Positions 1-64,000 of a stretch of 64,000 bases of DNA are shown piece by piece. The notes beneath the pieces are model-generated. The model searched no databases, was not told where the DNA came from, and worked only from the letters and a program-made list of their open reading frames with translations. Position 1 is the first letter of the stretch; every line of letters begins with the position of its first letter. This DNA comes from Actinomycetota bacterium (lineage in GTDB: Bacteria; Actinomycetota; Actinomycetes; Streptosporangiales; Streptosporangiaceae): assembly GCA_019240215.1 (NCBI GenBank), contig JAFAYQ010000073.1:1-64000 (forward strand), read 5' to 3'. Made by a program: the position numbers and the translations under genes.

Positions 1-361
1 GATCTACGACAAGTTCCAGTCCAAGACCGACAACCACGGCCTGGCCGAAGACGCCCTGGCCGTCGACGACATGCTCGACGCGATCTCCCTGTACTGGTTC
101 ACCAACAGCGCCGCCTCAGCCGCCCGCATCTACTGGGAAAACAAAACCACCACCTTCGCCGGCCCCCAACTCACCCTCCCGGTCGCAGTCACCGTCTTCC
201 CCCAAGACATCCCCCGCCTGCCCCGCAGCTGGATCAACGACACCTACCCCCACCTCATCCACTACACCGAAGCCCCCCACGGCGGCCACTTCGCCGCCCT
301 CGAACAACCCGGCACCCTCATCCGCGAAATCCGCACCGGCCTGCGCACCCTCCGCCCCTGA
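1..361 (+). CDS. Epoxide hydrolase-like alpha/beta hydrolase, C-terminal part (5' end outside window)
   Basis: Open frame from window start; C-terminus SLYWFTNSAASAARIYWE...VAVTVFPQDIPRLPRSW...HGGHFAALEQP matches the paralogous epoxide hydrolase at 4773-5933. Confidence 0.85.
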   Translation, partial: IYDKFQSKTDNHGLAEDALAVDDMLDAISLYWFTNSAASAARIYWENKTTTFAGPQLTLPVAVTVFPQDIPRLPRSWINDTYPHLIHYTEAPHGGHFAALEQPGTLIREIRTGLRTLRP

Positions 362-616
362 CCCCAACGCGCCAGCTCCGGCCAGGTCGCGGGCGCCAGC
401 CGGGCGGCCCGGCCGGACCGGGACCAGCAGGCTGACCAGTTCGGACTCGCAGAGCCAGCGGGCCATCGGCAGCACACCGTCGGCGCGGTTCAGGTACGGG
501 GCGATCACGTCCAGGTGGGCCACGCTGACGCCGACCGGCTGGCTCGCCGGGCGGTTCTTCACGGTGTTGACCGCGGCGGCCTGCGTACCGGTGATCGGCA
601 TGCCTCGTTCCTCCGG

Positions 617-2204
617 TCAGACAGCGCGGTTGAACGTGCTCTGGATGAGACTCGCCGCCCGGTGCCCGACGACCACGCAGGGCGCCATGGTGTTCCCCGA
701 CGTCACCCGGGGCAGTACTGACGCGTCGGCGACGCGAAGGCTCTCCAGCCCCCTGACGCGCAGCTCAGAATCGACGACAGCGTCATCGTCGGTGCCCATC
801 CGGGCGGTCCCGCACTGATGTCAGAAGGTGGAAGCCGCCGCCCGGATGTAGGCGGCGACCTCGGCGTCGGACATGTTCCCGGGACCGCGCGGGAACCCCG
901 GTAGGGGCGCATCGCCTCCGCGCCGGCGATCGACGCGGCGAACCGGTAGGCCTCGACGGCGTCCCGGAGGTCCGCGGGCTCGTCGAAGTAGCCAGTCTCG
1001 ATCACCGGAGCGCTGGCCGGGTCGGCGCCGGCCAGCCGCACCGATCCCCGCGACCGCAAGCGCATACCGAGCAGAAAGGTGAAGGCGGGCTCGGGCTGGC
1101 CGTACCGAGCCTCCGCCTCGGGGCTCATGAAGGCGCTGGCGGCGGAGTACATGATGAACTTCGGCGACGCGGGGCGGCCGTCGGTCCCCCAGAAACACAC
1201 GGCCTGCGCACGCGGTGGCGGCGGCAGCTGCTGGGCGCCAGCCTGCCACACGCAGCCGACCAGCAGGTGATCGTCCAGGTTGGCGCCCACACCGGGCAGG
1301 TCCGCCCGGACGCCGATGCCGGACGATTCCAGGTGCCGGGCGGGGCCGATGCCCGACTGCATCAAGATCTTCGGAGTCTGGACCGCCCCGAGGCTGAGCA
1401 CGACCTCGCGCGCGGCCCGGAAACGGACAGTGCGGTCCCCCGAGACTGCCTCGACGCCGGCCGCACGGTCGCGCTCGAACATGACCCGGGTGACCAGGGT
1501 CTGGGTGAGCACGGTCAGGTTGCGCTGGCGGCGCCGGGGGCGACCAGCGCGCGGTAGGGCGAACACCGCATACCGCCAGTGACGATCTCGTCCCGGACGG
1601 CGCAGCCGCTGCCTTGCTCGGCCAGCTCCCCGTTCGGGCTGTCGTACCGGTTGAGCCCGGCCGCCTCGGCTCCCGCGAGCATCGCCGAGAAGAACGGATG
1701 CAGCGGCTGCGCCGGCTGGACCTGCATCGGGCCTGCCGTACCCCGCCGGGCGGGGTCGGGCTTGCCGCTCCACGTTTCCAGTGCGCGGTAGGCGGCCAGC
1801 GCCGAGCGGTAGTCCCACCGCGGGTCGCCCGTGCTGGCGGCGTAGTCGTCCCAGTCGCGGCGATGACCGCGCGACCAGACTCCGACGTTGATGCTCGAGC
1901 CGCCACCGAGCCCCTTGCCCATCGAATAGAGCAGGCGGCGGTGGTCGATCTGGGCGCCGGGCGCGGTGACGTAGGCCCAGTCGCGTTCGCTGCCGAGGTT
2001 CTCCGGCCACCGGTCAGGGTCGGATACCCGGCCGTCGGCGTCATCCGGGCCCGCCTCCAGCAGCAGCACCCGCAGTTCCTCGTCGGCCGCGAGCAGTCCC
2101 GCGGCCGTCGATCCGGCCGAACCCGCGCCGCACACGATGACGTCGTATCCGCCTTCCGTGTGTTGCTCGGACTCACGCTGCCGGCCGTCAGGATGAGGAG
2201 GCAA
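617..2204 (-). pseudogene. GMC family oxidoreductase (choline dehydrogenase-like), disrupted by two frameshifts and one in-frame TGA
   Basis: GMC motifs split over three frames: YDVIVCGAGSAGSTAAGLL (1515-2204), NLTVLTQTLVTRV...GAVQTPKILMQSGIGP (703-2010), MSDAEVAAYIRAAASTF-stop-HQCGTARMGTDDDAVVD...RVADASVLPRVTSGNT (821-2176 and 617-799 frame). Confidence 0.88.
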
Positions 2205-2223
2205 TCACACGGTTGGGGTGATC
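2205..2223 (-). promoter_or_regulatory. TCACCC-type dyad (site 1), upstream of GMC gene
   Basis: Reverse complement GATCACCCCAACCGTGTGA. Confidence 0.45.
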
Positions 2224-2300
2224 AGCCGGGCGGCGAGGACGAATTCGGGCCGGGCTGGCCGATGCGGCCGGTAAATCGCCTTGACGGTGCGAGTGACCAG

Positions 2301-2320
2301 TCACCCTGCCACGGGGCAGG
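2301..2320 (+). promoter_or_regulatory. TCACCC-type dyad (site 2), upstream of CMD gene
   Basis: TCACCCTGCCACGGGGCAGG. Confidence 0.35.
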
Positions 2321-2377
2321 CTCGGCCTGGAGCGCAGTCCATCCGGGGCGGCGCAGACACGCGACAAGGGGAAAATG

Positions 2378-2947
2378 ATGCCCGGCAACCCGGATTTCGG
2401 GACGTTCGGGCGTTTCGTCGAGACACCGGCCGGCGAGATGCCCGAAGAGATGAAGCAGGCCTACGACTACACGGTGAAGCTGCGCGGGCTGGTGCCGGGG
2501 CCGCACAAGATCTGGCTGGCCAACCCGAAGCTGTCCCGCACGATCGTGCCGACCGGTGCCTATTTCCAGACGGATTCGTCGCTGACCAAGGCCGAGATCG
2601 AGATCGTCACCAACGTCATCAACGGTCACTGGGGCGCGGCTTACGGGAACTACGAGCACGAGAAGATCGGTATCGAGCAGGGTCACCTCGACGCGGAGAA
2701 GGTCGCGAACCTGATCGCCGGCCTGCCCACCTCGTTCGACGACCCGCGCCAGCAGGTGGTGTACGAACTCTCATCGGCACTGGCCGGGGCGCGGGTGGTG
2801 CCGGTGGGCCTGTTCCGCCGCGCCCAGGACCTGATCGGCGACGCCGGAATCGTCGACGTGACCGCGCTGATGGGCTGGTTCACCACCGTGTCACTGACGC
2901 TGATGGCCTACGACGTACCGTCCAACGCCACCGGCCTGGACCAGTAA
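2378..2947 (+). CDS. Carboxymuconolactone decarboxylase-like (CMD/AhpD fold) protein
   Basis: PGPHKIWLANPKLSRTIVPTGAYFQTDSSLTKAEIEIVTNVINGHWGAAYGNYEH resembles CMD family. Confidence 0.75.
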   Translation: MPGNPDFGTFGRFVETPAGEMPEEMKQAYDYTVKLRGLVPGPHKIWLANPKLSRTIVPTGAYFQTDSSLTKAEIEIVTNVINGHWGAAYGNYEHEKIGIEQGHLDAEKVANLIAGLPTSFDDPRQQVVYELSSALAGARVVPVGLFRRAQDLIGDAGIVDVTALMGWFTTVSLTLMAYDVPSNATGLDQ

Positions 2948-2963
2948 GAAAGGGGAAACCACG

Positions 2964-3980
2964 ATGGCGATGCCCCCGATTCCGGCCGTGACCCTGACCG
3001 CGGTCGCCTTTTTCCCGGAAAAATATTTCCTCGAGAACTTGGCGGTCCGCGCCGACGGCTCGGTGCTGATCACCGCGGTGCTGCAAAAGGAACTGTGGTG
3101 GGTGCCCGGTCCGGAGCCGCACGCCGAGGTCAGCCCAATCCTGCTGCACACCTTCGACCATCTCATCACGGGCATCGCCGAGGCCACCCCGGACGTGTTC
3201 ATCGTCTGCCTGTCCGATGCCTACACCACCCATGAGTCGCACCTGGCCCGGGTCGACCTGACCGGGTGGGTACCCGGCGACCCGATCACGCCGGAGATCA
3301 TCTTCACCTTCGATGAGCGGGTCCGCGGCCTCAACGGCGCCTGCCTGCTCGGCCCGGGGGTGCTGGCCATCGCCGACTGCTTCGCCGGGCTGATCTGGCG
3401 GGCCGACCTGGCCGACGGCGGTCACCACGCCACCGCCCGCGTCTGGCTGGCCCATGACACCATGGCCGACGACCCCGGCAGCGGGGTGGCGCCGCCGCCG
3501 CAGCCGGGCGTCAACGGTGTCCGCTACGGCGCGAAGACCGGATTCTTGTACTACACCTCGACCGCGCAGCAGGTTTTCATGCGGGTCCCGGTCGACCCGC
3601 GCACGCTGGAGGCGGCCGGCGGTGCCGAGTTCGTCGCCGCGATCGACAACGCTGACGACTTCTGCCTGGACGAGGACGCCGGAGCCGCCTACGTCACCCG
3701 CCACCGCGCCAACACCCTGGACCGGGTCCCGCTGATCCCCCGCCACGGCAGCGAGGTCCGGCACCTGGCCGGTGACCCGTTCGATCCGGTGCTGGCCGGC
3801 CCGTCCAGCGCGGCCTGGGGGCGCCTGCCCGGTCACCACGGCCAGGTCATGTACGTCACCACCGACGGCGGCACCACCGCCCCGCCCGGCGGCATCGTCC
3901 GCCCGGCCGCGCTCCTGCGGGCCGAGCTGCGGCCACCGGTCGCCCAGACGCAGCCGACCTCGGCTACGGGCGAGGCATGA
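2964..3980 (+). CDS. SMP-30/gluconolactonase-like beta-propeller protein
   Basis: Full-length ORF with propeller-like repeats (FPEKYFLENLAVRADGSVLIT; GLNGACLLGPGVLAIADCFAGLIWRAD; NGVRY.AKTGFLYYTST). Confidence 0.6.
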   Translation: MAMPPIPAVTLTAVAFFPEKYFLENLAVRADGSVLITAVLQKELWWVPGPEPHAEVSPILLHTFDHLITGIAEATPDVFIVCLSDAYTTHESHLARVDLTGWVPGDPITPEIIFTFDERVRGLNGACLLGPGVLAIADCFAGLIWRADLADGGHHATARVWLAHDTMADDPGSGVAPPPQPGVNGVRYGAKTGFLYYTSTAQQVFMRVPVDPRTLEAAGGAEFVAAIDNADDFCLDEDAGAAYVTRHRANTLDRVPLIPRHGSEVRHLAGDPFDPVLAGPSSAAWGRLPGHHGQVMYVTTDGGTTAPPGGIVRPAALLRAELRPPVAQTQPTSATGEA

Positions 3981-4816
3981 GGCGGCGCAGCGAGATCGTC
4001 GCGGTCGGCCCGGCATCGATCGAGACCTGGGTCGACGGGGACGACGGCCACCCCGACCTCGTCATCCTGCCGTCCTACGGCCGCGACGGCGGTGACGACT
4101 TCGACCCGTTCACCGCCGCCGTGACCGCGGCGGGCTATCGGGTGCTGCGGCCCCAGCCGCGCGGCATCGCCCGGTCCACCGGGCCGATGACCGGTGTCAC
4201 GCTCGGGGATCTGGCCGGCGACATCGCCGGCGTGATCGGCAAGCTCGGGACGGAGCCAGCTGTCGTACTCGGGCACGCATTCGGCAACTTCGTCGGCCGC
4301 GCCCTGGCCGCCGATCACCCAGGTGCCATCTCCGTGCTCATCCTGGCCGCCGCCTCGGGCAAGAACATCCCGCCCGAGATCAACTCCGCCCCGTTCCGCG
4401 CCGCCGATCTCACCGTGCCGGAGGACGAACGGCTCGCGGTCTTGAGGCAGGCGTTCTTCGCCCCCGGCCACGACCCGTCGGCCTGGCTCACCGGCTGGTA
4501 CCCCGAGACGCTGCGGATGCAGCGCGAGGCGGCGGCCGCCTCCGGAAGCACGGCCGGAGGCGCCGACGGGAACGCCGCGAGCCCGCTGAGCCGGTACTGG
4601 ACCGCGGGCACCGTGCCGATCTACGAGATCACCGCCGAGTGCGACCCGTTCCACCCGAAGGACCAGTGGGGACTGCTCCGATCCGAACTCGGATCCCGCG
4701 TCACGTCAACCGTCGTCGAAGACGCCAGCCACGCGCTGTTCCCCGAACAGCCCGCCGCCGTCGCCGAGGCCGTCATCGGCTACCTGCGGACCGCAACGGG
4801 CGGAAGAACTCGGTGA
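3977..4816 (+). CDS. Alpha/beta fold hydrolase with GHAFG in place of GxSxG
   Basis: Overlaps upstream gene by 4 bp; VVLGHAFGNFVGRALAADHP nucleophile-elbow region. Confidence 0.8.
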   Translation: MRRRSEIVAVGPASIETWVDGDDGHPDLVILPSYGRDGGDDFDPFTAAVTAAGYRVLRPQPRGIARSTGPMTGVTLGDLAGDIAGVIGKLGTEPAVVLGHAFGNFVGRALAADHPGAISVLILAAASGKNIPPEINSAPFRAADLTVPEDERLAVLRQAFFAPGHDPSAWLTGWYPETLRMQREAAAASGSTAGGADGNAASPLSRYWTAGTVPIYEITAECDPFHPKDQWGLLRSELGSRVTSTVVEDASHALFPEQPAAVAEAVIGYLRTATGGRTR

Positions 4817-5933
4817 GGTCATCGGCGAGCAGGGCTGGTTCCTCGTGCGCGGCGAAGTGGCCGCCGCGCGGCATGACGGTGTACCGGGTGACCCGGTGGG
4901 TGCGCTCGGCCCAACTGCGCGGCGGATGGCTGAGATCCTTGGGAAAGACCGCGACCGCGGTCGGCACCACCACGTTCTTCACCCGCGGCGTCATGGCCTG
5001 CGCGTACTCCCAGTACGGGCGGAACGAGGCCGAGATGGCGTTGGAGAACCAGTACAGCGAGGCTTGGGTCAGGACGAAGTCGTCGCTGAACCGCCGGGAC
5101 AGGTCACCGCCGCAGTCGCTCCACTCCCGGTACTTCTCCACCAGCCAGGCCAGCAGCCCGGCCGGGGAGTCGGACAGGCCGTAGGCCAGGGTCCGCGGAC
5201 GGGTCATCTGCTCGTGCTCGTAGCCGCCGGCGTCCGCGAACCAGGCCGACACCTCGTCCAGATATCGCTGCTCCTCGGGCGTGACCGTGGCCGGGTCGTA
5301 GCCGGGCGGGTCGGCGACGGCCAGCAGGTGGATACCGGCCACCGCCTCGGGATGCGCCTGCGCGAGTCGTGAGGTGACGCCTGCCCCCAGGTCACCGCCG
5401 TGCGCGCCGTAGCGGGAAAAGCCCAGCTCATCGTGCATGAGCCGGTGCCACAGCTCGTGGGTGGGCACGGCGGGCGGCAGCTCCGGCCGCTGCGGGGACA
5501 GCGGGAAGCCGGGCAGCGCCGGGACGATCACGGTGCATGCGTCATCGGCGTCGCCGCCGTACCGGGAGGGTGCCGCCAGACGGCGGGCCAGCCCGGTCAG
5601 CTCCAGGAACGAGCTGGGCCAGCCGTGGATCAGCACGATCGGCAGCGCCCCCGGCCGCTCCGCTTCAAATTTCAGGTAGAAAACGTCGCTCCCGCCCAGG
5701 TCGGCGATATGACCCGGCAGCGCATTGATCCTGGTCTCCCAGGCTCGCCAGTCATATCCGCCGGCCCAATACTGGACAAGCCTGCGTAGTTCACCTTCGT
5801 CGGCCCCGGCCTCCCAGCTGGCGCCCGCATCATGCCACGGCCACGGCATCGGCCAGCGCACGCCGCGCAGCCTCGATCGCAGCTGCTCCACGTCAGCGTC
5901 GGGCACGCGCAGCACGTGACGTTCACTGGCCAT
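4773..5933 (-). CDS. Epoxide hydrolase (EHN N-terminal domain)
   Basis: LRGVRWPMPWPWHDAGASWEAGADEGELRRLVQYWAGGYDWRAWETRINALPGH; HGWPSSFLE; HGGDLGA. Confidence 0.92.
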   Translation of the reverse strand: MASERHVLRVPDADVEQLRSRLRGVRWPMPWPWHDAGASWEAGADEGELRRLVQYWAGGYDWRAWETRINALPGHIADLGGSDVFYLKFEAERPGALPIVLIHGWPSSFLELTGLARRLAAPSRYGGDADDACTVIVPALPGFPLSPQRPELPPAVPTHELWHRLMHDELGFSRYGAHGGDLGAGVTSRLAQAHPEAVAGIHLLAVADPPGYDPATVTPEEQRYLDEVSAWFADAGGYEHEQMTRPRTLAYGLSDSPAGLLAWLVEKYREWSDCGGDLSRRFSDDFVLTQASLYWFSNAISASFRPYWEYAQAMTPRVKNVVVPTAVAVFPKDLSHPPRSWAERTHRVTRYTVMPRGGHFAAHEEPALLADDLTEFFRPLRSAGSR

Positions 5934-5984
5934 CTGTGTCCCCTTCGTGGCGGCCACCGGCGGCCGCCCTCCTCGACCGTAGTG

Positions 5985-6004
5985 TCACGCCCGGCCGGGT
6001 GATC
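5985..6004 (-). promoter_or_regulatory. TCACCC-type dyad (site 3), upstream of epoxide hydrolase
   Basis: Reverse complement GATCACCCGGCCGGGCGTGA. Confidence 0.55.
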
Positions 6005-6057
6005 GAGCGTCGCCCAGGCCGGGCGATTGTTCATCCCCTTTCAGAACCAGATCACGG

Positions 6058-6078
6058 TTTCCATGCTCTTCAGGCATA
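6058..6078 (+). promoter_or_regulatory. LysR site candidate 1 (upstream of lysR)
   Basis: TTTCCATGCTCTTCAGGCATA; 19/21 match to 7894-7914 (reverse strand). Confidence 0.65.
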
Positions 6079-6090
6079 GCATTGGCGGTC

Positions 6091-6978
6091 ATGGACCTGG
6101 TGGCGGCGTGCCGCGTCTTCATCCACGTGGGCGAGCGAGGCAGCTTCACCCTCGGCGCCGCCGCCGCCCGCGTGCCGCAGTCGGTGGCGAGCCGCCGCAT
6201 TGCCGCGCTGGAGGAGCACTTCGGCACCCGCTTGTTCGACCGATCGGCGCGGCGGGCCGCGCTCACCCCGTTCGGCCGGGACATGCTGCCTCCCGCGAAA
6301 CGGCTCGTGCAGCTGGCCGAGGCGATGGAGTACCACGCCGAACAGGCCAAGCTGCGGCCGTTCACGCTCGCCGTGCCCGCCACCTGCTCCGTCCGGCAGC
6401 TGGCCATGCTCGACGCGGCCTTCCGCGATGACGGCAGTGTCCTCGACGTGCAGGTCGCCGACCCGGGCGAGCGCGCCGAGATGGCACGGTCCGGCCAGGT
6501 GCAGGCCGCTCTCCTGGCGGTCCCGGCCGACGGTGCCGACTGGGCCGTCCCGCTCGGCGTGGCGGGCCGGGCGAACGGCGGCGCGGGGCCACTGCACCTG
6601 GGATCTTTGCGGCCCGCCCGCGAACAGCGTTTCCTGAGGCGAATCGTGATCCAGCCGGAGGACGACGTGCCGCACATCCGGGACCCGCTGCAGCAGGCCG
6701 GCCACCGCGCCGCGCTGCTCCCCGCCCAGATCATCGTGGCCAGCTCGCTGGTCGCCGCGGCCTCGCAGGCGATCCGGGCCGGGAATTTCCTGCTGTGCTC
6801 CGCGGCGCAGGCCGCCGACCTGGGGCTGCGCTGGCGTCCCCTGGCGGCAGTGCCCGTGGCCCGGGGTTATCGGGTCTCGGCTCTGGCCAGCGAGGACGCT
6901 GACCGGGTACGGGGCAGTTTCGGGCCGCAGGTTGCCCAGGCCGTGGGGACACCGACCGGCGCAGCGGAGCTCGCGTGA
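6091..6978 (+). CDS. LysR family transcriptional regulator
   Basis: MDLVAACRVFIHVGERGSFTLGAAAARVPQSVASRRIAALEEHFGTRLFDRSARRAALTPFG is the LysR wHTH. Confidence 0.93.
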   Translation: MDLVAACRVFIHVGERGSFTLGAAAARVPQSVASRRIAALEEHFGTRLFDRSARRAALTPFGRDMLPPAKRLVQLAEAMEYHAEQAKLRPFTLAVPATCSVRQLAMLDAAFRDDGSVLDVQVADPGERAEMARSGQVQAALLAVPADGADWAVPLGVAGRANGGAGPLHLGSLRPAREQRFLRRIVIQPEDDVPHIRDPLQQAGHRAALLPAQIIVASSLVAAASQAIRAGNFLLCSAAQAADLGLRWRPLAAVPVARGYRVSALASEDADRVRGSFGPQVAQAVGTPTGAAELA

Positions 6979-7877
6979 GCACCGGGCGGCTCCTGCACGA
7001 GCTCCGGGACGTCCTCGACGACGCCGGCCTGCACGGGTCGTTCCTGGTGCGGGACCTGTCGACCGGCGAGGAGATCGGCATCGACCCGGACGCCGGGTTC
7101 CCGATCGCATCACTGGTCAAGCTGCCGCTGGCCATCGCGGTGCTCACCTTGATCGCCGACGGGCGGCTCGACGGGGCCACGATGATCGAGGTCAAGCCCG
7201 GGCAGCTCACCGCGCCCGGGACGACAGGGCTGAGCCGGTTCCGCCACCCCGCGCGGATCGCCGTCGACGACCTGCTCTACCTGAGCATCGCGGTCAGCGA
7301 CAACAGTGCCGCCGACGCACTGTTCGGCCTGGTACCACCGGCCGATGTCGACCGCATCCTGCGGGCGGCGGGTATCGCCGGCATCACCGTCCGCCATCGC
7401 ATGAGGGAACTCACCAGCACGCCGGCCCGGCAGTTCGATCCGCGCGATGTGCACCTCGCCCACTCCCTGGCCATCGGGGCGCGAACGACGGGCGGGGGTC
7501 ACCCGGTGCCTCAGCTCGACGTGAGCCACGCGAACAGTGGTTCAGCCCGTGCCTTCACCGACCTGCTGCAGGCGTTGTGGGTGCCCGGCCGGCTGCCGGC
7601 CAGCGTCGCCGACCCAGCCCGGTCCCTGCTGAGCGAGAACCTGATCAGGAACCGGCTCGCTCCCGACTTCGCCTCCGACGCCTCGAAATGGTCTTCCAAG
7701 ACCGGCTCCCTGCTGAACCTGCGGCACGAGGCCGGCGTGGTCGAACACGACGACGGCACCGCCTACGCGGTCACCGCCCTGACCGAGTCACGGGTCCCGG
7801 CCGCTGTCCAGCCGGCTGCCGAAGCCGTCATGGCCCGGGTCGCACGGGCCCTGCACGACCAGCTCCGGGCCAGCTGA
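6975..7877 (+). CDS. Class A beta-lactamase-like serine hydrolase, no signal peptide
   Basis: SxxK (ASLVK), SDN (AVSDNSAAD), KTG (SSKTGSLLN) motifs; 4-bp overlap with LysR; no ExxLN omega-loop motif seen. Confidence 0.85.
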   Translation: MSTGRLLHELRDVLDDAGLHGSFLVRDLSTGEEIGIDPDAGFPIASLVKLPLAIAVLTLIADGRLDGATMIEVKPGQLTAPGTTGLSRFRHPARIAVDDLLYLSIAVSDNSAADALFGLVPPADVDRILRAAGIAGITVRHRMRELTSTPARQFDPRDVHLAHSLAIGARTTGGGHPVPQLDVSHANSGSARAFTDLLQALWVPGRLPASVADPARSLLSENLIRNRLAPDFASDASKWSSKTGSLLNLRHEAGVVEHDDGTAYAVTALTESRVPAAVQPAAEAVMARVARALHDQLRAS

Positions 7878-7893
7878 GCCCCGCCAGTTCTGA

Positions 7894-7914
7894 TATGCCA
7901 GAACAGCATGGAAA
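7894..7914 (-). promoter_or_regulatory. LysR site candidate 2 (upstream of lipoprotein beta-lactamase)
   Basis: Reverse complement TTTCCATGCTGTTCTGGCATA; next to GTTCTG-N6-CAGAAC inverted repeat at 7887-7904. Confidence 0.65.
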
Positions 7915-7965
7915 TCTTCATTTGTGTCTTTGACTGCATCACCGGCGGGCGGCACGCTGGCGGCC

Positions 7966-8901
7966 ATGTCATTTTCTCCGTCTCGGGCCATCCTCCGCGC
8001 GGCACCGTTCCTGCTGCTGCCAGCGCTGCTGAGCGCCTGCTCCGGATCCAGTGGGGCACCGGCCCGCACCGCTTCTCCCACCGCCTCGGCCCCGGCCCCG
8101 GCCGCCGCAGCGCAGGCCCGCACGGCACAGGCCCTGGCGCAACTCGAGCGCCGGTTCTCCGCCCGGCTGGGCGTCTACGTGCTGGACACCGGAACGGGCC
8201 GGGCCGTGGCCTACCGGGCCGACGAACGGTTCGCCTTCTGCTCCACCGCCAAAGCACTGTCCGCCGGCCTCCTGCTCCGGCGGGACACCGGCGCGCAACT
8301 CGACCAGGACGTGCACTACACCGCCACCGACCTGGTGGACTACTCGCCGATCACCTCGCGGCACACCGGCACGGGGATGAGGCTGCGGGACATCATGGCC
8401 GCCGCCCTGCAGTACAGCGACAACACGGCCGCCAACCTGATGCTGGACCAGCTGGGCGGCCCGCAGCAGGTGCAGACAGCGCTCCGCGGCCTGCACGACA
8501 CCACCACCGACGTGGACCGCACTGAGCCGACGCTCAACGACGCGACTCCCGGGGACATCCGCGACACCAGCACCCCGCGCGCCCTCGGCACCGATCTGCG
8601 CCAGTTCCTCCTCGGGAACGCGCTGACCGTAAGCCGGCGCCAGCTGCTGACGAACTGGCTCCTGGGCAACACGACCGGCGGCCGCTACATCCGGGCCGGC
8701 GTACCCGCCGGATGGAAGGTGGCCGACAAGACCGGCAACGGCGACTGGGGCACCCGTAACGACATCGCGGTCGCCTGGCCGCCCAGCGGCGCCCCGTTCG
8801 TCATCGCCGTCTTGTCCCATCGCGGCTCGGCCAACGCGCCGTCCGAGGACGCCCTGATCGCCGACGCCACCAAAACCGCTATCAGCGCACTTCACCAATG
8901 A
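7966..8901 (+). CDS. bla: Class A beta-lactamase, lipoprotein signal peptide
   Basis: Lipobox LLSAC; CSTAK, YSDN, EPTLN, KTG motifs all present in order. Confidence 0.93.
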   Translation: MSFSPSRAILRAAPFLLLPALLSACSGSSGAPARTASPTASAPAPAAAAQARTAQALAQLERRFSARLGVYVLDTGTGRAVAYRADERFAFCSTAKALSAGLLLRRDTGAQLDQDVHYTATDLVDYSPITSRHTGTGMRLRDIMAAALQYSDNTAANLMLDQLGGPQQVQTALRGLHDTTTDVDRTEPTLNDATPGDIRDTSTPRALGTDLRQFLLGNALTVSRRQLLTNWLLGNTTGGRYIRAGVPAGWKVADKTGNGDWGTRNDIAVAWPPSGAPFVIAVLSHRGSANAPSEDALIADATKTAISALHQ

Positions 8902-8937
8902 CCGGGGGAAACGCTGCCCGTTTCGAGGAGCACCGGT

Positions 8938-9642
8938 TCACCAGGGCAGTTCGCCCGTGTTTTCCTGGAAGGTGCCGGTGGGGCCGTCCTGGCCGATGGT
9001 CGCCATGCGCACGATGACCTCGACTGCGTCCGCGATCGGCTGGCCGCTGAATCCGTGGGCGCCGGTGAGGTCGGTGGCGGTGAAGCCGGGCTCGACCGCG
9101 TTGACCTTGACGTCCGGGAGGGCCTTGGCGTACTGGACGGTGAGCATCGAGACGGCCGCCTTGGACGCCGAGTAGGTGATCATCGCGGGGGCCTGCGACT
9201 CGTGGCGCTCGGGGCTGGTGGTCGCGTAGAAGGAGCCGAGGGCGCTGGAGATGTTCACCACCACCGGGTTCTCCGATTTGCGCAGCAGTGGCAGCGCGGC
9301 CTGGGTCACACGGATCACGCCGATGACGTTGGTGTCGAACTCCCTGAGCGCCGTCGCGCCGGTGAGCCCGTCGGTACCGATGCGGCCGTCCCAGATGCCG
9401 GCGTTGTTGACGAGGACGTCGAGGTGGCCCTCGTCCTGCTCGATCAGGTCCAGCGCGGTCTGCACGGACGCGTCGCCGGTGACGTCGATCTGGACGAACC
9501 GGCCGCCGAGCCCGGCCGCGGCCGCCTTGCCCCGCTCGCTGTCGCGGGCCCCAAGGTAGACCGTGTGGCCTCGTCCGATCAGGCGGCGGGCGGTCTCGTA
9601 GCCGAGTCCCTTGTTCGCCCCGGTGACCAGAGTCGTGGTCAT
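8938..9642 (-). CDS. SDR family oxidoreductase
   Basis: TLVTGANKGLGYETARRL Rossmann motif, NNAG, YSASK. Confidence 0.95.
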   Translation of the reverse strand: MTTTLVTGANKGLGYETARRLIGRGHTVYLGARDSERGKAAAAGLGGRFVQIDVTGDASVQTALDLIEQDEGHLDVLVNNAGIWDGRIGTDGLTGATALREFDTNVIGVIRVTQAALPLLRKSENPVVVNISSALGSFYATTSPERHESQAPAMITYSASKAAVSMLTVQYAKALPDVKVNAVEPGFTATDLTGAHGFSGQPIADAVEVIVRMATIGQDGPTGTFQENTGELPW

Positions 9643-9683
9643 GTCAGCGCTCCTTCACGTTTCGTTCCGGCTTACGGCGAGCG

Positions 9684-9703
9684 TCACGCCCAACAGGGTG
9701 ATC
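9684..9703 (-). promoter_or_regulatory. TCACCC-type dyad (site 4), upstream of SDR
   Basis: Reverse complement GATCACCCTGTTGGGCGTGA. Confidence 0.55.
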
Positions 9704-9789
9704 GGTCACCGCCCGAACTTTGTGAGCCGAAGCGCGGTGGCCGGCTGAGCCCGGTGAGGGTGCGATCACACCATGGAGGCGAAGACCGT

Positions 9790-9807
9790 TCACCCTGCCG
9801 AGGGCGA
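9790..9807 (+). promoter_or_regulatory. TCACCC-type element (site 5), upstream of SgcJ-like gene
   Basis: TCACCCTGCCGAGGGCGA. Confidence 0.35.
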
Positions 9808-9876
9808 GATTGGGCGTGCACCAGTGAGGAGCGCGGCCCGGCCCGGATGGTGGCACGTCAACCGTAGAAGGTGATC

Positions 9877-10311
9877 ATGGAGCAGTCAGTCGAGGCGATG
9901 AAGGCCGTTCCGGCCCGGATGATCGAGGCGTGGAATTGCGGGGACGCCGCAGGATTCTTCGCCGACTTCGCCGATGACGCGGTGTCAGCGGAAGTCGAGG
10001 GAACCGTCTTCCGGAGCCGCGCGGAGATGATCGCGGCCCAGGAGGCGATGTTCAGCACGGTGCTGAAAGGTTCCCGGCTGGTGCGAGGCGAGGTACCGTT
10101 CGCCAAGATCGTCAGCCCGGGCGTCGGCGTGGTCCACCATCGCGTCGGCCTGCTCATGCCGGGCGAGAAGGAGGCACCCGCGACCCGCTTTTCCATGCAG
10201 CTCTACGTCATGGTGTGGCGGGACGACCGCTGGGTGGTCGCGGCGATGGAGAACGCGCGCGTGCTCTCCCTGGAGACCATGGCGGCCATCGAGACCATGG
10301 CCGCCGGATAA
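9877..10311 (+). CDS. SgcJ/EcaC-like (NTF2/SnoaL-fold) protein
   Basis: RMIEAWNCGDAAGFFADFADDAVSAEVEGTVFRSRAEM...VVHHRVG...W.VAAMENAR. Confidence 0.75.
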   Translation: MEQSVEAMKAVPARMIEAWNCGDAAGFFADFADDAVSAEVEGTVFRSRAEMIAAQEAMFSTVLKGSRLVRGEVPFAKIVSPGVGVVHHRVGLLMPGEKEAPATRFSMQLYVMVWRDDRWVVAAMENARVLSLETMAAIETMAAG

Positions 10312-10384
10312 CTTTCACCCGTCGCCGGCCTTGGCAGCCGTGATCGCCGGGGCCCACAGACCCACGGGCGGCAAAGGAGCGTAT

Positions 10385-11353
10385 ATGAAATACCTCGAGG
10401 CAGCGGACCGCGCTGACGTGTTCGTCCAGCACGCCTTCGACGAGGACACGGCCGATCTCGGCGAGGTCCGCATGAACTTCGCCACGGCCGGCGACCCGAA
10501 GCGGCCTGCGCTGGTGCTCATTCCCGGCCAGAGCAGCTCCTGGTGGTCCTATGAGCAGGCCATGCCCCTTCTGGCCGGGCACTTCCAGGTATTCGCCGTT
10601 GATCTGCGGGGGCAGGGCCGCTCCACCTGGACCCCTGGGCGCTACACCCTGGACAACTTCGGAAACGATCTTGTCCGGTTCATCGACCTTGTCGTCCAGC
10701 GCCCCGCGATCATCAGCGGCCACTCCTCCGGCGGGACGGTCGCGGCCTGGCTGTCGGCCTTTGCCAAGCCCGGGCAGATCCGCGCATCCCTGTGGGAGGA
10801 CACGCCCATCTTCTCCTCGGAGACGAACCCGAGCTGTGGTCACTCAATCCACCAGGGCATCGGCCCGGTGTTCGCCCTCCGGAACAAGTGGCTCGGCGAC
10901 CAATGGTCGATCGGCGACTTCACCGGCATGCAGAAGGCTTTCCCGGTCGAGGTACCCGCGCCGATCGTCAAGGCTTTCGCTGGCTTCAGCCCGGCCAGCG
11001 TGAATCCGCCACAGCGACCGCCGCAGAACCTCAGGGAGTACGACCCGGAGTGGGGCAGGGCTTTCGTGTCCGGTTCTGCGACTGCCTCGTGTGACCACGA
11101 AAACATGGTCGCCCACGTCAGGGTCCCGGTGCTGTTCACCCACCACTTCCGCCAGATCGACGAAAGCACGGGCACGCTTACCGGCGCGATTTCCGATCAG
11201 CAGGTGCGACGGGCCGGAGAACTGGTCACCGCGGCCGGGCAGCCGTTCACATACCGCTCGTTCCCGCAGATGCCGCACGCGATGCACGAGTACGCCCCCG
11301 ACACTTACGCGAGCACGCTAACTGACTGGGCCGCCACGCTCGACCCCGACTGA
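10385..11353 (+). CDS. Alpha/beta hydrolase
   Basis: VLIPGQSSSWWSYEQAMPLLAGHFQVFAVDLRGQGRSTW; GHSSGG. Confidence 0.92.
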   Translation: MKYLEAADRADVFVQHAFDEDTADLGEVRMNFATAGDPKRPALVLIPGQSSSWWSYEQAMPLLAGHFQVFAVDLRGQGRSTWTPGRYTLDNFGNDLVRFIDLVVQRPAIISGHSSGGTVAAWLSAFAKPGQIRASLWEDTPIFSSETNPSCGHSIHQGIGPVFALRNKWLGDQWSIGDFTGMQKAFPVEVPAPIVKAFAGFSPASVNPPQRPPQNLREYDPEWGRAFVSGSATASCDHENMVAHVRVPVLFTHHFRQIDESTGTLTGAISDQQVRRAGELVTAAGQPFTYRSFPQMPHAMHEYAPDTYASTLTDWAATLDPD

Positions 11354-11449
11354 GGACCGGCATGAGGACATGCGGTGCCGCCCGTCGGGCAGCGCTCCGC
11401 GCTCGACGACGAGTCCGCCCGTGCACGTTTCACGAGGGAGGAACCCGAG

Positions 11450-12972
11450 GTGGACAAGTTCGATTTCGTGGTCGTAGGCGGCGGGACGGCCGGGTGCGTA
11501 CTGGCCGCCCGTCTGTCCGAGGACCCCCGGGCGTCGGTGCTCTTGCTGGAAGAAGGAGCGGCCGCGCCCCCGCGGACGCGGCCGATCCGCAGGCGTGGAT
11601 GTCTTTGTGGGCATCCCCGGCCATCACCGGCGGGGTGCCGCCGGGCCAGCCGGTCACGAGTTCCACCGATCCGATCCGACGCGGCCGGGTGCTGGGCGGC
11701 TCGTCGGCGATCAACACCATGATCTTCGTGCGCGGCCACCGGTCCAGTTACGACCGTTGGCCTGAATCGGGCGCCACGGGATGGGGCTTCGCTGACCTGC
11801 TGCCGTACTTCATGCGCACCGAGACCGCCCCGGGCCGTGACCCCGCGGTCCGCGGAACTTCCGGACCGCTGACCGTTGCCCCGGCGAACCCACTGAGCCT
11901 GGTGTTTGAGGCTTGCCTCGAAGGGGCCGAGGAAGCGGGGCACCGCCGGGCGGGCGACATCAGCGGCGGGCTGGAAGAGGGCTTCGGCCCACCGGACCTG
12001 AACATCGTCGCGGGCCGCCGCCAGAGCGCCGTCGATGCGTACCTGACACCGGCGGCGCGCCGCGGCAACCTCCGTGTCGTGACCGGGGCGCTCGTCCACC
12101 GTGTCCTGGTGCACCGGGATCGCTGCGATAGCGTCGAGTACAGCGTGGGCGGCGAACTAGTCCGGGCCGGGTGCACGGGAGAAGTGGTGCTCGCCGCGGG
12201 CGCCATCGGCTCGCCTCAGCTGCTGCAGCGCTCGGGGATCGGCCCGGCCGCCGCGCTCCGCCCGCACGGCATCCAGGCGGTCGTAAACCTGCCCGGTGTC
12301 GGTGAAGACCTGCAGGATCACCCCGGCGTGAGCCTGGTCTACGCCCCCGGCCAGCCGCTGATGGCAGGAAGGTTCAACCGCGCTGAGGTGCTGGGCCTGC
12401 TGCCCAACGATCCGGATGTGGGCTACCCCGACCTGCAGATCGCGTTCACCAACTTTCCGGTGCCCTCGCCCGGCGATGGCGGGCCGCAGGCGGTCCTCGT
12501 GGTCCTGGTCGCGCTGATGCAACCGTTCAGCCGGGGAACGGTCCGGCTGGCCAGCGCCAGCCCCGACGCGGCCCCCGTGGTAGCCCCGCGCTACCTGACC
12601 GACTCCCGCGACCTCGACGCTACCGTCAGGGGCCTGAAAATAGCCCGGGACATCCCGCGGACCAGAGCCCTGAAACCCTGGCTCGCGCAGGAAATCGCAC
12701 CCAGCCCCGACACCAGAGACGACGCGGCACTGCGCACCTACGCCACCGCGGCGGTCCTCTCCTGCAATCACCCAGTGGGCACCTGCCGGATCGGGACCGA
12801 CGACCTGGCAGTGGTCGACCCCGAACTGCGGGTACACGGCGTCAGCGGGCTCCGGGTCGCCGACGCGTCCGTCATGCCATCCATCGTCTCCGCCAACACC
12901 AACGCCACGGTCTACGCCATCGCCGAACGGGCCGCGGAAATGATACGGCTGGCCCACGAGAACGGGCGTTAA
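11450..12972 (+). pseudogene. GMC family oxidoreductase with one apparent frameshift near 11560
   Basis: N-terminus [32 protein letters not shown] in the 11375 frame; remainder [21 protein letters not shown]...NHPVGTCRIG...RVADASVMPSIVSANTNA in the 11362 frame; switch around a C5 run. Confidence 0.85.
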
Positions 12973-13053
12973 ACAGCGGTCAAGGCCTGAATAACTATTG
13001 ACTGGTCTGAGCAAGTTCTGCTGGCCGAACGGCCATCCTCTCGAGGGAGCACC

Positions 13054-13866
13054 TTGGATTCAGGCGATACGGCGCAGCGCAGCCTCGAACACTGGAGCGA
13101 GTGGGGCCTTCCCGAGATGGAGAAGTTCTACGCGCTCGCCACGGAGGACTACCGCCAGCTCGCGCTCGCGGCTGACTGGGCGGCGCTGCTCGGTGAACGC
13201 GCCCACCCGGGATGGTCGCTCCTCGATGTCGCCTGCGGCAGCGGCAAGTTCCCGACGGCCCTGGTGAAGTACACCGCGGCCGCATCGCTTCCTGGCGTCG
13301 CCTACGACCTGCTGGACCCGTCAGCCTTCTCCATAGCCACGGCTCGCGCCGCCCTCGCACCTCCGTTCATGGCCCGCAACGACCTGGTGATGCCCTTGCA
13401 GGAACTTCCCAGCTCCTGCGGCCCCTATGACGTCGTCTGGGCGACCCATGCCCTCTACGCCCTCCCACCCGCCGAACTTGACGCCGCCATGGCGCGTTTC
13501 GCGCTGGCCCTGGCCCCAGGAGGTCTGGGGTTCGTCGCGCAAGCGACGGCCCGCTCGCACTACCTGGCGTTCTACGACGCCTATCGGGCCGGGGTCCGGG
13601 ACGCGACTCCCTACACCACGGCCGAGCAGGTGGCGGCTTCCTTGCGCACCGCAGGCATGAACGTCCGTGAACAGGTGATCAGCTATGAGACGGGAACCAG
13701 CGACCGGGACGCCGCCGAGGGTTTCCTCCAGCGCTGCGCCTTCGACGACACCGTGAGCATCGAGGAGATGGAGGCCGCACCGATCCTGGGCGAGTACCTG
13801 GCGTCATGCCGGCGCCCCGATGGGTCCTACGTGTTCAGTAACGAAGTGGCCCTGCTGTGGATGTGA
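13054..13866 (+). CDS. Class I SAM-dependent methyltransferase (TTG start)
   Basis: SLLDVACGSGKFPTALVKY motif I, ...YDVVWATHALYALPPAELDAAMARFALALAPGG. Confidence 0.85.
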   Translation: MDSGDTAQRSLEHWSEWGLPEMEKFYALATEDYRQLALAADWAALLGERAHPGWSLLDVACGSGKFPTALVKYTAAASLPGVAYDLLDPSAFSIATARAALAPPFMARNDLVMPLQELPSSCGPYDVVWATHALYALPPAELDAAMARFALALAPGGLGFVAQATARSHYLAFYDAYRAGVRDATPYTTAEQVAASLRTAGMNVREQVISYETGTSDRDAAEGFLQRCAFDDTVSIEEMEAAPILGEYLASCRRPDGSYVFSNEVALLWM

Positions 13867-13885
13867 ACCCGGGGAGTTCCGCGCT

Positions 13886-13910
13886 CCCGCCGGCCAACCG
13901 TGACGGCGGG
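13886..13910 (+). terminator. Stem-loop downstream of methyltransferase
   Basis: CCCGCCG-N11-CGGCGGG. Confidence 0.4.
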
Positions 13911-13953
13911 ATTGACCAGGACTGGGCTGGTGGCCGGCCCTGGCCTCCCCGAC

Positions 13954-14006
13954 GTGGACCCCGCAAGGTCAAGCGCATCCTCGGCCAAGCCGCACGATGC
14001 GTCCAG
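13954..14006 (+). pseudogene. Remnant of the 3' end of a DUF2637-type gene
   Basis: gtggaccccgcaaggtcaagcgcatcctcggccaagccgcacga aligns with 55694-55738 and 16511-16555. Confidence 0.55.
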
Positions 14007-14021
14007 CAGGCACCGACGGCT

Positions 14022-14903
14022 TCAGTCGCGTGACGGACCAGTCGAGGGTGCGGCGGGCAGGTCTTCCGGGCTGGGCGGCGCGAAGCGGGGTGGGCGGCGC
14101 TCGGCCATGGCCCGGACACCTTCGCTGAAGTCGGGGCGCTGCATGTACTCGCCGATGAGTTCCTTGGAGGAATCGACGGCGGCGCCGACGTCGTGGCGGA
14201 GGAGTTCGGCGTAGAGCTGGCGCTTGGCGACGGTGGCCGACGCGGGTGAGACGTCGTGAGCCAGGTAGGCGGCGACCTCGTAGGCGCGGTCAAGTACCTG
14301 GCCGGCGGGGACGACGTCGTTGAGGTAACCGATCTCCTTCATCTCTTCGGCCAGCAGCACCCGGCCGGTGAACAGGATGTCGGCGGCGTGGGTGATGCCG
14401 ACCATGCGGGGCAGCAGCCAGGCCAGGCCGTACTCGGCCGGGAGGCCGAGCCGGGGTGTCGAGGTGGTGAACTTGGCGCCGGCGGCCGCGTAGCGCAGGT
14501 CGCAGAAGCCGGCGATCGCTACGGCGATACCCGCGCAGGCCCCGTTGATGGCAGCGATCACCGGGACCCGCAGGCCCCAGTGCCAGACCATGTCGTGGTC
14601 GAACTCGGGGCGGATCCCGTGCCCGGGCCTGGCGTTCTCGGCCAGGTTGACCGTGGACAGGTACTCCTGGTCGGTCTCGGTGTAGAACCCGAGCGCCTTG
14701 GCGTCGGCGCCCACACAGAACTGCCGGCCGGACCCGGTCACCACCACCGCCCGGACCGCCGGGTCGGCGTCGAGCTTGGCCATCAGGTAGCGGTACTCGG
14801 TGTTCATGCGGTTGGTCCAGGAGTTGCCGCGGCCGGGCCGGTCGAGCCAGACCGTCGCCACTCCGTCGTCGCGGACCTCGCAGCGAGTGACCTTAAGTTC
14901 CAT
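14022..14903 (-). CDS. Enoyl-CoA hydratase/isomerase family protein
   Basis: VVVTGSGRQFCVGADAKALG; INGACAGIAVAIAGFCDLRYAA. Confidence 0.93.
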   Translation of the reverse strand: MELKVTRCEVRDDGVATVWLDRPGRGNSWTNRMNTEYRYLMAKLDADPAVRAVVVTGSGRQFCVGADAKALGFYTETDQEYLSTVNLAENARPGHGIRPEFDHDMVWHWGLRVPVIAAINGACAGIAVAIAGFCDLRYAAAGAKFTTSTPRLGLPAEYGLAWLLPRMVGITHAADILFTGRVLLAEEMKEIGYLNDVVPAGQVLDRAYEVAAYLAHDVSPASATVAKRQLYAELLRHDVGAAVDSSKELIGEYMQRPDFSEGVRAMAERRPPRFAPPSPEDLPAAPSTGPSRD

Positions 14904-14916
14904 GGCTTGCTCCCTC

Positions 14917-15627
14917 TCAGCCTTGGGCTGGTCTGGCCACCGCGCCGACCGGCGAGCGCAGAGTGACGGTCGCGGTGGTGCACAGGGCACCGGCCGCGTT
15001 CCTCACGTCCACTCGCGCGACGCCGAGCGATCGCCCCTGGTGGACGACCTCTGGCTCGAAGCTCAACTCCCCCGTGGCCGGCCGCAGATAAGTTACCCGG
15101 ACGGATGCGACGTCCAGCCCCCGGCCAAGGAAGATCTGCTCGGCCGACATGACGGCCAGGGTCAGCAGCACCCCACCGTGGGTCACACCCTGCGGATTGC
15201 CGAGATCGGCGCGGGGAGGCAGCCGCAGACCGCCAGCATCACCCAGGTGCACCTGAAGCAGGTCGGCCAGGCAGCGGCCGCGCTCGATCACGTCAGCCAG
15301 CTCCGGCGGATCGACGACCTCGGCCGGAACGCCCGGGGTGAAACGGGCCCACGTGGTGGCGACGGCCAGGCAGCGGCCGGTGACGTCGCGAACCTCGGCC
15401 CGGGCCAGGCCACCCGCGTCGTCGATGAGTACGGGCGAGGCGGTCACGGCTACCAGTTGCCCGTCGGCCGGTACGGGCCGGGTGACGTCGATATTCAGCT
15501 CAGTGGTGACCGACCACTGTCCGGGCAATCGCCGGATCAGTACCGCCTGGCCGAGGACATCATCCAGCAGCACGCCCAGCCCGCTTGAACAGTCCCTTGA
15601 CCCTGCGCTGGCCCCCGGGAAGCGCAC
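14917..15627 (-). CDS. PaaI-type (tandem hotdog) thioesterase, N-terminus possibly truncated
   Basis: NPQGVTHGGVLLTLAVMSAEQIF; first hotdog begins abruptly at SGLGVLLDDVLGQAVLIRR. Confidence 0.7.
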   Translation of the reverse strand: MRFPGASAGSRDCSSGLGVLLDDVLGQAVLIRRLPGQWSVTTELNIDVTRPVPADGQLVAVTASPVLIDDAGGLARAEVRDVTGRCLAVATTWARFTPGVPAEVVDPPELADVIERGRCLADLLQVHLGDAGGLRLPPRADLGNPQGVTHGGVLLTLAVMSAEQIFLGRGLDVASVRVTYLRPATGELSFEPEVVHQGRSLGVARVDVRNAAGALCTTATVTLRSPVGAVARPAQG

Positions 15628-15764
15628 ATTCGCAGGTCAGAATGGCAATTCTGGCTGGCTACGTCCGGCCGCGCAGTCGCTTGATCGCGACGTCTCTTGA
15701 TCTTGGATTTTAATCTCTGGATCTTGAGAGGGACGTTCGAAATAATGCTCTGAACTGTGAAGCT

Positions 15765-16004
15765 ATGGTGATTCGAACCCCAGACCTCTTCCTGCCATGG
15801 ACGCAGGTTCCGTCCGAGGGGGTCGGGCATCGCCCCGACGTGGTCGATGACGGGTGCGGGGTGTGGACTGTCTCTGGATGGCCTGGGCGGGTGTTCACCC
15901 GGAACCAGGCGATCACGGCCATGCTCCTCGCGGAGCGGCTCGCCGCCGGATTCGGCGACGATGATCCGTTCGTCACTGGGTGGCGCGAGGAACTGGCGCG
16001 GTGA
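15765..16004 (+). CDS. Small protein typically found upstream of DUF2637 genes
   Basis: RVFTRNQAITAMLLAERLAAGFGDDDPFVTGWREELAR; stop overlaps GTG of the DUF2637 gene. Confidence 0.5.
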   Translation: MVIRTPDLFLPWTQVPSEGVGHRPDVVDDGCGVWTVSGWPGRVFTRNQAITAMLLAERLAAGFGDDDPFVTGWREELAR

Positions 16005-16555
16005 CCGATCGGCTCATCCGGATCACCACCGCGATCGCGGTGATGGCGGTGGCTCTCGTCGCCGCGGTCATCTCCTACCAGCACGCGTACGAGCTGGTGT
16101 GCTCGCCCGGGGAGTCCGGTCTGACGGCGCGGCTGGTCCCGTTCACCGTGGACGGATTGATCTGGGCGGCATTCATGGTGGTGCTGGACGCCAGCCGCCG
16201 GGGCCAGCCGGTACCACGGCTGGCGGCCTGGAGCCTGGGCGCCTGCGCCACCGTCGGCGCCAACCTGGGCGCACGGGGTGGGGCAGGGGCCGGTCGGCGC
16301 GCTGGTCAGCGCCTGGCCCGCACTGGCACTGGTCGGCTCATTCGAGCTACTGATGCTGCGGAGGCAGGTTGCGAAGCTCGGCACCAGGCTGAACCGCCAC
16401 TGGCGCACGAAGCACCACTAGAGCTCCCAGCTGCACCAACGCTGGAGCAGACCATCCGCGCTCGCCATGAGGCGGGCCGTAGCCAGCGCGCCATCGCTCG
16501 TGAATTCAACATCGACCGCCGCAAAGTCAAGCGCGTGCTCGACCAAGCGGCTTAG
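16001..16555 (+). pseudogene. DUF2637 domain protein with C-terminal HTH, frameshifted
   Basis: ITTAIAVMAVALVAAVISYQHAYELV...LTARLVPFTVDGLIWAAFMVVLDASRRGQPVPRLAAWSLGA then frame lost near 16265; third frame gives AHGVGQGPVGALVSAWPALALVGSFELLMLRRQVAKL; C-terminal QRAIAREFNIDRRKVKRVLDQAA. Confidence 0.82.
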
Positions 16556-16668
16556 CACAGTCAGCAGGTGATTGAGGCCAACTGCCGCGTCGCTGTCCCA
16601 GACGACGCCGGGCTGGCCACGGACTGCGGCCGACCGGTCGACGTGGGCTCGCTGACCCGGGTGCCCGG

Positions 16669-17691
16669 CTACGACGACGTCCGCATTAAGGGCTGACCGG
16701 ACGAGACCGAGACGCCGGGGGCGCCGCTCAGGTCGCCGGCGAACAGGGCGCGGAGCTCGGCGTCCTCGGCCGCGGTGGGGCGCCAGCCGGTGACGGCGGC
16801 GTTGGCGGTGACCTGGGCCGGGCTGGTCGCGCCGGTGACCAGGGTGGTCACGCCGGGCTGGGCCAGCAGCCATCCGTAGGCGACTTGGACCAGGCTCAGG
16901 TCGCGCTTGGCCGCGAACTCCCGCAACCGGTCCAGGGCCGCCCAGGGCGCCCGGGCGAGCAGGTGGGGCTTGAACCGGGTCACCTTGCCCTCGGCGGGCG
17001 ACTCGTCGCGCGTGTACTTGCCGGTCAAAAGGCCATTCTGGAGCGGGAAATAGGCCAGGAAACCTATGCCGAAGGCCGTCACCGCGGGTATCAGCTCCTC
17101 CTCCGCTTTCCGCCAGAGCAGGCTGTACTCGTTGGTGGTGGCGGCGAACCGCTGATACCCGTGCGCGCGGGCGGTGTGCTCAGCGTCGGCGATCTGCCAG
17201 CCAGCGAAGTTCGAGCTGCCGGTGTAGCGGACCTTTCCTTCCCGCACCAGTTCGTCGAGGACCTCCAGGGTCTCCTCGATCGGGGTGAGGGGGTCGGGCT
17301 GGTGCAGCTGGTAGAGGTCGATCCAGTCGGTGCGGAGGCGCCGGAGTGAGCCTTCGACCGCCAGCCGGACGTGGCGGCGGGAGCCGTGGGCGCCCCAGTC
17401 CGGTGGTCCGGGTGCCCCGTGGCGGCGGCTGAACTTGGTGGAGATGATCACGTCGTCCCGGTGGCCGGTCAGGGCCAGGCCGAGCATGGACTCGCTGACG
17501 CCGGGTTCATCACCGTAGGATTCCGCGGTGTCGAACAGGGTGACGCCGTGGTCGAGGGCCGTGCCCACGATCGCGTCCACGCCACGCTGGCCGCTCGGGA
17601 TCCGGTTCCGGTGACCGAAGGCGGCCGTGCCCAGGCCCAGCTCGGAGACGACCAGTCCGGAGCGGCCGGCGCTGCGAAACCCGATGCTCAC
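16669..17691 (-). CDS. Aldo/keto reductase
   Basis: VSELGLGTAAFG; LFDTAESYGD; IDLYQLHQPDPLTPIEETLEVLDELVREGKVRYTGSSNF. Confidence 0.96.
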   Translation of the reverse strand: MSIGFRSAGRSGLVVSELGLGTAAFGHRNRIPSGQRGVDAIVGTALDHGVTLFDTAESYGDEPGVSESMLGLALTGHRDDVIISTKFSRRHGAPGPPDWGAHGSRRHVRLAVEGSLRRLRTDWIDLYQLHQPDPLTPIEETLEVLDELVREGKVRYTGSSNFAGWQIADAEHTARAHGYQRFAATTNEYSLLWRKAEEELIPAVTAFGIGFLAYFPLQNGLLTGKYTRDESPAEGKVTRFKPHLLARAPWAALDRLREFAAKRDLSLVQVAYGWLLAQPGVTTLVTGATSPAQVTANAAVTGWRPTAAEDAELRALFAGDLSGAPGVSVSSGQPLMRTSS

Positions 17692-18521
17692 CGGGTCGCC
17701 CCGTCCCCAATTTCGATCTCGCGGCCGGGATCGGAGCTCCAGGCCGAGAACGAGCCCACGAACAAGGCAGCGGGCAGGCCGAGGCTGGCCAGCACGGCCA
17801 GTTCGTGAGCGCCGGCCACTCCCCCGCCGCAGTAGACCCCGGTCAGCCGGGTGCCCTCGATGCCGAGGGCGGCGAACCGCTCGCGCAGCGACTGCTCGTC
17901 CTGGAGGAGGCCGTCCGGGTCCAGGTTCCCGGTCGTCGGCGCGGCCTGGGCGCCCGGGATGTGCCCGTCGGCGAACGCCCCCAGCCCGCGGGCGTCGTAC
18001 AGCTCGCCGCGGGCGGCCCAGGCGGCGGCCTGGTCGGCGTCCAGCACGGGCAGGTGGCCGGGGCTGAGCGCCACGTCGCCCGGGACCGGGGTGGGCTCGG
18101 CCGTGCTGACCGGGTGGCCGCCGCGGAGCCAGGCCTGGTAGCCGCCGTCGAGCAGGCGGACGCTGCGCAAACCGGCCCAGCGCAGCACGAACCAGGCCCG
18201 TCCGGCCTTGGTCCCGGACACGTTGTCGTATACCACCACCGGGTCGCCAGCACTGATGCCCCAGGCCCGGGCCCGATCCTGGAGCAGGCCGATCGGCGGC
18301 AGCGGGCGGGCCCCGCTGAAGCCTTCCGGCTTCCCCTGCAGCTCGGTGGGCAGGTCGACGTAGACCGCGCCGGGGATGTGCCCGGCCTGGTACTCGGGCC
18401 GGCCGTCGGGGACCCCGTTCTGGTTGCGTACGTCCAGCACCACCGGCGGCCGGGGCCCGGCCAGCAGGGTGGCCAGCTCGGCGGCGGTGATGAAGTGCTC
18501 GGCGCGCGACGAAGTGGTCAT
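17688..18521 (-). CDS. Sulfurtransferase (tandem rhodanese)
   Basis: VVLDVRNQNGVPDGRPEYQAGHIPGAVYVDLPTEL; C-terminal active loop YCGGGVAGAHE. Confidence 0.92.
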   Translation of the reverse strand: MTTSSRAEHFITAAELATLLAGPRPPVVLDVRNQNGVPDGRPEYQAGHIPGAVYVDLPTELQGKPEGFSGARPLPPIGLLQDRARAWGISAGDPVVVYDNVSGTKAGRAWFVLRWAGLRSVRLLDGGYQAWLRGGHPVSTAEPTPVPGDVALSPGHLPVLDADQAAAWAARGELYDARGLGAFADGHIPGAQAAPTTGNLDPDGLLQDEQSLRERFAALGIEGTRLTGVYCGGGVAGAHELAVLASLGLPAALFVGSFSAWSSDPGREIEIGDGATR

Positions 18522-18525
18522 TCCT

Positions 18526-19956
18526 TCACCCGGCCGCTTGCGCCGTCGCGGCCTGGTCACCGGCCCCAGCCGTCCCGTTGGCCAGGTCGGCGTCCGGGTG
18601 GGCGGCGGCTGGCAGCATGCCCGCGGTGAACTGGTTGGCCGGCTTGGCCAGGCCGAAGAACTCACGGAACGTCGGGTGGTCCGGGTACTCGGTGCGGAAC
18701 AACCCGCGGCGCTGCAGCTCGGGGACCACGAGGTCCACGAACGCGTCCAGCGGGCCCGGCAGGTAGGGCGGGAACAGGATGAACCCGTCGGTGGTGCGCG
18801 CCTCGAAGTGCCGCTCGATGAAGTCGGCGACCTGCGGCCCGTCGCCCACCGCGACCTCGTTGCCGCCGGTGCGCCGCACGTACAAGGCCAGCTCCGCCAG
18901 TGGCGGGGCGTCGTCGTCGAGGGCGTGCCGGGCCCGGTCGACGATCAGCGCGGGCCGTCCGGTCAGGCCTTTGAGTTCCGGAATCTGATCGAGGGGAAGA
19001 TCGGCCGGGTAGCTGGTCAGGTCCACCCCGAGCGCAGCGCTCAGCCTGCCCAGATCGGGCCGGCCTACGGTCAGGTTCTGGACCTGTCGGAACTTGGCAT
19101 GCGCCTCCCGGGCGGTGCCCGCCACGAACACCGGCAGGCCCGCGACCAGCGGCTGGTCCTCGTCGCGGCCGTAGGTGGCGAGCATCGCCTTGGTGTCGCG
19201 GTAGTAGGCCTGGGCCGCCTCGAAGTCCTGCAGCAGGATGAACCGGATGTCGGCGTACTGGGCGCCGAATTCATGGGACTCGACCGACGACCCGGCGTGC
19301 AGCATCGGCACGTGCCCCTGCGGCGGCCGGGCGATGTTGATCGGGCCGTTGACGGAAAAATGCTGGCCCCGGTAGTTCAGCCGGTGCACCTTGGTCTCGT
19401 CGACGAACTGGCCGGTGCCCTTGACCGCGACCAGCGCGCCGTCCTCCCAGGTGTCCCACAACCCCCGGACGACCTCGATGAACTCACTCACCCAGGAGTA
19501 GCGGCGTTCGGAGTCCCAGTGCGTTTGGCGGCCATAGTTGCCCGCCGCCTCTTCATTCTTGCCGGTGACGATGTTCCAGGCCATCCGGCCGCGGCTGAGG
19601 TGGTCCAGTTCGGCGATGGCCCGGGCCACCGTGTAGGGGTCCGAGTAGGTGGTGTTGACCGTGGTCACGATGCCGATGTGGGTGGTGGCGGCGGCGATGA
19701 ACGCGGCCAGCGTCAGCGCCTCCGGCCGCAGCACCTCGTTCGGCGCCTCGTACTGGGAGGACGGCAGCCCGACGACCCGGTCGCCGACGAAATAGAAGTC
19801 GAGCTTGCCGCGCTCGGCGGCACGGGCGGTGTCGCGCATGAACCCGGGGTCGAACGTCCCGTGGGCGCTCGCCTCCGGCAGCCGCCACCCGGCCGGGTGC
19901 TGGCCGGACGCCCAGATCGAGAAGCCGAGCTTGACCTGACGGCGTTCTGCTGCCAT
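18526..19956 (-). CDS. NtaA/SnaA/DszA family FMN-dependent monooxygenase (LLM class)
   Basis: GFMRDTARAAERGKLDFYFVGDR; SDPYTVARAIAELDHLSRGRMAWNIVTGKNEEAAGNYG. Confidence 0.95.
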   Translation of the reverse strand: MAAERRQVKLGFSIWASGQHPAGWRLPEASAHGTFDPGFMRDTARAAERGKLDFYFVGDRVVGLPSSQYEAPNEVLRPEALTLAAFIAAATTHIGIVTTVNTTYSDPYTVARAIAELDHLSRGRMAWNIVTGKNEEAAGNYGRQTHWDSERRYSWVSEFIEVVRGLWDTWEDGALVAVKGTGQFVDETKVHRLNYRGQHFSVNGPINIARPPQGHVPMLHAGSSVESHEFGAQYADIRFILLQDFEAAQAYYRDTKAMLATYGRDEDQPLVAGLPVFVAGTAREAHAKFRQVQNLTVGRPDLGRLSAALGVDLTSYPADLPLDQIPELKGLTGRPALIVDRARHALDDDAPPLAELALYVRRTGGNEVAVGDGPQVADFIERHFEARTTDGFILFPPYLPGPLDAFVDLVVPELQRRGLFRTEYPDHPTFREFFGLAKPANQFTAGMLPAAAHPDADLANGTAGAGDQAATAQAAG

Positions 19957-19998
19957 GTGAAAAGTCCTTTTGGGTCGGGCCGCCCGGCGGGGCAGCGG

Positions 19999-20841
19999 CT
20001 AAACCTCGCGCAGTTCGTTGTGCAGCGCGATCAGTTCGGGCTCGGAGTAGATGTCGCGCACCTCGTGCGGCCCGGCCCGGCGCGGGATCGTGAACTCGCG
20101 GACCACCCGGCCCGGCCGGGGCGCCAGCGCCAGGACCCGGTCCGACAGCGACACCGCCTCGGCCAGGTCGTGGGTGACCAGCAGCACGGTCGTGCCCAGG
20201 TCGTTGCACACCCCGGCCAGCACCTGGTGCAGGGCCAGCCGGGTGGTGCCGTCGAGCGCCCCGAACGGCTCGTCCAGCAGCAGCACCGGCGGCCCGTAGA
20301 TCAGCGCCCGGGCCAGGCTGACCCGCTGCCGCATGCCGCCGGACAGCTGATGCGGGTAGTGGCCGGCGAAGCCGGCCAGCCCGACCCGGTCGAGCAGGCC
20401 GGCTGCCCGGGTGAGCCGTTCCTGCTTCGGTGTCCGTGCCAGTTCGAGCGGGAACGCGACGTTCCTGAGCGCGGTCCGCCACGGCAGCAGGGTGTCGTGC
20501 TGGGTCATGTAGCCGACCACCGGTACCCCGGCGCCGGCCGGGTTCGCGCCGGTGATCGTGACCTGCCCGCGGGTGGGGGTGAGCAGCCCGGCCAGGATGT
20601 TGAGCAGGGTGGTCTTGCCGCTGCCGCTCGGCCCGACCAGGCTGACGAACTCGCCGGGCTGGACCACCAGGTCGGTCCGGGCCAGCGCGACGACCGGCTG
20701 GCCAGCCGAGGTGCCAGCCAAGCTGTAGGTGTGCTCGATACCGGTGGCGACGATCGCGCCGTGCGGCTGGGCGGCCGGTCCGGGGCGGGCGGCGGCCGGG
20801 TCCGGGGTGCTGGCGGATGCGGTGGCCGGGCGGGTGCTCAT
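19999..20841 (-). CDS. ABC transporter ATP-binding protein (SsuB/TauB-like)
   Basis: GPSGSGKTTLLNILAGL, LSGGMRQRVSLARAL, LLLDEPFGALD. Confidence 0.95.
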   Translation of the reverse strand: MSTRPATASASTPDPAAARPGPAAQPHGAIVATGIEHTYSLAGTSAGQPVVALARTDLVVQPGEFVSLVGPSGSGKTTLLNILAGLLTPTRGQVTITGANPAGAGVPVVGYMTQHDTLLPWRTALRNVAFPLELARTPKQERLTRAAGLLDRVGLAGFAGHYPHQLSGGMRQRVSLARALIYGPPVLLLDEPFGALDGTTRLALHQVLAGVCNDLGTTVLLVTHDLAEAVSLSDRVLALAPRPGRVVREFTIPRRAGPHEVRDIYSEPELIALHNELREV

Positions 20842-21671
20842 CGCCGCTCCCGCGGCTGCCAGACCAGCAGCCGCTGCTCGGCCAGCCGGACCAGGAACAG
20901 CAACCCCTGGGTCACGATGACCAGCACCAGCACCGCCCCGAACAGGCCGGGCATGTCGAGGTTGTTGCCGGAGCTGGTGATCAGGTAGCCCAGGCCCTTG
21001 TTGGAGGCCAGGAATTCGATCACGATGACCGCGAACACGGCCCGGGGCAGCGACTGCTTGACCCCTGAGATCAGGTACGGCATCGCGTCCCAGAACTGGA
21101 TCTTGGTCAGCCGCTGCCGCCGCGACGCGTGCAGGATGCGCCCCAGCTCGAGCAAGTCGGGGCTGGTCTCGCGGAGCCCGGTGAAGGCGTTGGCGAAGAA
21201 CGAGCAGAACGTGGTGAGCGCGGCGACCACGATCTTCGGTTCCAGCCCGAGGCCGAACCAGATGATCAGCAGCGGGGCCAGGGCCACGAACGGCACCGCG
21301 CCGAGGGCCAGGATGTAGGTCTCGAAGAACCGGCCGAGCGGCGCGACCTCCACGAACAGCACGGCCGCGGCCAGCGCCACGATGACGCCGATGACGAAGC
21401 CGGCCAGGAGCGCGATCAAGGTCGGCCGGAGGTTCTGCCACAGCGTGCCGTTGCCGAGCCACTGGTACAGCCGGACCGCGATCGTGGACGGGCTGGCCAC
21501 CAGCAGCGGGTCGATCCAGCGGCCGGACGCGTACTGCCAGACGCCCAGGATCGCGGCGACGAACAGCACGTGCAGGGCGGGCATCGTCAGCTTGCGGCGG
21601 CCGGCCGCCAGCCGCCGGCCGGGTGTCCTCCCGGCCGGCGGGGTGGTGGGCTCGACCTGGACAGCTGTCAC
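20838..21671 (-). CDS. ABC transporter permease (SsuC/TauC-like)
   Basis: Hydrophobic ORF; LRETSPDLLELGRILHASRRQRLTKIQFWDAMPYLISGVKQSLPRAVFAVIVIEFLAS EAA-loop. Confidence 0.94.
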   Translation of the reverse strand: MTAVQVEPTTPPAGRTPGRRLAAGRRKLTMPALHVLFVAAILGVWQYASGRWIDPLLVASPSTIAVRLYQWLGNGTLWQNLRPTLIALLAGFVIGVIVALAAAVLFVEVAPLGRFFETYILALGAVPFVALAPLLIIWFGLGLEPKIVVAALTTFCSFFANAFTGLRETSPDLLELGRILHASRRQRLTKIQFWDAMPYLISGVKQSLPRAVFAVIVIEFLASNKGLGYLITSSGNNLDMPGLFGAVLVLVIVTQGLLFLVRLAEQRLLVWQPRERR

Positions 21672-22816
21672 TGACCCGATCCCAGCGAGTTCAGATAGGA
21701 CGGGTCGAACACATCGGTGTCGGGCACGTTGGCGCTGGCCGGGATCTCACCGCTGGCCTTGGCCAGCTGCAGGTTGGCGGTGATGGCGGCGGCCGGCATG
21801 ACCAGCGAGTAGTCGACAGTCTGGTTGGTCGCCTTGACGTTGGCGAGCACGGCCGAGGCGGGCACGGACGGGAAGTGCTGGCCGACGACCTGGGCTTCCT
21901 GGGCCACCGTGTGGTTCTTGATCCACTGGGCGCCTTCGAGCTCGGCCTTGAGGAACTTGCTCACCGTGGCCTTGTTGGCCTGGCCCCACTTCTGGCTGAG
22001 GATCCAGCCGGTCCCGCCGGTGCCCAGCTCGATCGGGCTGAGGGCGGAGGCGACCGCGGCGTCGGTGGGGTCGAACACGTTCACGCCCAGGCCTTTGGCC
22101 AGCTCCTGCTGGTCCTGGTAGGCGGTCGGCCAGTAGGCGCTGACGGCGCCGCCCTCGAACGAGGCCTGGTCGGCGGTGTTGTTGCCCAGGTTCACCTTGT
22201 TGAGGCCGGACTTGGGGTCGAGGCCGCCGTAAGTGGCGAGGATCTCGGTGTAGTGGTCCTGCAACCCGCCGGCCGCGTGGGTGCCCCACGAGGTGCCCTT
22301 GAGCTTGGCGATCCGCTGCTTGAGCGGGAGGGCCTGGAACTGGGCCGGGGTGAGCCCCTTGCTGGCCAGCCACTTCTTCGACACCACCGCGTAGGTGATC
22401 GACCGGGTGGCCTCGGTGGCGACGGCGACCAGCTTGTGGGAGGTGCTGTAGGTCTCGACCGAGGTCGACGGAGCGTACTCGCCGATGTCGATCTTGCCCG
22501 CGATCTCGGCTTCGACGATGGGCGGCCCGCCGTTCAGGGCGGTCACGTTGATGTTCAGGCCCTGCTTTTTGAAGAAGCCCTCGTGCTCGGCGATCTCGAA
22601 CGGGCCGCCGGTGGCGGTGGCCGGGCCGGACAGCGCGAGCTGGACGGTGGTGGTGGCGGAGGTCTCGGCGCCGCCGGTGGCCTTCGCCCCCGAACTGCAG
22701 GCGGCGACCGCACCGGTGACCAGGGCGAGGCTCACGGCGCCGGCCGCGTAGCGCAGCGGGTGCCGTCGCCCGGGGCGCCGGGACGATGGGCGGTCTGGTG
22801 TGGTCGTTAGCTGCAT
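21668..22816 (-). CDS. ABC transporter substrate-binding protein (SsuA/TauA-like lipoprotein)
   Basis: Lipobox VAACSSG; TTVQLALSGPATATGGPFEIAEHEGFFKKQGLNINV. Confidence 0.92.
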   Translation of the reverse strand: MQLTTTPDRPSSRRPGRRHPLRYAAGAVSLALVTGAVAACSSGAKATGGAETSATTTVQLALSGPATATGGPFEIAEHEGFFKKQGLNINVTALNGGPPIVEAEIAGKIDIGEYAPSTSVETYSTSHKLVAVATEATRSITYAVVSKKWLASKGLTPAQFQALPLKQRIAKLKGTSWGTHAAGGLQDHYTEILATYGGLDPKSGLNKVNLGNNTADQASFEGGAVSAYWPTAYQDQQELAKGLGVNVFDPTDAAVASALSPIELGTGGTGWILSQKWGQANKATVSKFLKAELEGAQWIKNHTVAQEAQVVGQHFPSVPASAVLANVKATNQTVDYSLVMPAAAITANLQLAKASGEIPASANVPDTDVFDPSYLNSLGSGQ

Positions 22817-22892
22817 CAGGTGTCGTTCTCCCGGTCGTTTACCCGCGGGAAGCAGAGCGGACAGTCACGAGGTCTGCAGGTCAATGCCTACG

Positions 22893-22900
22893 TGTATACA
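22893..22900. promoter_or_regulatory. Possible GntR/FCD operator half-palindrome
   Basis: TGTATACA palindrome in AT-rich leader upstream of ssuA-like gene. Confidence 0.3.
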
Positions 22901-22941
22901 TAACGAACATCAGTGTCCGCACGCGTATGCACATGATACTG

Positions 22942-22963
22942 GACTAATCCTATCGGAGTAGTC
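22942..22963. promoter_or_regulatory. Dyad GACTAATCC-TATC-GGAGTAGTC upstream of SsuABC-like operon
   Basis: 9-bp arms with one mismatch around 4-nt spacer. Confidence 0.55.
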
Positions 22964-23252
22964 AAGAATTGGGCTAGCCCGATTGTTGGAGCACGAGGTC
23001 AGCGCCGTTGTGGGGTGGCCGTCGTGGGCGGGCGAGCCGCTGCGGACGGGTCGACGCGCGCGAACCTTTCGGGATGGCTGGCCGCTGCCGGGTAGGTCGG
23101 CCAATGCCGATGAGCGGGTCGCTGCGGGATGGCGAGCCGGCGCCGGCGGGTGGCCCGGGCCGGAAGATGGTGCCATCGACCCGGTGAGCCGCCCCGGGCC
23201 GGCTGGGAGGTGGGGGCCCGCCGGGGTCAGCTGGCCGGCCCTGGACGGCTGG

Positions 23253-23951
23253 CTACATGCCGTCCTTGATCAGCGACTGGATCCGCCAGTCGCGCATGCG
23301 GCACAGGTGGTCGGCCATGGCCGCCCCGGCCGCGGCCTGGTCGCCGGCGGCGATGGCGGCCAGGATGACGGCGTGCTCCTCGGCTGACCGGTCGTCCGGC
23401 TGGGGGGTGAACGTGCGCGGCCGGAGCAGCAGCAGCAGCGAGTCCAGGCGGGCCAGCAGGTCGCTGATGGTGGCGTTGTGGGCGGACAGCCGCAATGCGT
23501 CGTGCCATTTGTTGTTGAGCGGCCCGAACTGGGCCGGATCGGCCTCGGCCCGCCGTTCGTCCAGCACGTAGGCCATCCGCGCCAGATCGATGTCGGTGCG
23601 GTTGCGGGCGGCCAGTTCGGCGCTACGGCCCTCCAGCGCGATCCGGGCCTCGTAGATCTCGAGGATCTCTTCCGGGTTGCGCTGCCGGATCCGGAAGCCA
23701 CGGGTCGACCGCTCGATCAGCCCGTCCTGGGCCAGCCGCCCGAGCGCCTCCCGGACCGGCGTCCGCGACACCCCGTACTTCGCGCTCAGCGCCGTCTCCA
23801 GCAGGATCGTCCCGGGCGCGAACGCCCCGTTGAGGATGTCCTTGCGCAACCGCGCGTACTGCAGGTCGGTCGAGTCGAAGCGAGCGGGCCGGGCGGGCGG
23901 CGACGACGGATCGGCGGCCGCCATCCGCCGGTCAGGTTCCGCTGCTGCCAC
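23253..23951 (-). CDS. GntR family regulator, FCD domain
   Basis: LQYARLRKDILNGAFAPGTILLETALSAKYGVSRTPVREALGRLAQDGLIE. Confidence 0.95.
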   Translation of the reverse strand: MAAAEPDRRMAAADPSSPPARPARFDSTDLQYARLRKDILNGAFAPGTILLETALSAKYGVSRTPVREALGRLAQDGLIERSTRGFRIRQRNPEEILEIYEARIALEGRSAELAARNRTDIDLARMAYVLDERRAEADPAQFGPLNNKWHDALRLSAHNATISDLLARLDSLLLLLRPRTFTPQPDDRSAEEHAVILAAIAAGDQAAAGAAMADHLCRMRDWRIQSLIKDGM

Positions 23952-24198
23952 GACTGCACTCCACCGTCTGCTCCTGCTTCCGCGGGGGACGCCACCCGGC
24001 CACGCACCCTAGACCGTACCCCACCGGGCCCGGCCCGATCCTGACGGACGATGCCGGCCGAGGGCGGGGCGAGGGCCGGGGCCCCGGGCGGAAGGCTGGC
24101 GGCCCGCAGGCAATTAGCCGGCTTCCAGACGTTGTCACCACCCACTAATTCCCATATTTTAGATAGGGAAAGTAGTCTTTTGGCAGAAGGGTGTATTC

Positions 24199-24984
24199 GT
24201 GACTACCGTCGTCCCCTTCCAGGTTCAGCAGGCCAGCCCCGGGCTCGGGGCCGAGATCAGCGGCGTGGACCTCACCCGGCCGGTCGACGAGGCGACCGCC
24301 AATGCGTTGCGGCAGGCGTTCGTCGATCACAAGGTGCTGGTCTTCCGCGGCCAGCAGCTGACCCCGGATCAGCAGGTCGAGGCGGTGCGGATCTTCGAGG
24401 AACCGTTCGACCACCCGACCGCGGTGCACCGGCATCCCGACAACCCGCTGGTCTACGTCTACGAGCTGGAGAAGTCCGGGCTGGCGGCCCACTGGCACGT
24501 CGGCGGGCTGTGGCGCACTCCCCCGTTCGGCATCGAATCGCTCACCTACCAGGTGGTGCCCGAGGTCGGCGGGCACACGCTGTGGGCCGACCTGCAGGCC
24601 GCCTACGACGACCTGTCCGCCCCCGTCCAGGACCTGCTGGAGAACGTGAGCGCGGTCTACGACGGTAACGCGGTCAACTACGGCGGCGGTGACAAAGAGC
24701 CGCTGGCCGCCACGATCGAGCATCCGGTAGTGCGGGCGCACCGCGTCACCGGCCGCAAGGGCCTGTTCCTCAGCCACTCCGCGCTCCGGCTGACCGGGCT
24801 CGAGCCAGCCGAGAGCCAGGCGCTGCTGCCGTTCCTGCTGGCTCACGCCTCCTCCCCCGACTACACGATCAACTACGGCTGGCGGCCCGGGGACTTCGTG
24901 CTCTGGGACAACCTGGCCACCTGGCACTACGCGGTCAACGACTACGACGGGCCGCGCGCCTACCGCAAGGTCATCGCCGGCTGA
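24199..24984 (+). CDS. TauD/TfdA family Fe(II)/2OG-dependent oxygenase with HxG instead of HxD
   Basis: GAEISGVDLTRPVDEATANALRQAFVDHKVLVFRGQQLTPDQQ; AHWHVGGLWRTPP; DFVLWDNLATWHYAVNDY...RAYRKV. Confidence 0.93.
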   Translation: MTTVVPFQVQQASPGLGAEISGVDLTRPVDEATANALRQAFVDHKVLVFRGQQLTPDQQVEAVRIFEEPFDHPTAVHRHPDNPLVYVYELEKSGLAAHWHVGGLWRTPPFGIESLTYQVVPEVGGHTLWADLQAAYDDLSAPVQDLLENVSAVYDGNAVNYGGGDKEPLAATIEHPVVRAHRVTGRKGLFLSHSALRLTGLEPAESQALLPFLLAHASSPDYTINYGWRPGDFVLWDNLATWHYAVNDYDGPRAYRKVIAG

Positions 24985-25931
24985 TGGTCACGTCGTCGCA
25001 GAGTTTCACGGACCTGGCCGACGAGTTCTCCCTGCTCGGCGAGACCGCGGCCGAGGCGGGGGTGCCGGGTGCCCGGCCGCGGGTCCGTCGCGGCTGGGTC
25101 AACGTGCCGACTGGCGGGCACGTCAGCGGGGTCATCTGGGGGGCGGGACCACCCGAGGTGGTGTTCCTGCACGACAGCGCGGAGAGCGGGCGGGCCTGGG
25201 ACGCGGTGGCGCTGGTACTGGGCCGCCCGGCCGTCGCCATCGACCTGCCCGGCCACGGGCGGTCGGACTGGCGGCGCGATGGCCGCTACCAGCCCGCCAA
25301 GCTGGCGGCCGCGGCGGCCGAGGCGATCGGGTCGTTCGCGCCCAAGGCTCAGCTGGTGGTGGGCAGCGGTCTCGGCGGCCTGACCGCGCTGGCCGCGCAG
25401 CGCAAACAGCCGCGCCGCGTACCAGCGATCGCGCTGGTCAACGTCTTCCCGGGCGCCACTGCGGCGCGGACCCGGCCGGGGCGCGGCCCCGAACGGTTCG
25501 CCAGCCGCGAGGAGGCGTTCGCGGCGCTGGCGGCCCGGTACCCCGAGCACGGCCGGGCCGCGTTGCGCCGGGAGATCTTGTACGAGCTGGACCAGCAGCC
25601 GGACGGAACGTGGGGATGGCGGCACCATCCGGGCAACCAGCCGGCCCCGGACGCTGATCCGGACGTCGCCCCGGCGGGCGGCCTGGAAGCGGGCTACGAC
25701 CAGCTGGCCCAGCTGCCTATCCCGGTCACGCTGATCGTCAGTGATCCGGCCGGCCCGCTGACGTCGGCCGAGCGGCAACGGCTGCGCCAGCGCGCCCCGA
25801 AGGTCAGCGTGGCCACGATCGCGGGCGCTGGCCGGGACATCGCCGCCACCCAGCCCGCCGCCCTGGCCGCGGTCCTGGACCACCTGCTCCCGGTCAGGGC
25901 CGGGACCGAAACCGACGGAGGGCAGCCATGA
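24984..25931 (+). CDS. Alpha/beta fold hydrolase with GSGLGG at the nucleophile elbow
   Basis: VVFLHDSAESGRAWDAVALVLGRPAVAIDLPGHGRSDW; LVVGSGLGGLTALAA. Confidence 0.85.
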   Translation: MVTSSQSFTDLADEFSLLGETAAEAGVPGARPRVRRGWVNVPTGGHVSGVIWGAGPPEVVFLHDSAESGRAWDAVALVLGRPAVAIDLPGHGRSDWRRDGRYQPAKLAAAAAEAIGSFAPKAQLVVGSGLGGLTALAAQRKQPRRVPAIALVNVFPGATAARTRPGRGPERFASREEAFAALAARYPEHGRAALRREILYELDQQPDGTWGWRHHPGNQPAPDADPDVAPAGGLEAGYDQLAQLPIPVTLIVSDPAGPLTSAERQRLRQRAPKVSVATIAGAGRDIAATQPAALAAVLDHLLPVRAGTETDGGQP

Positions 25932-26710
25932 CCCAGACCGCACCCGCGCCCGGAACCGAGGCCACCAGCCGGATCCGGATCGAGCCGAACCAGCGGCGGG
26001 TCCGGGTGTTCTTCGGCGGTGAGCCGATCGCCGACAGCAGCCGGACCATCTACCTGTTCGAGACCGGGCACCTGCCGGTGTACTACTTCCCGCGCGAGGA
26101 CGTCCGGTTCGACCTGCTGGAGTCGACCAGCCACACCACCCACTGCCCCTACAAGGGCGACGCCTCCTACTACTCGATCGCCGCGGGCGGCCGGCAGGCC
26201 GACAACGCCGTGTGGGCTTACCGGGAGCCGATCGGCTCGGTGGCCGAGCTGGCCGGCTACGTCGCCTTCTACTGGAACCAGGCCGACGCCTGGTACGAGG
26301 AGGACGACGAGGTGTTCAAGCACCCGCGCGACCCCTACCACCGGGTGGACGTGCTCAACTCCTCGCGGCACGTGGAGGTGCGGGTAGGCGGCGTGCTGGT
26401 GGCCGACACCCGGCGGCCGCGGCTGCTGTTCGAGACCAGCCTGCCGGTCCGCTACTACGTGCCCAAGCTCGACGTGAACCTCAGCCTGCTGGAGCCCAGC
26501 GCGACCAGGACCCGGTGCCCGTACAAGGGCGAGGCCGTGTACTGGTCGGTCCGGGCCGACGGCGAACTGCACCAGGACCTGGTGTGGGGCTACCCGGCGC
26601 CGATCCCGGAGGCGCCGAAGATCGAGAACCTGCTGGCCTTCTTCAACGAAAAAGCCGACATCACGGTGGACGGGATCCCGCAGAAGCGGCCCGTCACCAA
26701 CTGGTCGTGA
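25928..26710 (+). CDS. Tandem DUF427 domain protein
   Basis: Two copies of the module VRVFFGGEPIADSSRTIYLFETGHLPVYYFPREDV...CPYKGDASYYSI and VEVRVGGVLVADTRRPRLLFETSLPVRYYVPKLDV...CPYKGEAVYWSV. Confidence 0.93.
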   Translation: MTQTAPAPGTEATSRIRIEPNQRRVRVFFGGEPIADSSRTIYLFETGHLPVYYFPREDVRFDLLESTSHTTHCPYKGDASYYSIAAGGRQADNAVWAYREPIGSVAELAGYVAFYWNQADAWYEEDDEVFKHPRDPYHRVDVLNSSRHVEVRVGGVLVADTRRPRLLFETSLPVRYYVPKLDVNLSLLEPSATRTRCPYKGEAVYWSVRADGELHQDLVWGYPAPIPEAPKIENLLAFFNEKADITVDGIPQKRPVTNWS

Positions 26711-26723
26711 GGAGAAACCCGCC

Positions 26724-27788
26724 ATGACGTACCCAATCCCGGTCATCGACCTCGAGGCCGCCACCTCCCCCACCGCCCCGCCCGCGCTGCTGGACACGAT
26801 CCGGAACGCCACCGAGGACGTCGGCATCATCCAGGTGGTCAACCACGGCGTGCCGCAGCCCCTGATCGACGAGTTCAACCAGCGGATCGCCCGGCTGCTC
26901 GGGCTGCCCCGGCCGCAGAAGGCGGAGCTGGCCAGCCCCACCGGTCACCCGTACCGGGGCTGGCGGCAGTGGCCAGACGATTTCGGGCGGCTGGAGCTGG
27001 AACGGTTCAACGTGGGGCAGTTCGACAACGCCGCCGCCGCCCGGGCGGCCGGCCTGCCCGAGGAGTACCTGGGCCTGTACGACCACGACAACGTCTGGCC
27101 GGCCGACGACCCGCGGCTGCGGGACGTGACCTACGACTACATCAACGCGACCACCGCCCTGGCCGGGCGGGTGCTCGGCCTGTACGCGCGGGTCCAGGGG
27201 CAGCCGGAGGACACGTTCGGCCTGGGGTCGCTGCCGTACGTGACGTTCACCGTCAACGACTACCCGACCTGGACCTACGACGGCAGTGCCAGCGAGGGCG
27301 GGGCTGGCGATGACGGGGCCAGCGACGAGGACAAACTGCTGCTGCTGGAGCACGCCGACGGCTCGGCCGTCACGATCCTCGGCCAGACCGGCGACTACGA
27401 AGGCCTCCAGATCCAGTTGCCGGACGGGGACTGGCAGCCGGTGCCGATCGTCCCCGGCGCCTTGCCGGTGTTCTCCGGCAGCCTGCTCACCAACTGGACG
27501 AACGGGCGGTTGCGGCCGGCCCGGCACCGGGTGGTGGCGGGCGGCACGGTGACCCGGCGGTCGGTGGCCACGTTCGTCTACCCGGCCCTGGACACGGTGG
27601 TCGAGCCGCTGCCGCCGTTCGTCGAGCCCGGTGAGGAGAGCGACTACGAGCCGGTCTCCATCTGGGACAGCGTCAAAGACCGGGTGGAGAACTACCTCAA
27701 GGTGTTCGGCCGCCCGGACCAGGTCAGCGCCTGGCGCGAGGGCACGACCTACGTCGCCGACCTGGCCGACAACTCCGCCGGGCGCTAA
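26724..27788 (+). CDS. Isopenicillin N synthase-like 2OG/Fe(II) oxygenase
   Basis: IPVIDLEAA...GIIQVVNHGVPQPLIDEF; HAD and RHRV...RRS motifs. Confidence 0.93.
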   Translation: MTYPIPVIDLEAATSPTAPPALLDTIRNATEDVGIIQVVNHGVPQPLIDEFNQRIARLLGLPRPQKAELASPTGHPYRGWRQWPDDFGRLELERFNVGQFDNAAAARAAGLPEEYLGLYDHDNVWPADDPRLRDVTYDYINATTALAGRVLGLYARVQGQPEDTFGLGSLPYVTFTVNDYPTWTYDGSASEGGAGDDGASDEDKLLLLEHADGSAVTILGQTGDYEGLQIQLPDGDWQPVPIVPGALPVFSGSLLTNWTNGRLRPARHRVVAGGTVTRRSVATFVYPALDTVVEPLPPFVEPGEESDYEPVSIWDSVKDRVENYLKVFGRPDQVSAWREGTTYVADLADNSAGR

Positions 27789-27797
27789 CGGCCCGGA

Positions 27798-28826
27798 TCA
27801 GCTGGCCTCGGCTCGGCTGGGCGTCTCAGCGGGCGCCCAGCCGAGCCGGGGCGCGATCTCTTCGGCGATCGTCTCGACCGCGTCCCGGCGCTGGGCCCGG
27901 CTCCGGCTGCCGTACGCCACCGCGAACTGCAGCTCGGTGACCAGCGGGAAGGCCGGGAACGCGGCGATCGAGGCCGCGATCTGGGCGGGCGTGCCGTAGT
28001 GCACGTTGATCGCGGCGGCCTTCTCCTCCAGGGTTCCGGCCGCCGGTAGCCAGTCTTTGCCCCAGGCGTAGACGGTCACGATGTCGTCGGCCAGCTCGGC
28101 CAGGGCGGTGCGGCGGTCGCGGGCCGGGTGGATGTTCACCACCAGGCCGACTCGTGGCGGCTGCCCGGCGGGCAGGCTGGCGTGATAGGCGGCCGCGGTG
28201 ACCTCGGCGGGCACGGTCTGGGTGGAGCCGATCAGCACCCCGTGGCCGCGGGCGGCCGAGTCGTGGCCGGTCTGCTCGGTCAGGGCCGACTCCCAGATCC
28301 GGCCGGACAGCCCGGGTGCGGGCGGGTTCAGTTCCTGGTCGGTACCGTTGACCGGCTCGCCGTCGAGCACCGCCGTCAGCGTGCCCAGGGTGTGCAGGTA
28401 GGCGGCCTTCTTGGCGTCCCGGTTGGGGCCGAGGTCCACGCCCAGGGCGGCCGCGATCGGGGGCTGGCCGCCGTTGGAGACCCCCAGTTCCAGGCGGTCG
28501 CCGCTGATCGCGTTGAGCACGGCGGCGTCCTCCGCGACGCGGACCACGTTCTCCAGCGGCAACGGCACCACCCCGGTGCCGAGCCGGATCCGCGACGTCC
28601 GCGCGGCCACCGCGCCCAGGAACGTGAACGGCGACGGCAGCCCGCCCGGGAAGCTGAAACCCTGGGTCTGGCTGGCCCGGCGGAAATGGTACGAGCGCAC
28701 CCAGGCGCTGTCGAAGCCGAGCTTTTCGGCCCGGGCGAAATGGCCGAGCATTTCCCGGTAGATGTCGGCCTGCGGCCCGTGCTCACGCAGGTCGGAGTGG
28801 ATGCCGATCCGCAGCCGTCCGGTCAC
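27798..28826 (-). CDS. LLM class flavin-dependent oxidoreductase (GTG start)
   Basis: RLRIGIHSDLREHGPQADIYREMLGHFARAEKLGFDSAWVRSYHF; VAARTSRIRLGTGVVPLPLENVVRVAEDAAVLNAISGDRLELGVSNG. Confidence 0.92.
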   Translation of the reverse strand: MTGRLRIGIHSDLREHGPQADIYREMLGHFARAEKLGFDSAWVRSYHFRRASQTQGFSFPGGLPSPFTFLGAVAARTSRIRLGTGVVPLPLENVVRVAEDAAVLNAISGDRLELGVSNGGQPPIAAALGVDLGPNRDAKKAAYLHTLGTLTAVLDGEPVNGTDQELNPPAPGLSGRIWESALTEQTGHDSAARGHGVLIGSTQTVPAEVTAAAYHASLPAGQPPRVGLVVNIHPARDRRTALAELADDIVTVYAWGKDWLPAAGTLEEKAAAINVHYGTPAQIAASIAAFPAFPLVTELQFAVAYGSRSRAQRRDAVETIAEEIAPRLGWAPAETPSRAEAS

Positions 28827-28888
28827 TGTTCCTCCAGGTGGCCGCGCAGGGTGGTCGCGGTGTACTCGGTCCGGTGCAGGCCGCGGCG

Positions 28889-30145
28889 CTACAGGATCGG
28901 CACCACGTGGTCGGTGAACAGCTCGATGGCGCCGGGCAGCACGGTCGGCTGCAGGGTGAAGCCGTCGCTGGCCCCGGCCGTCAGCCACTCCTCGATCAGA
29001 TCGGCGAACTGCTCGGGAGTACCGGTGAATTCGAGCCCGCCGGGCAGGCCGGTGAGCTCGGCCGCCAGCTGGCGGAACGTCCGGCCGGTCTCCTTGGTCC
29101 GCCGCACCAGGTCATCGGTGCGGCTGGTGCGGCTGGCGGCCGCGACGGCCGCTTCGCTGAGCGGGTGGTCGGGATCGATCAGGGCCGGGTCGAGCCCGGC
29201 GTTGTGGGCCAGGTTGCGCCAGCGGAACTCGGGGTCGACCCGGTCTTCCAGTGCCTGCCGCCGGTCCCGGGCCTCGGCCTCGGTGCTGCCGAGGACGAAG
29301 GCCACGCCCGGCAGCACCAGCACGTCGCCGGGGTCGCGGCCGTGGCGGCGGGCGGCAGCGCGGACCGTGTCCCGGAACGTCCGGCCGGCCGCCACCGTCG
29401 GCTGGGCGGTGAACACCAGGTCGGCGGTCTTCCCGGCCAGCTCGACGCCGGGACCGGACGACCCGGCCTGCGCGAACGCGGGCCGTCCCTGCGGTGACCG
29501 GGGCAGCGTCAGCGCGCCGCTGACGTCGAAGAACCGGCCGTGGAAGTTGACCGGCCGGATCCGCCCGACGTCGGCCCAGACGCCGCTGGCCTGATCGGCC
29601 ACGACCGCGCCGGCGTCCCAGCTGTCCCACAGCCGGGTGACCACGTCGACGAACTCCTCGGCCCGGGCATACCGGTCCTCGTGGGCGGGGTGGGCGGTCA
29701 GCCCGAAGTTGCCGGCCGCGCCGGCGTACCGGGTGGTGACGATGTTCCAGCCGGCTCGGCCGCCGGACAGGTGGTCGATGGTCGAGAACCGGCGGGCCAG
29801 CTCATACGGGGCGCTGTAGGTGGTGGAGGCGGTGGCGATCAGCCCGATCCGGCTGGTGGAACGGGACAGCGCGGCGATGATCTCCAGCGGGTCGAAGCCG
29901 ACCTGCGGGAAGTAGCGGGCCCGGAAGCTGGCCAGGCCCGGTGAATCGGCGAAGAACACGGCGTCGAGCAGGCCGCGCTCGGCCGCCTGGACCGACCGCT
30001 CCAGCACTCCGAACCGGGCCGGGTCGGCCAGGTCGGCCGGGTCGGCCAGCCGCCAGGCGGACTCGTGATACCCGACGCCGGACAGGAACGCGGTGAAGTG
30101 GGCCAGCCGGCGATCCCCGTCGGCCACCGTGCGGTCCTCGCCCAT
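28889..30145 (-). CDS. NtaA/DmoA family FMN-dependent monooxygenase, amber-truncated near C-terminus
   Basis: AAERGLLDAVFFADSPGL; STIDHLSGGRAGWNIVTTRYAGAAGNFG; after TAG the frame continues RRGLHRTEYTATTLRGHLEEQ-stop. Confidence 0.9.
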   Translation of the reverse strand: MGEDRTVADGDRRLAHFTAFLSGVGYHESAWRLADPADLADPARFGVLERSVQAAERGLLDAVFFADSPGLASFRARYFPQVGFDPLEIIAALSRSTSRIGLIATASTTYSAPYELARRFSTIDHLSGGRAGWNIVTTRYAGAAGNFGLTAHPAHEDRYARAEEFVDVVTRLWDSWDAGAVVADQASGVWADVGRIRPVNFHGRFFDVSGALTLPRSPQGRPAFAQAGSSGPGVELAGKTADLVFTAQPTVAAGRTFRDTVRAAARRHGRDPGDVLVLPGVAFVLGSTEAEARDRRQALEDRVDPEFRWRNLAHNAGLDPALIDPDHPLSEAAVAAASRTSRTDDLVRRTKETGRTFRQLAAELTGLPGGLEFTGTPEQFADLIEEWLTAGASDGFTLQPTVLPGAIELFTDHVVPIL

Positions 30146-31257
30146 CAGGCGGCCCGCTTCGGGGCGGCGTCGCGGACGGTGACCGCCTGCCGGATCAGCC
30201 GCAGCGTCTCGCGGCGCAGCTCGGCGGCGGCGGCGCTGGTGACGTGGCTGCCCAGGCTGACCACGCCGATCCCGAGGTCGTGGTAGGCGAGGACGGCGTC
30301 GGCGATCGTGGACGGCGACCCGACCAGGGCCGGGGTGGCCCGTGAGAGCGCGGTCAGGCCGAGGTAGAGGGCCTCGTCCTGCCACGGCCCGGCGCCGGAG
30401 TCGAGGTCGGCGAACCGGTCCTCGCGGATCGAGCGGACCTTGACCTGACCGCCGGACCGGAACTCCTGCAGCGTGCGGATGGCCTGCTCCAGCTCGCGGA
30501 CGTGCTGCCGGGCGGCCTCGTCGGTCTCCCCCGCGACCATGTTCAGGTTGATCCAGAACCGAAGGTCACGCTCGCCCGCGAGCGCGCGGGCGGTGGCGAT
30601 CTTGGCGGCCGCCGCCGCTCGCGCGGTGCCGTGGAACGCCAGCACGTCCGCGTACCGGGCCGCCAGCGCGATCCCGTCGTCCGATTCGGCCGGCAGCGAG
30701 ATCGGCGGGCGCGGCGTCTGGACCGGTTTGACGCCGGAATACGCGCCGCGGACCCGGTAGAACTCGCCGTCGAAGTCGAACGGCTGGTCACGGCCGAGGA
30801 CGCCGGTGAAGATCTCCAGGTACTCGGCCGCCCGCCGGTAGCGGGCGTCCCGGTCGGCGTGGTCCCCGTCCCGGGGCAGGTCGGCGCCGCTGCCGAGGAT
30901 CAGGTGGAGCCCGGTCCGGCCCGCCGAGACCCGGTCCAGGGTGGCCAGCGCGCGGGCGGCGGCGGTCGGCGCCTGGGTGCCGGGCCGGTGGGCCAGCACC
31001 ACCCGCAGCCGCTCGGTCCGGGCCAGCGCCCAGGTGGCGGTGACGGTGACGTCCGGCCAGGTCGCGCTCTGCGGCCAGATGGCGGAGTCGTAGCCGGCCG
31101 CCTCGTACTCGCGCGCCTCGGCGCTGATATAGCCAGGATCGGCGGTGACCGGCTCCGGCACCGGGGTGAAGTAGGCCGCTTCGCGGGCGAGGCCGGCCGT
31201 CGAGTAGCTGTTGCTGTACGACTGCGGGTTGAGCCAGGCGCGCAGCTCAATCGGCAC
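30145..31257 (-). CDS. LLM class flavin-dependent oxidoreductase (SsuD-like)
   Basis: GYDSAIWPQSATWPDVTVTATWALARTERLRVVLAHRPGTQAPTAAARALATLDRVSAGRTGLHLILG; GTG start in translational overlap. Confidence 0.9.
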   Translation of the reverse strand: MPIELRAWLNPQSYSNSYSTAGLAREAAYFTPVPEPVTADPGYISAEAREYEAAGYDSAIWPQSATWPDVTVTATWALARTERLRVVLAHRPGTQAPTAAARALATLDRVSAGRTGLHLILGSGADLPRDGDHADRDARYRRAAEYLEIFTGVLGRDQPFDFDGEFYRVRGAYSGVKPVQTPRPPISLPAESDDGIALAARYADVLAFHGTARAAAAAKIATARALAGERDLRFWINLNMVAGETDEAARQHVRELEQAIRTLQEFRSGGQVKVRSIREDRFADLDSGAGPWQDEALYLGLTALSRATPALVGSPSTIADAVLAYHDLGIGVVSLGSHVTSAAAAELRRETLRLIRQAVTVRDAAPKRAA

Positions 31258-32857
31258 GGGCGACACCTCCGAAGTCGGGGGCCGGGGCCGGGGCCGGGGA
31301 CGGCGCCTGGGCCTGGCGCAGCGCGAGCGCCGAATCCACCAGCGACCGGGTGTACGGGTGCTCGGGGTGCCGGAAGATCTCCTCGGCCGCCTTGAGCTCG
31401 ACCAGCTCACCGTCGTAGAGCACGCCGATGCGGTCGGAGACCTGGCGGACGACGGCCAGGTCGTGGGAGATGAACAGGTAGGACACTCCGGTCCGGTCCT
31501 GCAGCTCGGCCAGCAGGTCGAGCAGCCGGGCCTGGCTGGAGACGTCCAGCGCCGAGGTCGGTTCGTCGCAGATGACCAGCGGCACCGGGCCGGCGAAGGC
31601 GCGGGCGATGGCCACCCGCTGCTTCTGCCCGCCGGACAGCTCGTGCGGCAGCTTGGCCAGCAGGTCGGGGCCGACCCCGGTGCGGTTGGCCAGTTCCTCC
31701 ACCGTCTGGTCACCGCCGAGCAGCTCGATCGACCGGGCCAGCACCTGCCGGACGGAGCGGCGAGGGTTCAGCGAGGAGTCGGCGTTCTGGAACACGACCT
31801 GGACCCGGGGCAGCGTCCTCCGGCCCCGGCGGCGGTCCTCGGTGTGGAACGTGATGGTGCCGTCGTAGCTGGTCAGGCCGGCCAGGCTGAGCCCCAGGGT
31901 GGTCTTGCCGCTGCCGGACTCGCCGACCAGGCCCAGCGCCTCGGCCCGGCCGATCGTGAACGAAACGTCGGACAGGGCCGCTTTTTGCTGGAAGCGCTTG
32001 GTCAGGTGCTCGACCGTGACCAGCGGGCCCTGGGCGGTGTCGGCGGCGGGCCGGGGCGGGCGGACCGCGTTGATGTCGGGCAGCGCCGCGATCAGCGACC
32101 GGGTGTAGGGGTGCCGGGGCGCCAGCAGCACGTCGGCGGCGGCTCCTTCCTCGACCAGCACCCCGCCCTCGAGCACGCCGATGCGCTGGCAGTGGGCGGC
32201 GATGAGCGGCAGGTTGTGGCTGATGAGGATGCTGGCGAAGCCGAGCTCGGCCCGCAGGCCGTCGATCAGCGCCATGATCTCGGTCTCCACCCGGCTGTCG
32301 AGCCCGGTCGTCGGCTCGTCCAGGATCAGCAGCCGCGGCTCGCTGGCCAGCGCCATCGCGATGACGATGCGCTGCTGCTGGCCGCCCGACAGCTCGTGCG
32401 GGTAACGCTTGGCGATCTGGCCGGCCGGCGACAACCGGACCCGTTCGATCGCGGCCCGGGTCCGCGCGCGGGCCTGCGCCCGGCCGGCGCCGTGCAGCCG
32501 GTACACCTCCTCGATCTGGCGGCCGACGGTCATGGTCGGATCCAGCGCCAGCCCCGGCTCCTGATAGACGACCGACAGTGCTCCGGCCCGGAAGCGGCGC
32601 AAGGCTGGGGTGTCCAGCGCCAGCACGCCGGTCCCGGCCACCGACAGCTCGGCCGCGGTGACACCGGTCCCGGGCGGCAGGTAGCGGGTCAGCGTCATCG
32701 CGGCCGTGCTCTTGCCGGAACCGGACTCGCCGACCAGCCCGTAGGACTCCCCGGGGGCGATCGTGAGATCAAGGTCGCGGACGGCGGTGACCGGGCCCGA
32801 GCGGCCCCGGTAGCTGACCACCAGGCCCCGTACCTGCACGGCGGGCGCGTCGGTCAC
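31247..32857 (-). CDS. ABC transporter, dual ATP-binding domains (DppD-DppF-type fusion)
   Basis: Two sets of Walker A/signature/Walker [10 protein letters not shown]...LSGGQQQR...LLILDEPTTGLD and GESGSGKTT...LSGGQKQR...LVICDEPTSALD. Confidence 0.95.
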   Translation of the reverse strand: MTDAPAVQVRGLVVSYRGRSGPVTAVRDLDLTIAPGESYGLVGESGSGKSTAAMTLTRYLPPGTGVTAAELSVAGTGVLALDTPALRRFRAGALSVVYQEPGLALDPTMTVGRQIEEVYRLHGAGRAQARARTRAAIERVRLSPAGQIAKRYPHELSGGQQQRIVIAMALASEPRLLILDEPTTGLDSRVETEIMALIDGLRAELGFASILISHNLPLIAAHCQRIGVLEGGVLVEEGAAADVLLAPRHPYTRSLIAALPDINAVRPPRPAADTAQGPLVTVEHLTKRFQQKAALSDVSFTIGRAEALGLVGESGSGKTTLGLSLAGLTSYDGTITFHTEDRRRGRRTLPRVQVVFQNADSSLNPRRSVRQVLARSIELLGGDQTVEELANRTGVGPDLLAKLPHELSGGQKQRVAIARAFAGPVPLVICDEPTSALDVSSQARLLDLLAELQDRTGVSYLFISHDLAVVRQVSDRIGVLYDGELVELKAAEEIFRHPEHPYTRSLVDSALALRQAQAPSPAPAPAPDFGGVARAD

Positions 32858-33714
32858 GACCAGACCTCCTTGAGGTTGTCGGCCACCAGCTGGGTGGCGA
32901 CCACCAGCGAGCCGACCGCCACTGCCGGGAACACCACCGACCACCAGGCGCTCTCCAGGTAGACCCGGTTTTCGTTGATGACCAGGCCCCAGTCCGGCGA
33001 CGGCGGCTGCGCCCCCAGGCCCAGGAACGACAACGTGGCGGTCATCAAGATCGCGGCCGCCAGGCTCAGGGTGGCCTGGATGACGATGGTCGGCAGCACG
33101 TTGGGCACCAGCTCGCGGGCCATGATCCGGGCCGCCGACTCGCCCTGGACCTTGGCCGTGGTCACGTACTTCTTGCCCATCTCGGCCAGCACCGCGGCGC
33201 GGATGATGCGGGCGATGCCGGGGGCGAACACCACCCCGATGATCACGATGAGCGCAGGCACGCTGGCGCCGAACGCCTCGACCACGACGATCAGGAAGAT
33301 CAGCGGGGGCAGCACCACCAGCACGTCGAACAGCCGCATGAACGCGGTGTCGACCCAGCCCCGGAAGTAGCCGGCGATGACACCAAGCGCGCTGCCGAGG
33401 ACGGTGGCCAGCAGGCAGCCGAACGCACCGACCAGCAGGGCGGTGTCGGCCCCGGCCAGGGTGCGGGCGAACACGCTGCGGCCGAGGCTGTCGGTGCCGA
33501 GCAGCTGGTGCCAGCCCGGGGCCAGGTTGATGTGGCCGGTGTTGACGTACGGGTTCAGCCCGAACAGCCGCCAGGTGGCGGCCGCCCCCACCCACCAGAG
33601 CACGATCAGCGCGCTGACCACGAACGTCGGCCGCCGCAGCAGCGCCCGCAGCCTGCGCCGGCCCGGCCGGGCCCGGGCCTCGGCGCTGGCGGCGGTGGTG
33701 ATCGCGACGGCCAT
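32854..33714 (-). CDS. ABC transporter permease (DppC-like)
   Basis: GWHQLLGTDSLGRSVFARTLAGADTALLVG; permease EAA loop. Confidence 0.95.
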   Translation of the reverse strand: MAVAITTAASAEARARPGRRRLRALLRRPTFVVSALIVLWWVGAAATWRLFGLNPYVNTGHINLAPGWHQLLGTDSLGRSVFARTLAGADTALLVGAFGCLLATVLGSALGVIAGYFRGWVDTAFMRLFDVLVVLPPLIFLIVVVEAFGASVPALIVIIGVVFAPGIARIIRAAVLAEMGKKYVTTAKVQGESAARIMARELVPNVLPTIVIQATLSLAAAILMTATLSFLGLGAQPPSPDWGLVINENRVYLESAWWSVVFPAVAVGSLVVATQLVADNLKEVWS

Positions 33715-34748
33715 CAGCTCTCCCCGGCCTCGAAGCGGATCCGCGGGTCCATCAGGATCAGGCCGATGTCGGTCAGCAGCAGCGCCAGCAGCGCGATGAC
33801 CCCGGTGATCATCACGCCGTCGGTCAGCAGCACCGGATCCTTGCGCTCGGCCGCGACCACCAGCAGCGCCCCCAGCCCCGGGTAGTTGAACAAGGTTTCC
33901 ACCACCGCGCTGCCGCCCAGCAGCGTGCCCAGGTAGATCCCCACCAGCTGAAGAGTGGGGATGAGGGCGTTGCGGGCCACGTGGCGGCGCACGATCTGCG
34001 CGGGCCGCAGGCCCTTGAGCACCGCGGTCCGGTGGAACTGGGCGGTGAGCGCGCCGGCCGTCCCGGTCCGGACCATCCGGGCCAGCACGGCCAGGTAGGC
34101 GACGGCCAGCGTCACCGCCGGCAGCGTCGTCACCTGCAGACGCTGCGCGAAGTCACCGGTCGCGAACGCGCCCGACTCGACCGGGACCAGGTTCAGGCCG
34201 ACCGCGAACACCACGAGCAGCAGCACGCCGATGACGAACTCGGGCACCGACGACAGCGACATCAGCGCGATCGTGATGCCCCGGTCGGTGCGGCCGCCCT
34301 CGCGGTAGGCCTGGATCGAGCCGAGCACCAGCGCCAGCGGCACCAGCAGCACGAACGCGAAGAGCCCGAGGAACAGGGTGTTGACCAGGTGACCGAAGAC
34401 CAGCGGCCGCGACGGCACCTGGTAGACGAAGCTGGTCCCCCAGTTGCCGGACACGAAGTCGCTCAGCCAGTGCAGGTAGCGCCCAGTGATCGGGCCGGTC
34501 AGCCCGTTGCTGACGTCCCAGGCGCGGACCTGGGCCGGGGTCGCGTACTGGCCGAGCGCGTTACGGCCGGGGTCGCCGGGCACCAGCTCGATCAGCCAGA
34601 ACGTGAGGATGGAGACCACGAACAGCACGACCGGGATCTGGATCAGCCGCCGGCCGAGCAGGGTCAGCACCCGGCTGCGGCGCCCGGACCACAAACCCGG
34701 GCGGCGGCCGGGCGCCAGCGCCGCCGCCTGGTCGGAGAGCACGCTCAT
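33714..34748 (-). CDS. ABC transporter permease (DppB-like)
   Basis: LGRRLIQIPVVLFVVSILTFWLIELVPGDPGRNALG. Confidence 0.95.
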   Translation of the reverse strand: MSVLSDQAAALAPGRRPGLWSGRRSRVLTLLGRRLIQIPVVLFVVSILTFWLIELVPGDPGRNALGQYATPAQVRAWDVSNGLTGPITGRYLHWLSDFVSGNWGTSFVYQVPSRPLVFGHLVNTLFLGLFAFVLLVPLALVLGSIQAYREGGRTDRGITIALMSLSSVPEFVIGVLLLVVFAVGLNLVPVESGAFATGDFAQRLQVTTLPAVTLAVAYLAVLARMVRTGTAGALTAQFHRTAVLKGLRPAQIVRRHVARNALIPTLQLVGIYLGTLLGGSAVVETLFNYPGLGALLVVAAERKDPVLLTDGVMITGVIALLALLLTDIGLILMDPRIRFEAGES

Positions 34749-34750
34749 CG

Positions 34751-36331
34751 TCAGTGGCTGACGGTGATGCCGCGGAAGTCGAAGCCGCCGTTGAACTGCT
34801 GGCCGTTGGGGAAGCTGCCGTGCACCGCCTGGCCCAGGTAGACGTCGGACTGCTCGAACGCGGCCACGATGACCGGCACGTCGGTCCACTGGATCTGGGC
34901 GATCTGGTTGGCCAGGGTCTGGCGTTCGGCCTGGTCGGTGGTCGCCTCGTACTGCTTGTTCAGCTTGTCGAGCTGGCTGTTGTCGTAGTGCGAGGCGTTC
35001 CAGGTGGCGCCGGGCGCGTACAGCAGCGAGTACAGCTGGGTCGGCAGCCGGTTGGCCCAGTCGGTGATCGTCACCGGCGCGTTCAGCCACGGGGTGCTGG
35101 AGGTGGTCGCGTAGTAGGCCGCCTCGGTCAGCAGGTTCAGCTTGACCTTGAAGCTGCCGGTCGCGTCGAGCTGCTGCTGGATCAGCTGAGCGTAGGTCTG
35201 CTCGCCCTGGGTGCCCTGGTAGCTGGTGATGGTGAAGCTGATCACCTGGTTGCCGAGCAGCTGCTTGACCTTGGCCGTGTTCGCGCTGCGGGCGGTCAGG
35301 CCCTGGGGCTGCACGGCGTAGTCGGGGAAGGTGGGGACGTCGTTGCCGACGGTCGCGTTGCCGCTGTAGACGGTCTGCGCGATGGCCGGGCGGTTCAGCG
35401 CCCAGGCGACCGCCTGGCGGACCTTGACGTTGTTGAACGGGGCCTTGGTCACGTTGAACACGAGCCCGTCGAACTTCACGTACCCGGCCCGCTGCTGGCG
35501 GTAGGAAGTGCCGAGGGCGGCCTTGATGCTCGGATCGGAGGTGATCTGGTCGATCTGGCCACTCTGGAACGCCAGCAGCTCGGACTGGTCGTCGTTGAAG
35601 AACTTGGCGCTGACGCCGGACACCTTCACCGCGCTGGCGTCCCAGTAGTACGGGTTCTTCTTGTAGGTGACGCCCTGCCCGGGGGTGTACTTCTCCAGGA
35701 TGAACTGGCCCGCCCCGACCGGGTCGCTGATCCAGTTCGTGTCCTTGGTGCCGGACGGCAGGATCCAGGTGTTGGCCCCGGTCAGCAGGTACGGGAAGTC
35801 GGAGTAGGGGGTGTCCAGGGTGAACACCACCGATTTGCCGTCCGAACCGGCCGCGACCGACTTGACGATGCCCGTGAAGCTGCTCTTGGCCGGCGACTGG
35901 CTGCTGGCCCCGAGGATCTGGTTGAACGTGTAGATGACGTCGGACGCGGTCACCGGCTTGCCGTTGCTGAACTTGGCGTTCGGCTGCAGGTCGATCGTCC
36001 ACGACAGCTTGTCGGCCGCCTGCGTCCAGGAGCTGGCCAACTGCGGCTCGAGCTTGCCGGACGGGCTTTCGATGATCAGGTTGGCGGAAGCCAGACCGAC
36101 CACGTACATCGCGTTGAAGTCGGCGGTCGTCAGCGGGTCGATGCTGCCGGTCGGGGTGTTGAGCCCAAGGTTGTAGACGCCGCCCGCGGCCGCCGCGGAG
36201 GAGGACCCCGAGCTGGGGGTCTTGCTGCCGGAGGAGGAGCAGGCCGCCAGCACCAGTGCGAAAGCCACGGCGACGGTGGTGACGACCGCGCGTCTGCCCG
36301 CCTTCGGAGGACTGGAGATATTCAGCGGCAT
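34751..36331 (-). CDS. ABC transporter substrate-binding protein family 5 lipoprotein
   Basis: Lipobox VLAACSSS; LEPQLASSWTQAADKLSWTIDLQPNAKFSNGKPVTASDVIYTFNQI. Confidence 0.95.
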   Translation of the reverse strand: MPLNISSPPKAGRRAVVTTVAVAFALVLAACSSSGSKTPSSGSSSAAAAGGVYNLGLNTPTGSIDPLTTADFNAMYVVGLASANLIIESPSGKLEPQLASSWTQAADKLSWTIDLQPNAKFSNGKPVTASDVIYTFNQILGASSQSPAKSSFTGIVKSVAAGSDGKSVVFTLDTPYSDFPYLLTGANTWILPSGTKDTNWISDPVGAGQFILEKYTPGQGVTYKKNPYYWDASAVKVSGVSAKFFNDDQSELLAFQSGQIDQITSDPSIKAALGTSYRQQRAGYVKFDGLVFNVTKAPFNNVKVRQAVAWALNRPAIAQTVYSGNATVGNDVPTFPDYAVQPQGLTARSANTAKVKQLLGNQVISFTITSYQGTQGEQTYAQLIQQQLDATGSFKVKLNLLTEAAYYATTSSTPWLNAPVTITDWANRLPTQLYSLLYAPGATWNASHYDNSQLDKLNKQYEATTDQAERQTLANQIAQIQWTDVPVIVAAFEQSDVYLGQAVHGSFPNGQQFNGGFDFRGITVSH

Positions 36332-36465
36332 GGATGCTCCCCAGGATCAGTGCGAGATGCGGGCAGAAGTTAAGGGCAGGCCGAATTGCCTATTTTGTCT
36401 ACCGGAAAGGTAGCAATTGGCTGCGCTTTCGTCCATAGCAGGCCGCGATGGGGCTTGCGGGCCGG

Positions 36466-37386
36466 TCAGTGCCGGCGCAGGCGGACGTCGAGTGAGTCGC
36501 GCAGCGCGTCGCCGATGAGGCTGAACGCGATGATCGTGACGATGAGGATCACGGCCGGCGGGTAGACCAGCCACCAGTAGCCGTTGAACAGGTCGTTCAG
36601 GCCGTTGGTGAGCATCGTGCCCCAGTCGGCGTGCGGGGGCGGCAGGCCGAGCCCGAGGAAGCTCAGGGTGGACAGGGCCAGGATCGCGTCGGCGATGCTG
36701 AAGGTGGCGCTGACCACGATCACGCCCAGCGCGTTGGGGATCAGGTGCCGGAACACGATCCGGGCTGACGTGCTGCCCATGGTCCTGGCGGCCAGCACGA
36801 AGTCCCGGGTCCGCAGCGAGATCACCTCGCCGCGGACCAGCCGGGCGACGCCCAGCCAGGACAGGATCGACAGCAGCAGGATGATCGTCCACAGGTTCGG
36901 GGTCAGGTAGTTGACCAGGATCAGCAGCAGCACCAGCCAGGGGATGGCCAGCAGGGTGTCGACGATCCGCATCATGACCGCGTCCACGATCCCGCCCGCG
37001 ATCCCGGCGATGGCGCCGTAGGCGGTGCCGAAAACGGTGGTGGCGATGGCGACCGCGAACCCGAGCTCCAGCGAGGACTGGCCGGCCACCATCAGGCGGC
37101 CGAGCACGTCGTAGCCGGTGTCGTCGGTGCCGAGCGGGTGGCTCCCGCCCGGGGGCAGGTCCTTCAGGTTCAGCTGGACGGTGACCTGGTTGGTCCGGTA
37201 GAACAGCGGGCTCAGGAAGCAGAACAGCACCAGGATGACCACCACCGCCAGGCCGGCCTGAGCCTGCCAGCTGCGGGTGAAGGCGGCGAAGGCCAGCCGC
37301 CCGGTCCAGCGCGGCCCGGGCCGATCCGCGTCCGGGCGACCGGCCGGGGGGCCGGGCGCGCCCGGCCCGAGCTCAACGGCCGGCAT
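36466..37386 (-). CDS. ABC transporter permease (DppC-like), second system
   Basis: GGSHPLGTDDTGYDVLGRLMVAGQSSLELGFAVA. Confidence 0.94.
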   Translation of the reverse strand: MPAVELGPGAPGPPAGRPDADRPGPRWTGRLAFAAFTRSWQAQAGLAVVVILVLFCFLSPLFYRTNQVTVQLNLKDLPPGGSHPLGTDDTGYDVLGRLMVAGQSSLELGFAVAIATTVFGTAYGAIAGIAGGIVDAVMMRIVDTLLAIPWLVLLLILVNYLTPNLWTIILLLSILSWLGVARLVRGEVISLRTRDFVLAARTMGSTSARIVFRHLIPNALGVIVVSATFSIADAILALSTLSFLGLGLPPPHADWGTMLTNGLNDLFNGYWWLVYPPAVILIVTIIAFSLIGDALRDSLDVRLRRH

Positions 37387-38326
37387 AGCGCACCCGGGGG
37401 TCGAGGATCCCGTAGGCGATGTCGGCCAGCAGGTTGCCGACCACGGTGGCCACGCCGACGATAAGCGTGGACCCGAGCAGGGTGGGGAAGTCGTGATGGG
37501 TGGCGGCGTCGTAGAACAGCAGGCCCATCCCTTGGTAGTTGAAGACCTCCTCGACCACGATCGCCCCGGTCACCAGCCCGGGCAGCGACAATCCGACCAC
37601 GGTGACGACCGGCAGCAGCGAGTTGCGCAGCACGTGCCGGGACAGCACCAGCCGCTCGGGCAGGCCCTTGGCCCGGACCACCCGCAGGAACTCCTGGGCC
37701 AGGGTGTCGATGGCCGAGGCGCGCATGTAGCGGCTGAACCCCGCCACCTGGATCAAGGTCAAGGTCAGCACCGGCAGGACCAGGGCCCGCGGCTGGGCCA
37801 GGGCCGATCCGATCGAGCTGCCGGCCGGCGCCTCGGGCAGGAACACGTGCGTCTCGACCGCGAACACCGCCACCAGCATGACCGCCAGCCAGAACGCGGG
37901 CATGCAGTACAGCGTGAACGACACCGTGCTGAGGGTGATGTCGGCGAACCCGCCCCGCTTGACCGCCTGGTACATGCCCATCGGCAGCGAGATCAGCAGG
38001 GCGAGCACGGTCGAGCTGCCGAGCAGCAGCAGGTCCCGCGGCAGCCGCTGGGCGAACAGCGACGACACCGGCTGCTGCAGGTAGTACGAGACCCCCAGGT
38101 TCCCGTGCGCCACCTGGTCCACGTAGGCCCAGAACTGCTTGTACAGCGGCTGGTTGAGCCCATAGGTGGCGTTGAAGATCGCGATCCGGTCGGCGGTCGC
38201 CTTCAGGCCCAGCACCGACCGGGCCACGCTGCCCGGTTCCAGGTGGATCAGCAGGAAGGTCAGCGCCATGAGGCCGATCACGACCACCACGGCCTGACCC
38301 ACCCGCCGGAGCAGATACCCCGTCAC
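37373..38326 (-). CDS. ABC transporter permease (DppB-like), second system (GTG start)
   Basis: YLLRRVGQAVVVVIGLMALTFLLIHLEPGS. Confidence 0.94.
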   Translation of the reverse strand: MTGYLLRRVGQAVVVVIGLMALTFLLIHLEPGSVARSVLGLKATADRIAIFNATYGLNQPLYKQFWAYVDQVAHGNLGVSYYLQQPVSSLFAQRLPRDLLLLGSSTVLALLISLPMGMYQAVKRGGFADITLSTVSFTLYCMPAFWLAVMLVAVFAVETHVFLPEAPAGSSIGSALAQPRALVLPVLTLTLIQVAGFSRYMRASAIDTLAQEFLRVVRAKGLPERLVLSRHVLRNSLLPVVTVVGLSLPGLVTGAIVVEEVFNYQGMGLLFYDAATHHDFPTLLGSTLIVGVATVVGNLLADIAYGILDPRVRYAGR

Positions 38327-40134
38327 TTGGTGTAATACCAGTCCGAGAAATTCTCCCCGCCGGAGAACGGGTTCAGCGGGGCCACCCCGGCCAGGTTGCT
38401 CTTGTAGATCTGCAGGCCTTCGCGCAGCGGCAGCCACAGGAACGGCAGCTGCTGGGCCACGTAGTCCTCGTACTGGAAGAACGTCGAGGTGCTGGAGCTC
38501 TGCAGGGTGGCGGTGATCAGGCTGTCGGTCCTGGGGTCGGAGTACCCGCCCAGGTTCTCCGGCCCGCCGGTGGCGAACACACCGTTGTCGGACGGGTAGA
38601 GCAGGAACTCGTCGTAACCGAACTCGACGATCTGCCAGCCGCAGTTCTGGGTGTGGCTCTTGGCGGTGCACTCCCCCACCGTCCCGACGATCGTGTTGAA
38701 CGGCTCGGCCTTGAGGTCGAGCTTGATCCCGGCCTGCCGTTCCGAGGACTGGACGGCCGCGTTCTCCTCGTCGGTGGTGTCGGTCCCGGAGCCGTAGATC
38801 ACCTGGAACTCCAGCTTCTGGCCGGCCTTGACGCCGGCCCCGCAATCCGCCGCTCCGGAGCCGGGCTTGACGCAGGTGGAGACCCCGTTCGGCACCACGT
38901 TCCAGCCGTGCGCCTTGAGCAGGGCGACGGCGGCGGCCGGCTTGTACGGGTAGGGACCGCCGGCTTTTTCCAGCGGGGATGCCCAGGTCGGGTAGGCCTT
39001 GACCGACACCGGCCCGTTGCCGGGGTCGGCGTAGCCGTTGTAGACCTTGCTGACGATCTGCGGGCGGTTGATCAGCTCCTCCATCGCCTGGCGGAGGTAG
39101 AGCTGCTGGAGCAGCGGGCCGACCTGCGCGTTGTAGAAGTTCGGCTCCAGCCCGGCCACCCCGGGGATGGCCCGGGTCGCGTTCGAGTACCCAGCCGACT
39201 TCAGCTCCCCGAGCTGGTTGACGTCGTCCAGCGGCAGCGAGGCGACCTGGACCGAGCTACCGGAGCGGAGCGCGTCGATCAGGGCGGTGGAGGTGGTGAA
39301 CGACTGGTTCAGCAGCTTGGCCAGGCGCGGCTTGTCCGGGCCGGAGTAGTGCTGGTTGGGCACGTAACCGTAGAGCGAGCCGTCGCTGTTGAACGTGGAC
39401 AGGGTCCACGGCCCGTCGACCACCTTCCACAGCGGGTTGGTGGTGAAGCTGCTGATCTGGCTGCCCTGCTTCTGCAGGAAGGCGTAGACCGCCTTGGCGC
39501 CGGACGCCGTCTGGTCGTAGTTGCCGACCGCGCCCGCGGCCGACTCCCTGTCCCAGGCGTGCTGCGGGATCAGCGGGACGTTGTTGAGCACGTCGTCGGC
39601 GAAGAAGGCCGGGCTGGTCGGCGCGGTCAGGTTGATCACCGCGGTGTGCTGGTTGGTGACGCTGACCGAGCTGACGTCGGTCGGGAACGTGCCGGGGATG
39701 TAGTTGATCCAGTTCTGGTAGTTCGCCTTGAGCAGGTTGTAGGTGAAGATGAAGTCGCGGCTGGTGATGGGCTGGCCGTCCGACCACTTCCAGTCCTTGA
39801 GGGTCATGGTGACCGTCTTGTTGCCGTTGCTGTAGCTCAGTGAGCTGTACAGCGACTTGGCCGGGTCCACGGCCGACTGGCTGCCTTCGCCGTCGTAACT
39901 CAGGTCGGGCCACAGGTATTCGGAGAGGTTGGCGTTGTAGCCGTCGGTGTTGGTGGCCGGCGGGAACGGGAAGATGAAGTTGGGCTGGGCGTCGTTCCAG
40001 GCGACGGTGACGGTGCCGCCGCGAGTGGGCTGCCCGGTCGCCGAACCACCTGATCCATGACCCGAGCTGCAGGCCGCAACCGCCAGTGCGAGCGCCAGCG
40101 CGATCAGCGCGGCTACCCGGCGAGACTTGCCCAT
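38323..40134 (-). CDS. ABC transporter substrate-binding protein family 5 lipoprotein, second system
   Basis: MGKSRRVAALIALALALAVAACSSG; VTMTLKDWKWSDGQPITSRDFIFTYNLLKA. Confidence 0.95.
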   Translation of the reverse strand: MGKSRRVAALIALALALAVAACSSGHGSGGSATGQPTRGGTVTVAWNDAQPNFIFPFPPATNTDGYNANLSEYLWPDLSYDGEGSQSAVDPAKSLYSSLSYSNGNKTVTMTLKDWKWSDGQPITSRDFIFTYNLLKANYQNWINYIPGTFPTDVSSVSVTNQHTAVINLTAPTSPAFFADDVLNNVPLIPQHAWDRESAAGAVGNYDQTASGAKAVYAFLQKQGSQISSFTTNPLWKVVDGPWTLSTFNSDGSLYGYVPNQHYSGPDKPRLAKLLNQSFTTSTALIDALRSGSSVQVASLPLDDVNQLGELKSAGYSNATRAIPGVAGLEPNFYNAQVGPLLQQLYLRQAMEELINRPQIVSKVYNGYADPGNGPVSVKAYPTWASPLEKAGGPYPYKPAAAVALLKAHGWNVVPNGVSTCVKPGSGAADCGAGVKAGQKLEFQVIYGSGTDTTDEENAAVQSSERQAGIKLDLKAEPFNTIVGTVGECTAKSHTQNCGWQIVEFGYDEFLLYPSDNGVFATGGPENLGGYSDPRTDSLITATLQSSSTSTFFQYEDYVAQQLPFLWLPLREGLQIYKSNLAGVAPLNPFSGGENFSDWYYTK

Positions 40135-40243
40135 GTGTGCCCTTTCGTTGGCATCCCCCCGCCTGACGACGCTTATCGTTGGGCCATCTTTCAGTAATCG
40201 ACCTTTCTGGTCAAGAACATAGGGAAAGTGATAGAGAAGCACG

Positions 40244-42361
40244 GTGGAACCGGTGCTGGATGTACGGAATCTGTCGGTGACGATCAAGGTGCCGGCCGCC
40301 GAGGTGCACGCCGCCGGGAACGTCGACCTGCACGTCGCGGCCGGTGAGACGCTCGGCCTGGTCGGCGAGTCCGGGAGCGGCAAGTCGATGACCGCGCTGG
40401 CGGTGATGGGGCTGCTGCCGCCCGGCGGGGCGGTCACCGGCGGTTCGGTCACGTTCGGCGGCCGCGACCTGACCCAGCTGCGGCCCGGTCAGCTGCGCGA
40501 CCTGCGCGGCAACGAGCTGGCGATGGTGTTCCAGGATCCGCTGACCTCCCTGGACCCGACCAAGACGATCGGCTACCAGGTCGCCGAACCGGTCCGGCAG
40601 CACCGCGGGGCCTCGAAGGCGGCGGCCCGGGAGCGGGCGCTGGAGGCGCTGGGCCTGGTCGGCATGCCCCACCCGCGCGAGATCGCCGGCAACTACCCGC
40701 ACCAGCTGTCGGGCGGGCTGCGCCAGCGCGCGATGATCGCGATGGCGCTGGCCTGCGAGCCGAAGCTGCTCATCGCCGACGAGCCGACCACCGCCCTCGA
40801 CGTCACCATCCAGGCCCAGATCCTGGACCTGCTGGCCGGCCTGAAGGAACGGCTGGGCATGGCGATGCTGCTGATCACGCACGACCTGGGGGTCATCGCT
40901 GGGCACGCCGACCGGGTCAGCGTCATGTACGCCGGCCGGATCGTGGAGAGCGCCGGGACCGGCTCGCTGTTCGCACGGATGCGGCACCCGTACAGCCAGG
41001 CGCTGCTGGCCTCGATCCCGCGGCTCAGCCAGGACCCGGGCCAGCCGCTGGCGGCCATTGGCGGCCTGCCCCCGGACCTGGCCGATCCGCCGTCCGGCTG
41101 CCGGTTCGCGGCCCGCTGCCGGTACGCGACTGACCAGTGCCGGGCCGAGGAACCGCCGCTGAGCGGGCGGCCGGGAGCCGGGGAGGAGCACCGGTTCGCC
41201 TGCTGGCACCCGGTTGACGGGCCACTTCCACAGGCACCGGCCACCGTCGGCCCCGCGGCGACGGGACCGCCCGCGGATCGGCCACCCTTTATTCATGATG
41301 AAAATGAGCCGGAGCACCTTGCGGCCAGTACGGCGGAGCCGCTCCTGGAGCTGCGGAACCTGGTCAAGGAGTACCCGGTCACGTCGGGCGCGGTGCTGCG
41401 GCGCCAGGTGGCGGCGGTCCACGCCACCTCCGGGGTGTCGTTCTCGGTGCCCGCCGGCTCGACGTTCGGGCTGGTCGGTGAGTCCGGCTGCGGCAAGACC
41501 ACGGTCGGCAAGATGATCGTGGCGCTGGAGCGACCCGACGCGGGCAGCGTCCGCCTGGCCGGACTGGACCTGGCCACGCTGCGGGGCGAGGCGCTCCGCC
41601 ACCAGCGCCGCGACCTGCAGCTGGTGTTCCAGGATCCGCTGGCCTCGCTGGACCCGCGGATGCGAGTCGGCTCGATCCTGGCCGAGCCGCTGGCCGTCCA
41701 GCACGCCGGTGATCGGGCGGACCGCCGCCGCCGGGTCCTCGAACTGCTCGGCGAGGTCGGCCTGCCGGGCAGCGCGGTCGAGCGGTACCCGCACGAATTC
41801 TCCGGTGGCCAGCGCCAGCGGATCGGGCTGGCCCGGGCGCTGGCTCTCAACCCGCGGCTGATCGTGGCCGACGAGCCGGTCAGCGCGCTCGACGTGTCGA
41901 TCCGGGCGCAGGTCCTGAACCTGATGAAACGGCTGCAGGCCAGCCACGGCCTCACCTACGTGGTGATCTCCCACGACCTGACCGTGATCCGCTACCTGGC
42001 CGACCGGATCGGGGTGATGTACCTGGGCAAGCTGGTCGAACTCGGCTCCCGGGACGATATCTACGCCCGGACCGCCCACCCCTACACGGCCGGGCTGATC
42101 GCCGCTATCCCGGTGCCCGACCCGGCCACCGAACGGGCCAAGTCCGGCCCGGTGGTCACCGGCGAGCTGCCCAGCCCGATCCTCCCGCCGTCGGGCTGCC
42201 GGTTCCGGACCCGCTGCCCGCGAGCCCAGGACATCTGCGCGGCCGAGGAACCGCCGCTCCGCCCGTTCGGCCCCGGGCACCAGGCCGCCTGCCACTTCCC
42301 GCTACAGACGCCGGCCGCAGAGTATGATGCCCCGAAAGCCGGCCAAAACGGTCGACAATAG
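40244..42361 (+). CDS. ABC transporter, dual ATP-binding domains (DppD-DppF-type fusion), second system
   Basis: Two ATPase modules each with C-terminal oligopeptide motif [10 protein letters not shown] and [10 protein letters not shown]. Confidence 0.95.
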
Positions 42362-42375
42362 GCTCGGGGGGCAGC

Positions 42376-42588
42376 GTGATACGGACGACCGTGGCGGCCG
42401 CGATTGCGGTGGTGGCCGTGGGCGCCGGCTTGGCCGGCCCGACCAGCCGGCTTACCCGCCGTGCTTCGTAAACAACCAGCCGAGCAACGGCCAGGGTTAC
42501 GAAAGCGCCGTCGCCTACGCGGTCGCGACCCAGCTCGGCTTCAAAGCCACGCAGGTCAAGTGGGTCCACGAACCGTTCGACAGCTCCT
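42376..42588 (+). pseudogene. Truncated family 3 amino-acid substrate-binding protein remnant
   Basis: Signal-like VIRTTVAAAIAVVAVGAGLAG in one frame, PPCFVNNQPSNGQGYESAVAYAVATQLGFKATQVKWVHEPFDSSYA in another, then abrupt loss. Confidence 0.75.
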
Positions 42589-42739
42589 ACGCTGGTCGGC
42601 TCGTTCGAACCGCTGATGATGCTGATCCGCACCGGGCGTGGCACACAAATGGGTGAGGCCGAATCCCAAGCCGGGATACCAGCCTGGACCGCCGCTGTTC
42701 GTCAAAGCCACGCGCATGCTCGACCGAGCGGCCTGACAC
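42588..42739 (+). pseudogene. DUF2637 gene remnant fused to the truncated SBP
   Basis: LVGSFEPLMMLIR...ARMLDRAA-stop parallels LVGSFELLMLRRQ...VKRVLDQAA-stop at 16.4-16.55 kb. Confidence 0.65.
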
Positions 42740-42772
42740 GATCCGCGGGCTATAAGAAGCGGACCTGACTTA

Positions 42773-42806
42773 CCGGCGCACACGGCTCCGGAGCCGTGTG
42801 CGCCGG
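42773..42806. terminator. Perfect 34-bp palindrome at the 3' end of the MHS transporter gene
   Basis: CCGGCGCACACGGCTCC/GGAGCCGTGTGCGCCGG. Confidence 0.75.
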
Positions 42807-42815
42807 GTGAACGGT

Positions 42816-44180
42816 TCAGTTGCCGGTGGCGTGGGTCGCCTTGATCAGGCTGCGGTCCGTGCGAGGGACGGGGCGGCCGAGTTGGGCCGTGGGGACCAGG
42901 TAGGTCTCCCGGCCGATGGCAATCGCGATGATGCTGACCAGGCACAGTCCGGCGGTGATGAGTCCAGCGCCGACCCAGGCATCCAGGCCGCTGCCGGCCC
43001 AGGCGCCGATGATGGTGGGGACGAAGCCCGCGAACGCGAAGCCCAGCTGGGTGCCGAGGGCGGTACCGCTCAGCCTTACCGAGGCCGGGAACATCTCACC
43101 GTAGGTGGCGGGCCAGACCGCGCTGGTGGCCGTGTAGACCAGCCCGAACATGACGATGCCGGTGACGAAGATCAGCGCGTAGCTGCCGCTGCGCACCGCG
43201 TACAGGAACGCGAACGTCATGGCGCCCGAGCCCGCCGCGCCACCGATGAACACCGGCTTGCGGCCGATCCGGTCGGACAGCCGCGCCCACAGCGGGATCG
43301 CGCCCAGGGCGACCAGGTTGGCCAGCACCCCGACCCACAGGATCGGCGTCTTCTTCAGCCCGACGGTGTTAACCGCGTAGGACAGCGCCCAGACCGTGAA
43401 GATCGTGCTCGGGGTGGCGATGACCGCGGCCAGTGCGACCCGGAGCACCTGTGGCCAGTGTGACCGGAGCAGCTCGCTGATCGGCAGCCGCACCACTTCG
43501 TCCTGAGCGACCTCGCGGCGGAACACGGGGGTCTCATCCAGCGTCCGGCGGATGAACACCGCGACCACGGTGACCAGCGCGCTGGCCCAGAATGCGATCC
43601 GCCAGCCCCAGGTCAGCAACGAGTGGTCGGGCAGGGCGGCGATGGGGATGAACAGCGCGGTGGCGATGGCCTGACCGCCCTGAGTCCCGCCCAGGGTGAA
43701 GCTGGTGTAGAACGCTCGCCGTCGCTCGGGGGCGTGCTCCAGCGTCAGCGAGTTGGCTCCGGCCTGCTCGCCTCCGGCGAAGAAGCCCTGCAGCAGTCGC
43801 AAGGTGACCAGCAGCACCGGCGCGGCCACCCCGATGGTGGCGTACGACGGTAGGCAGCCGACCAGGAAGGTGGCGGTGCCCATGGCGATGACCGTGGTCA
43901 GCAGAACCTTGCGGCGCCCGTGCCGGTCGCCGAGGTGGCCGAGGCCGATGGCCCCGATCGGGCGGGCGGCGTAACCGACGCCGAACGTGGCCAGCGAGGC
44001 CAGGGTGCCGGCGGCGGAGTCGCTGGCTGGGAAGAACACCTTGCCGAAGACCAGTGCGGCGGCCGTTCCGTAGATGAAAAAGTCGTAGTACTCCAGAGCG
44101 CTGCCGATCCAGGCGGCCCGGGCGGCGGCCCAGGGCTTACCGGCTGGGGCGGGCGATGGATTAGGTACTGCGTCCGGCAT
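42816..44180 (-). CDS. MFS transporter, metabolite:H+ symporter (shikimate/benzoate-type MHS family)
   Basis: AAWIGSALEYYDFFIYGTAAALVFGKVFFP; GVGYAARPIGAIGLGHLGDRHGRRKVL. Confidence 0.93.
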   Translation of the reverse strand: MPDAVPNPSPAPAGKPWAAARAAWIGSALEYYDFFIYGTAAALVFGKVFFPASDSAAGTLASLATFGVGYAARPIGAIGLGHLGDRHGRRKVLLTTVIAMGTATFLVGCLPSYATIGVAAPVLLVTLRLLQGFFAGGEQAGANSLTLEHAPERRRAFYTSFTLGGTQGGQAIATALFIPIAALPDHSLLTWGWRIAFWASALVTVVAVFIRRTLDETPVFRREVAQDEVVRLPISELLRSHWPQVLRVALAAVIATPSTIFTVWALSYAVNTVGLKKTPILWVGVLANLVALGAIPLWARLSDRIGRKPVFIGGAAGSGAMTFAFLYAVRSGSYALIFVTGIVMFGLVYTATSAVWPATYGEMFPASVRLSGTALGTQLGFAFAGFVPTIIGAWAGSGLDAWVGAGLITAGLCLVSIIAIAIGRETYLVPTAQLGRPVPRTDRSLIKATHATGN

Positions 44181-44213
44181 GCGTCCTCCTCGGCGAGGCC
44201 AGCCTGGATTTCC

Positions 44214-44239
44214 TAATGTACTAAATAGTGAGTACGTTA
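44214..44239. promoter_or_regulatory. Inverted repeat TAATGTACT-N8-AGTACGTTA upstream of MHS transporter (TetR operator candidate)
   Basis: 9-bp arms, one mismatch. Confidence 0.6.
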
Positions 44240-44328
44240 AGGGTGCGTCGGCGGGCCGGTGCTGTCAAGGTAGGGCCGCGACCCCGCGGGGCGCGGACGG
44301 CTGAGGGTGAGCGGGCCGGATCGCCGGC

Positions 44329-44994
44329 TCAGGGGACTGCGGACGAGCGGGCGGTGAGGTGGTCGACGACCAGGTCGCCGATCAGGCGGCGGAGGTGGTC
44401 GCGGCGGCCGGGGGCCAGCAGGTCGCGGCCGAAGATCGCCTCGAACGTGTAGCGGTTCGCCTCGCGGAAGATGCAGAACGAGCTGATGATCATGTGGACG
44501 TCGAGGGCGTCCAGGTCGTCGCGGAACACTCCGGCCTGGCGACCGCGCTCCAGGATGCGGGTCAGCACGTCAAGGGCCGGGGCGGCCAGGCCGGGCAGGG
44601 TCGGCAACCGGCGCAGGTGCTCGGCGTGGTGGATGTTCTCGATGCTCACCAGGCGGACGAAGTCCTGGTGGGCCTCGTGGTGGTCGAACGTCAGCTCGGC
44701 CAGCCGCCGGATGGCGACCGCCGGCTCGAGGTGCTCGACGTCGACCTCCTGCTCCAGGGCGCGGATGCGGGAGTAGGCCCGCTCCATCACCGCGACGTAC
44801 AGGCCTTCCTTGCCGCCGAAGTAGTAATAGATCATCCGCTTGGTGGTCGACGTCTTCGCGGCGATGTCGTCCACCCGGGCCCCGGCGTAGCCCTGGTCGG
44901 CGAACACCCGGGTGGCCACCTCCAGCAGCTCGGCCCGGGTCCGGTCGGCGTCACGGATCCGGTCGCCGCGCGGCATCGCCGAGTCGGTCGCCAT
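44329..44994 (-). CDS. TetR/AcrR family transcriptional regulator
   Basis: RTRAELLEVATRVFADQGYAGARVDDIAAKTSTTKRMIYYYFGGKEGLY. Confidence 0.95.
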   Translation of the reverse strand: MATDSAMPRGDRIRDADRTRAELLEVATRVFADQGYAGARVDDIAAKTSTTKRMIYYYFGGKEGLYVAVMERAYSRIRALEQEVDVEHLEPAVAIRRLAELTFDHHEAHQDFVRLVSIENIHHAEHLRRLPTLPGLAAPALDVLTRILERGRQAGVFRDDLDALDVHMIISSFCIFREANRYTFEAIFGRDLLAPGRRDHLRRLIGDLVVDHLTARSSAVP

Positions 44995-45142
44995 CTGTGC
45001 TCCCTCATGCGCAGGCCAGCAGGCAGACGCCCTGCCGTACAGCAACAGTAACGAGACCGCCGGGGAACTGACGTCAGGCGACCCGCGTGGCCGCGGAGAC
45101 CACCTGCGGCCGGCTTGTCCGCGTGGCCTACCGCTCCTAGTA

Positions 45143-45164
45143 TTGAACGTAATGGTTAGTACAT
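45143..45164. promoter_or_regulatory. Second copy of the TetR operator candidate, overlapping the AroE-like start
   Basis: Reverse complement ATGTACTAACCATTACGTTCAA shares ATGTACTAA...TACGTT with 44214-44239. Confidence 0.5.
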
Positions 45165-46036
45165 ATCTGACAGGGCTGGTCGGGGCAGGGATCGGGGCAT
45201 CGCTGTCACCGGCGCTGCACGAGCACGAGGCCGCCGCCCTGGGGCTGCGGTACGAGTACCGGCTCATCGACGTCGGAGAGCTGGGGGTGGGCGTGGAGCA
45301 AGCGCCAGACCTGATCCGCGCCGCCCGGCAGCTGGGATTCGACGGACTGAACATCACCCATCCGTGCAAGCAGGCCGCGCTGGGAGCCCTGGATGAGCTG
45401 TCACCCGAGGTGGCAGTGCTCGGCGCGACCAACACGGTGGTGTTCGACGGCGCCCGGGCTATCGGCCACAACACCGACTGGTCAGGTTTTGCCCGGGCCC
45501 TCCGGCACGGGCTGCCTGGTGCCCCGCTCGGCCAGGTGGTGGTGCTGGGCGCGGGCGGAGCGGGATCGGCAGTCTGCTATGCCCTCGGCCGTCTGGGGGC
45601 GGACCATGTCATCGTCATCGACACCGACCAGGCCCGGGCGGACGGGCTGGCGGACGCGCTGACCCCCGAGCTGGGGCCGGCCCGGTTGGCGGCGGCCGGT
45701 ATCGAAGCCCTGTCGTCGGTGCTGGCCCGGGCGGACGGGCTGGTGCACGCCACCCCGACCGGGATGGCCGGTCACCCCGGCAACGCGGTCCCGGCCAGGG
45801 CCCTGGTCCCGGACCTGTGGGTGGCGGACGTGGTGTACCGGCCGCTGCAGACCGAGCTGCTGGTGGCCGCCCACCGGGCCGGGTGCCGGACGCTGGACGG
45901 CGGCGCCATGGCCGTGTTCCAGGCGGCCGACGCGTTCCGGCTGTTCACCGGCGTCGCGCCCAGCACCCGGCGGATGTTCACCCACTTTGCCCAGCTGACC
46001 AGCGAGGAGGCCGCCGATGCCCGGCGAGCCGGCTGA
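45152..46036 (+). CDS. Shikimate/quinate dehydrogenase (AroE family)
   Basis: GAGIGASLSPALHEHEAAALGL; FDGLNITHPCKQAAL; VVVLGAGGAGSAVCYAL. Confidence 0.95.
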   Translation: MVSTYLTGLVGAGIGASLSPALHEHEAAALGLRYEYRLIDVGELGVGVEQAPDLIRAARQLGFDGLNITHPCKQAALGALDELSPEVAVLGATNTVVFDGARAIGHNTDWSGFARALRHGLPGAPLGQVVVLGAGGAGSAVCYALGRLGADHVIVIDTDQARADGLADALTPELGPARLAAAGIEALSSVLARADGLVHATPTGMAGHPGNAVPARALVPDLWVADVVYRPLQTELLVAAHRAGCRTLDGGAMAVFQAADAFRLFTGVAPSTRRMFTHFAQLTSEEAADARRAG

Positions 46037-47942
46037 AGCGCCCCGCGCGAAATCAGCGCGCGCGTACTCGATCGCCACCGTCTGCTTGTCCGGCACACTC
46101 GACGACCGTCTGGAAGCGGCCGCCCGGGCTGGATTCGATGGGGTCGAAATCTTCGAAAACGACCTGATCGCGAGCGCCAGCCGGGTCGCGGAGATCCGTG
46201 CCCGGGCGGCCGACCTCGGCCTGCGCATCGAGCTGTACCAGCCGTTCCGGGACGCCGAGGGCGCGCCGCCGGAACGGTTCAAGTCCGTACTGCGGCGGAT
46301 GCGGGCCAAGCTCGACCTGGCCGCCGAGCTGGGGGCACCCACCGTGCTGGTCTGCTCGTCGGTCGCACCCGACACGATCGGCGACGACGATCTGGCCGCC
46401 GGGCAGCTGCACGTACTGGCCGGGCTGGCCGCCGACCGGGGACTGCGGCTGGCCTACGAGGCCCTGGCGTGGGGCCGTCAGGTCTCCACCTGGGAACACT
46501 CGTGGGGACTGGTGCAGCGGGCCGGGCACCCAGCCCTTGGTCTGTGCCTGGACAGCTTCCACGTGCTGTCCCGCACCAGCGACTACGCCGGCATCAGGTC
46601 GCTGCCGGGCGACAAAATCTTCTTCCTGCAGCTGGCCGACGCGCCCCGGCTGGACATGGACGTGCTCCAGTGGAGCCGCCATCACCGGCTGTTCCCGCTG
46701 CAAGGCGGTTTCGACCTGGCCGGCTTCACCCGGGCGGTGGACACGACCGGTTACGCCGGGCCGCTGTCGCTGGAAGTGTTCAACGACGTGTTCCGGCAGG
46801 CCGACCCGCACCGGACCGCGGTCGACGCGATGCGGTCGCTGATCGCGCTGGACGATGCGGTACGGCCGGCGGCGGGCCAGCCCGGCCCACTGGTCCCGGC
46901 CCCGGTCCTCGATGGCATCGCGTTCGCCGAGCTGACCGTCGACGCCGAGTCCGGCCCGGAACTGCAGCGCTGGCTCGGCCTGCTCGGGTTTTCACACGTG
47001 GGCCAGCACCGGTCCAAGCCGGTGCAATTGTGGGAGCAAGGGGGTGCCCGCATCCTGCTCAACTCCAGCGTCGACCGGTCCGCCCCGGCCGAAGGGTCGG
47101 CCGCCATCAGCGCGTTCGCCCTCGACAGCGAGCAGCCGGCCCGGTCGGCCGAGCGGGCCGCCCAGCTGCTGGCCCGGCCACTCCCCCGCACCCGGGCGGC
47201 GGCCGAGGCCGACCTGACCGCGGTCGCCGCGCCGGACGGCACCCAGATCTTCTTCGGCCGCAGCGAGCCGGATGGCCCCTACGGGTGGCTGGGTGACTTC
47301 CTGGCCACCGGCGACCGGTCCGGTCATCCGGCCGGGATCACCGGCATCGACCATCTGTCGCTGGCCCAGCCGTACGACCGGTTCGACGAGGCCGGGCTGT
47401 TCTACCGGTCGATCCTCGGGCTGCGGGACGACGAGGCGGCCGAGTACGCCGCCCCGTACGGGCTGGTCCGCACGCTGGCCGTGCACGACCCGGGCGGCCG
47501 GGTCCGGCTCGCGCTCAGCGTGCCGCTGCTGCGCCGCGGCGAGTGGGCGCCCGGGGTCACGCACCCGCAGCACATCACGCTGGCGACCGGTGACATCGAG
47601 GCGACGGCGGCCGCGCTGACCGCCGCCGGCGCTCCGCTGCTGCCGATCCCGGCCAACTACTACGACGACCTGGACGCCCGGCTGGCGCTGGACCCGGCGT
47701 TGCTGACCCGGCTGCGCCGGATCGGCGGCCTGTACGACGAGGACGCCCACGGCCGCTACGTGCAGCTGTTCACCCCGGTCATCAGCGGCCGGGTGTTCTT
47801 CGAGATCTCTCAGCGCATCGGCGGCTACAGGGGCTACGGCCTGGCCAACGAACCGGTCCGGATGGCCGCCCACCGGGCCCTGCGCCGAGCCGGCCGCCCT
47901 GATCGTGGCGGCCGGCTCGGCGGCGTCAGGCGCGGGCGTTGA
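46017..47942 (+). CDS. 3-dehydroshikimate dehydratase: sugar phosphate isomerase/epimerase fused to 4-HPPD-like VOC domain
   Basis: TVCLSGTLDDRLEAAARAGFDGVEIFENDL; C-terminal GITGIDHLSLAQPYDRFDEAGLFYRSILGL...RYVQLFTPVISGRVFFEISQR. Confidence 0.93.
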   Translation: MPGEPAEAPRAKSARAYSIATVCLSGTLDDRLEAAARAGFDGVEIFENDLIASASRVAEIRARAADLGLRIELYQPFRDAEGAPPERFKSVLRRMRAKLDLAAELGAPTVLVCSSVAPDTIGDDDLAAGQLHVLAGLAADRGLRLAYEALAWGRQVSTWEHSWGLVQRAGHPALGLCLDSFHVLSRTSDYAGIRSLPGDKIFFLQLADAPRLDMDVLQWSRHHRLFPLQGGFDLAGFTRAVDTTGYAGPLSLEVFNDVFRQADPHRTAVDAMRSLIALDDAVRPAAGQPGPLVPAPVLDGIAFAELTVDAESGPELQRWLGLLGFSHVGQHRSKPVQLWEQGGARILLNSSVDRSAPAEGSAAISAFALDSEQPARSAERAAQLLARPLPRTRAAAEADLTAVAAPDGTQIFFGRSEPDGPYGWLGDFLATGDRSGHPAGITGIDHLSLAQPYDRFDEAGLFYRSILGLRDDEAAEYAAPYGLVRTLAVHDPGGRVRLALSVPLLRRGEWAPGVTHPQHITLATGDIEATAAALTAAGAPLLPIPANYYDDLDARLALDPALLTRLRRIGGLYDEDAHGRYVQLFTPVISGRVFFEISQRIGGYRGYGLANEPVRMAAHRALRRAGRPDRGGRLGGVRRGR

Positions 47943-49287
47943 CGAGCGAGGGCGGCGTGAACCGGACGTAGGGGTCGAACGCACCCAGGCCGGTCCCGGC
48001 CGCGGCGGCGTTCAAGGCGTCAGGCTGGGTGGCGTCGCCCCAGCGGCTGGTGTTCAGCCGGTGCTCCAGCGCGTTCAGCGCGGCGATGTACCCGGCGGGC
48101 TGGAAGTTGCAGTGCCCGGTCGCGTCCACATACGCCTGCCTGAGGTCCGGCGCCGACCCGGCCCGGGTGACGCGCTGGCGGTACCAGTTCTCCTGCTCGA
48201 CCGGGACAAGCTGGTCATAGATGGTGTGAATGTCGAGTTCGGGCACGGCCAGCCGGCCGGTGACCATCGAGGTCCGGGCCAGGGCGGCGACCGCCTGCGG
48301 ATCAGCGGTGATGTCGGCGTGGCGGGTCAGCGTGGCCAGGTCCGCGGGCAGGCTGAGCCCGGCGGCCCGGTACAGGGCCTCGACCTCCGGCCGGAAGCTG
48401 CTCCGGCTGAGGATGCCGCCGTAGTTGACACCCTTGGTGAAGGAGCTGTTGCCATCGGCGGCGAGCTCGATCTGGTAGCGGGCGGACATGATGAACGGCA
48501 GCAGGTACTGGCTGATCTCGTCGGCCTGCTGCTGTTCCTGGGCCGCGTAGTCGGTGGGGGCCGGCGCGGTGGCTCCGCTGTACCAGACCGGCTCGTTGAG
48601 CAGGGCGGCGCCCAGCGCGATCCGGGCCCGGCCCGGCGCGGTCGCCTGGGCCTTGCTGACGATCGCGGCCAGCGCGGCCGCGGCCGCACTGGCCTGGCCG
48701 GCCGACGCGTACCGCACCAGCTGGATCTGCTGGCTGGGATCGAGCAACTCGTTGAGCGCGTACTCGCCGTCCAGCTGGTAATTGTTCAGGCTCAATGCGC
48801 CGGCGACCAGCCCGCAGGTAGTCAGGGTGCCGTCGATGCGGCCGCGCCCGTCCTGGGTTTCCAGCGCGCTGACCAGGCCACCCATCGAGGTGCCCCAGGC
48901 GATGACCCGGCGCGGGTGCCCGGTGATGCGCTCGACGGCCGCGAGCGAGGCGAACTGGTCACCGACCGCCGAGCTGAGCGCCCACCAGGAGGAACCGGAG
49001 TACGAGGATCCGACCAGCGCGTACCCCAGGTGCAGCAGGACGGCCTGAGTGGCCGCATCGGGCGCGTCGGCCGCGGTCAGCGGGCCGAACCCGTGGCTGT
49101 ACAGGATGACCGTGCCGTTCCAGGACGCCGGGAGGTCGGCGACCCAGCTGGCACCGTCGGTGAGCGAGCCGACGTAGTGCCCGGCAGTGGCCGTCACCGC
49201 CCCCCGGGCCGCTGACATACCGGTCGCCAGGGCGCAGACGACCGCAGCGGCCGCGGTGAAAGCGCGATACAGGTGCCGTCTGAACAT
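47926..49287 (-). CDS. Secreted alpha/beta hydrolase (esterase/peptidase-like)
   Basis: Signal peptide RHLYRAFTAAAAVVCALATGMSAARGA; AWGTSMGGLVSAL; TGHCNF. Confidence 0.8.
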   Translation of the reverse strand: MFRRHLYRAFTAAAAVVCALATGMSAARGAVTATAGHYVGSLTDGASWVADLPASWNGTVILYSHGFGPLTAADAPDAATQAVLLHLGYALVGSSYSGSSWWALSSAVGDQFASLAAVERITGHPRRVIAWGTSMGGLVSALETQDGRGRIDGTLTTCGLVAGALSLNNYQLDGEYALNELLDPSQQIQLVRYASAGQASAAAAALAAIVSKAQATAPGRARIALGAALLNEPVWYSGATAPAPTDYAAQEQQQADEISQYLLPFIMSARYQIELAADGNSSFTKGVNYGGILSRSSFRPEVEALYRAAGLSLPADLATLTRHADITADPQAVAALARTSMVTGRLAVPELDIHTIYDQLVPVEQENWYRQRVTRAGSAPDLRQAYVDATGHCNFQPAGYIAALNALEHRLNTSRWGDATQPDALNAAAAGTGLGAFDPYVRFTPPSLVNARA

Positions 49288-49382
49288 CCGGGACCTCTTC
49301 TGTGAGAACCACTGGGACGCGGGCGAGCTAGGGCGTTAGCCGACCGAGGATGACAATGCCACAAGAATCCACAACTGTACAA

Positions 49383-49407
49383 GTTTCCTGTTTAACAGGT
49401 TTCCTGT
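49383..49407. promoter_or_regulatory. MarR operator candidate: GTTTCCTGT direct repeats around CCTGTTTAACAGG
   Basis: Repeats at 49383-49391 and 49399-49407, upstream of MarR gene. Confidence 0.5.
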
Positions 49408-49500
49408 GCTGTTGGAGCGGTGGCGCCAACACGGCCGACCGGCTGGCAGACTGGCTGGCAGTGATGGCCACGGCAGCCGACAAACTGGGGAGATGAGTGC

Positions 49501-50040
49501 GTGACCAGCTCCGCCGAGCAGTACGCCGACGGCGCCACCGCGGCTCGAAAGGCGCCCCGGGGAACCGCGCCGCGAAAGGTGTCCGCACCCAAGGGTGGCC
49601 CGCGTTCGGCAGCCGAGCCGACGCTGATGTACGTCATGAAGCAGGTCGAGCTGGCCTCCCGCGCACGCCTGGATGAGCTGTTCCGGCCCATCGGCATGAC
49701 GGCTCTGCAATACACCGCACTGACCGTGCTGGAGCGCCATCCGGACATGTCGTCCGCGCAACTGGCGCGCAACTCGTTCGTGACCACCCAGTCCATGGCC
49801 GACATGGTCACCGCGCTGGAGGAACGCGGCCTGATCGAGCGCCATCGTGACGCGGCCGACCGCCGCCGGCTGGTGCTGGCGCTGACCGCAGACGGCCGGG
49901 CACTGCTGCGCCGTTACCGTGGCAAAGTGGCCGCTCTGGAACGACAGATGCTGGCCGGGCTCACCAATGAGCAGGTATCCGAGCTGCAGCACAGCCTGGA
50001 GGTTTGCCGGGCCAACCTGGCCCAGCATCCGCCCCGCTGA
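49501..50040 (+). CDS. MarR family transcriptional regulator
   Basis: GMTALQYTALTVLERHPDMSSAQLARNSFVTTQSMADMVTALEERGLIERHRDAADRRRLVLALTADG. Confidence 0.95.
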   Translation: MTSSAEQYADGATAARKAPRGTAPRKVSAPKGGPRSAAEPTLMYVMKQVELASRARLDELFRPIGMTALQYTALTVLERHPDMSSAQLARNSFVTTQSMADMVTALEERGLIERHRDAADRRRLVLALTADGRALLRRYRGKVAALERQMLAGLTNEQVSELQHSLEVCRANLAQHPPR

Positions 50041-50090
50041 CCCGGCCAGCCCCTCAATTAATCAGATTTTCTGTCGATTATAAAATGATC

Positions 50091-50119
50091 AGGAAACCTG
50101 TACATCGGGTTTCCGATGT
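50091..50119. promoter_or_regulatory. MarR operator candidate upstream of MFS gene
   Basis: AGGAAACCTGTACATCGGGTTTCCGATGT; contains reverse complement of ACAGGTTTCC found at 49395-49404. Confidence 0.5.
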
Positions 50120-50175
50120 GGCACTCTTCACGTCAGGCCGGACTCCGGCGGCCCCGCTGACAGGGGAGGTCACCG

Positions 50176-51885
50176 ATGACTTCGCTCAACCCCCGCATAG
50201 GTGATGTGCGCGAGCACGGCACTGTTTCCGAACTGACCCGCGGCACCTTGATCGCCGCGGCGCTGGCCGTTTGCCTGGCGCAGGTGGCGCTGGCGATCCC
50301 CGCCGTGCTCAACGGCCTGTTTCAGCAGGATCTGGGCACCAGTTCCTCGCAGCTGACCTGGATCTCCGACGCGTTCCTGGTGCCGGTGACTCTGCTGGAG
50401 CTCAGCTTCGGCGCGATCGGTGACCTGTTCGGCCGCAAGCGCCTGCTGGTCGGCGGGGCGCTGCTGCTGGCCGTCGGCGAGCTGGTCGCGGTGCTCACCC
50501 CGGGTGCGTCGGCGTCCACCGGCACCCGGGTGCTGGTGCTGTGGATCGGCCAGATCATCGCCGGGATCGGTGCGGCCGCCATCTTCCCCACCTCGCTGGC
50601 CATGGTCGCGGCGGGCACCCACACGGCCGGGCACCGAGCGCGGTCGATCTCGATCTGGGCCGCCGCCCTGTCGGCCGGCGGGTTCGTCTCGCCGGTGCTG
50701 GGCGGCCTGGTCACCAAGATCAAGTGGGGCAGCGACGCCAACGCCAGCTGGCGCTGGGGCTTCGTGGCCGTGCTGATCCTCGCGCTGATCAGCGCGGCGG
50801 TGTCGGTGGTGCTGGCCCGGAATTCCGCAGCCCCGGCAGGCCGGTCACTGGACTGGGCCGGCCAGGTCACGATCGCGGTGGCGCTGTTCGCGCTGCTGTT
50901 CGCGGTGATTCAGGGGCCGACCAGCGGGTGGGGCAGCGGCCAGGTCATCGGCGGGTTCGTGGTGGCTGCCGTTTTCCTGACCCTGTTCATTCTGGCCGAG
51001 AACCGCTCCCGCGCCCCGCTGCTGCGGATGAGCCTGTTCACCAACCGGGCGTTCGCCATCGCGTCGGTCGTCACGGTGGTGGCCATGTTCAGCTTCCTCG
51101 GCACGGCCTACGCCACCAGCATCCGGATGTCATCGATCCAGGGATTCTCGCCGCTCCGGACGTCGATCGCGTTCGTACTGCTCAATGGCATCGCGCTGGT
51201 GCAGATGCCGGTCACCTCGCGGGTGCTCGAGCGGTACAACCCCAAGTGGGCGCTCGGCGGCGGCGCCGTGCTGATCGGCGCCGGCGACCTGTGGATGTCC
51301 CGTATCCCGGCCTCGGACCTGTCGCTTCCGCCGGTCATCGTGCCGCTCGTGCTCATCGGCATCGGTTTCGCCTTCGCCGTCTCCGCCCTGACCGCGGTCG
51401 CGGTCAACACCGTGCCGAACCGGCTGGAGGGGATGGCCAGCGGCTCGACCAGCATGCTGCGTGATTTCGGGTTCACCCTCGGCCCGGCGGTCGTGGGGGC
51501 GATCGCGCTGAGCCAGGCCGCCGCGCAGATCCACAGCAAGATCGCGGCCAGTCCCGCACTGCGCAAGGCGCTGGCCGCGTTCAACGCCGCCCCCGCGCAC
51601 GCCCCGGCCGCGCAGAAACCCGCCCTGGAGGCGGCGGTCGGTGCGGTGAACTCCGGGCCGCTCGGCGCCAACGCGGTCCCGGGCACGATCACGTTGCCCA
51701 GCGGCAAGACGGCACCGTTCAATCCGCTGAAGGACGTCGCCTTCCACGCCCTGGGAAACGCCTACTCCCTCGGCTATCTCGTGGTGGGCATCTGCGCGCT
51801 CGCCGCGGCGGCGCTGGCCCTGCTCGCCCTCGGCGGGCACGGCACCGATTCGCTGATCACCCAGGAATCCCTGGCCGACGAGTAA
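50176..51885 (+). CDS. MFS transporter, DHA2/EmrB-QacA type
   Basis: LTWISDAFLVPVTLLELSFGAIGDLFGRKRLLVGG; many TM segments. Confidence 0.95.
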   Translation: MTSLNPRIGDVREHGTVSELTRGTLIAAALAVCLAQVALAIPAVLNGLFQQDLGTSSSQLTWISDAFLVPVTLLELSFGAIGDLFGRKRLLVGGALLLAVGELVAVLTPGASASTGTRVLVLWIGQIIAGIGAAAIFPTSLAMVAAGTHTAGHRARSISIWAAALSAGGFVSPVLGGLVTKIKWGSDANASWRWGFVAVLILALISAAVSVVLARNSAAPAGRSLDWAGQVTIAVALFALLFAVIQGPTSGWGSGQVIGGFVVAAVFLTLFILAENRSRAPLLRMSLFTNRAFAIASVVTVVAMFSFLGTAYATSIRMSSIQGFSPLRTSIAFVLLNGIALVQMPVTSRVLERYNPKWALGGGAVLIGAGDLWMSRIPASDLSLPPVIVPLVLIGIGFAFAVSALTAVAVNTVPNRLEGMASGSTSMLRDFGFTLGPAVVGAIALSQAAAQIHSKIAASPALRKALAAFNAAPAHAPAAQKPALEAAVGAVNSGPLGANAVPGTITLPSGKTAPFNPLKDVAFHALGNAYSLGYLVVGICALAAAALALLALGGHGTDSLITQESLADE

Positions 51886-51898
51886 GGAAACCAATTTC

Positions 51899-52804
51899 AT
51901 GACCGCACTTGCCGGGAAGGTAGCGATCGTGACCGGGGCCGGCCGCGGACTCGGGCTCGCCTACGCCCGCGCGCTCGCCCAGGCGGGGGCGGCCGTGGTC
52001 GTCAACGACGTGGACGCGGCGGCGGCCGCGGCCGCGGCGCGGTCGATCACGCAGGCGGGCGGCGCCGCGGTCGCGCACGTCGCGCCGGTCGGTGGCACCG
52101 AGGCAGCCGAGGCCATGGTCAAGCTGGCGGTAGCCGAGTTCGGCCGGCTGGACATCCTGGTCACCAACGCCGGGATCCTGCGGGATACCGTGCTGTGGAA
52201 GATGACCGACGACGATTTCGATGAGGTCATCGGCGTGCACCTGCGCGGCACGTTCACCTGTGCCCGGGCCGCCGCCATCCGGATGCGGGAGCAGGGCGAG
52301 GGCGGCCGCATCATCTGCGTCGGCTCGCCCACCGGGCAGGTCGGCAACTTCGGCCAGACCAACTACGCCGCGGCCAAGGCCGGCATCGTCGGCATGGTCC
52401 GCACCTGGGCCCTGGAGCTGGCCCGCGCCCAGATCACGGTCAACGCGGTCATCCCGGTGGCGGCGACCGGCATGACCGAGACCGCGCCGTTCCTCAAGCC
52501 CTACGTCGACGCCCTGCGCGCGGGTGATCCGCTGCCGCCGTACGCCCGGCGCGAGCTCAGCTTCGGGCCGCCGGAAGACGTCGCGGGCCTGATCGTGTTC
52601 CTGGCCTCGGCCGCGGCGGCCGGCATCACCGGCCAGGCCATCGGGCTGGGGGGCGACCGGCTGGCCTTGTGGTCCCACCCGGCCGAGGCAGCGGTGGCGT
52701 TCGCCGACGGCGGATGGAGCGGCGATGCGATCGCGCAGGCGTGGCCCGGGCAGTTCGCCGGCCACCAGCAGGCGGTCGGGCAGCAGTTCCCGGAGCCGTA
52801 CTGA
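51899..52804 (+). CDS. SDR family oxidoreductase
   Basis: KVAIVTGAGRGLGLAYARALAQAGA; NAGILRD; YAAAKAG. Confidence 0.95.
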   Translation: MTALAGKVAIVTGAGRGLGLAYARALAQAGAAVVVNDVDAAAAAAAARSITQAGGAAVAHVAPVGGTEAAEAMVKLAVAEFGRLDILVTNAGILRDTVLWKMTDDDFDEVIGVHLRGTFTCARAAAIRMREQGEGGRIICVGSPTGQVGNFGQTNYAAAKAGIVGMVRTWALELARAQITVNAVIPVAATGMTETAPFLKPYVDALRAGDPLPPYARRELSFGPPEDVAGLIVFLASAAAAGITGQAIGLGGDRLALWSHPAEAAVAFADGGWSGDAIAQAWPGQFAGHQQAVGQQFPEPY

Positions 52805-53814
52805 TGAGCATCGATCCCGGCGCGGTCGAGGCCATCGACACGCACGTGCACGTCGAATCGGACGGGCGCGGCCGCTTCGCGCTCGACCAGCAGCTGCTGG
52901 ACGCCTCAGCCAGGTACTTCAAGGCCGGGACCAACCGGACGCCGGCGCTGGATGAGATCAGTGACTACTACCGGGAGCGGCGGCTGGCCGCGGTGGTGTT
53001 CACGGTCGACGCCCACACCGCCACCGGTCATCCGGCGCTGTCCAGCGAAGACATCGTGACCCAGGCGGCCGCGCACGCTGACGTGCTCGTCCCGTTCGCG
53101 TCGGTGGATCCGCACGACGGGCCGTCCGCGGTCGCCCGGCTGCGCGACCTGGCCGCCGCTGGCGCGAAGGGTCTCAAACTGCATCCGTCGCTGCAGGCGT
53201 TCTCGCCCGATGACCGCGCGCACTACCCGCTGTACGAGACCGCGGCCGAACTGGGCCTGCCGGTCATCTTCCACACCGGGCAGACCGGTATCGGGGCCGG
53301 GCTGCCGGGCGGGCGGGGCATCAAGCTGCGCTACTCCGACCCGATGCTGATCGACGACGTGGCGGCCGACCATCCGTCGCTGACGATCGTCCTCGCGCAC
53401 CCGTCGGTGCCCTGGCAGGACGCGGCGATCTCCATCGCCACCCACAAGGCCAACGTCTACATCGACCTGTCCGGCTGGTCCCCCAAGTACTTCCCGCCCC
53501 AGCTGATCCGGGCCGCCAACGGGCTGCTGAAACACAAAATGCTGTTCGGCTCGGACTACCCGGTCCTCACCCCGGACCGGTGGCTGGCCGACTTCGCCGC
53601 CCTGGACATCAAGCCCGACGTCCGGCCGCTGATCCTGCGCGACAACGCGGCCACCGTGCTGGGCCTGCATGGGCCGGGCCTGGACGGGCCGGGAGCGGCC
53701 GATGCCCGATTACGGAGTCGGCAGCTGGCCGCACCGCCGGGCGCGGATCAGCCCGGAACGGGTCGCCCTGCGCCAGGACGGGCGCGAGCTGACCTACCGG
53801 CGGCTCGCGGATGA
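52804..53814 (+). CDS. Amidohydrolase family protein (ACMSD-like TIM barrel)
   Basis: IDTHVHVES; GAKGLKLHPSLQAF; FHTGQTG; LFGSDYPVLTPDRWLADF. Confidence 0.9.
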   Translation: MSIDPGAVEAIDTHVHVESDGRGRFALDQQLLDASARYFKAGTNRTPALDEISDYYRERRLAAVVFTVDAHTATGHPALSSEDIVTQAAAHADVLVPFASVDPHDGPSAVARLRDLAAAGAKGLKLHPSLQAFSPDDRAHYPLYETAAELGLPVIFHTGQTGIGAGLPGGRGIKLRYSDPMLIDDVAADHPSLTIVLAHPSVPWQDAAISIATHKANVYIDLSGWSPKYFPPQLIRAANGLLKHKMLFGSDYPVLTPDRWLADFAALDIKPDVRPLILRDNAATVLGLHGPGLDGPGAADARLRSRQLAAPPGADQPGTGRPAPGRARADLPAARG

Positions 53815-55237
53815 GGTGGACCTGCTGGCCAGGTCGCTGGCCGCCCGGGGTATCGGGCGCGGCGACCGGATCGGCTATCTCGGCCGCAACGACATCGCCG
53901 GATTCGAGGTGTTCTTCGCGGCCGGGCGGCTCGGCGCCATCTTCGTCCCGCTGAACAACCGCCTGACCCCGAATGAAGCCGGCCGTCTGCTGGACGACGC
54001 CCGGCCGGCCGTCCTGTTCTACGGCCCGGAGCAGGCCGACGTGGCCGCCCAGCTCAGCCAGCCACCGCTGGTGCCGGTGGCCGGTGACCAGCCCGGCAGC
54101 CTCACCACCCTGATCGAAGCCGGCCAGCAACTGCCGCCGCTGACCGCTGAGGTGGGCCTGGGTGACGACGCGGTCATCCTGTACACCAGCGGCACCACGG
54201 GCGCTTCCAAGGGGGCCGTGCTCAGCCACGCCAACCTGACGTTCAACACCATGAACCAGCTCGCGCACGCCGACGTGCTCGGCACCGACACCGCACTGTG
54301 CATGGCCCCGCTGTTCCACGCGACCGGCCTGGGCCAGGTCAGCCTGCCCACGCTGTTCAAGGGCGGCACCGTGGTCATCGCGACCAAGTTCGACCCCGCC
54401 ACCATCCTGGCCACCATCGCCGGGCAGCGGATCACGTCGTTCTCGGCGGTACCGACCATGCTGCAGATGCTGTGTGACCATCCTGCCTTTGCCACTGCCG
54501 ATCTCAGCTCGCTGCGCTACGTGATCTACGGCGGTTCCACGGTCGCCGAACGCGTCGCCATGGCCTGGCAGAGCCGCAGCGTCCCGATCCTGCAGGGTTA
54601 CGGTATGACCGAGGCTTCGCCGGGCGTCTATCTCGCGGTGGCCGAGGGTGCGGCCGCCCGGCCGGTCTCCATCGGCTTCCCGCACTTCTTCACCGACGTC
54701 CAGCTGGCGGCGCCGGGACAAGACCCGGAGGGCGAAGCGGGACCTGGACACCGCCAGGGGGAACTGCTGGTCCGGGGGCTCAACGTGTCCCGTGGCTACT
54801 GGGAACGCCCGGCCGAAACCGCGTTGGCCTTCCGCGGCGGCTGGTTCCGTTCCGGTGACGTCCTGCGGATGGCCGATGACGGCTGGGCCTATGTGGTGGA
54901 CCGGATCAAGGACATCATCATCTCCGGCGGCGAGAACATCTACCCCGGCGAGGTTGAGGCGGCGATCAACGCTCTGCCCGGCATCGCGGACTGCGCGGTG
55001 ATCGGGCTGCCCGACCCGCGCTGGGGCGAGGTCGGGCTGGCCTTTGTAGTCGTAACGGGAACCCGCGACTGGACCGAGGCCGCGCTGCAGGAGACGCTGC
55101 GGGCCGAGGTCGCCCCCTTCAAGATCCCCAAGTACGTTCGGTTCGTCGATCAGCTCCCTACCACCGCAACCGGCAAGGTCCGCAAGCAGGACCTGCGGGC
55201 CGCCCTCGGAAAGGACACCCATGCCTACCGTCGTTGA
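53702..55237 (+). CDS. Class I adenylate-forming acyl-CoA synthetase
   Basis: AVILYTSGTTGASKGAVLSHANL; GYGMTEASPGVY; GWFRSGDVLRMADDGWAYVVDRIKDIIISGGENIYPGEVE. Confidence 0.97.
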   Translation: MPDYGVGSWPHRRARISPERVALRQDGRELTYRRLADEVDLLARSLAARGIGRGDRIGYLGRNDIAGFEVFFAAGRLGAIFVPLNNRLTPNEAGRLLDDARPAVLFYGPEQADVAAQLSQPPLVPVAGDQPGSLTTLIEAGQQLPPLTAEVGLGDDAVILYTSGTTGASKGAVLSHANLTFNTMNQLAHADVLGTDTALCMAPLFHATGLGQVSLPTLFKGGTVVIATKFDPATILATIAGQRITSFSAVPTMLQMLCDHPAFATADLSSLRYVIYGGSTVAERVAMAWQSRSVPILQGYGMTEASPGVYLAVAEGAAARPVSIGFPHFFTDVQLAAPGQDPEGEAGPGHRQGELLVRGLNVSRGYWERPAETALAFRGGWFRSGDVLRMADDGWAYVVDRIKDIIISGGENIYPGEVEAAINALPGIADCAVIGLPDPRWGEVGLAFVVVTGTRDWTEAALQETLRAEVAPFKIPKYVRFVDQLPTTATGKVRKQDLRAALGKDTHAYRR

Positions 55238-55676
55238 CACCCTGGACGGCCTCACCGGGCTGATCGGGCAGCCGCTGGAGCCAAGCTCCTGGGTGGAGAT
55301 CGACCAGCAGCGGATCGACGCCTTCGCGGAAGCGACCGGCGATCATCAGTGGATCCATACGGATCCCGAGCGGGCCAAGGACGGCCCGTTCGGCACCACG
55401 GTCGCGCACGGCTACCTGACCCTGTCCCTGCTCATTCCGATGTGGACCGAGATTCTGGAAGTCCGCAGCGTGGCGACCAAGGTCAACTACGGCCTGAACA
55501 AGGTGCGTTTCCCTGCCCCGGTGCCCGCCGGGTCCAAGCTGCGGGCCACGGCCACACTGGCCGCCGTCGACCCGGTCCCCGGCGGCGCGCAGCTCACCGC
55601 CGACGTCACCGTCGAAATTGAGGGCACCGCCAAGCCAGCGTGCGTGGCGCAGCTGCTGGTCCGGTTCTTGCGCTGA
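55221..55676 (+). CDS. MaoC family (R)-specific dehydratase
   Basis: AFAEATGDHQWIHTDPERAKDGPFGTTVAHGYLTLSLL. Confidence 0.95.
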   Translation: MPTVVDTLDGLTGLIGQPLEPSSWVEIDQQRIDAFAEATGDHQWIHTDPERAKDGPFGTTVAHGYLTLSLLIPMWTEILEVRSVATKVNYGLNKVRFPAPVPAGSKLRATATLAAVDPVPGGAQLTADVTVEIEGTAKPACVAQLLVRFLR

Positions 55677-55693
55677 GAGAGCACCAACTCACC

Positions 55694-55738
55694 ATCGACC
55701 GCCGCAAGGTCAAGCGCACTCTCGGCCAAGCAGCATGA
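55694..55738 (+). pseudogene. Remnant of the 3' end of a DUF2637-type gene
   Basis: LTIDRRKVKRTLGQAA-stop parallels FNIDRRKVKRVLDQAA-stop (16.5 kb). Confidence 0.7.
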
Positions 55739-55814
55739 CTCAGCTAGGTGGCGTTCGACCCCGCACCCGGGCAGCCCTACCCAGCCGCGGCTGGGCCCGC
55801 TGAAGGCTTCCCGG

Positions 55815-55848
55815 TCGGCGGAGGGCCGGTTCAGCGGCCCTCCGCCGA
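55815..55848. terminator. Perfect 13-bp stem, 8-nt loop
   Basis: TCGGCGGAGGGCC-GGTTCAGC-GGCCCTCCGCCGA. Confidence 0.7.
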
Positions 55849-55853
55849 GGATG

Positions 55854-56018
55854 TCACTGGCGAGAGTAGTGCCGGGCGCAGGTGAAATTCTGCGCCTGGC
55901 TGGTGGGGCCGTGGCCGTTGTAGCGCGCGACGAGTGGATACACACACAGTGGCCGGGACAGGGTTACCGCGCCGGTGGCCGGGTCGGTCACCGTGCCCAG
56001 AATTGACGTGGGCGCCTG
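55854..56018 (-). pseudogene. C-terminal remnant of a tannase/feruloyl-esterase-like (or DUF6351-like) protein
   Basis: Reverse strand reads GTVTDPATGAVTLSRPLCVYPLVARYNGHGPTSQAQNFTCARHYSRQ-stop. Confidence 0.55.
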
Positions 56019-56021
56019 GCC

Positions 56022-56402
56022 GTGTTCGACCCAGTCGACGCCATGCTGATCGACCTATACAACCGCAACAGGCAAGGCCACGCCCACTCCGAAGCCGCCT
56101 GGGCGGAGGCAGGTGTTCCCCAGAGCTTCGCGGTAGCAAACCGCGCCGCGCAGGCCAGCGAACGGGAAGCTCATGTCCGCGAGGTGGAGCGGTGTGGGCG
56201 GACGTTGCCGGAAGGGTCTTATGGGCGGCAGAACCGTGATGCCATCGCTGACCGCGAGACCCGGATAGCCGCTCGTCTGCGGGTCGTCGAACATGCCTAC
56301 CGGGCGGCTCTCGAACGCGACGCGATGTTCAGTTCGCCCGAGGACATCAGACCAAGCCGAACTGCTCAGCCCGTGGCCGACCGGGAAATCGAGCCGGAAT
56401 AG
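56022..56402 (+). CDS. Hypothetical protein, Arg/Glu/Ala-rich
   Basis: Continuous ORF between remnants, no recognised domain. Confidence 0.3.
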   Translation: MFDPVDAMLIDLYNRNRQGHAHSEAAWAEAGVPQSFAVANRAAQASEREAHVREVERCGRTLPEGSYGRQNRDAIADRETRIAARLRVVEHAYRAALERDAMFSSPEDIRPSRTAQPVADREIEPE

Positions 56403-56421
56403 GCCGGGTACGCGCAGACAT

Positions 56422-57174
56422 TCAGTGGGCGGTCCAGCCGCCGTCGATGACCAGGCTAGTCCCGGTCACGAAGCTGGCTTCGTCGCTGCAGAGGTACGCC
56501 ACGGCCCCGGCGACTTCGGCGGGCTCGAGGAGCCGCTTGATGACCGACTCCTCGAGGATCACTTTTTCCAGTACCTCGTCCTCGGGCAGGCCATGCGCCC
56601 GCGCTTGATCGGCCAGCTGCCGCTCTACCAGCGGGGTGCGGACGAAGCCGGGATTGACGCAGTTCGACGTCACCCCGTGGTCGGCTCCCTCCAGCGCGAC
56701 GACCTTGGACAAGCCCTCGATGCCGTGCTTGGCGGTGACGTAGGCCGCCTTGTACTTGCTGGCCCGCAGCCCGTGGGCGCTGGAGATGTGGACCACCCGG
56801 CCCCACCCTTGGCGGTACATGTGCGGCAGGGCGGCCCGGGTAAGCAGGAACGGCGCCTCGACCATCAGCCGCAGGATGAGCGCGAACCGCTCGGGCGGGA
56901 ACTCCTCGACCGGCGCCACGTGCTGGATCCCGGCGTTGTTGACCAGGATGTCGGCTTCGAGCCGGAGATCGGCCAGGGCGGCGGTGTCGGCCAGATCGAC
57001 CACCCACACCTCACCGCCGACCTGGTCGGCGACCGTCCGGGCGGGCTGCTCGTCCCGGTCGGCCACCACGATCTTGGCCCCGAGGTCAGCCAGGCGCCGC
57101 GCGACCGCGGCCCCGATGCCGCTGGCCGCGCCGGTGACGATCGCCCGCCGCCCGGTGAGCGGCTGAGTCTCCAT
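56422..57174 (-). CDS. SDR, 3-hydroxybutyrate dehydrogenase-like
   Basis: RRAIVTGAASGIGAAVARRLADLGA; NNAGIQHVAPVEEFPPERF; KAAYVTAKHGIEGLSKVVALE. Confidence 0.92.
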   Translation of the reverse strand: METQPLTGRRAIVTGAASGIGAAVARRLADLGAKIVVADRDEQPARTVADQVGGEVWVVDLADTAALADLRLEADILVNNAGIQHVAPVEEFPPERFALILRLMVEAPFLLTRAALPHMYRQGWGRVVHISSAHGLRASKYKAAYVTAKHGIEGLSKVVALEGADHGVTSNCVNPGFVRTPLVERQLADQARAHGLPEDEVLEKVILEESVIKRLLEPAEVAGAVAYLCSDEASFVTGTSLVIDGGWTAH

Positions 57175-57176
57175 AG

Positions 57177-58289
57177 TCAGACCTTTCCGCGAGGGCGGGG
57201 CCACGCCCCGCGCAGATACTGGACAGGGTACGGAATCTCGTCCCGGGTCAGCCCGAGCTGGTGGGCGGCTCGTTGCGGCCAGGCCGGATCCCGGAGCCCG
57301 GCCCGGCCGAGCAGGACCGCGTCGGCCGACCCGGCCGCCAGCACCTCTTCGGCTTGCTCGGGCTCGCTGATCAAGCCCACTGCGCCCGTTGGCAGGCCGG
57401 ATGCGAGCCGGATCTGCCGCGCGAACGGGACCTGGTAGCCAGGTCCAACGGGGATGCGGTCAACGGGCGCCACCACCCCGCCGGAGGAGACGTCGACGAG
57501 GTCGACACCGCGCGGGCGAAGCTGCCCGGCCAGCGTGGCCGTGTCTTCGACGGTCCAGCCGCCGTCGACCCACTCGCTGGCCGAGAACCGCACGAACAAC
57601 GGCTTGGCGGCCGGCCAGCTGGCCCGGACGCTGTCCACGATCTCGGCCAGGAACCGGGTCCGATTCTCGAACGACCCGCCGTAGGAGTCGCCCCGGCGGT
57701 TGGACAGCGGCGACAGAAACTGGTGAATGAGATAGCCGTGGGCGGCGTGCAGCTCGACCACGTCGAACCCGGCTTCGTCGGCTCGCCCGGCGGCCGCGCC
57801 GAAAGCGATGACCGTCTCCCGGATCTGCGCTTTCGTCATCTCGTGGGGAGCGACCAGCCCGTCGAGGGCCACGGCGGACGGGGCCAGCGTCGGCCATCCG
57901 CCCTCGGCGGCGGACACGCTGCCCGGCCGGCGGAGCGCCAGCTTCCAGGTCGAGGCCTTCCGGCCCGCGTGGGCCAGCTGGAGGCCGGCCGCGGCCCCCT
58001 GCTGGTGCACGAAGTCGACGATGCCGGCCCAGGCCGCGGCCTGGCCTCCGGTCCAGATGCCGGTGTCCTCGGGGCTGATCCGGCCCTCGGCCTGGACCGC
58101 GGTCGCCTCGGTCATCACCAGCCCGAACCCGCCGACGGCGCGGGCGCCGAGGTGGACCAGATGCCAGCTGGTCGGAATGCCATCCCGGGCGTCCACGCTG
58201 TACTGGCACATCGGCGACAGCCACACGCGGTTCCTGATCGTCAGCCCGCGGAGCCGGAGCGGCTGGAACAGCAACGGCGCATCGTTCAC
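57177..58289 (-). CDS. Old yellow enzyme family NADH:flavin oxidoreductase (YqjM-like)
   Basis: LLFQPLRLRGLTIRNRVWLSPMCQYS; LQLAHAGRKAS; HAAHGYLIHQFLSPLSNRRGDSYGGSFENRTRF. Confidence 0.97.
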   Translation of the reverse strand: MNDAPLLFQPLRLRGLTIRNRVWLSPMCQYSVDARDGIPTSWHLVHLGARAVGGFGLVMTEATAVQAEGRISPEDTGIWTGGQAAAWAGIVDFVHQQGAAAGLQLAHAGRKASTWKLALRRPGSVSAAEGGWPTLAPSAVALDGLVAPHEMTKAQIRETVIAFGAAAGRADEAGFDVVELHAAHGYLIHQFLSPLSNRRGDSYGGSFENRTRFLAEIVDSVRASWPAAKPLFVRFSASEWVDGGWTVEDTATLAGQLRPRGVDLVDVSSGGVVAPVDRIPVGPGYQVPFARQIRLASGLPTGAVGLISEPEQAEEVLAAGSADAVLLGRAGLRDPAWPQRAAHQLGLTRDEIPYPVQYLRGAWPRPRGKV

Positions 58290-59311
58290 GCGGACGCCCC
58301 CAGATTCTGCAGCGCAGCCGCGGCCAGCGCCTCGACCTGCCCGGACAGCTGGTCAGCGTCGAGCTGCTCACCGGCGCCAGCCCCGGCCCGGTAGCGGGCC
58401 TGGACGCCGAGGGTGATGATGGCCAGCCGCCAGGCGGCGAAGGCCAGGTAATACGGCAGATCCGACAGGTCGGCGCCGGTGCCGGCCGCGTACCGCCGGG
58501 CCAACTCGCCGCGGTCGAGGAAGCCGCTCAGCTCGCTGCCGCCGGGCAGCAGCGCGGCCAGCTCGGGAGGGGGACGCCAGTACAGCAGCAGCCAGCCGAG
58601 GTCGGTCAGCGGATCCCCCTGGGTCGACAGCTCCCAGTCGAGCACGGCCCGGACCTGGCCGTCACCGGACAGCACCAGGTTGTCCAGCCGGTAGTCGCCG
58701 TGCAGCAGGGCGGACGAGCGTTGCGGCGGCATGTCCCGGGCCAGCAGCTCGGCCGCCCAGGTCAGAGCGGTCCCGGCCGGGCCATCGGCCCGAATCTGAG
58801 CCGACCAGCGGCGCAGCTGGCGGGCGAGGTAGCCGCCGGGCCGCCCGAAGTCGGCCAGCCCCACCGACTCGGCGGGCACCTGGTGCAGTTCAGCCAGCTG
58901 GCTGACCACCGCGCGCGAGGCCGCTGCCCGGGCCACCTCGTTCAGCGACTCCGCCTCGGCCCGGCCGCGCACGATGGTGCCGTCGACGTACTGCATCACG
59001 TAGAACGGCACGCCGAGAATCTCCTGGTCAGCGCAGAACGCGATCGGGTCGGGCACGCTGATCGCTGAGCCGTCCCGGAGCGCCCGCTGGACCCGGTACT
59101 CGCGAGCGACGTCGTGGGCGCCGGGCGCGTCGATGTACGCGGGCGGCCGGCGGAGCACCAGCGTCCGCCCGGCCGCGTCGCACAGGAGATAGGTGAGGTT
59201 GGACCGGCCGCCGCCAACCAGAGTCCAGCCGAACGGAGGCGAGTACCCGGGGGCATGCCGGGCCAGCCAGCCGTCAACCGCGCTCCTAGGCTGGTTGTCC
59301 GGTGCGGTCAC
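58286..59311 (-). CDS. APH-family phosphotransferase (acyl-CoA dehydrogenase-associated type)
   Basis: LVGGGRSNLTYLLCDAAGRTLVLRRPP; ALLHGDYRLDNLVLSGDGQVRAVLDWELSTQGDPLTDLGWLLLYW. Confidence 0.94.
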   Translation of the reverse strand: MTAPDNQPRSAVDGWLARHAPGYSPPFGWTLVGGGRSNLTYLLCDAAGRTLVLRRPPAYIDAPGAHDVAREYRVQRALRDGSAISVPDPIAFCADQEILGVPFYVMQYVDGTIVRGRAEAESLNEVARAAASRAVVSQLAELHQVPAESVGLADFGRPGGYLARQLRRWSAQIRADGPAGTALTWAAELLARDMPPQRSSALLHGDYRLDNLVLSGDGQVRAVLDWELSTQGDPLTDLGWLLLYWRPPPELAALLPGGSELSGFLDRGELARRYAAGTGADLSDLPYYLAFAAWRLAIITLGVQARYRAGAGAGEQLDADQLSGQVEALAAAALQNLGASA

Positions 59312-61584
59312 GGTTGGATGTGGTCGGCCACCAGCGGGTGATCGGACGGCACGACCTGGCTGAGCAAGGCGGTCGCGCATCCGGGGCAGAGGACCTGGCG
59401 GAAGACGACCGGCACGTCGACGTAGGTGCTGGGATCGGCCCAGACATGCGGCCCGGCCGTACCCGGCGAGGCTTCGATCCGGGGCAGCTCGGCCAGGAAG
59501 GGTTCCCCCAGCCGGCCCAGCCCGGTCCCGCAGTGCCGGCACAGTACCTGGCCGGCGCTCACCGCGACGTTCACGTCGAGTGCCTCGCCACCGTCGACGG
59601 ACCCGGGTACGTCACGGGGGCTGATCCCGGACGCCGCCCGCCGCTGGGCCAGCAGATCGGCCCGCCGGCCAGTGGTAGCGGCTTCGTCCACCTCGCCGCC
59701 GCCGTCGAGCACAACACCGTAGATGCTGGCCGCCGCCTGCGGCGACACCTTGGCCTCGCGGACGTCGTGAGCCACCTCGGCCGGGTCGCGCCGTACCGGG
59801 TCGCCGTAGCCGCCGCCACTCTGCCAGTGCACGAACACCGCATCCTGCAAGCCGATGCCGGTCTCCACCTCGGACGCCATGACGTCGCGCTGCCCGTGGA
59901 TGTCATCCAGGTTGCGCGGCACCTGGCCGGCGGCGAGCAGGTCGCGGGCGTCGGATCCCCGGATCACCAGGTCGAGCTGGGTGTTGCCGGGATAGCCACC
60001 GGCCAGCCCGGCGTTCTGGGTGGCCGCCTTGCCGGTACCGGAGAAGACCGCGCCCATCGGGACCGGGGTGTCGTGCGGAATCAGGCACACCGACCCGCTG
60101 ACCCCGCCGCGCTGCTGACCGGGGCCGCCGGAATCGATCTCCTCCCGCCGCCACAGCAGCAGCACCGGCGAGGTGAACTCGGTCATCTCGGCGTCCGGCG
60201 CCCGGCCCATCGGGATCACGAACATCCCGCCGGTGTCGACCCCGTCGCGGTCCACCCCGGCGCCGTAGCCGCCCGCCATCGTGTCCATGACCAGGGATAC
60301 GAACGGGTACTGGCGCTGGTCGATGCCAGCCAGTGCGACCATGTCGAAGGTGCCGCCGCAGACCGACTGGACGGCGGCCCGGGACTGCGGCCGGGAGTCG
60401 AGCATCTTGGCGAGACACTCGTTGACCAGGTTGCCGACCGCCCAGGCGGGGCCGACCGGGCCCTTGCCGACCGCGGCCGGGAAGGACGCATTTATCATCG
60501 ACCCTTCGTCGACGACGATGTCGAAGCAGCGCATCAGGCCGCCCGCCGCCCAGGGGATGTCCCCGGCCAGCACGGGCAGCAGCGAGGACATGATCCCGGC
60601 CCGGACCCCCGAGTAGGGACAGTTGATCATGCCGGTCTGCTCGGCCGTGCCCCGGAAGTCGAACGTCAGCCGGTCCCCGGTCTTGGTCATGGCCAGCGCG
60701 ATCTTGTAGACCCCGCGGTCGTCCATGCCCGAGTGCTCCTGGTAGCCGGTGGCGTGCCAGGTCCCGTCGGGCAGGTCACGCAGCTTGGCCCGGAGCCGTT
60801 GCTCGGCGTCGTCCATCATCCGCTTCATCACGGCCTTGACCGTGTCCGGCCCGTAGGTCTCGAGCAGGCGGCGGAGCCGGGTCTGGCCGGTGACGTTGGC
60901 CCCGACCTTGGCCCGCAGGTCGAGGGCGACGAGCCGCGGCATCCGCGAGCGCCGGGTCCACATGTCCTCGACGTCGCGCTGGAGGACCCCGTCCCGCACC
61001 ACCTTGATCGGCGGGGTGGGCAGTGACTCCCAGAACACGTCCTGAGCCCGGGGCGTCCACGAACCGGGCGCGACCCCGCCCACGTCGAGTTCGTGCGCCA
61101 CCGCCGACGTCCAGCCGAACAGCTGCCCGTCGAAGAACATCGGCGCGAAGACGGTGGCATCGTTCTGGTGCAGCCCGCCACCCACCCAGGGGTCGTTGCA
61201 CAAGAACATGTCGCCCTCGCTGATACCGGGGTTGTCGGCCCGGTGCTGCAGCGTCCAGTAGACGGCCAGGTCCAGCGACGCCGACAGGAACGTGTTGTAC
61301 AGCCCGATCTGGACCTCCTGCCCGAGTTCGTCGCAGAGGGCGAAGTCGAAGTCATTGGCCTCGGTGACGACCACCGAGCCCGACATCCGCTTGAGCGTCT
61401 CGCCCATCTCGTCGGTGATCGACCAGAGCCGGTGGCGGACCACTTCGTAGGTGAGCGGGTCGAGATCGTCGATGGCGGCCTGCCCGACCGTGTGCAGCCG
61501 CAGGGTGCCGGGCACGGCCGCCCGCAGCGTCTCGGGGTCGAGCGGGCGGCTGTCGTAGACCTCGGACCCGGGGATCCAGCTCAT
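59308..61584 (-). CDS. Hydantoinase B/oxoprolinase family protein with C-terminal CxxC...CxxC (acetone carboxylase gamma-like) extension
   Basis: FLCNDPWVGGGLHQNDATVFAPMFFDGQLFGW; C-terminal VLCRHCGTGLG...VLCPGCATALL. Confidence 0.93.
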   Translation of the reverse strand: MSWIPGSEVYDSRPLDPETLRAAVPGTLRLHTVGQAAIDDLDPLTYEVVRHRLWSITDEMGETLKRMSGSVVVTEANDFDFALCDELGQEVQIGLYNTFLSASLDLAVYWTLQHRADNPGISEGDMFLCNDPWVGGGLHQNDATVFAPMFFDGQLFGWTSAVAHELDVGGVAPGSWTPRAQDVFWESLPTPPIKVVRDGVLQRDVEDMWTRRSRMPRLVALDLRAKVGANVTGQTRLRRLLETYGPDTVKAVMKRMMDDAEQRLRAKLRDLPDGTWHATGYQEHSGMDDRGVYKIALAMTKTGDRLTFDFRGTAEQTGMINCPYSGVRAGIMSSLLPVLAGDIPWAAGGLMRCFDIVVDEGSMINASFPAAVGKGPVGPAWAVGNLVNECLAKMLDSRPQSRAAVQSVCGGTFDMVALAGIDQRQYPFVSLVMDTMAGGYGAGVDRDGVDTGGMFVIPMGRAPDAEMTEFTSPVLLLWRREEIDSGGPGQQRGGVSGSVCLIPHDTPVPMGAVFSGTGKAATQNAGLAGGYPGNTQLDLVIRGSDARDLLAAGQVPRNLDDIHGQRDVMASEVETGIGLQDAVFVHWQSGGGYGDPVRRDPAEVAHDVREAKVSPQAAASIYGVVLDGGGEVDEAATTGRRADLLAQRRAASGISPRDVPGSVDGGEALDVNVAVSAGQVLCRHCGTGLGRLGEPFLAELPRIEASPGTAGPHVWADPSTYVDVPVVFRQVLCPGCATALLSQVVPSDHPLVADHIQP

Positions 61585-63698
61585 GATTGCTCCTCACGGT
61601 TGCGGCGCAGGATGAGGTTGCCGAAGTCGTCGATCTCGGCGGTGTCGGCGGCCGACACGGCGACGGTGGTCGTCGGTACCTCGACGATGGCCGGCCCGAT
61701 GATGACGTGTCCGGGGGCGAGCCGGGCGTAGTCGTAGATCGTGGTCTTCTCGAACCCGCGGCGGGGGTCGAGCAGCACCGGGCGGCGGCCGCTGACCGCG
61801 TCCCCGACTCCGCGCCCGGCGGCCGGTTCGGCGGCGGGGGTGGTGACCTTGACCGGCAGGACCCCGGTGGCGTGGACGCGGTAGGTGATGAACTGGAAGC
61901 CGGCGTCGGCGAAGCCGGTCCCGGCCCCGAACGTGCGGGCGTAGCGGCTTTCGAACTCGGCGACCACCCCTTGCAGGTCGGCGTCGGTCAGCGGCCCGGC
62001 CGGAACCGGCGTCGGCAGCTCGGCCAGCTGCATCGAGTACCGGATGTCCACTTCCCGGCGCAGCATCACTTGCTCGACCGCCACGCCCTGGGCGCCCAGC
62101 GCCGCCTGCGCGGCCGCTTCCAGTTCGGTGAAGGTCTTGGTGACGTGGTCGGCGGCGACCGGGAAGGTGGCGGGGTCGGAGATCTCCTTGACCACGGTGA
62201 TGTTGCTGGCGGCCAGGCCGAACGCGGAGAACGCGGCCGCCGACTGGCCCAGCGGCACGACCGTCTCCTTGACCCCGAGCTGGGCGCCGTAGGCGAAGCA
62301 GTGCATGGGACCGGCGCCGCCGAACGCGTACATGACGAACTCACGCGGGTCCTGCCCGGACTCGACCGCGACCTTGCGGACCAGGTCGGCGGTCTGCTCG
62401 TTCTGCACGGCGAAGATGGCGGCCGCCGCGTCCTCGACCGAGAGCCCGAGGGGCCTGGCTATGCGGGCACCGATCGCGTCGCGGGCCCGCTGGGCGGACA
62501 GCTTTTTCTGGCCGCCGAGGAAATTGTCCGGATTGATGATGCCGAGAACGAGGTCGGCGTCGGTGACGGTGGGCTCGGTGCCGCCCTGGTCGTAACAGGC
62601 CGGGCCGGGCACGGCCTGCGCGCTGCGCGGGCCGACATGCAGGTTGCCACCGGCGTCCAGGTGCGCGATGGCTCCACCGCCGCTGCCGATGACCTGGACC
62701 TTCAGCATGGGGGTGTCGATCACGTGCTGGTTGATCACGGCGGTGGTGGCCTCGACGGGCTCGCCGTCGACGATCAGGCCGACCAGGAAGGTTGTGCCGC
62801 CGACGTCGGTGCAGATCACGTTGCGGTGGCCGAGCTGCTCGGCCAGCCGGGCGGCCCCGGTGACCCCGCCGGTGAGGACCGAGCCGACCGTGGTGATCGC
62901 GGTCTTCGGCGCTTCCCGGGCCGCCACCGTGCCGCCGGTGCCCTGCATGACCAGCAGGGCACCGGTGAGCCCGTGCTGCCGTAGCCGCTGGTCGAGCGGC
63001 TCCAGGTACCGGCCGAGCGAGGGCCCGACCTGGGTGCTCATGATCGTGGTGGCGTTGCGGGAAAACTCGCGGATACGCGGCGACAGCTCGCTGGACAGAG
63101 CGACGTACAGGCCGGGGGCCTGCTCGTGGATGAGCTCGCGCAGCCGCGCCTCGTGAGCGGGGTTGCGGAAGGACCACAGCAGCGAGACCGCGATCGCCTC
63201 CACGTCCTCGGCCAGTAGCTCGGCGATGGCGGCGCGGGCCTGGTCCTCGTCCAGGGGGACGATGACCGACCCCTTGTAGTCGATGCGTTCGACGATCTCC
63301 TTGGCCCGGCTCTTGGGCACCAGCGGCGTGGGCTTGCGGGTCTTGAGGATGTCCTGGATCTGCTCGGGGCTGTTCCCGGCGTAGCGGCCGACCACGTTCA
63401 TGATGTAGATGGAGTCGCGGTGACCGACCGTGGTGAGCCAGCCGACCTTGCCCACATCACCAGTCACCAGCGCGTTGAGGGTCGAGGTGGTCCCGTGCGA
63501 GATGTGCGAGGCCTGGGCGAGCAGGTCGGCCAGGCTCAGCCCGGCCCGTCCGGCCAGCGCCTCCAGTACCTGGATCACCCCAGCGGCGTAGTTCGGTGGC
63601 GTGGACGGCATCTTGGCCGACAACATCGTGCCGTCGTCCCCGGCCGCCACGGCGTCGGTGAAGGTTCCGCCGACGTCGACGCCGATTACGTAGGTCAT
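61581..63698 (-). CDS. Hydantoinase A/oxoprolinase family protein (acetone carboxylase beta-like)
   Basis: YVIGVDVGGTFTDAVA; ASHISHGTTSTLNALVTGD; ICTDVGGTTFLVGLI. Confidence 0.95.
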   Translation of the reverse strand: MTYVIGVDVGGTFTDAVAAGDDGTMLSAKMPSTPPNYAAGVIQVLEALAGRAGLSLADLLAQASHISHGTTSTLNALVTGDVGKVGWLTTVGHRDSIYIMNVVGRYAGNSPEQIQDILKTRKPTPLVPKSRAKEIVERIDYKGSVIVPLDEDQARAAIAELLAEDVEAIAVSLLWSFRNPAHEARLRELIHEQAPGLYVALSSELSPRIREFSRNATTIMSTQVGPSLGRYLEPLDQRLRQHGLTGALLVMQGTGGTVAAREAPKTAITTVGSVLTGGVTGAARLAEQLGHRNVICTDVGGTTFLVGLIVDGEPVEATTAVINQHVIDTPMLKVQVIGSGGGAIAHLDAGGNLHVGPRSAQAVPGPACYDQGGTEPTVTDADLVLGIINPDNFLGGQKKLSAQRARDAIGARIARPLGLSVEDAAAAIFAVQNEQTADLVRKVAVESGQDPREFVMYAFGGAGPMHCFAYGAQLGVKETVVPLGQSAAAFSAFGLAASNITVVKEISDPATFPVAADHVTKTFTELEAAAQAALGAQGVAVEQVMLRREVDIRYSMQLAELPTPVPAGPLTDADLQGVVAEFESRYARTFGAGTGFADAGFQFITYRVHATGVLPVKVTTPAAEPAAGRGVGDAVSGRRPVLLDPRRGFEKTTIYDYARLAPGHVIIGPAIVEVPTTTVAVSAADTAEIDDFGNLILRRNREEQS

Positions 63699-64000
63699 GG
63701 CTGGTCCTTTCTGGCCGGTTGCGGCGTGGTGGTCTGGCTCTGGGCGACCCGCGCGCGGCGTCGCTGCTGGCGTAGTTCGTCATCCGGTTCGGCCGGCGGG
63801 AAGGTTGCTTGCAGGCTTTCCGGGATGCCGATGGGGTCCAGGCAGATCCCGTAGCGCTCGAGCTGGTGGGCATGCGCCAGCTGGTGCAGGGAGAACGCGG
63901 CCCGGATCGCGGTCGGCTGGCCCTGGGCGTCGACCGCCTGGTTGACGGCCTCCTTGGTCAGCCGCAGGCCGATCATCGGCTTGGCCGCGATCTTCTGCGC
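63695..64000 (-). CDS. Enoyl-CoA hydratase/isomerase-like protein, C-terminal part (5' end outside window)
   Basis: KIAAKPMIGLRLTKEAVNQAVDAQGQPTAIRAAFSLHQLAHAH is a crotonase C-terminus. Confidence 0.75.
   Translation of the reverse strand, partial: AQKIAAKPMIGLRLTKEAVNQAVDAQGQPTAIRAAFSLHQLAHAHQLERYGICLDPIGIPESLQATFPPAEPDDELRQQRRRARVAQSQTTTPQPARKDQP

Follow-up and report, generated by a model that had tools for sequence, protein, structure and literature searches.

Clade-specific glutamate in actinobacterial TauD/TfdA-family proteins with an HxG motif

Related enzymes and the window protein

Fe(II)/2OG alkyl sulfatases of the AtsK/Rv3406 type are described for sulfur scavenging (PMC3675115). 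Like TauD, these enzymes carry HxD, and the TauD/TfdA family is characterised by the 2-His-1-carboxylate motif HxD...H. Motifs of the type HxG or HxA...H are found in the Fe/2OG halogenases SyrB2, WelO5, BesD, AdaV and DAH. In halogenases the vacant site is occupied by the halide (PMC12346261). The same HxG...H is present in human AspH, a hydroxylase whose substrate is not halogenated (PMC10947486, PMC13168262) and the only well-characterised natural HxG hydroxylase that we found. In AspH the vacant site contains water held by the second-sphere residue Asp721; pseudohalide binding is confined to the O2 site, halogenation is absent, and the variant D721A is much less active (PMC13168262). Neither a TauD-family HxG protein nor a TauD halogenase was found in the literature (open-access papers).

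The window, i.e. the whole analysed stretch of 64,000 nucleotides (contig JAFAYQ010000073.1 of an Actinomycetota bacterium), encodes a TauD/TfdA-family protein, with AGAAGGG 7 bases 5' of its GTG start (Table 1). The membership in this family, proposed in the initial annotation, was confirmed by the Pfam match TauD (PF02668; E=1.5e-49, residues 9-253). With NCBIfam TauD (NF007104) 171.3 bits were obtained at a curated cut-off of 313, hence the protein is below the threshold for taurine dioxygenases. The motif was read as Trp99-His100-Val101-Gly102-Gly103-Leu-Trp, as reported before, and HxG replaces HxD in the window protein and in all members of its clade. The distal His and the Arg, which had been expected to be retained, are present (His243, Arg253). 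Thus, the window protein possesses the motif of halogenases, HxG/A with the distal His kept.

An AlphaFold2 model of the window protein, based on an alignment of 101 sequences, reached a mean pLDDT of 91.5. The best PDB matches of the model were TauD (3pvj/1os7, TM about 0.9) and related enzymes; for TauD 1os7 Foldseek gave E=1.6e-26. In a PDB search with the profile of the clade, AtsK (1oih, E 8e-43) and TauD (9e-41) were the closest solved relatives. With AtsK/Rv3406 the protein shares both iron His, the 2OG Arg and Thr, and the sulfate His is aligned. In contrast to these HxD enzymes it carries HxG and Glu113, a position occupied by Ser in AtsK, as well as Lys257 or Arg256, depending on the alignment, in place of the anion-binding Arg. 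TauD has the same fold and belongs to the same Pfam family, but its Tyr73, which binds the amine of taurine, is unmatched in the alignment. His72 is aligned with the His that binds sulfonate or sulfate in TauD (H70) and AtsK. The counterpart of R270, the Arg of TauD for the substrate anion, is Lys257 in the larger alignment and Arg256 in the smaller one; the deep clade member L110 lacks both.

Table 1 Features of the window
Feature	Position	Strand	Remark
TauD/TfdA-family protein of the HxG clade	24199..24984	+	261 aa, GTG start
His72	24412..24414	+	aligned with TauD H70 and AtsK His; invariant in the clade
His100-Val101-Gly102, HxG replacing HxD	24496..24504	+	codons CAC GTC GGC
Glu113, candidate replacement carboxylate	24535..24537	+	codon GAA; invariant in HxG; Ser/Thr/Ala/Cys in HxD
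His243, distal iron ligand	24925..24927	+	invariant in HxG and HxD sets
Arg253, 2OG-binding Arg (TauD R266, AtsK R275)	24955..24957	+	Arg in all HxG and HxD rows
Alpha/beta hydrolase	24984..25931	+	overlaps stop of the TauD-family gene; same operon
Protein with two DUF427 domains	25928..26710	+	overlapping; same operon
Second 2OG-Fe(II) oxygenase (DIOX_N + 2OG-FeII_Oxy)	26724..27788	+	His-Ala-Asp kept; same operon
GntR/FCD regulator	23253..23951	-	divergent from the operon
SsuA/NMT1-like substrate-binding protein	21668..22816	-	
ABC transporter permease	20838-21671	-	
ABC transporter ATPase	19999-20838	-	
NtaA/DmoA-family FMN-dependent monooxygenase (TIGR03860)	18526..19956	-	411 bits, cut-off 279.7
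Rhodanese-domain sulfurtransferase	17688..18512	-	start codon provisional

Distribution and origin of the HxG motif

The search for homologues covered 84,980 species genomes. Nine close homologues with 67-70% identity were detected in Frankia, Protofrankia, Pseudofrankia and one Mycobacterium, all of them with WHVGG (9/9). Profile searches yielded about two dozen further genes with WH[V/I]GG. In total, around 33 HxGG genes are known from four actinobacterial families, comprising Frankia types, mycobacterial types, a large Streptomyces-like genus and the window's own family. Carriers identified by profile search numbered 16 among 35 genomes in the Frankia-type family, nine among 296 in the large genus (f20/g55, resembling Streptomyces), five among 301 in a family resembling Mycobacteriaceae and only two among 397 in a phylum-wide sample. 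The number of HxG genes rules out a one-off mutation or a sequencing error. A one-off mutation would be expected if all close orthologues had HxD; instead, the orthologues carry HxG.

The alignment of 152 rows contained 37 rows with H-G-H, corresponding to about 33 genes because four rows re-read the same genes, 114 rows with H-D-H and one row with Q-G-H. All other sampled homologues that keep the first His thus have HxD (114/114). A tree from which the motif columns had been excluded grouped the HxG rows into one clade with an SH-aLRT support of 97, rising to 100 for the inner clade without L110. This member, with 42% identity, has WHIGG and retains the Glu113 pattern; its placement is less sure because of its long branch. 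By this comparison of sequences a single origin of HxG in the clade was established.

The Q-G-H row is a TauD-like protein of a metagenome bin (L080:2738-3586) with WQAGG. It has lost the Asp ligand together with the first His, keeps the distal His and is without Glu113; probably it is inactive or has another function. It is the only case found of an independent HxG origin within TauD. Five further motif oddities (L040, L059, L083, L085, L088) turned out to be shifts of the tblastn alignment and have HxD in the full alignment. A relative with 41% identity on a Pseudomonas aeruginosa plasmid belongs to an ordinary taurine operon and also has HxD.

Within the Frankia-type group and within the mycobacterial group, Nei-Gojobori dN/dS values were about 0.05-0.25. 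For the window gene against the others 0.25-0.49 were calculated, with synonymous sites being partly saturated. The clade is under purifying selection. Furthermore, His100, Thr127 of the 2OG site, His243 and Arg253 are invariant in the alignment. A pseudogene is ruled out by the dN/dS values together with this invariant core, and the dead paralogue, one of the options considered initially, is contradicted by the invariance in four families and by the low dN/dS between closer relatives.

A function other than oxygenation, for example as a sensor binding 2OG, metal or sulfonate, as another non-redox protein or as a dead paralogue kept for its structure, is improbable to us. The Asp ligand is normally essential, and two near-invariant second-shell positions are altered, which would fit such a protein: Tyr154 replaces His (His in 110/114 HxD rows) and Ser192 replaces Asn (Asn in 88/114). 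Against this reading, the pair of iron His, the 2OG Arg and Thr are invariant in all four families, and under purifying selection the changes appear as conserved replacements, not as decay. Other clade-specific residues are Gly103, Trp105 and Lys257, the last replacing an Arg found in 111/114 HxD rows.

Glu113 and the putative iron site

Position 113 is occupied by Glu in 37/37 HxG rows and in 0/114 HxD rows, an association that counts as a single evolutionary event and gives no independent statistical support or covariation, since Gly102 and Glu113 arose once. The HxD rows have Ser (78), Thr (23), Ala (12) or Cys (1), never an acidic residue. No other acidic position was found with 100% in HxG and 0% in HxD. 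In the model Glu113 opens the strand 112-119, which follows the HxG loop. Residues 113, 115 and 117 share one face of this strand; Leu115 is present in all 151 rows, and residue 117 is small in HxD proteins. This pattern suggests a strand that faces the barrel interior with one of its sides. In a double-stranded beta-helix this strand starts from the HxD loop, where the barrel has its metal end. Judged from strand alternation and the secondary structure of the model, Glu113 is predicted to point inward, beside the iron. In AspH, the seventh and the ninth residue behind the HxG glycine were reported to touch the oxalyl carboxylate of an iron-chelating 2OG analogue (PMC10947486), which indicates that the strand region after HxG adjoins the metal in this fold. 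Together with the position of the strand at the barrel end, these contacts lead us to expect Glu113 near the iron. Whether another Asp or Glu lies at the metal had been raised initially as a point to be checked; Glu113 is a concrete candidate for this role.

We consider the protein to be a 2OG/Fe oxygenase with a sulfonate or sulfate ester as its substrate and with the lost Asp compensated by Glu113, and assign this reading a probability of about 60%. It is favoured over the three alternatives discussed here. The iron would be held by two canonical ligands only, His100 and His243, with the place of Asp vacant at Gly102. Glu113, as the first predicted inward-facing residue on the strand that follows the HxG loop, may compensate for it in two ways. 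On the one hand, it could ligate the iron directly, giving a relocated 2-His-1-carboxylate site. On the other hand, it could bind a water molecule in the vacant site by a hydrogen bond, like Asp721 in human AspH. Arg253 and Thr127 would hold the 2OG; His72 and Lys257/Arg256 would bind the substrate at its sulfonate or sulfate group. The ferryl species would then hydroxylate the carbon adjoining sulfur or oxygen, so that sulfite or sulfate would be released.

The first of these options, a carboxylate moved from Asp to Glu113 on the next strand, is tentative and rather doubtful. A 2-His-1-Glu site of this kind would represent a cupin-like topology new in the TauD family. In the 3-His-1-Glu cupins germin and acireductone dioxygenase, which are double-stranded beta-helix proteins, one of the metal ligands is a Glu located on the strand that follows the first motif. 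These cupins belong to another branch of the superfamily, use no 2OG and have a short hairpin; hence, the comparison is an analogy only.

Variants lacking the Asp were described for other enzymes. TauD D101A neither hydroxylates nor halogenates, and P4H D414G is inactive, with no halogenation or hydroxylation after removal of Asp (PMC2767507). Loss of Asp is thus usually costly, which counts against an oxygenase with a compensated site. The same paper states, citing earlier work, that TauD D101A is rescued by formate (PMC2767507); by this account, a carboxylate unattached at position 101 can serve. By analogy, Glu113 could be such a carboxylate built into the protein, either as ligand or as water anchor.

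A hydroxylase with two His and a third ligand of water was also considered; Glu113 would then have no metal role and would, for example, position the substrate or pair with Arg106. This reading seems unlikely. This chemistry works in AspH, and Arg106 and Trp105 are likewise invariant across the clade. However, Glu113 alone among the acids follows the loss of Asp102 exactly, and it is predicted to point inward. AspH itself belongs to another family of 2OG oxygenases with a protein substrate, and its helper acid precedes the distal His by four residues instead of lying on the strand behind HxG.

The stable loss of Asp and the gain of a Glu that is absent from all sampled relatives thus point to organosulfur oxidation with an unusual iron site, which is probably the function of the clade rather than halogenation or a dead gene. 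Iron binding by Glu113 would show that evolution can rewire the ligands of 2OG oxygenases; in the case of a water held by Glu113, the clade would provide a second, independent site of the AspH type.

Gene neighbourhood and the question of halogenation

The HxG gene is the first gene of its operon in the window (Table 1). The sulfur-type locus recognised initially is supported by neighbours of the SsuA, NtaA/DmoA and rhodanese types. Among 20 genomes, at least eight have a NtaA/DmoA-type monooxygenase within 8 kb of the HxG gene, about 20-fold more than the roughly 0.4 expected; this expectation was calculated from genome-wide numbers of NtaA/DmoA genes and is rough, since such genes cluster. 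SsuA-type proteins also recur around HxG genes. The neighbours vary by genome, and half of the loci are without a NtaA/DmoA-type neighbour, which makes the sulfur role a contextual one. Of the question whether HxG is conserved in orthologues beside the same operon genes, the first part was answered positively, but a constant neighbourhood was not found. In general, the neighbourhood suggests organosulfur scavenging and not natural-product halogenation, and no biosynthetic cluster was detected in the HxG loci examined.

In seven loci the HxG gene is accompanied at short distance by a glutathionyl-hydroquinone-reductase-type GST, which is absent from the window. It is the next gene, with an FCPWA motif, at L011:9003-9953, L014:9080-10048 and L016:8796-9722, and was also observed beside or close to the HxG gene of L160, L161, L168 and L172. 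Enzymes of this class are known from halo-aromatic metabolism.

The three next-gene positions in L011, L014 and L016 are in favour of an Fe/2OG radical halogenase, in which Cl or Br would occupy the site vacated by Asp and a ferryl-halide would pass the halogen to a substrate radical. The retained Arg253 and both His are also consistent with it, and HxG...H is regarded as the hallmark of halogenases (PMC12346261). In this respect the initial annotation was right about the motif; as a mark of halogenases, however, HxG lacks diagnostic value, since a non-halogenating HxG hydroxylase exists in human AspH. HxG alone gives no halogenation in AspH, nor did loss of Asp in the TauD and P4H variants (PMC2767507). 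Furthermore, no solved halogenase was among the PDB matches of the clade profile at E<=1, and no sequence kinship to these enzymes was detectable. The setting is one of sulfur catabolism, without biosynthetic context, and the invariant acid gained at a position predicted beside the iron would disfavour a halide and speaks against an open, uncharged halide pocket. A halogenase is therefore unsupported, and we regard it as very unlikely. The initial annotation was right about the lost Asp ligand and the preserved TauD core; of the options named at first, the oxygenase with altered reactivity survives.

Genome mining routinely flags halogenases by HxG, and this clade, which is widespread in Frankia-type genomes, looks like a misleading case. 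It offers a natural comparison for the open question of what beyond Asp to Gly decides between hydroxylation and halogenation. The clade protein is a small soluble bacterial enzyme and should be easy to study.

Relatives of other operon members were found beside HxG genes as well. A 36% relative of the alpha/beta hydrolase adjoins the HxG gene in L014, and DUF427 relatives lie near it in two mycobacterial-type genomes (L162:16339-16776, L163:4337). Another NtaA/DmoA-type monooxygenase is located in the window at 28838-30145(-); its ORF stops at TAG 28889 while the family match continues to 28838, i.e. the C-terminus is slightly shortened. The region 27798-38845(-) contains a TIGR04027 (LLM_KPN_01858)-like monooxygenase and genes of an oligopeptide-type ABC transporter. 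In L162 a TIGR04028 (SBP_KPN_01854)-like binding protein adjoins the HxG gene, and together with the TIGR04027-like protein of the window this suggests an uncharacterised flavin-monooxygenase/transporter cassette.
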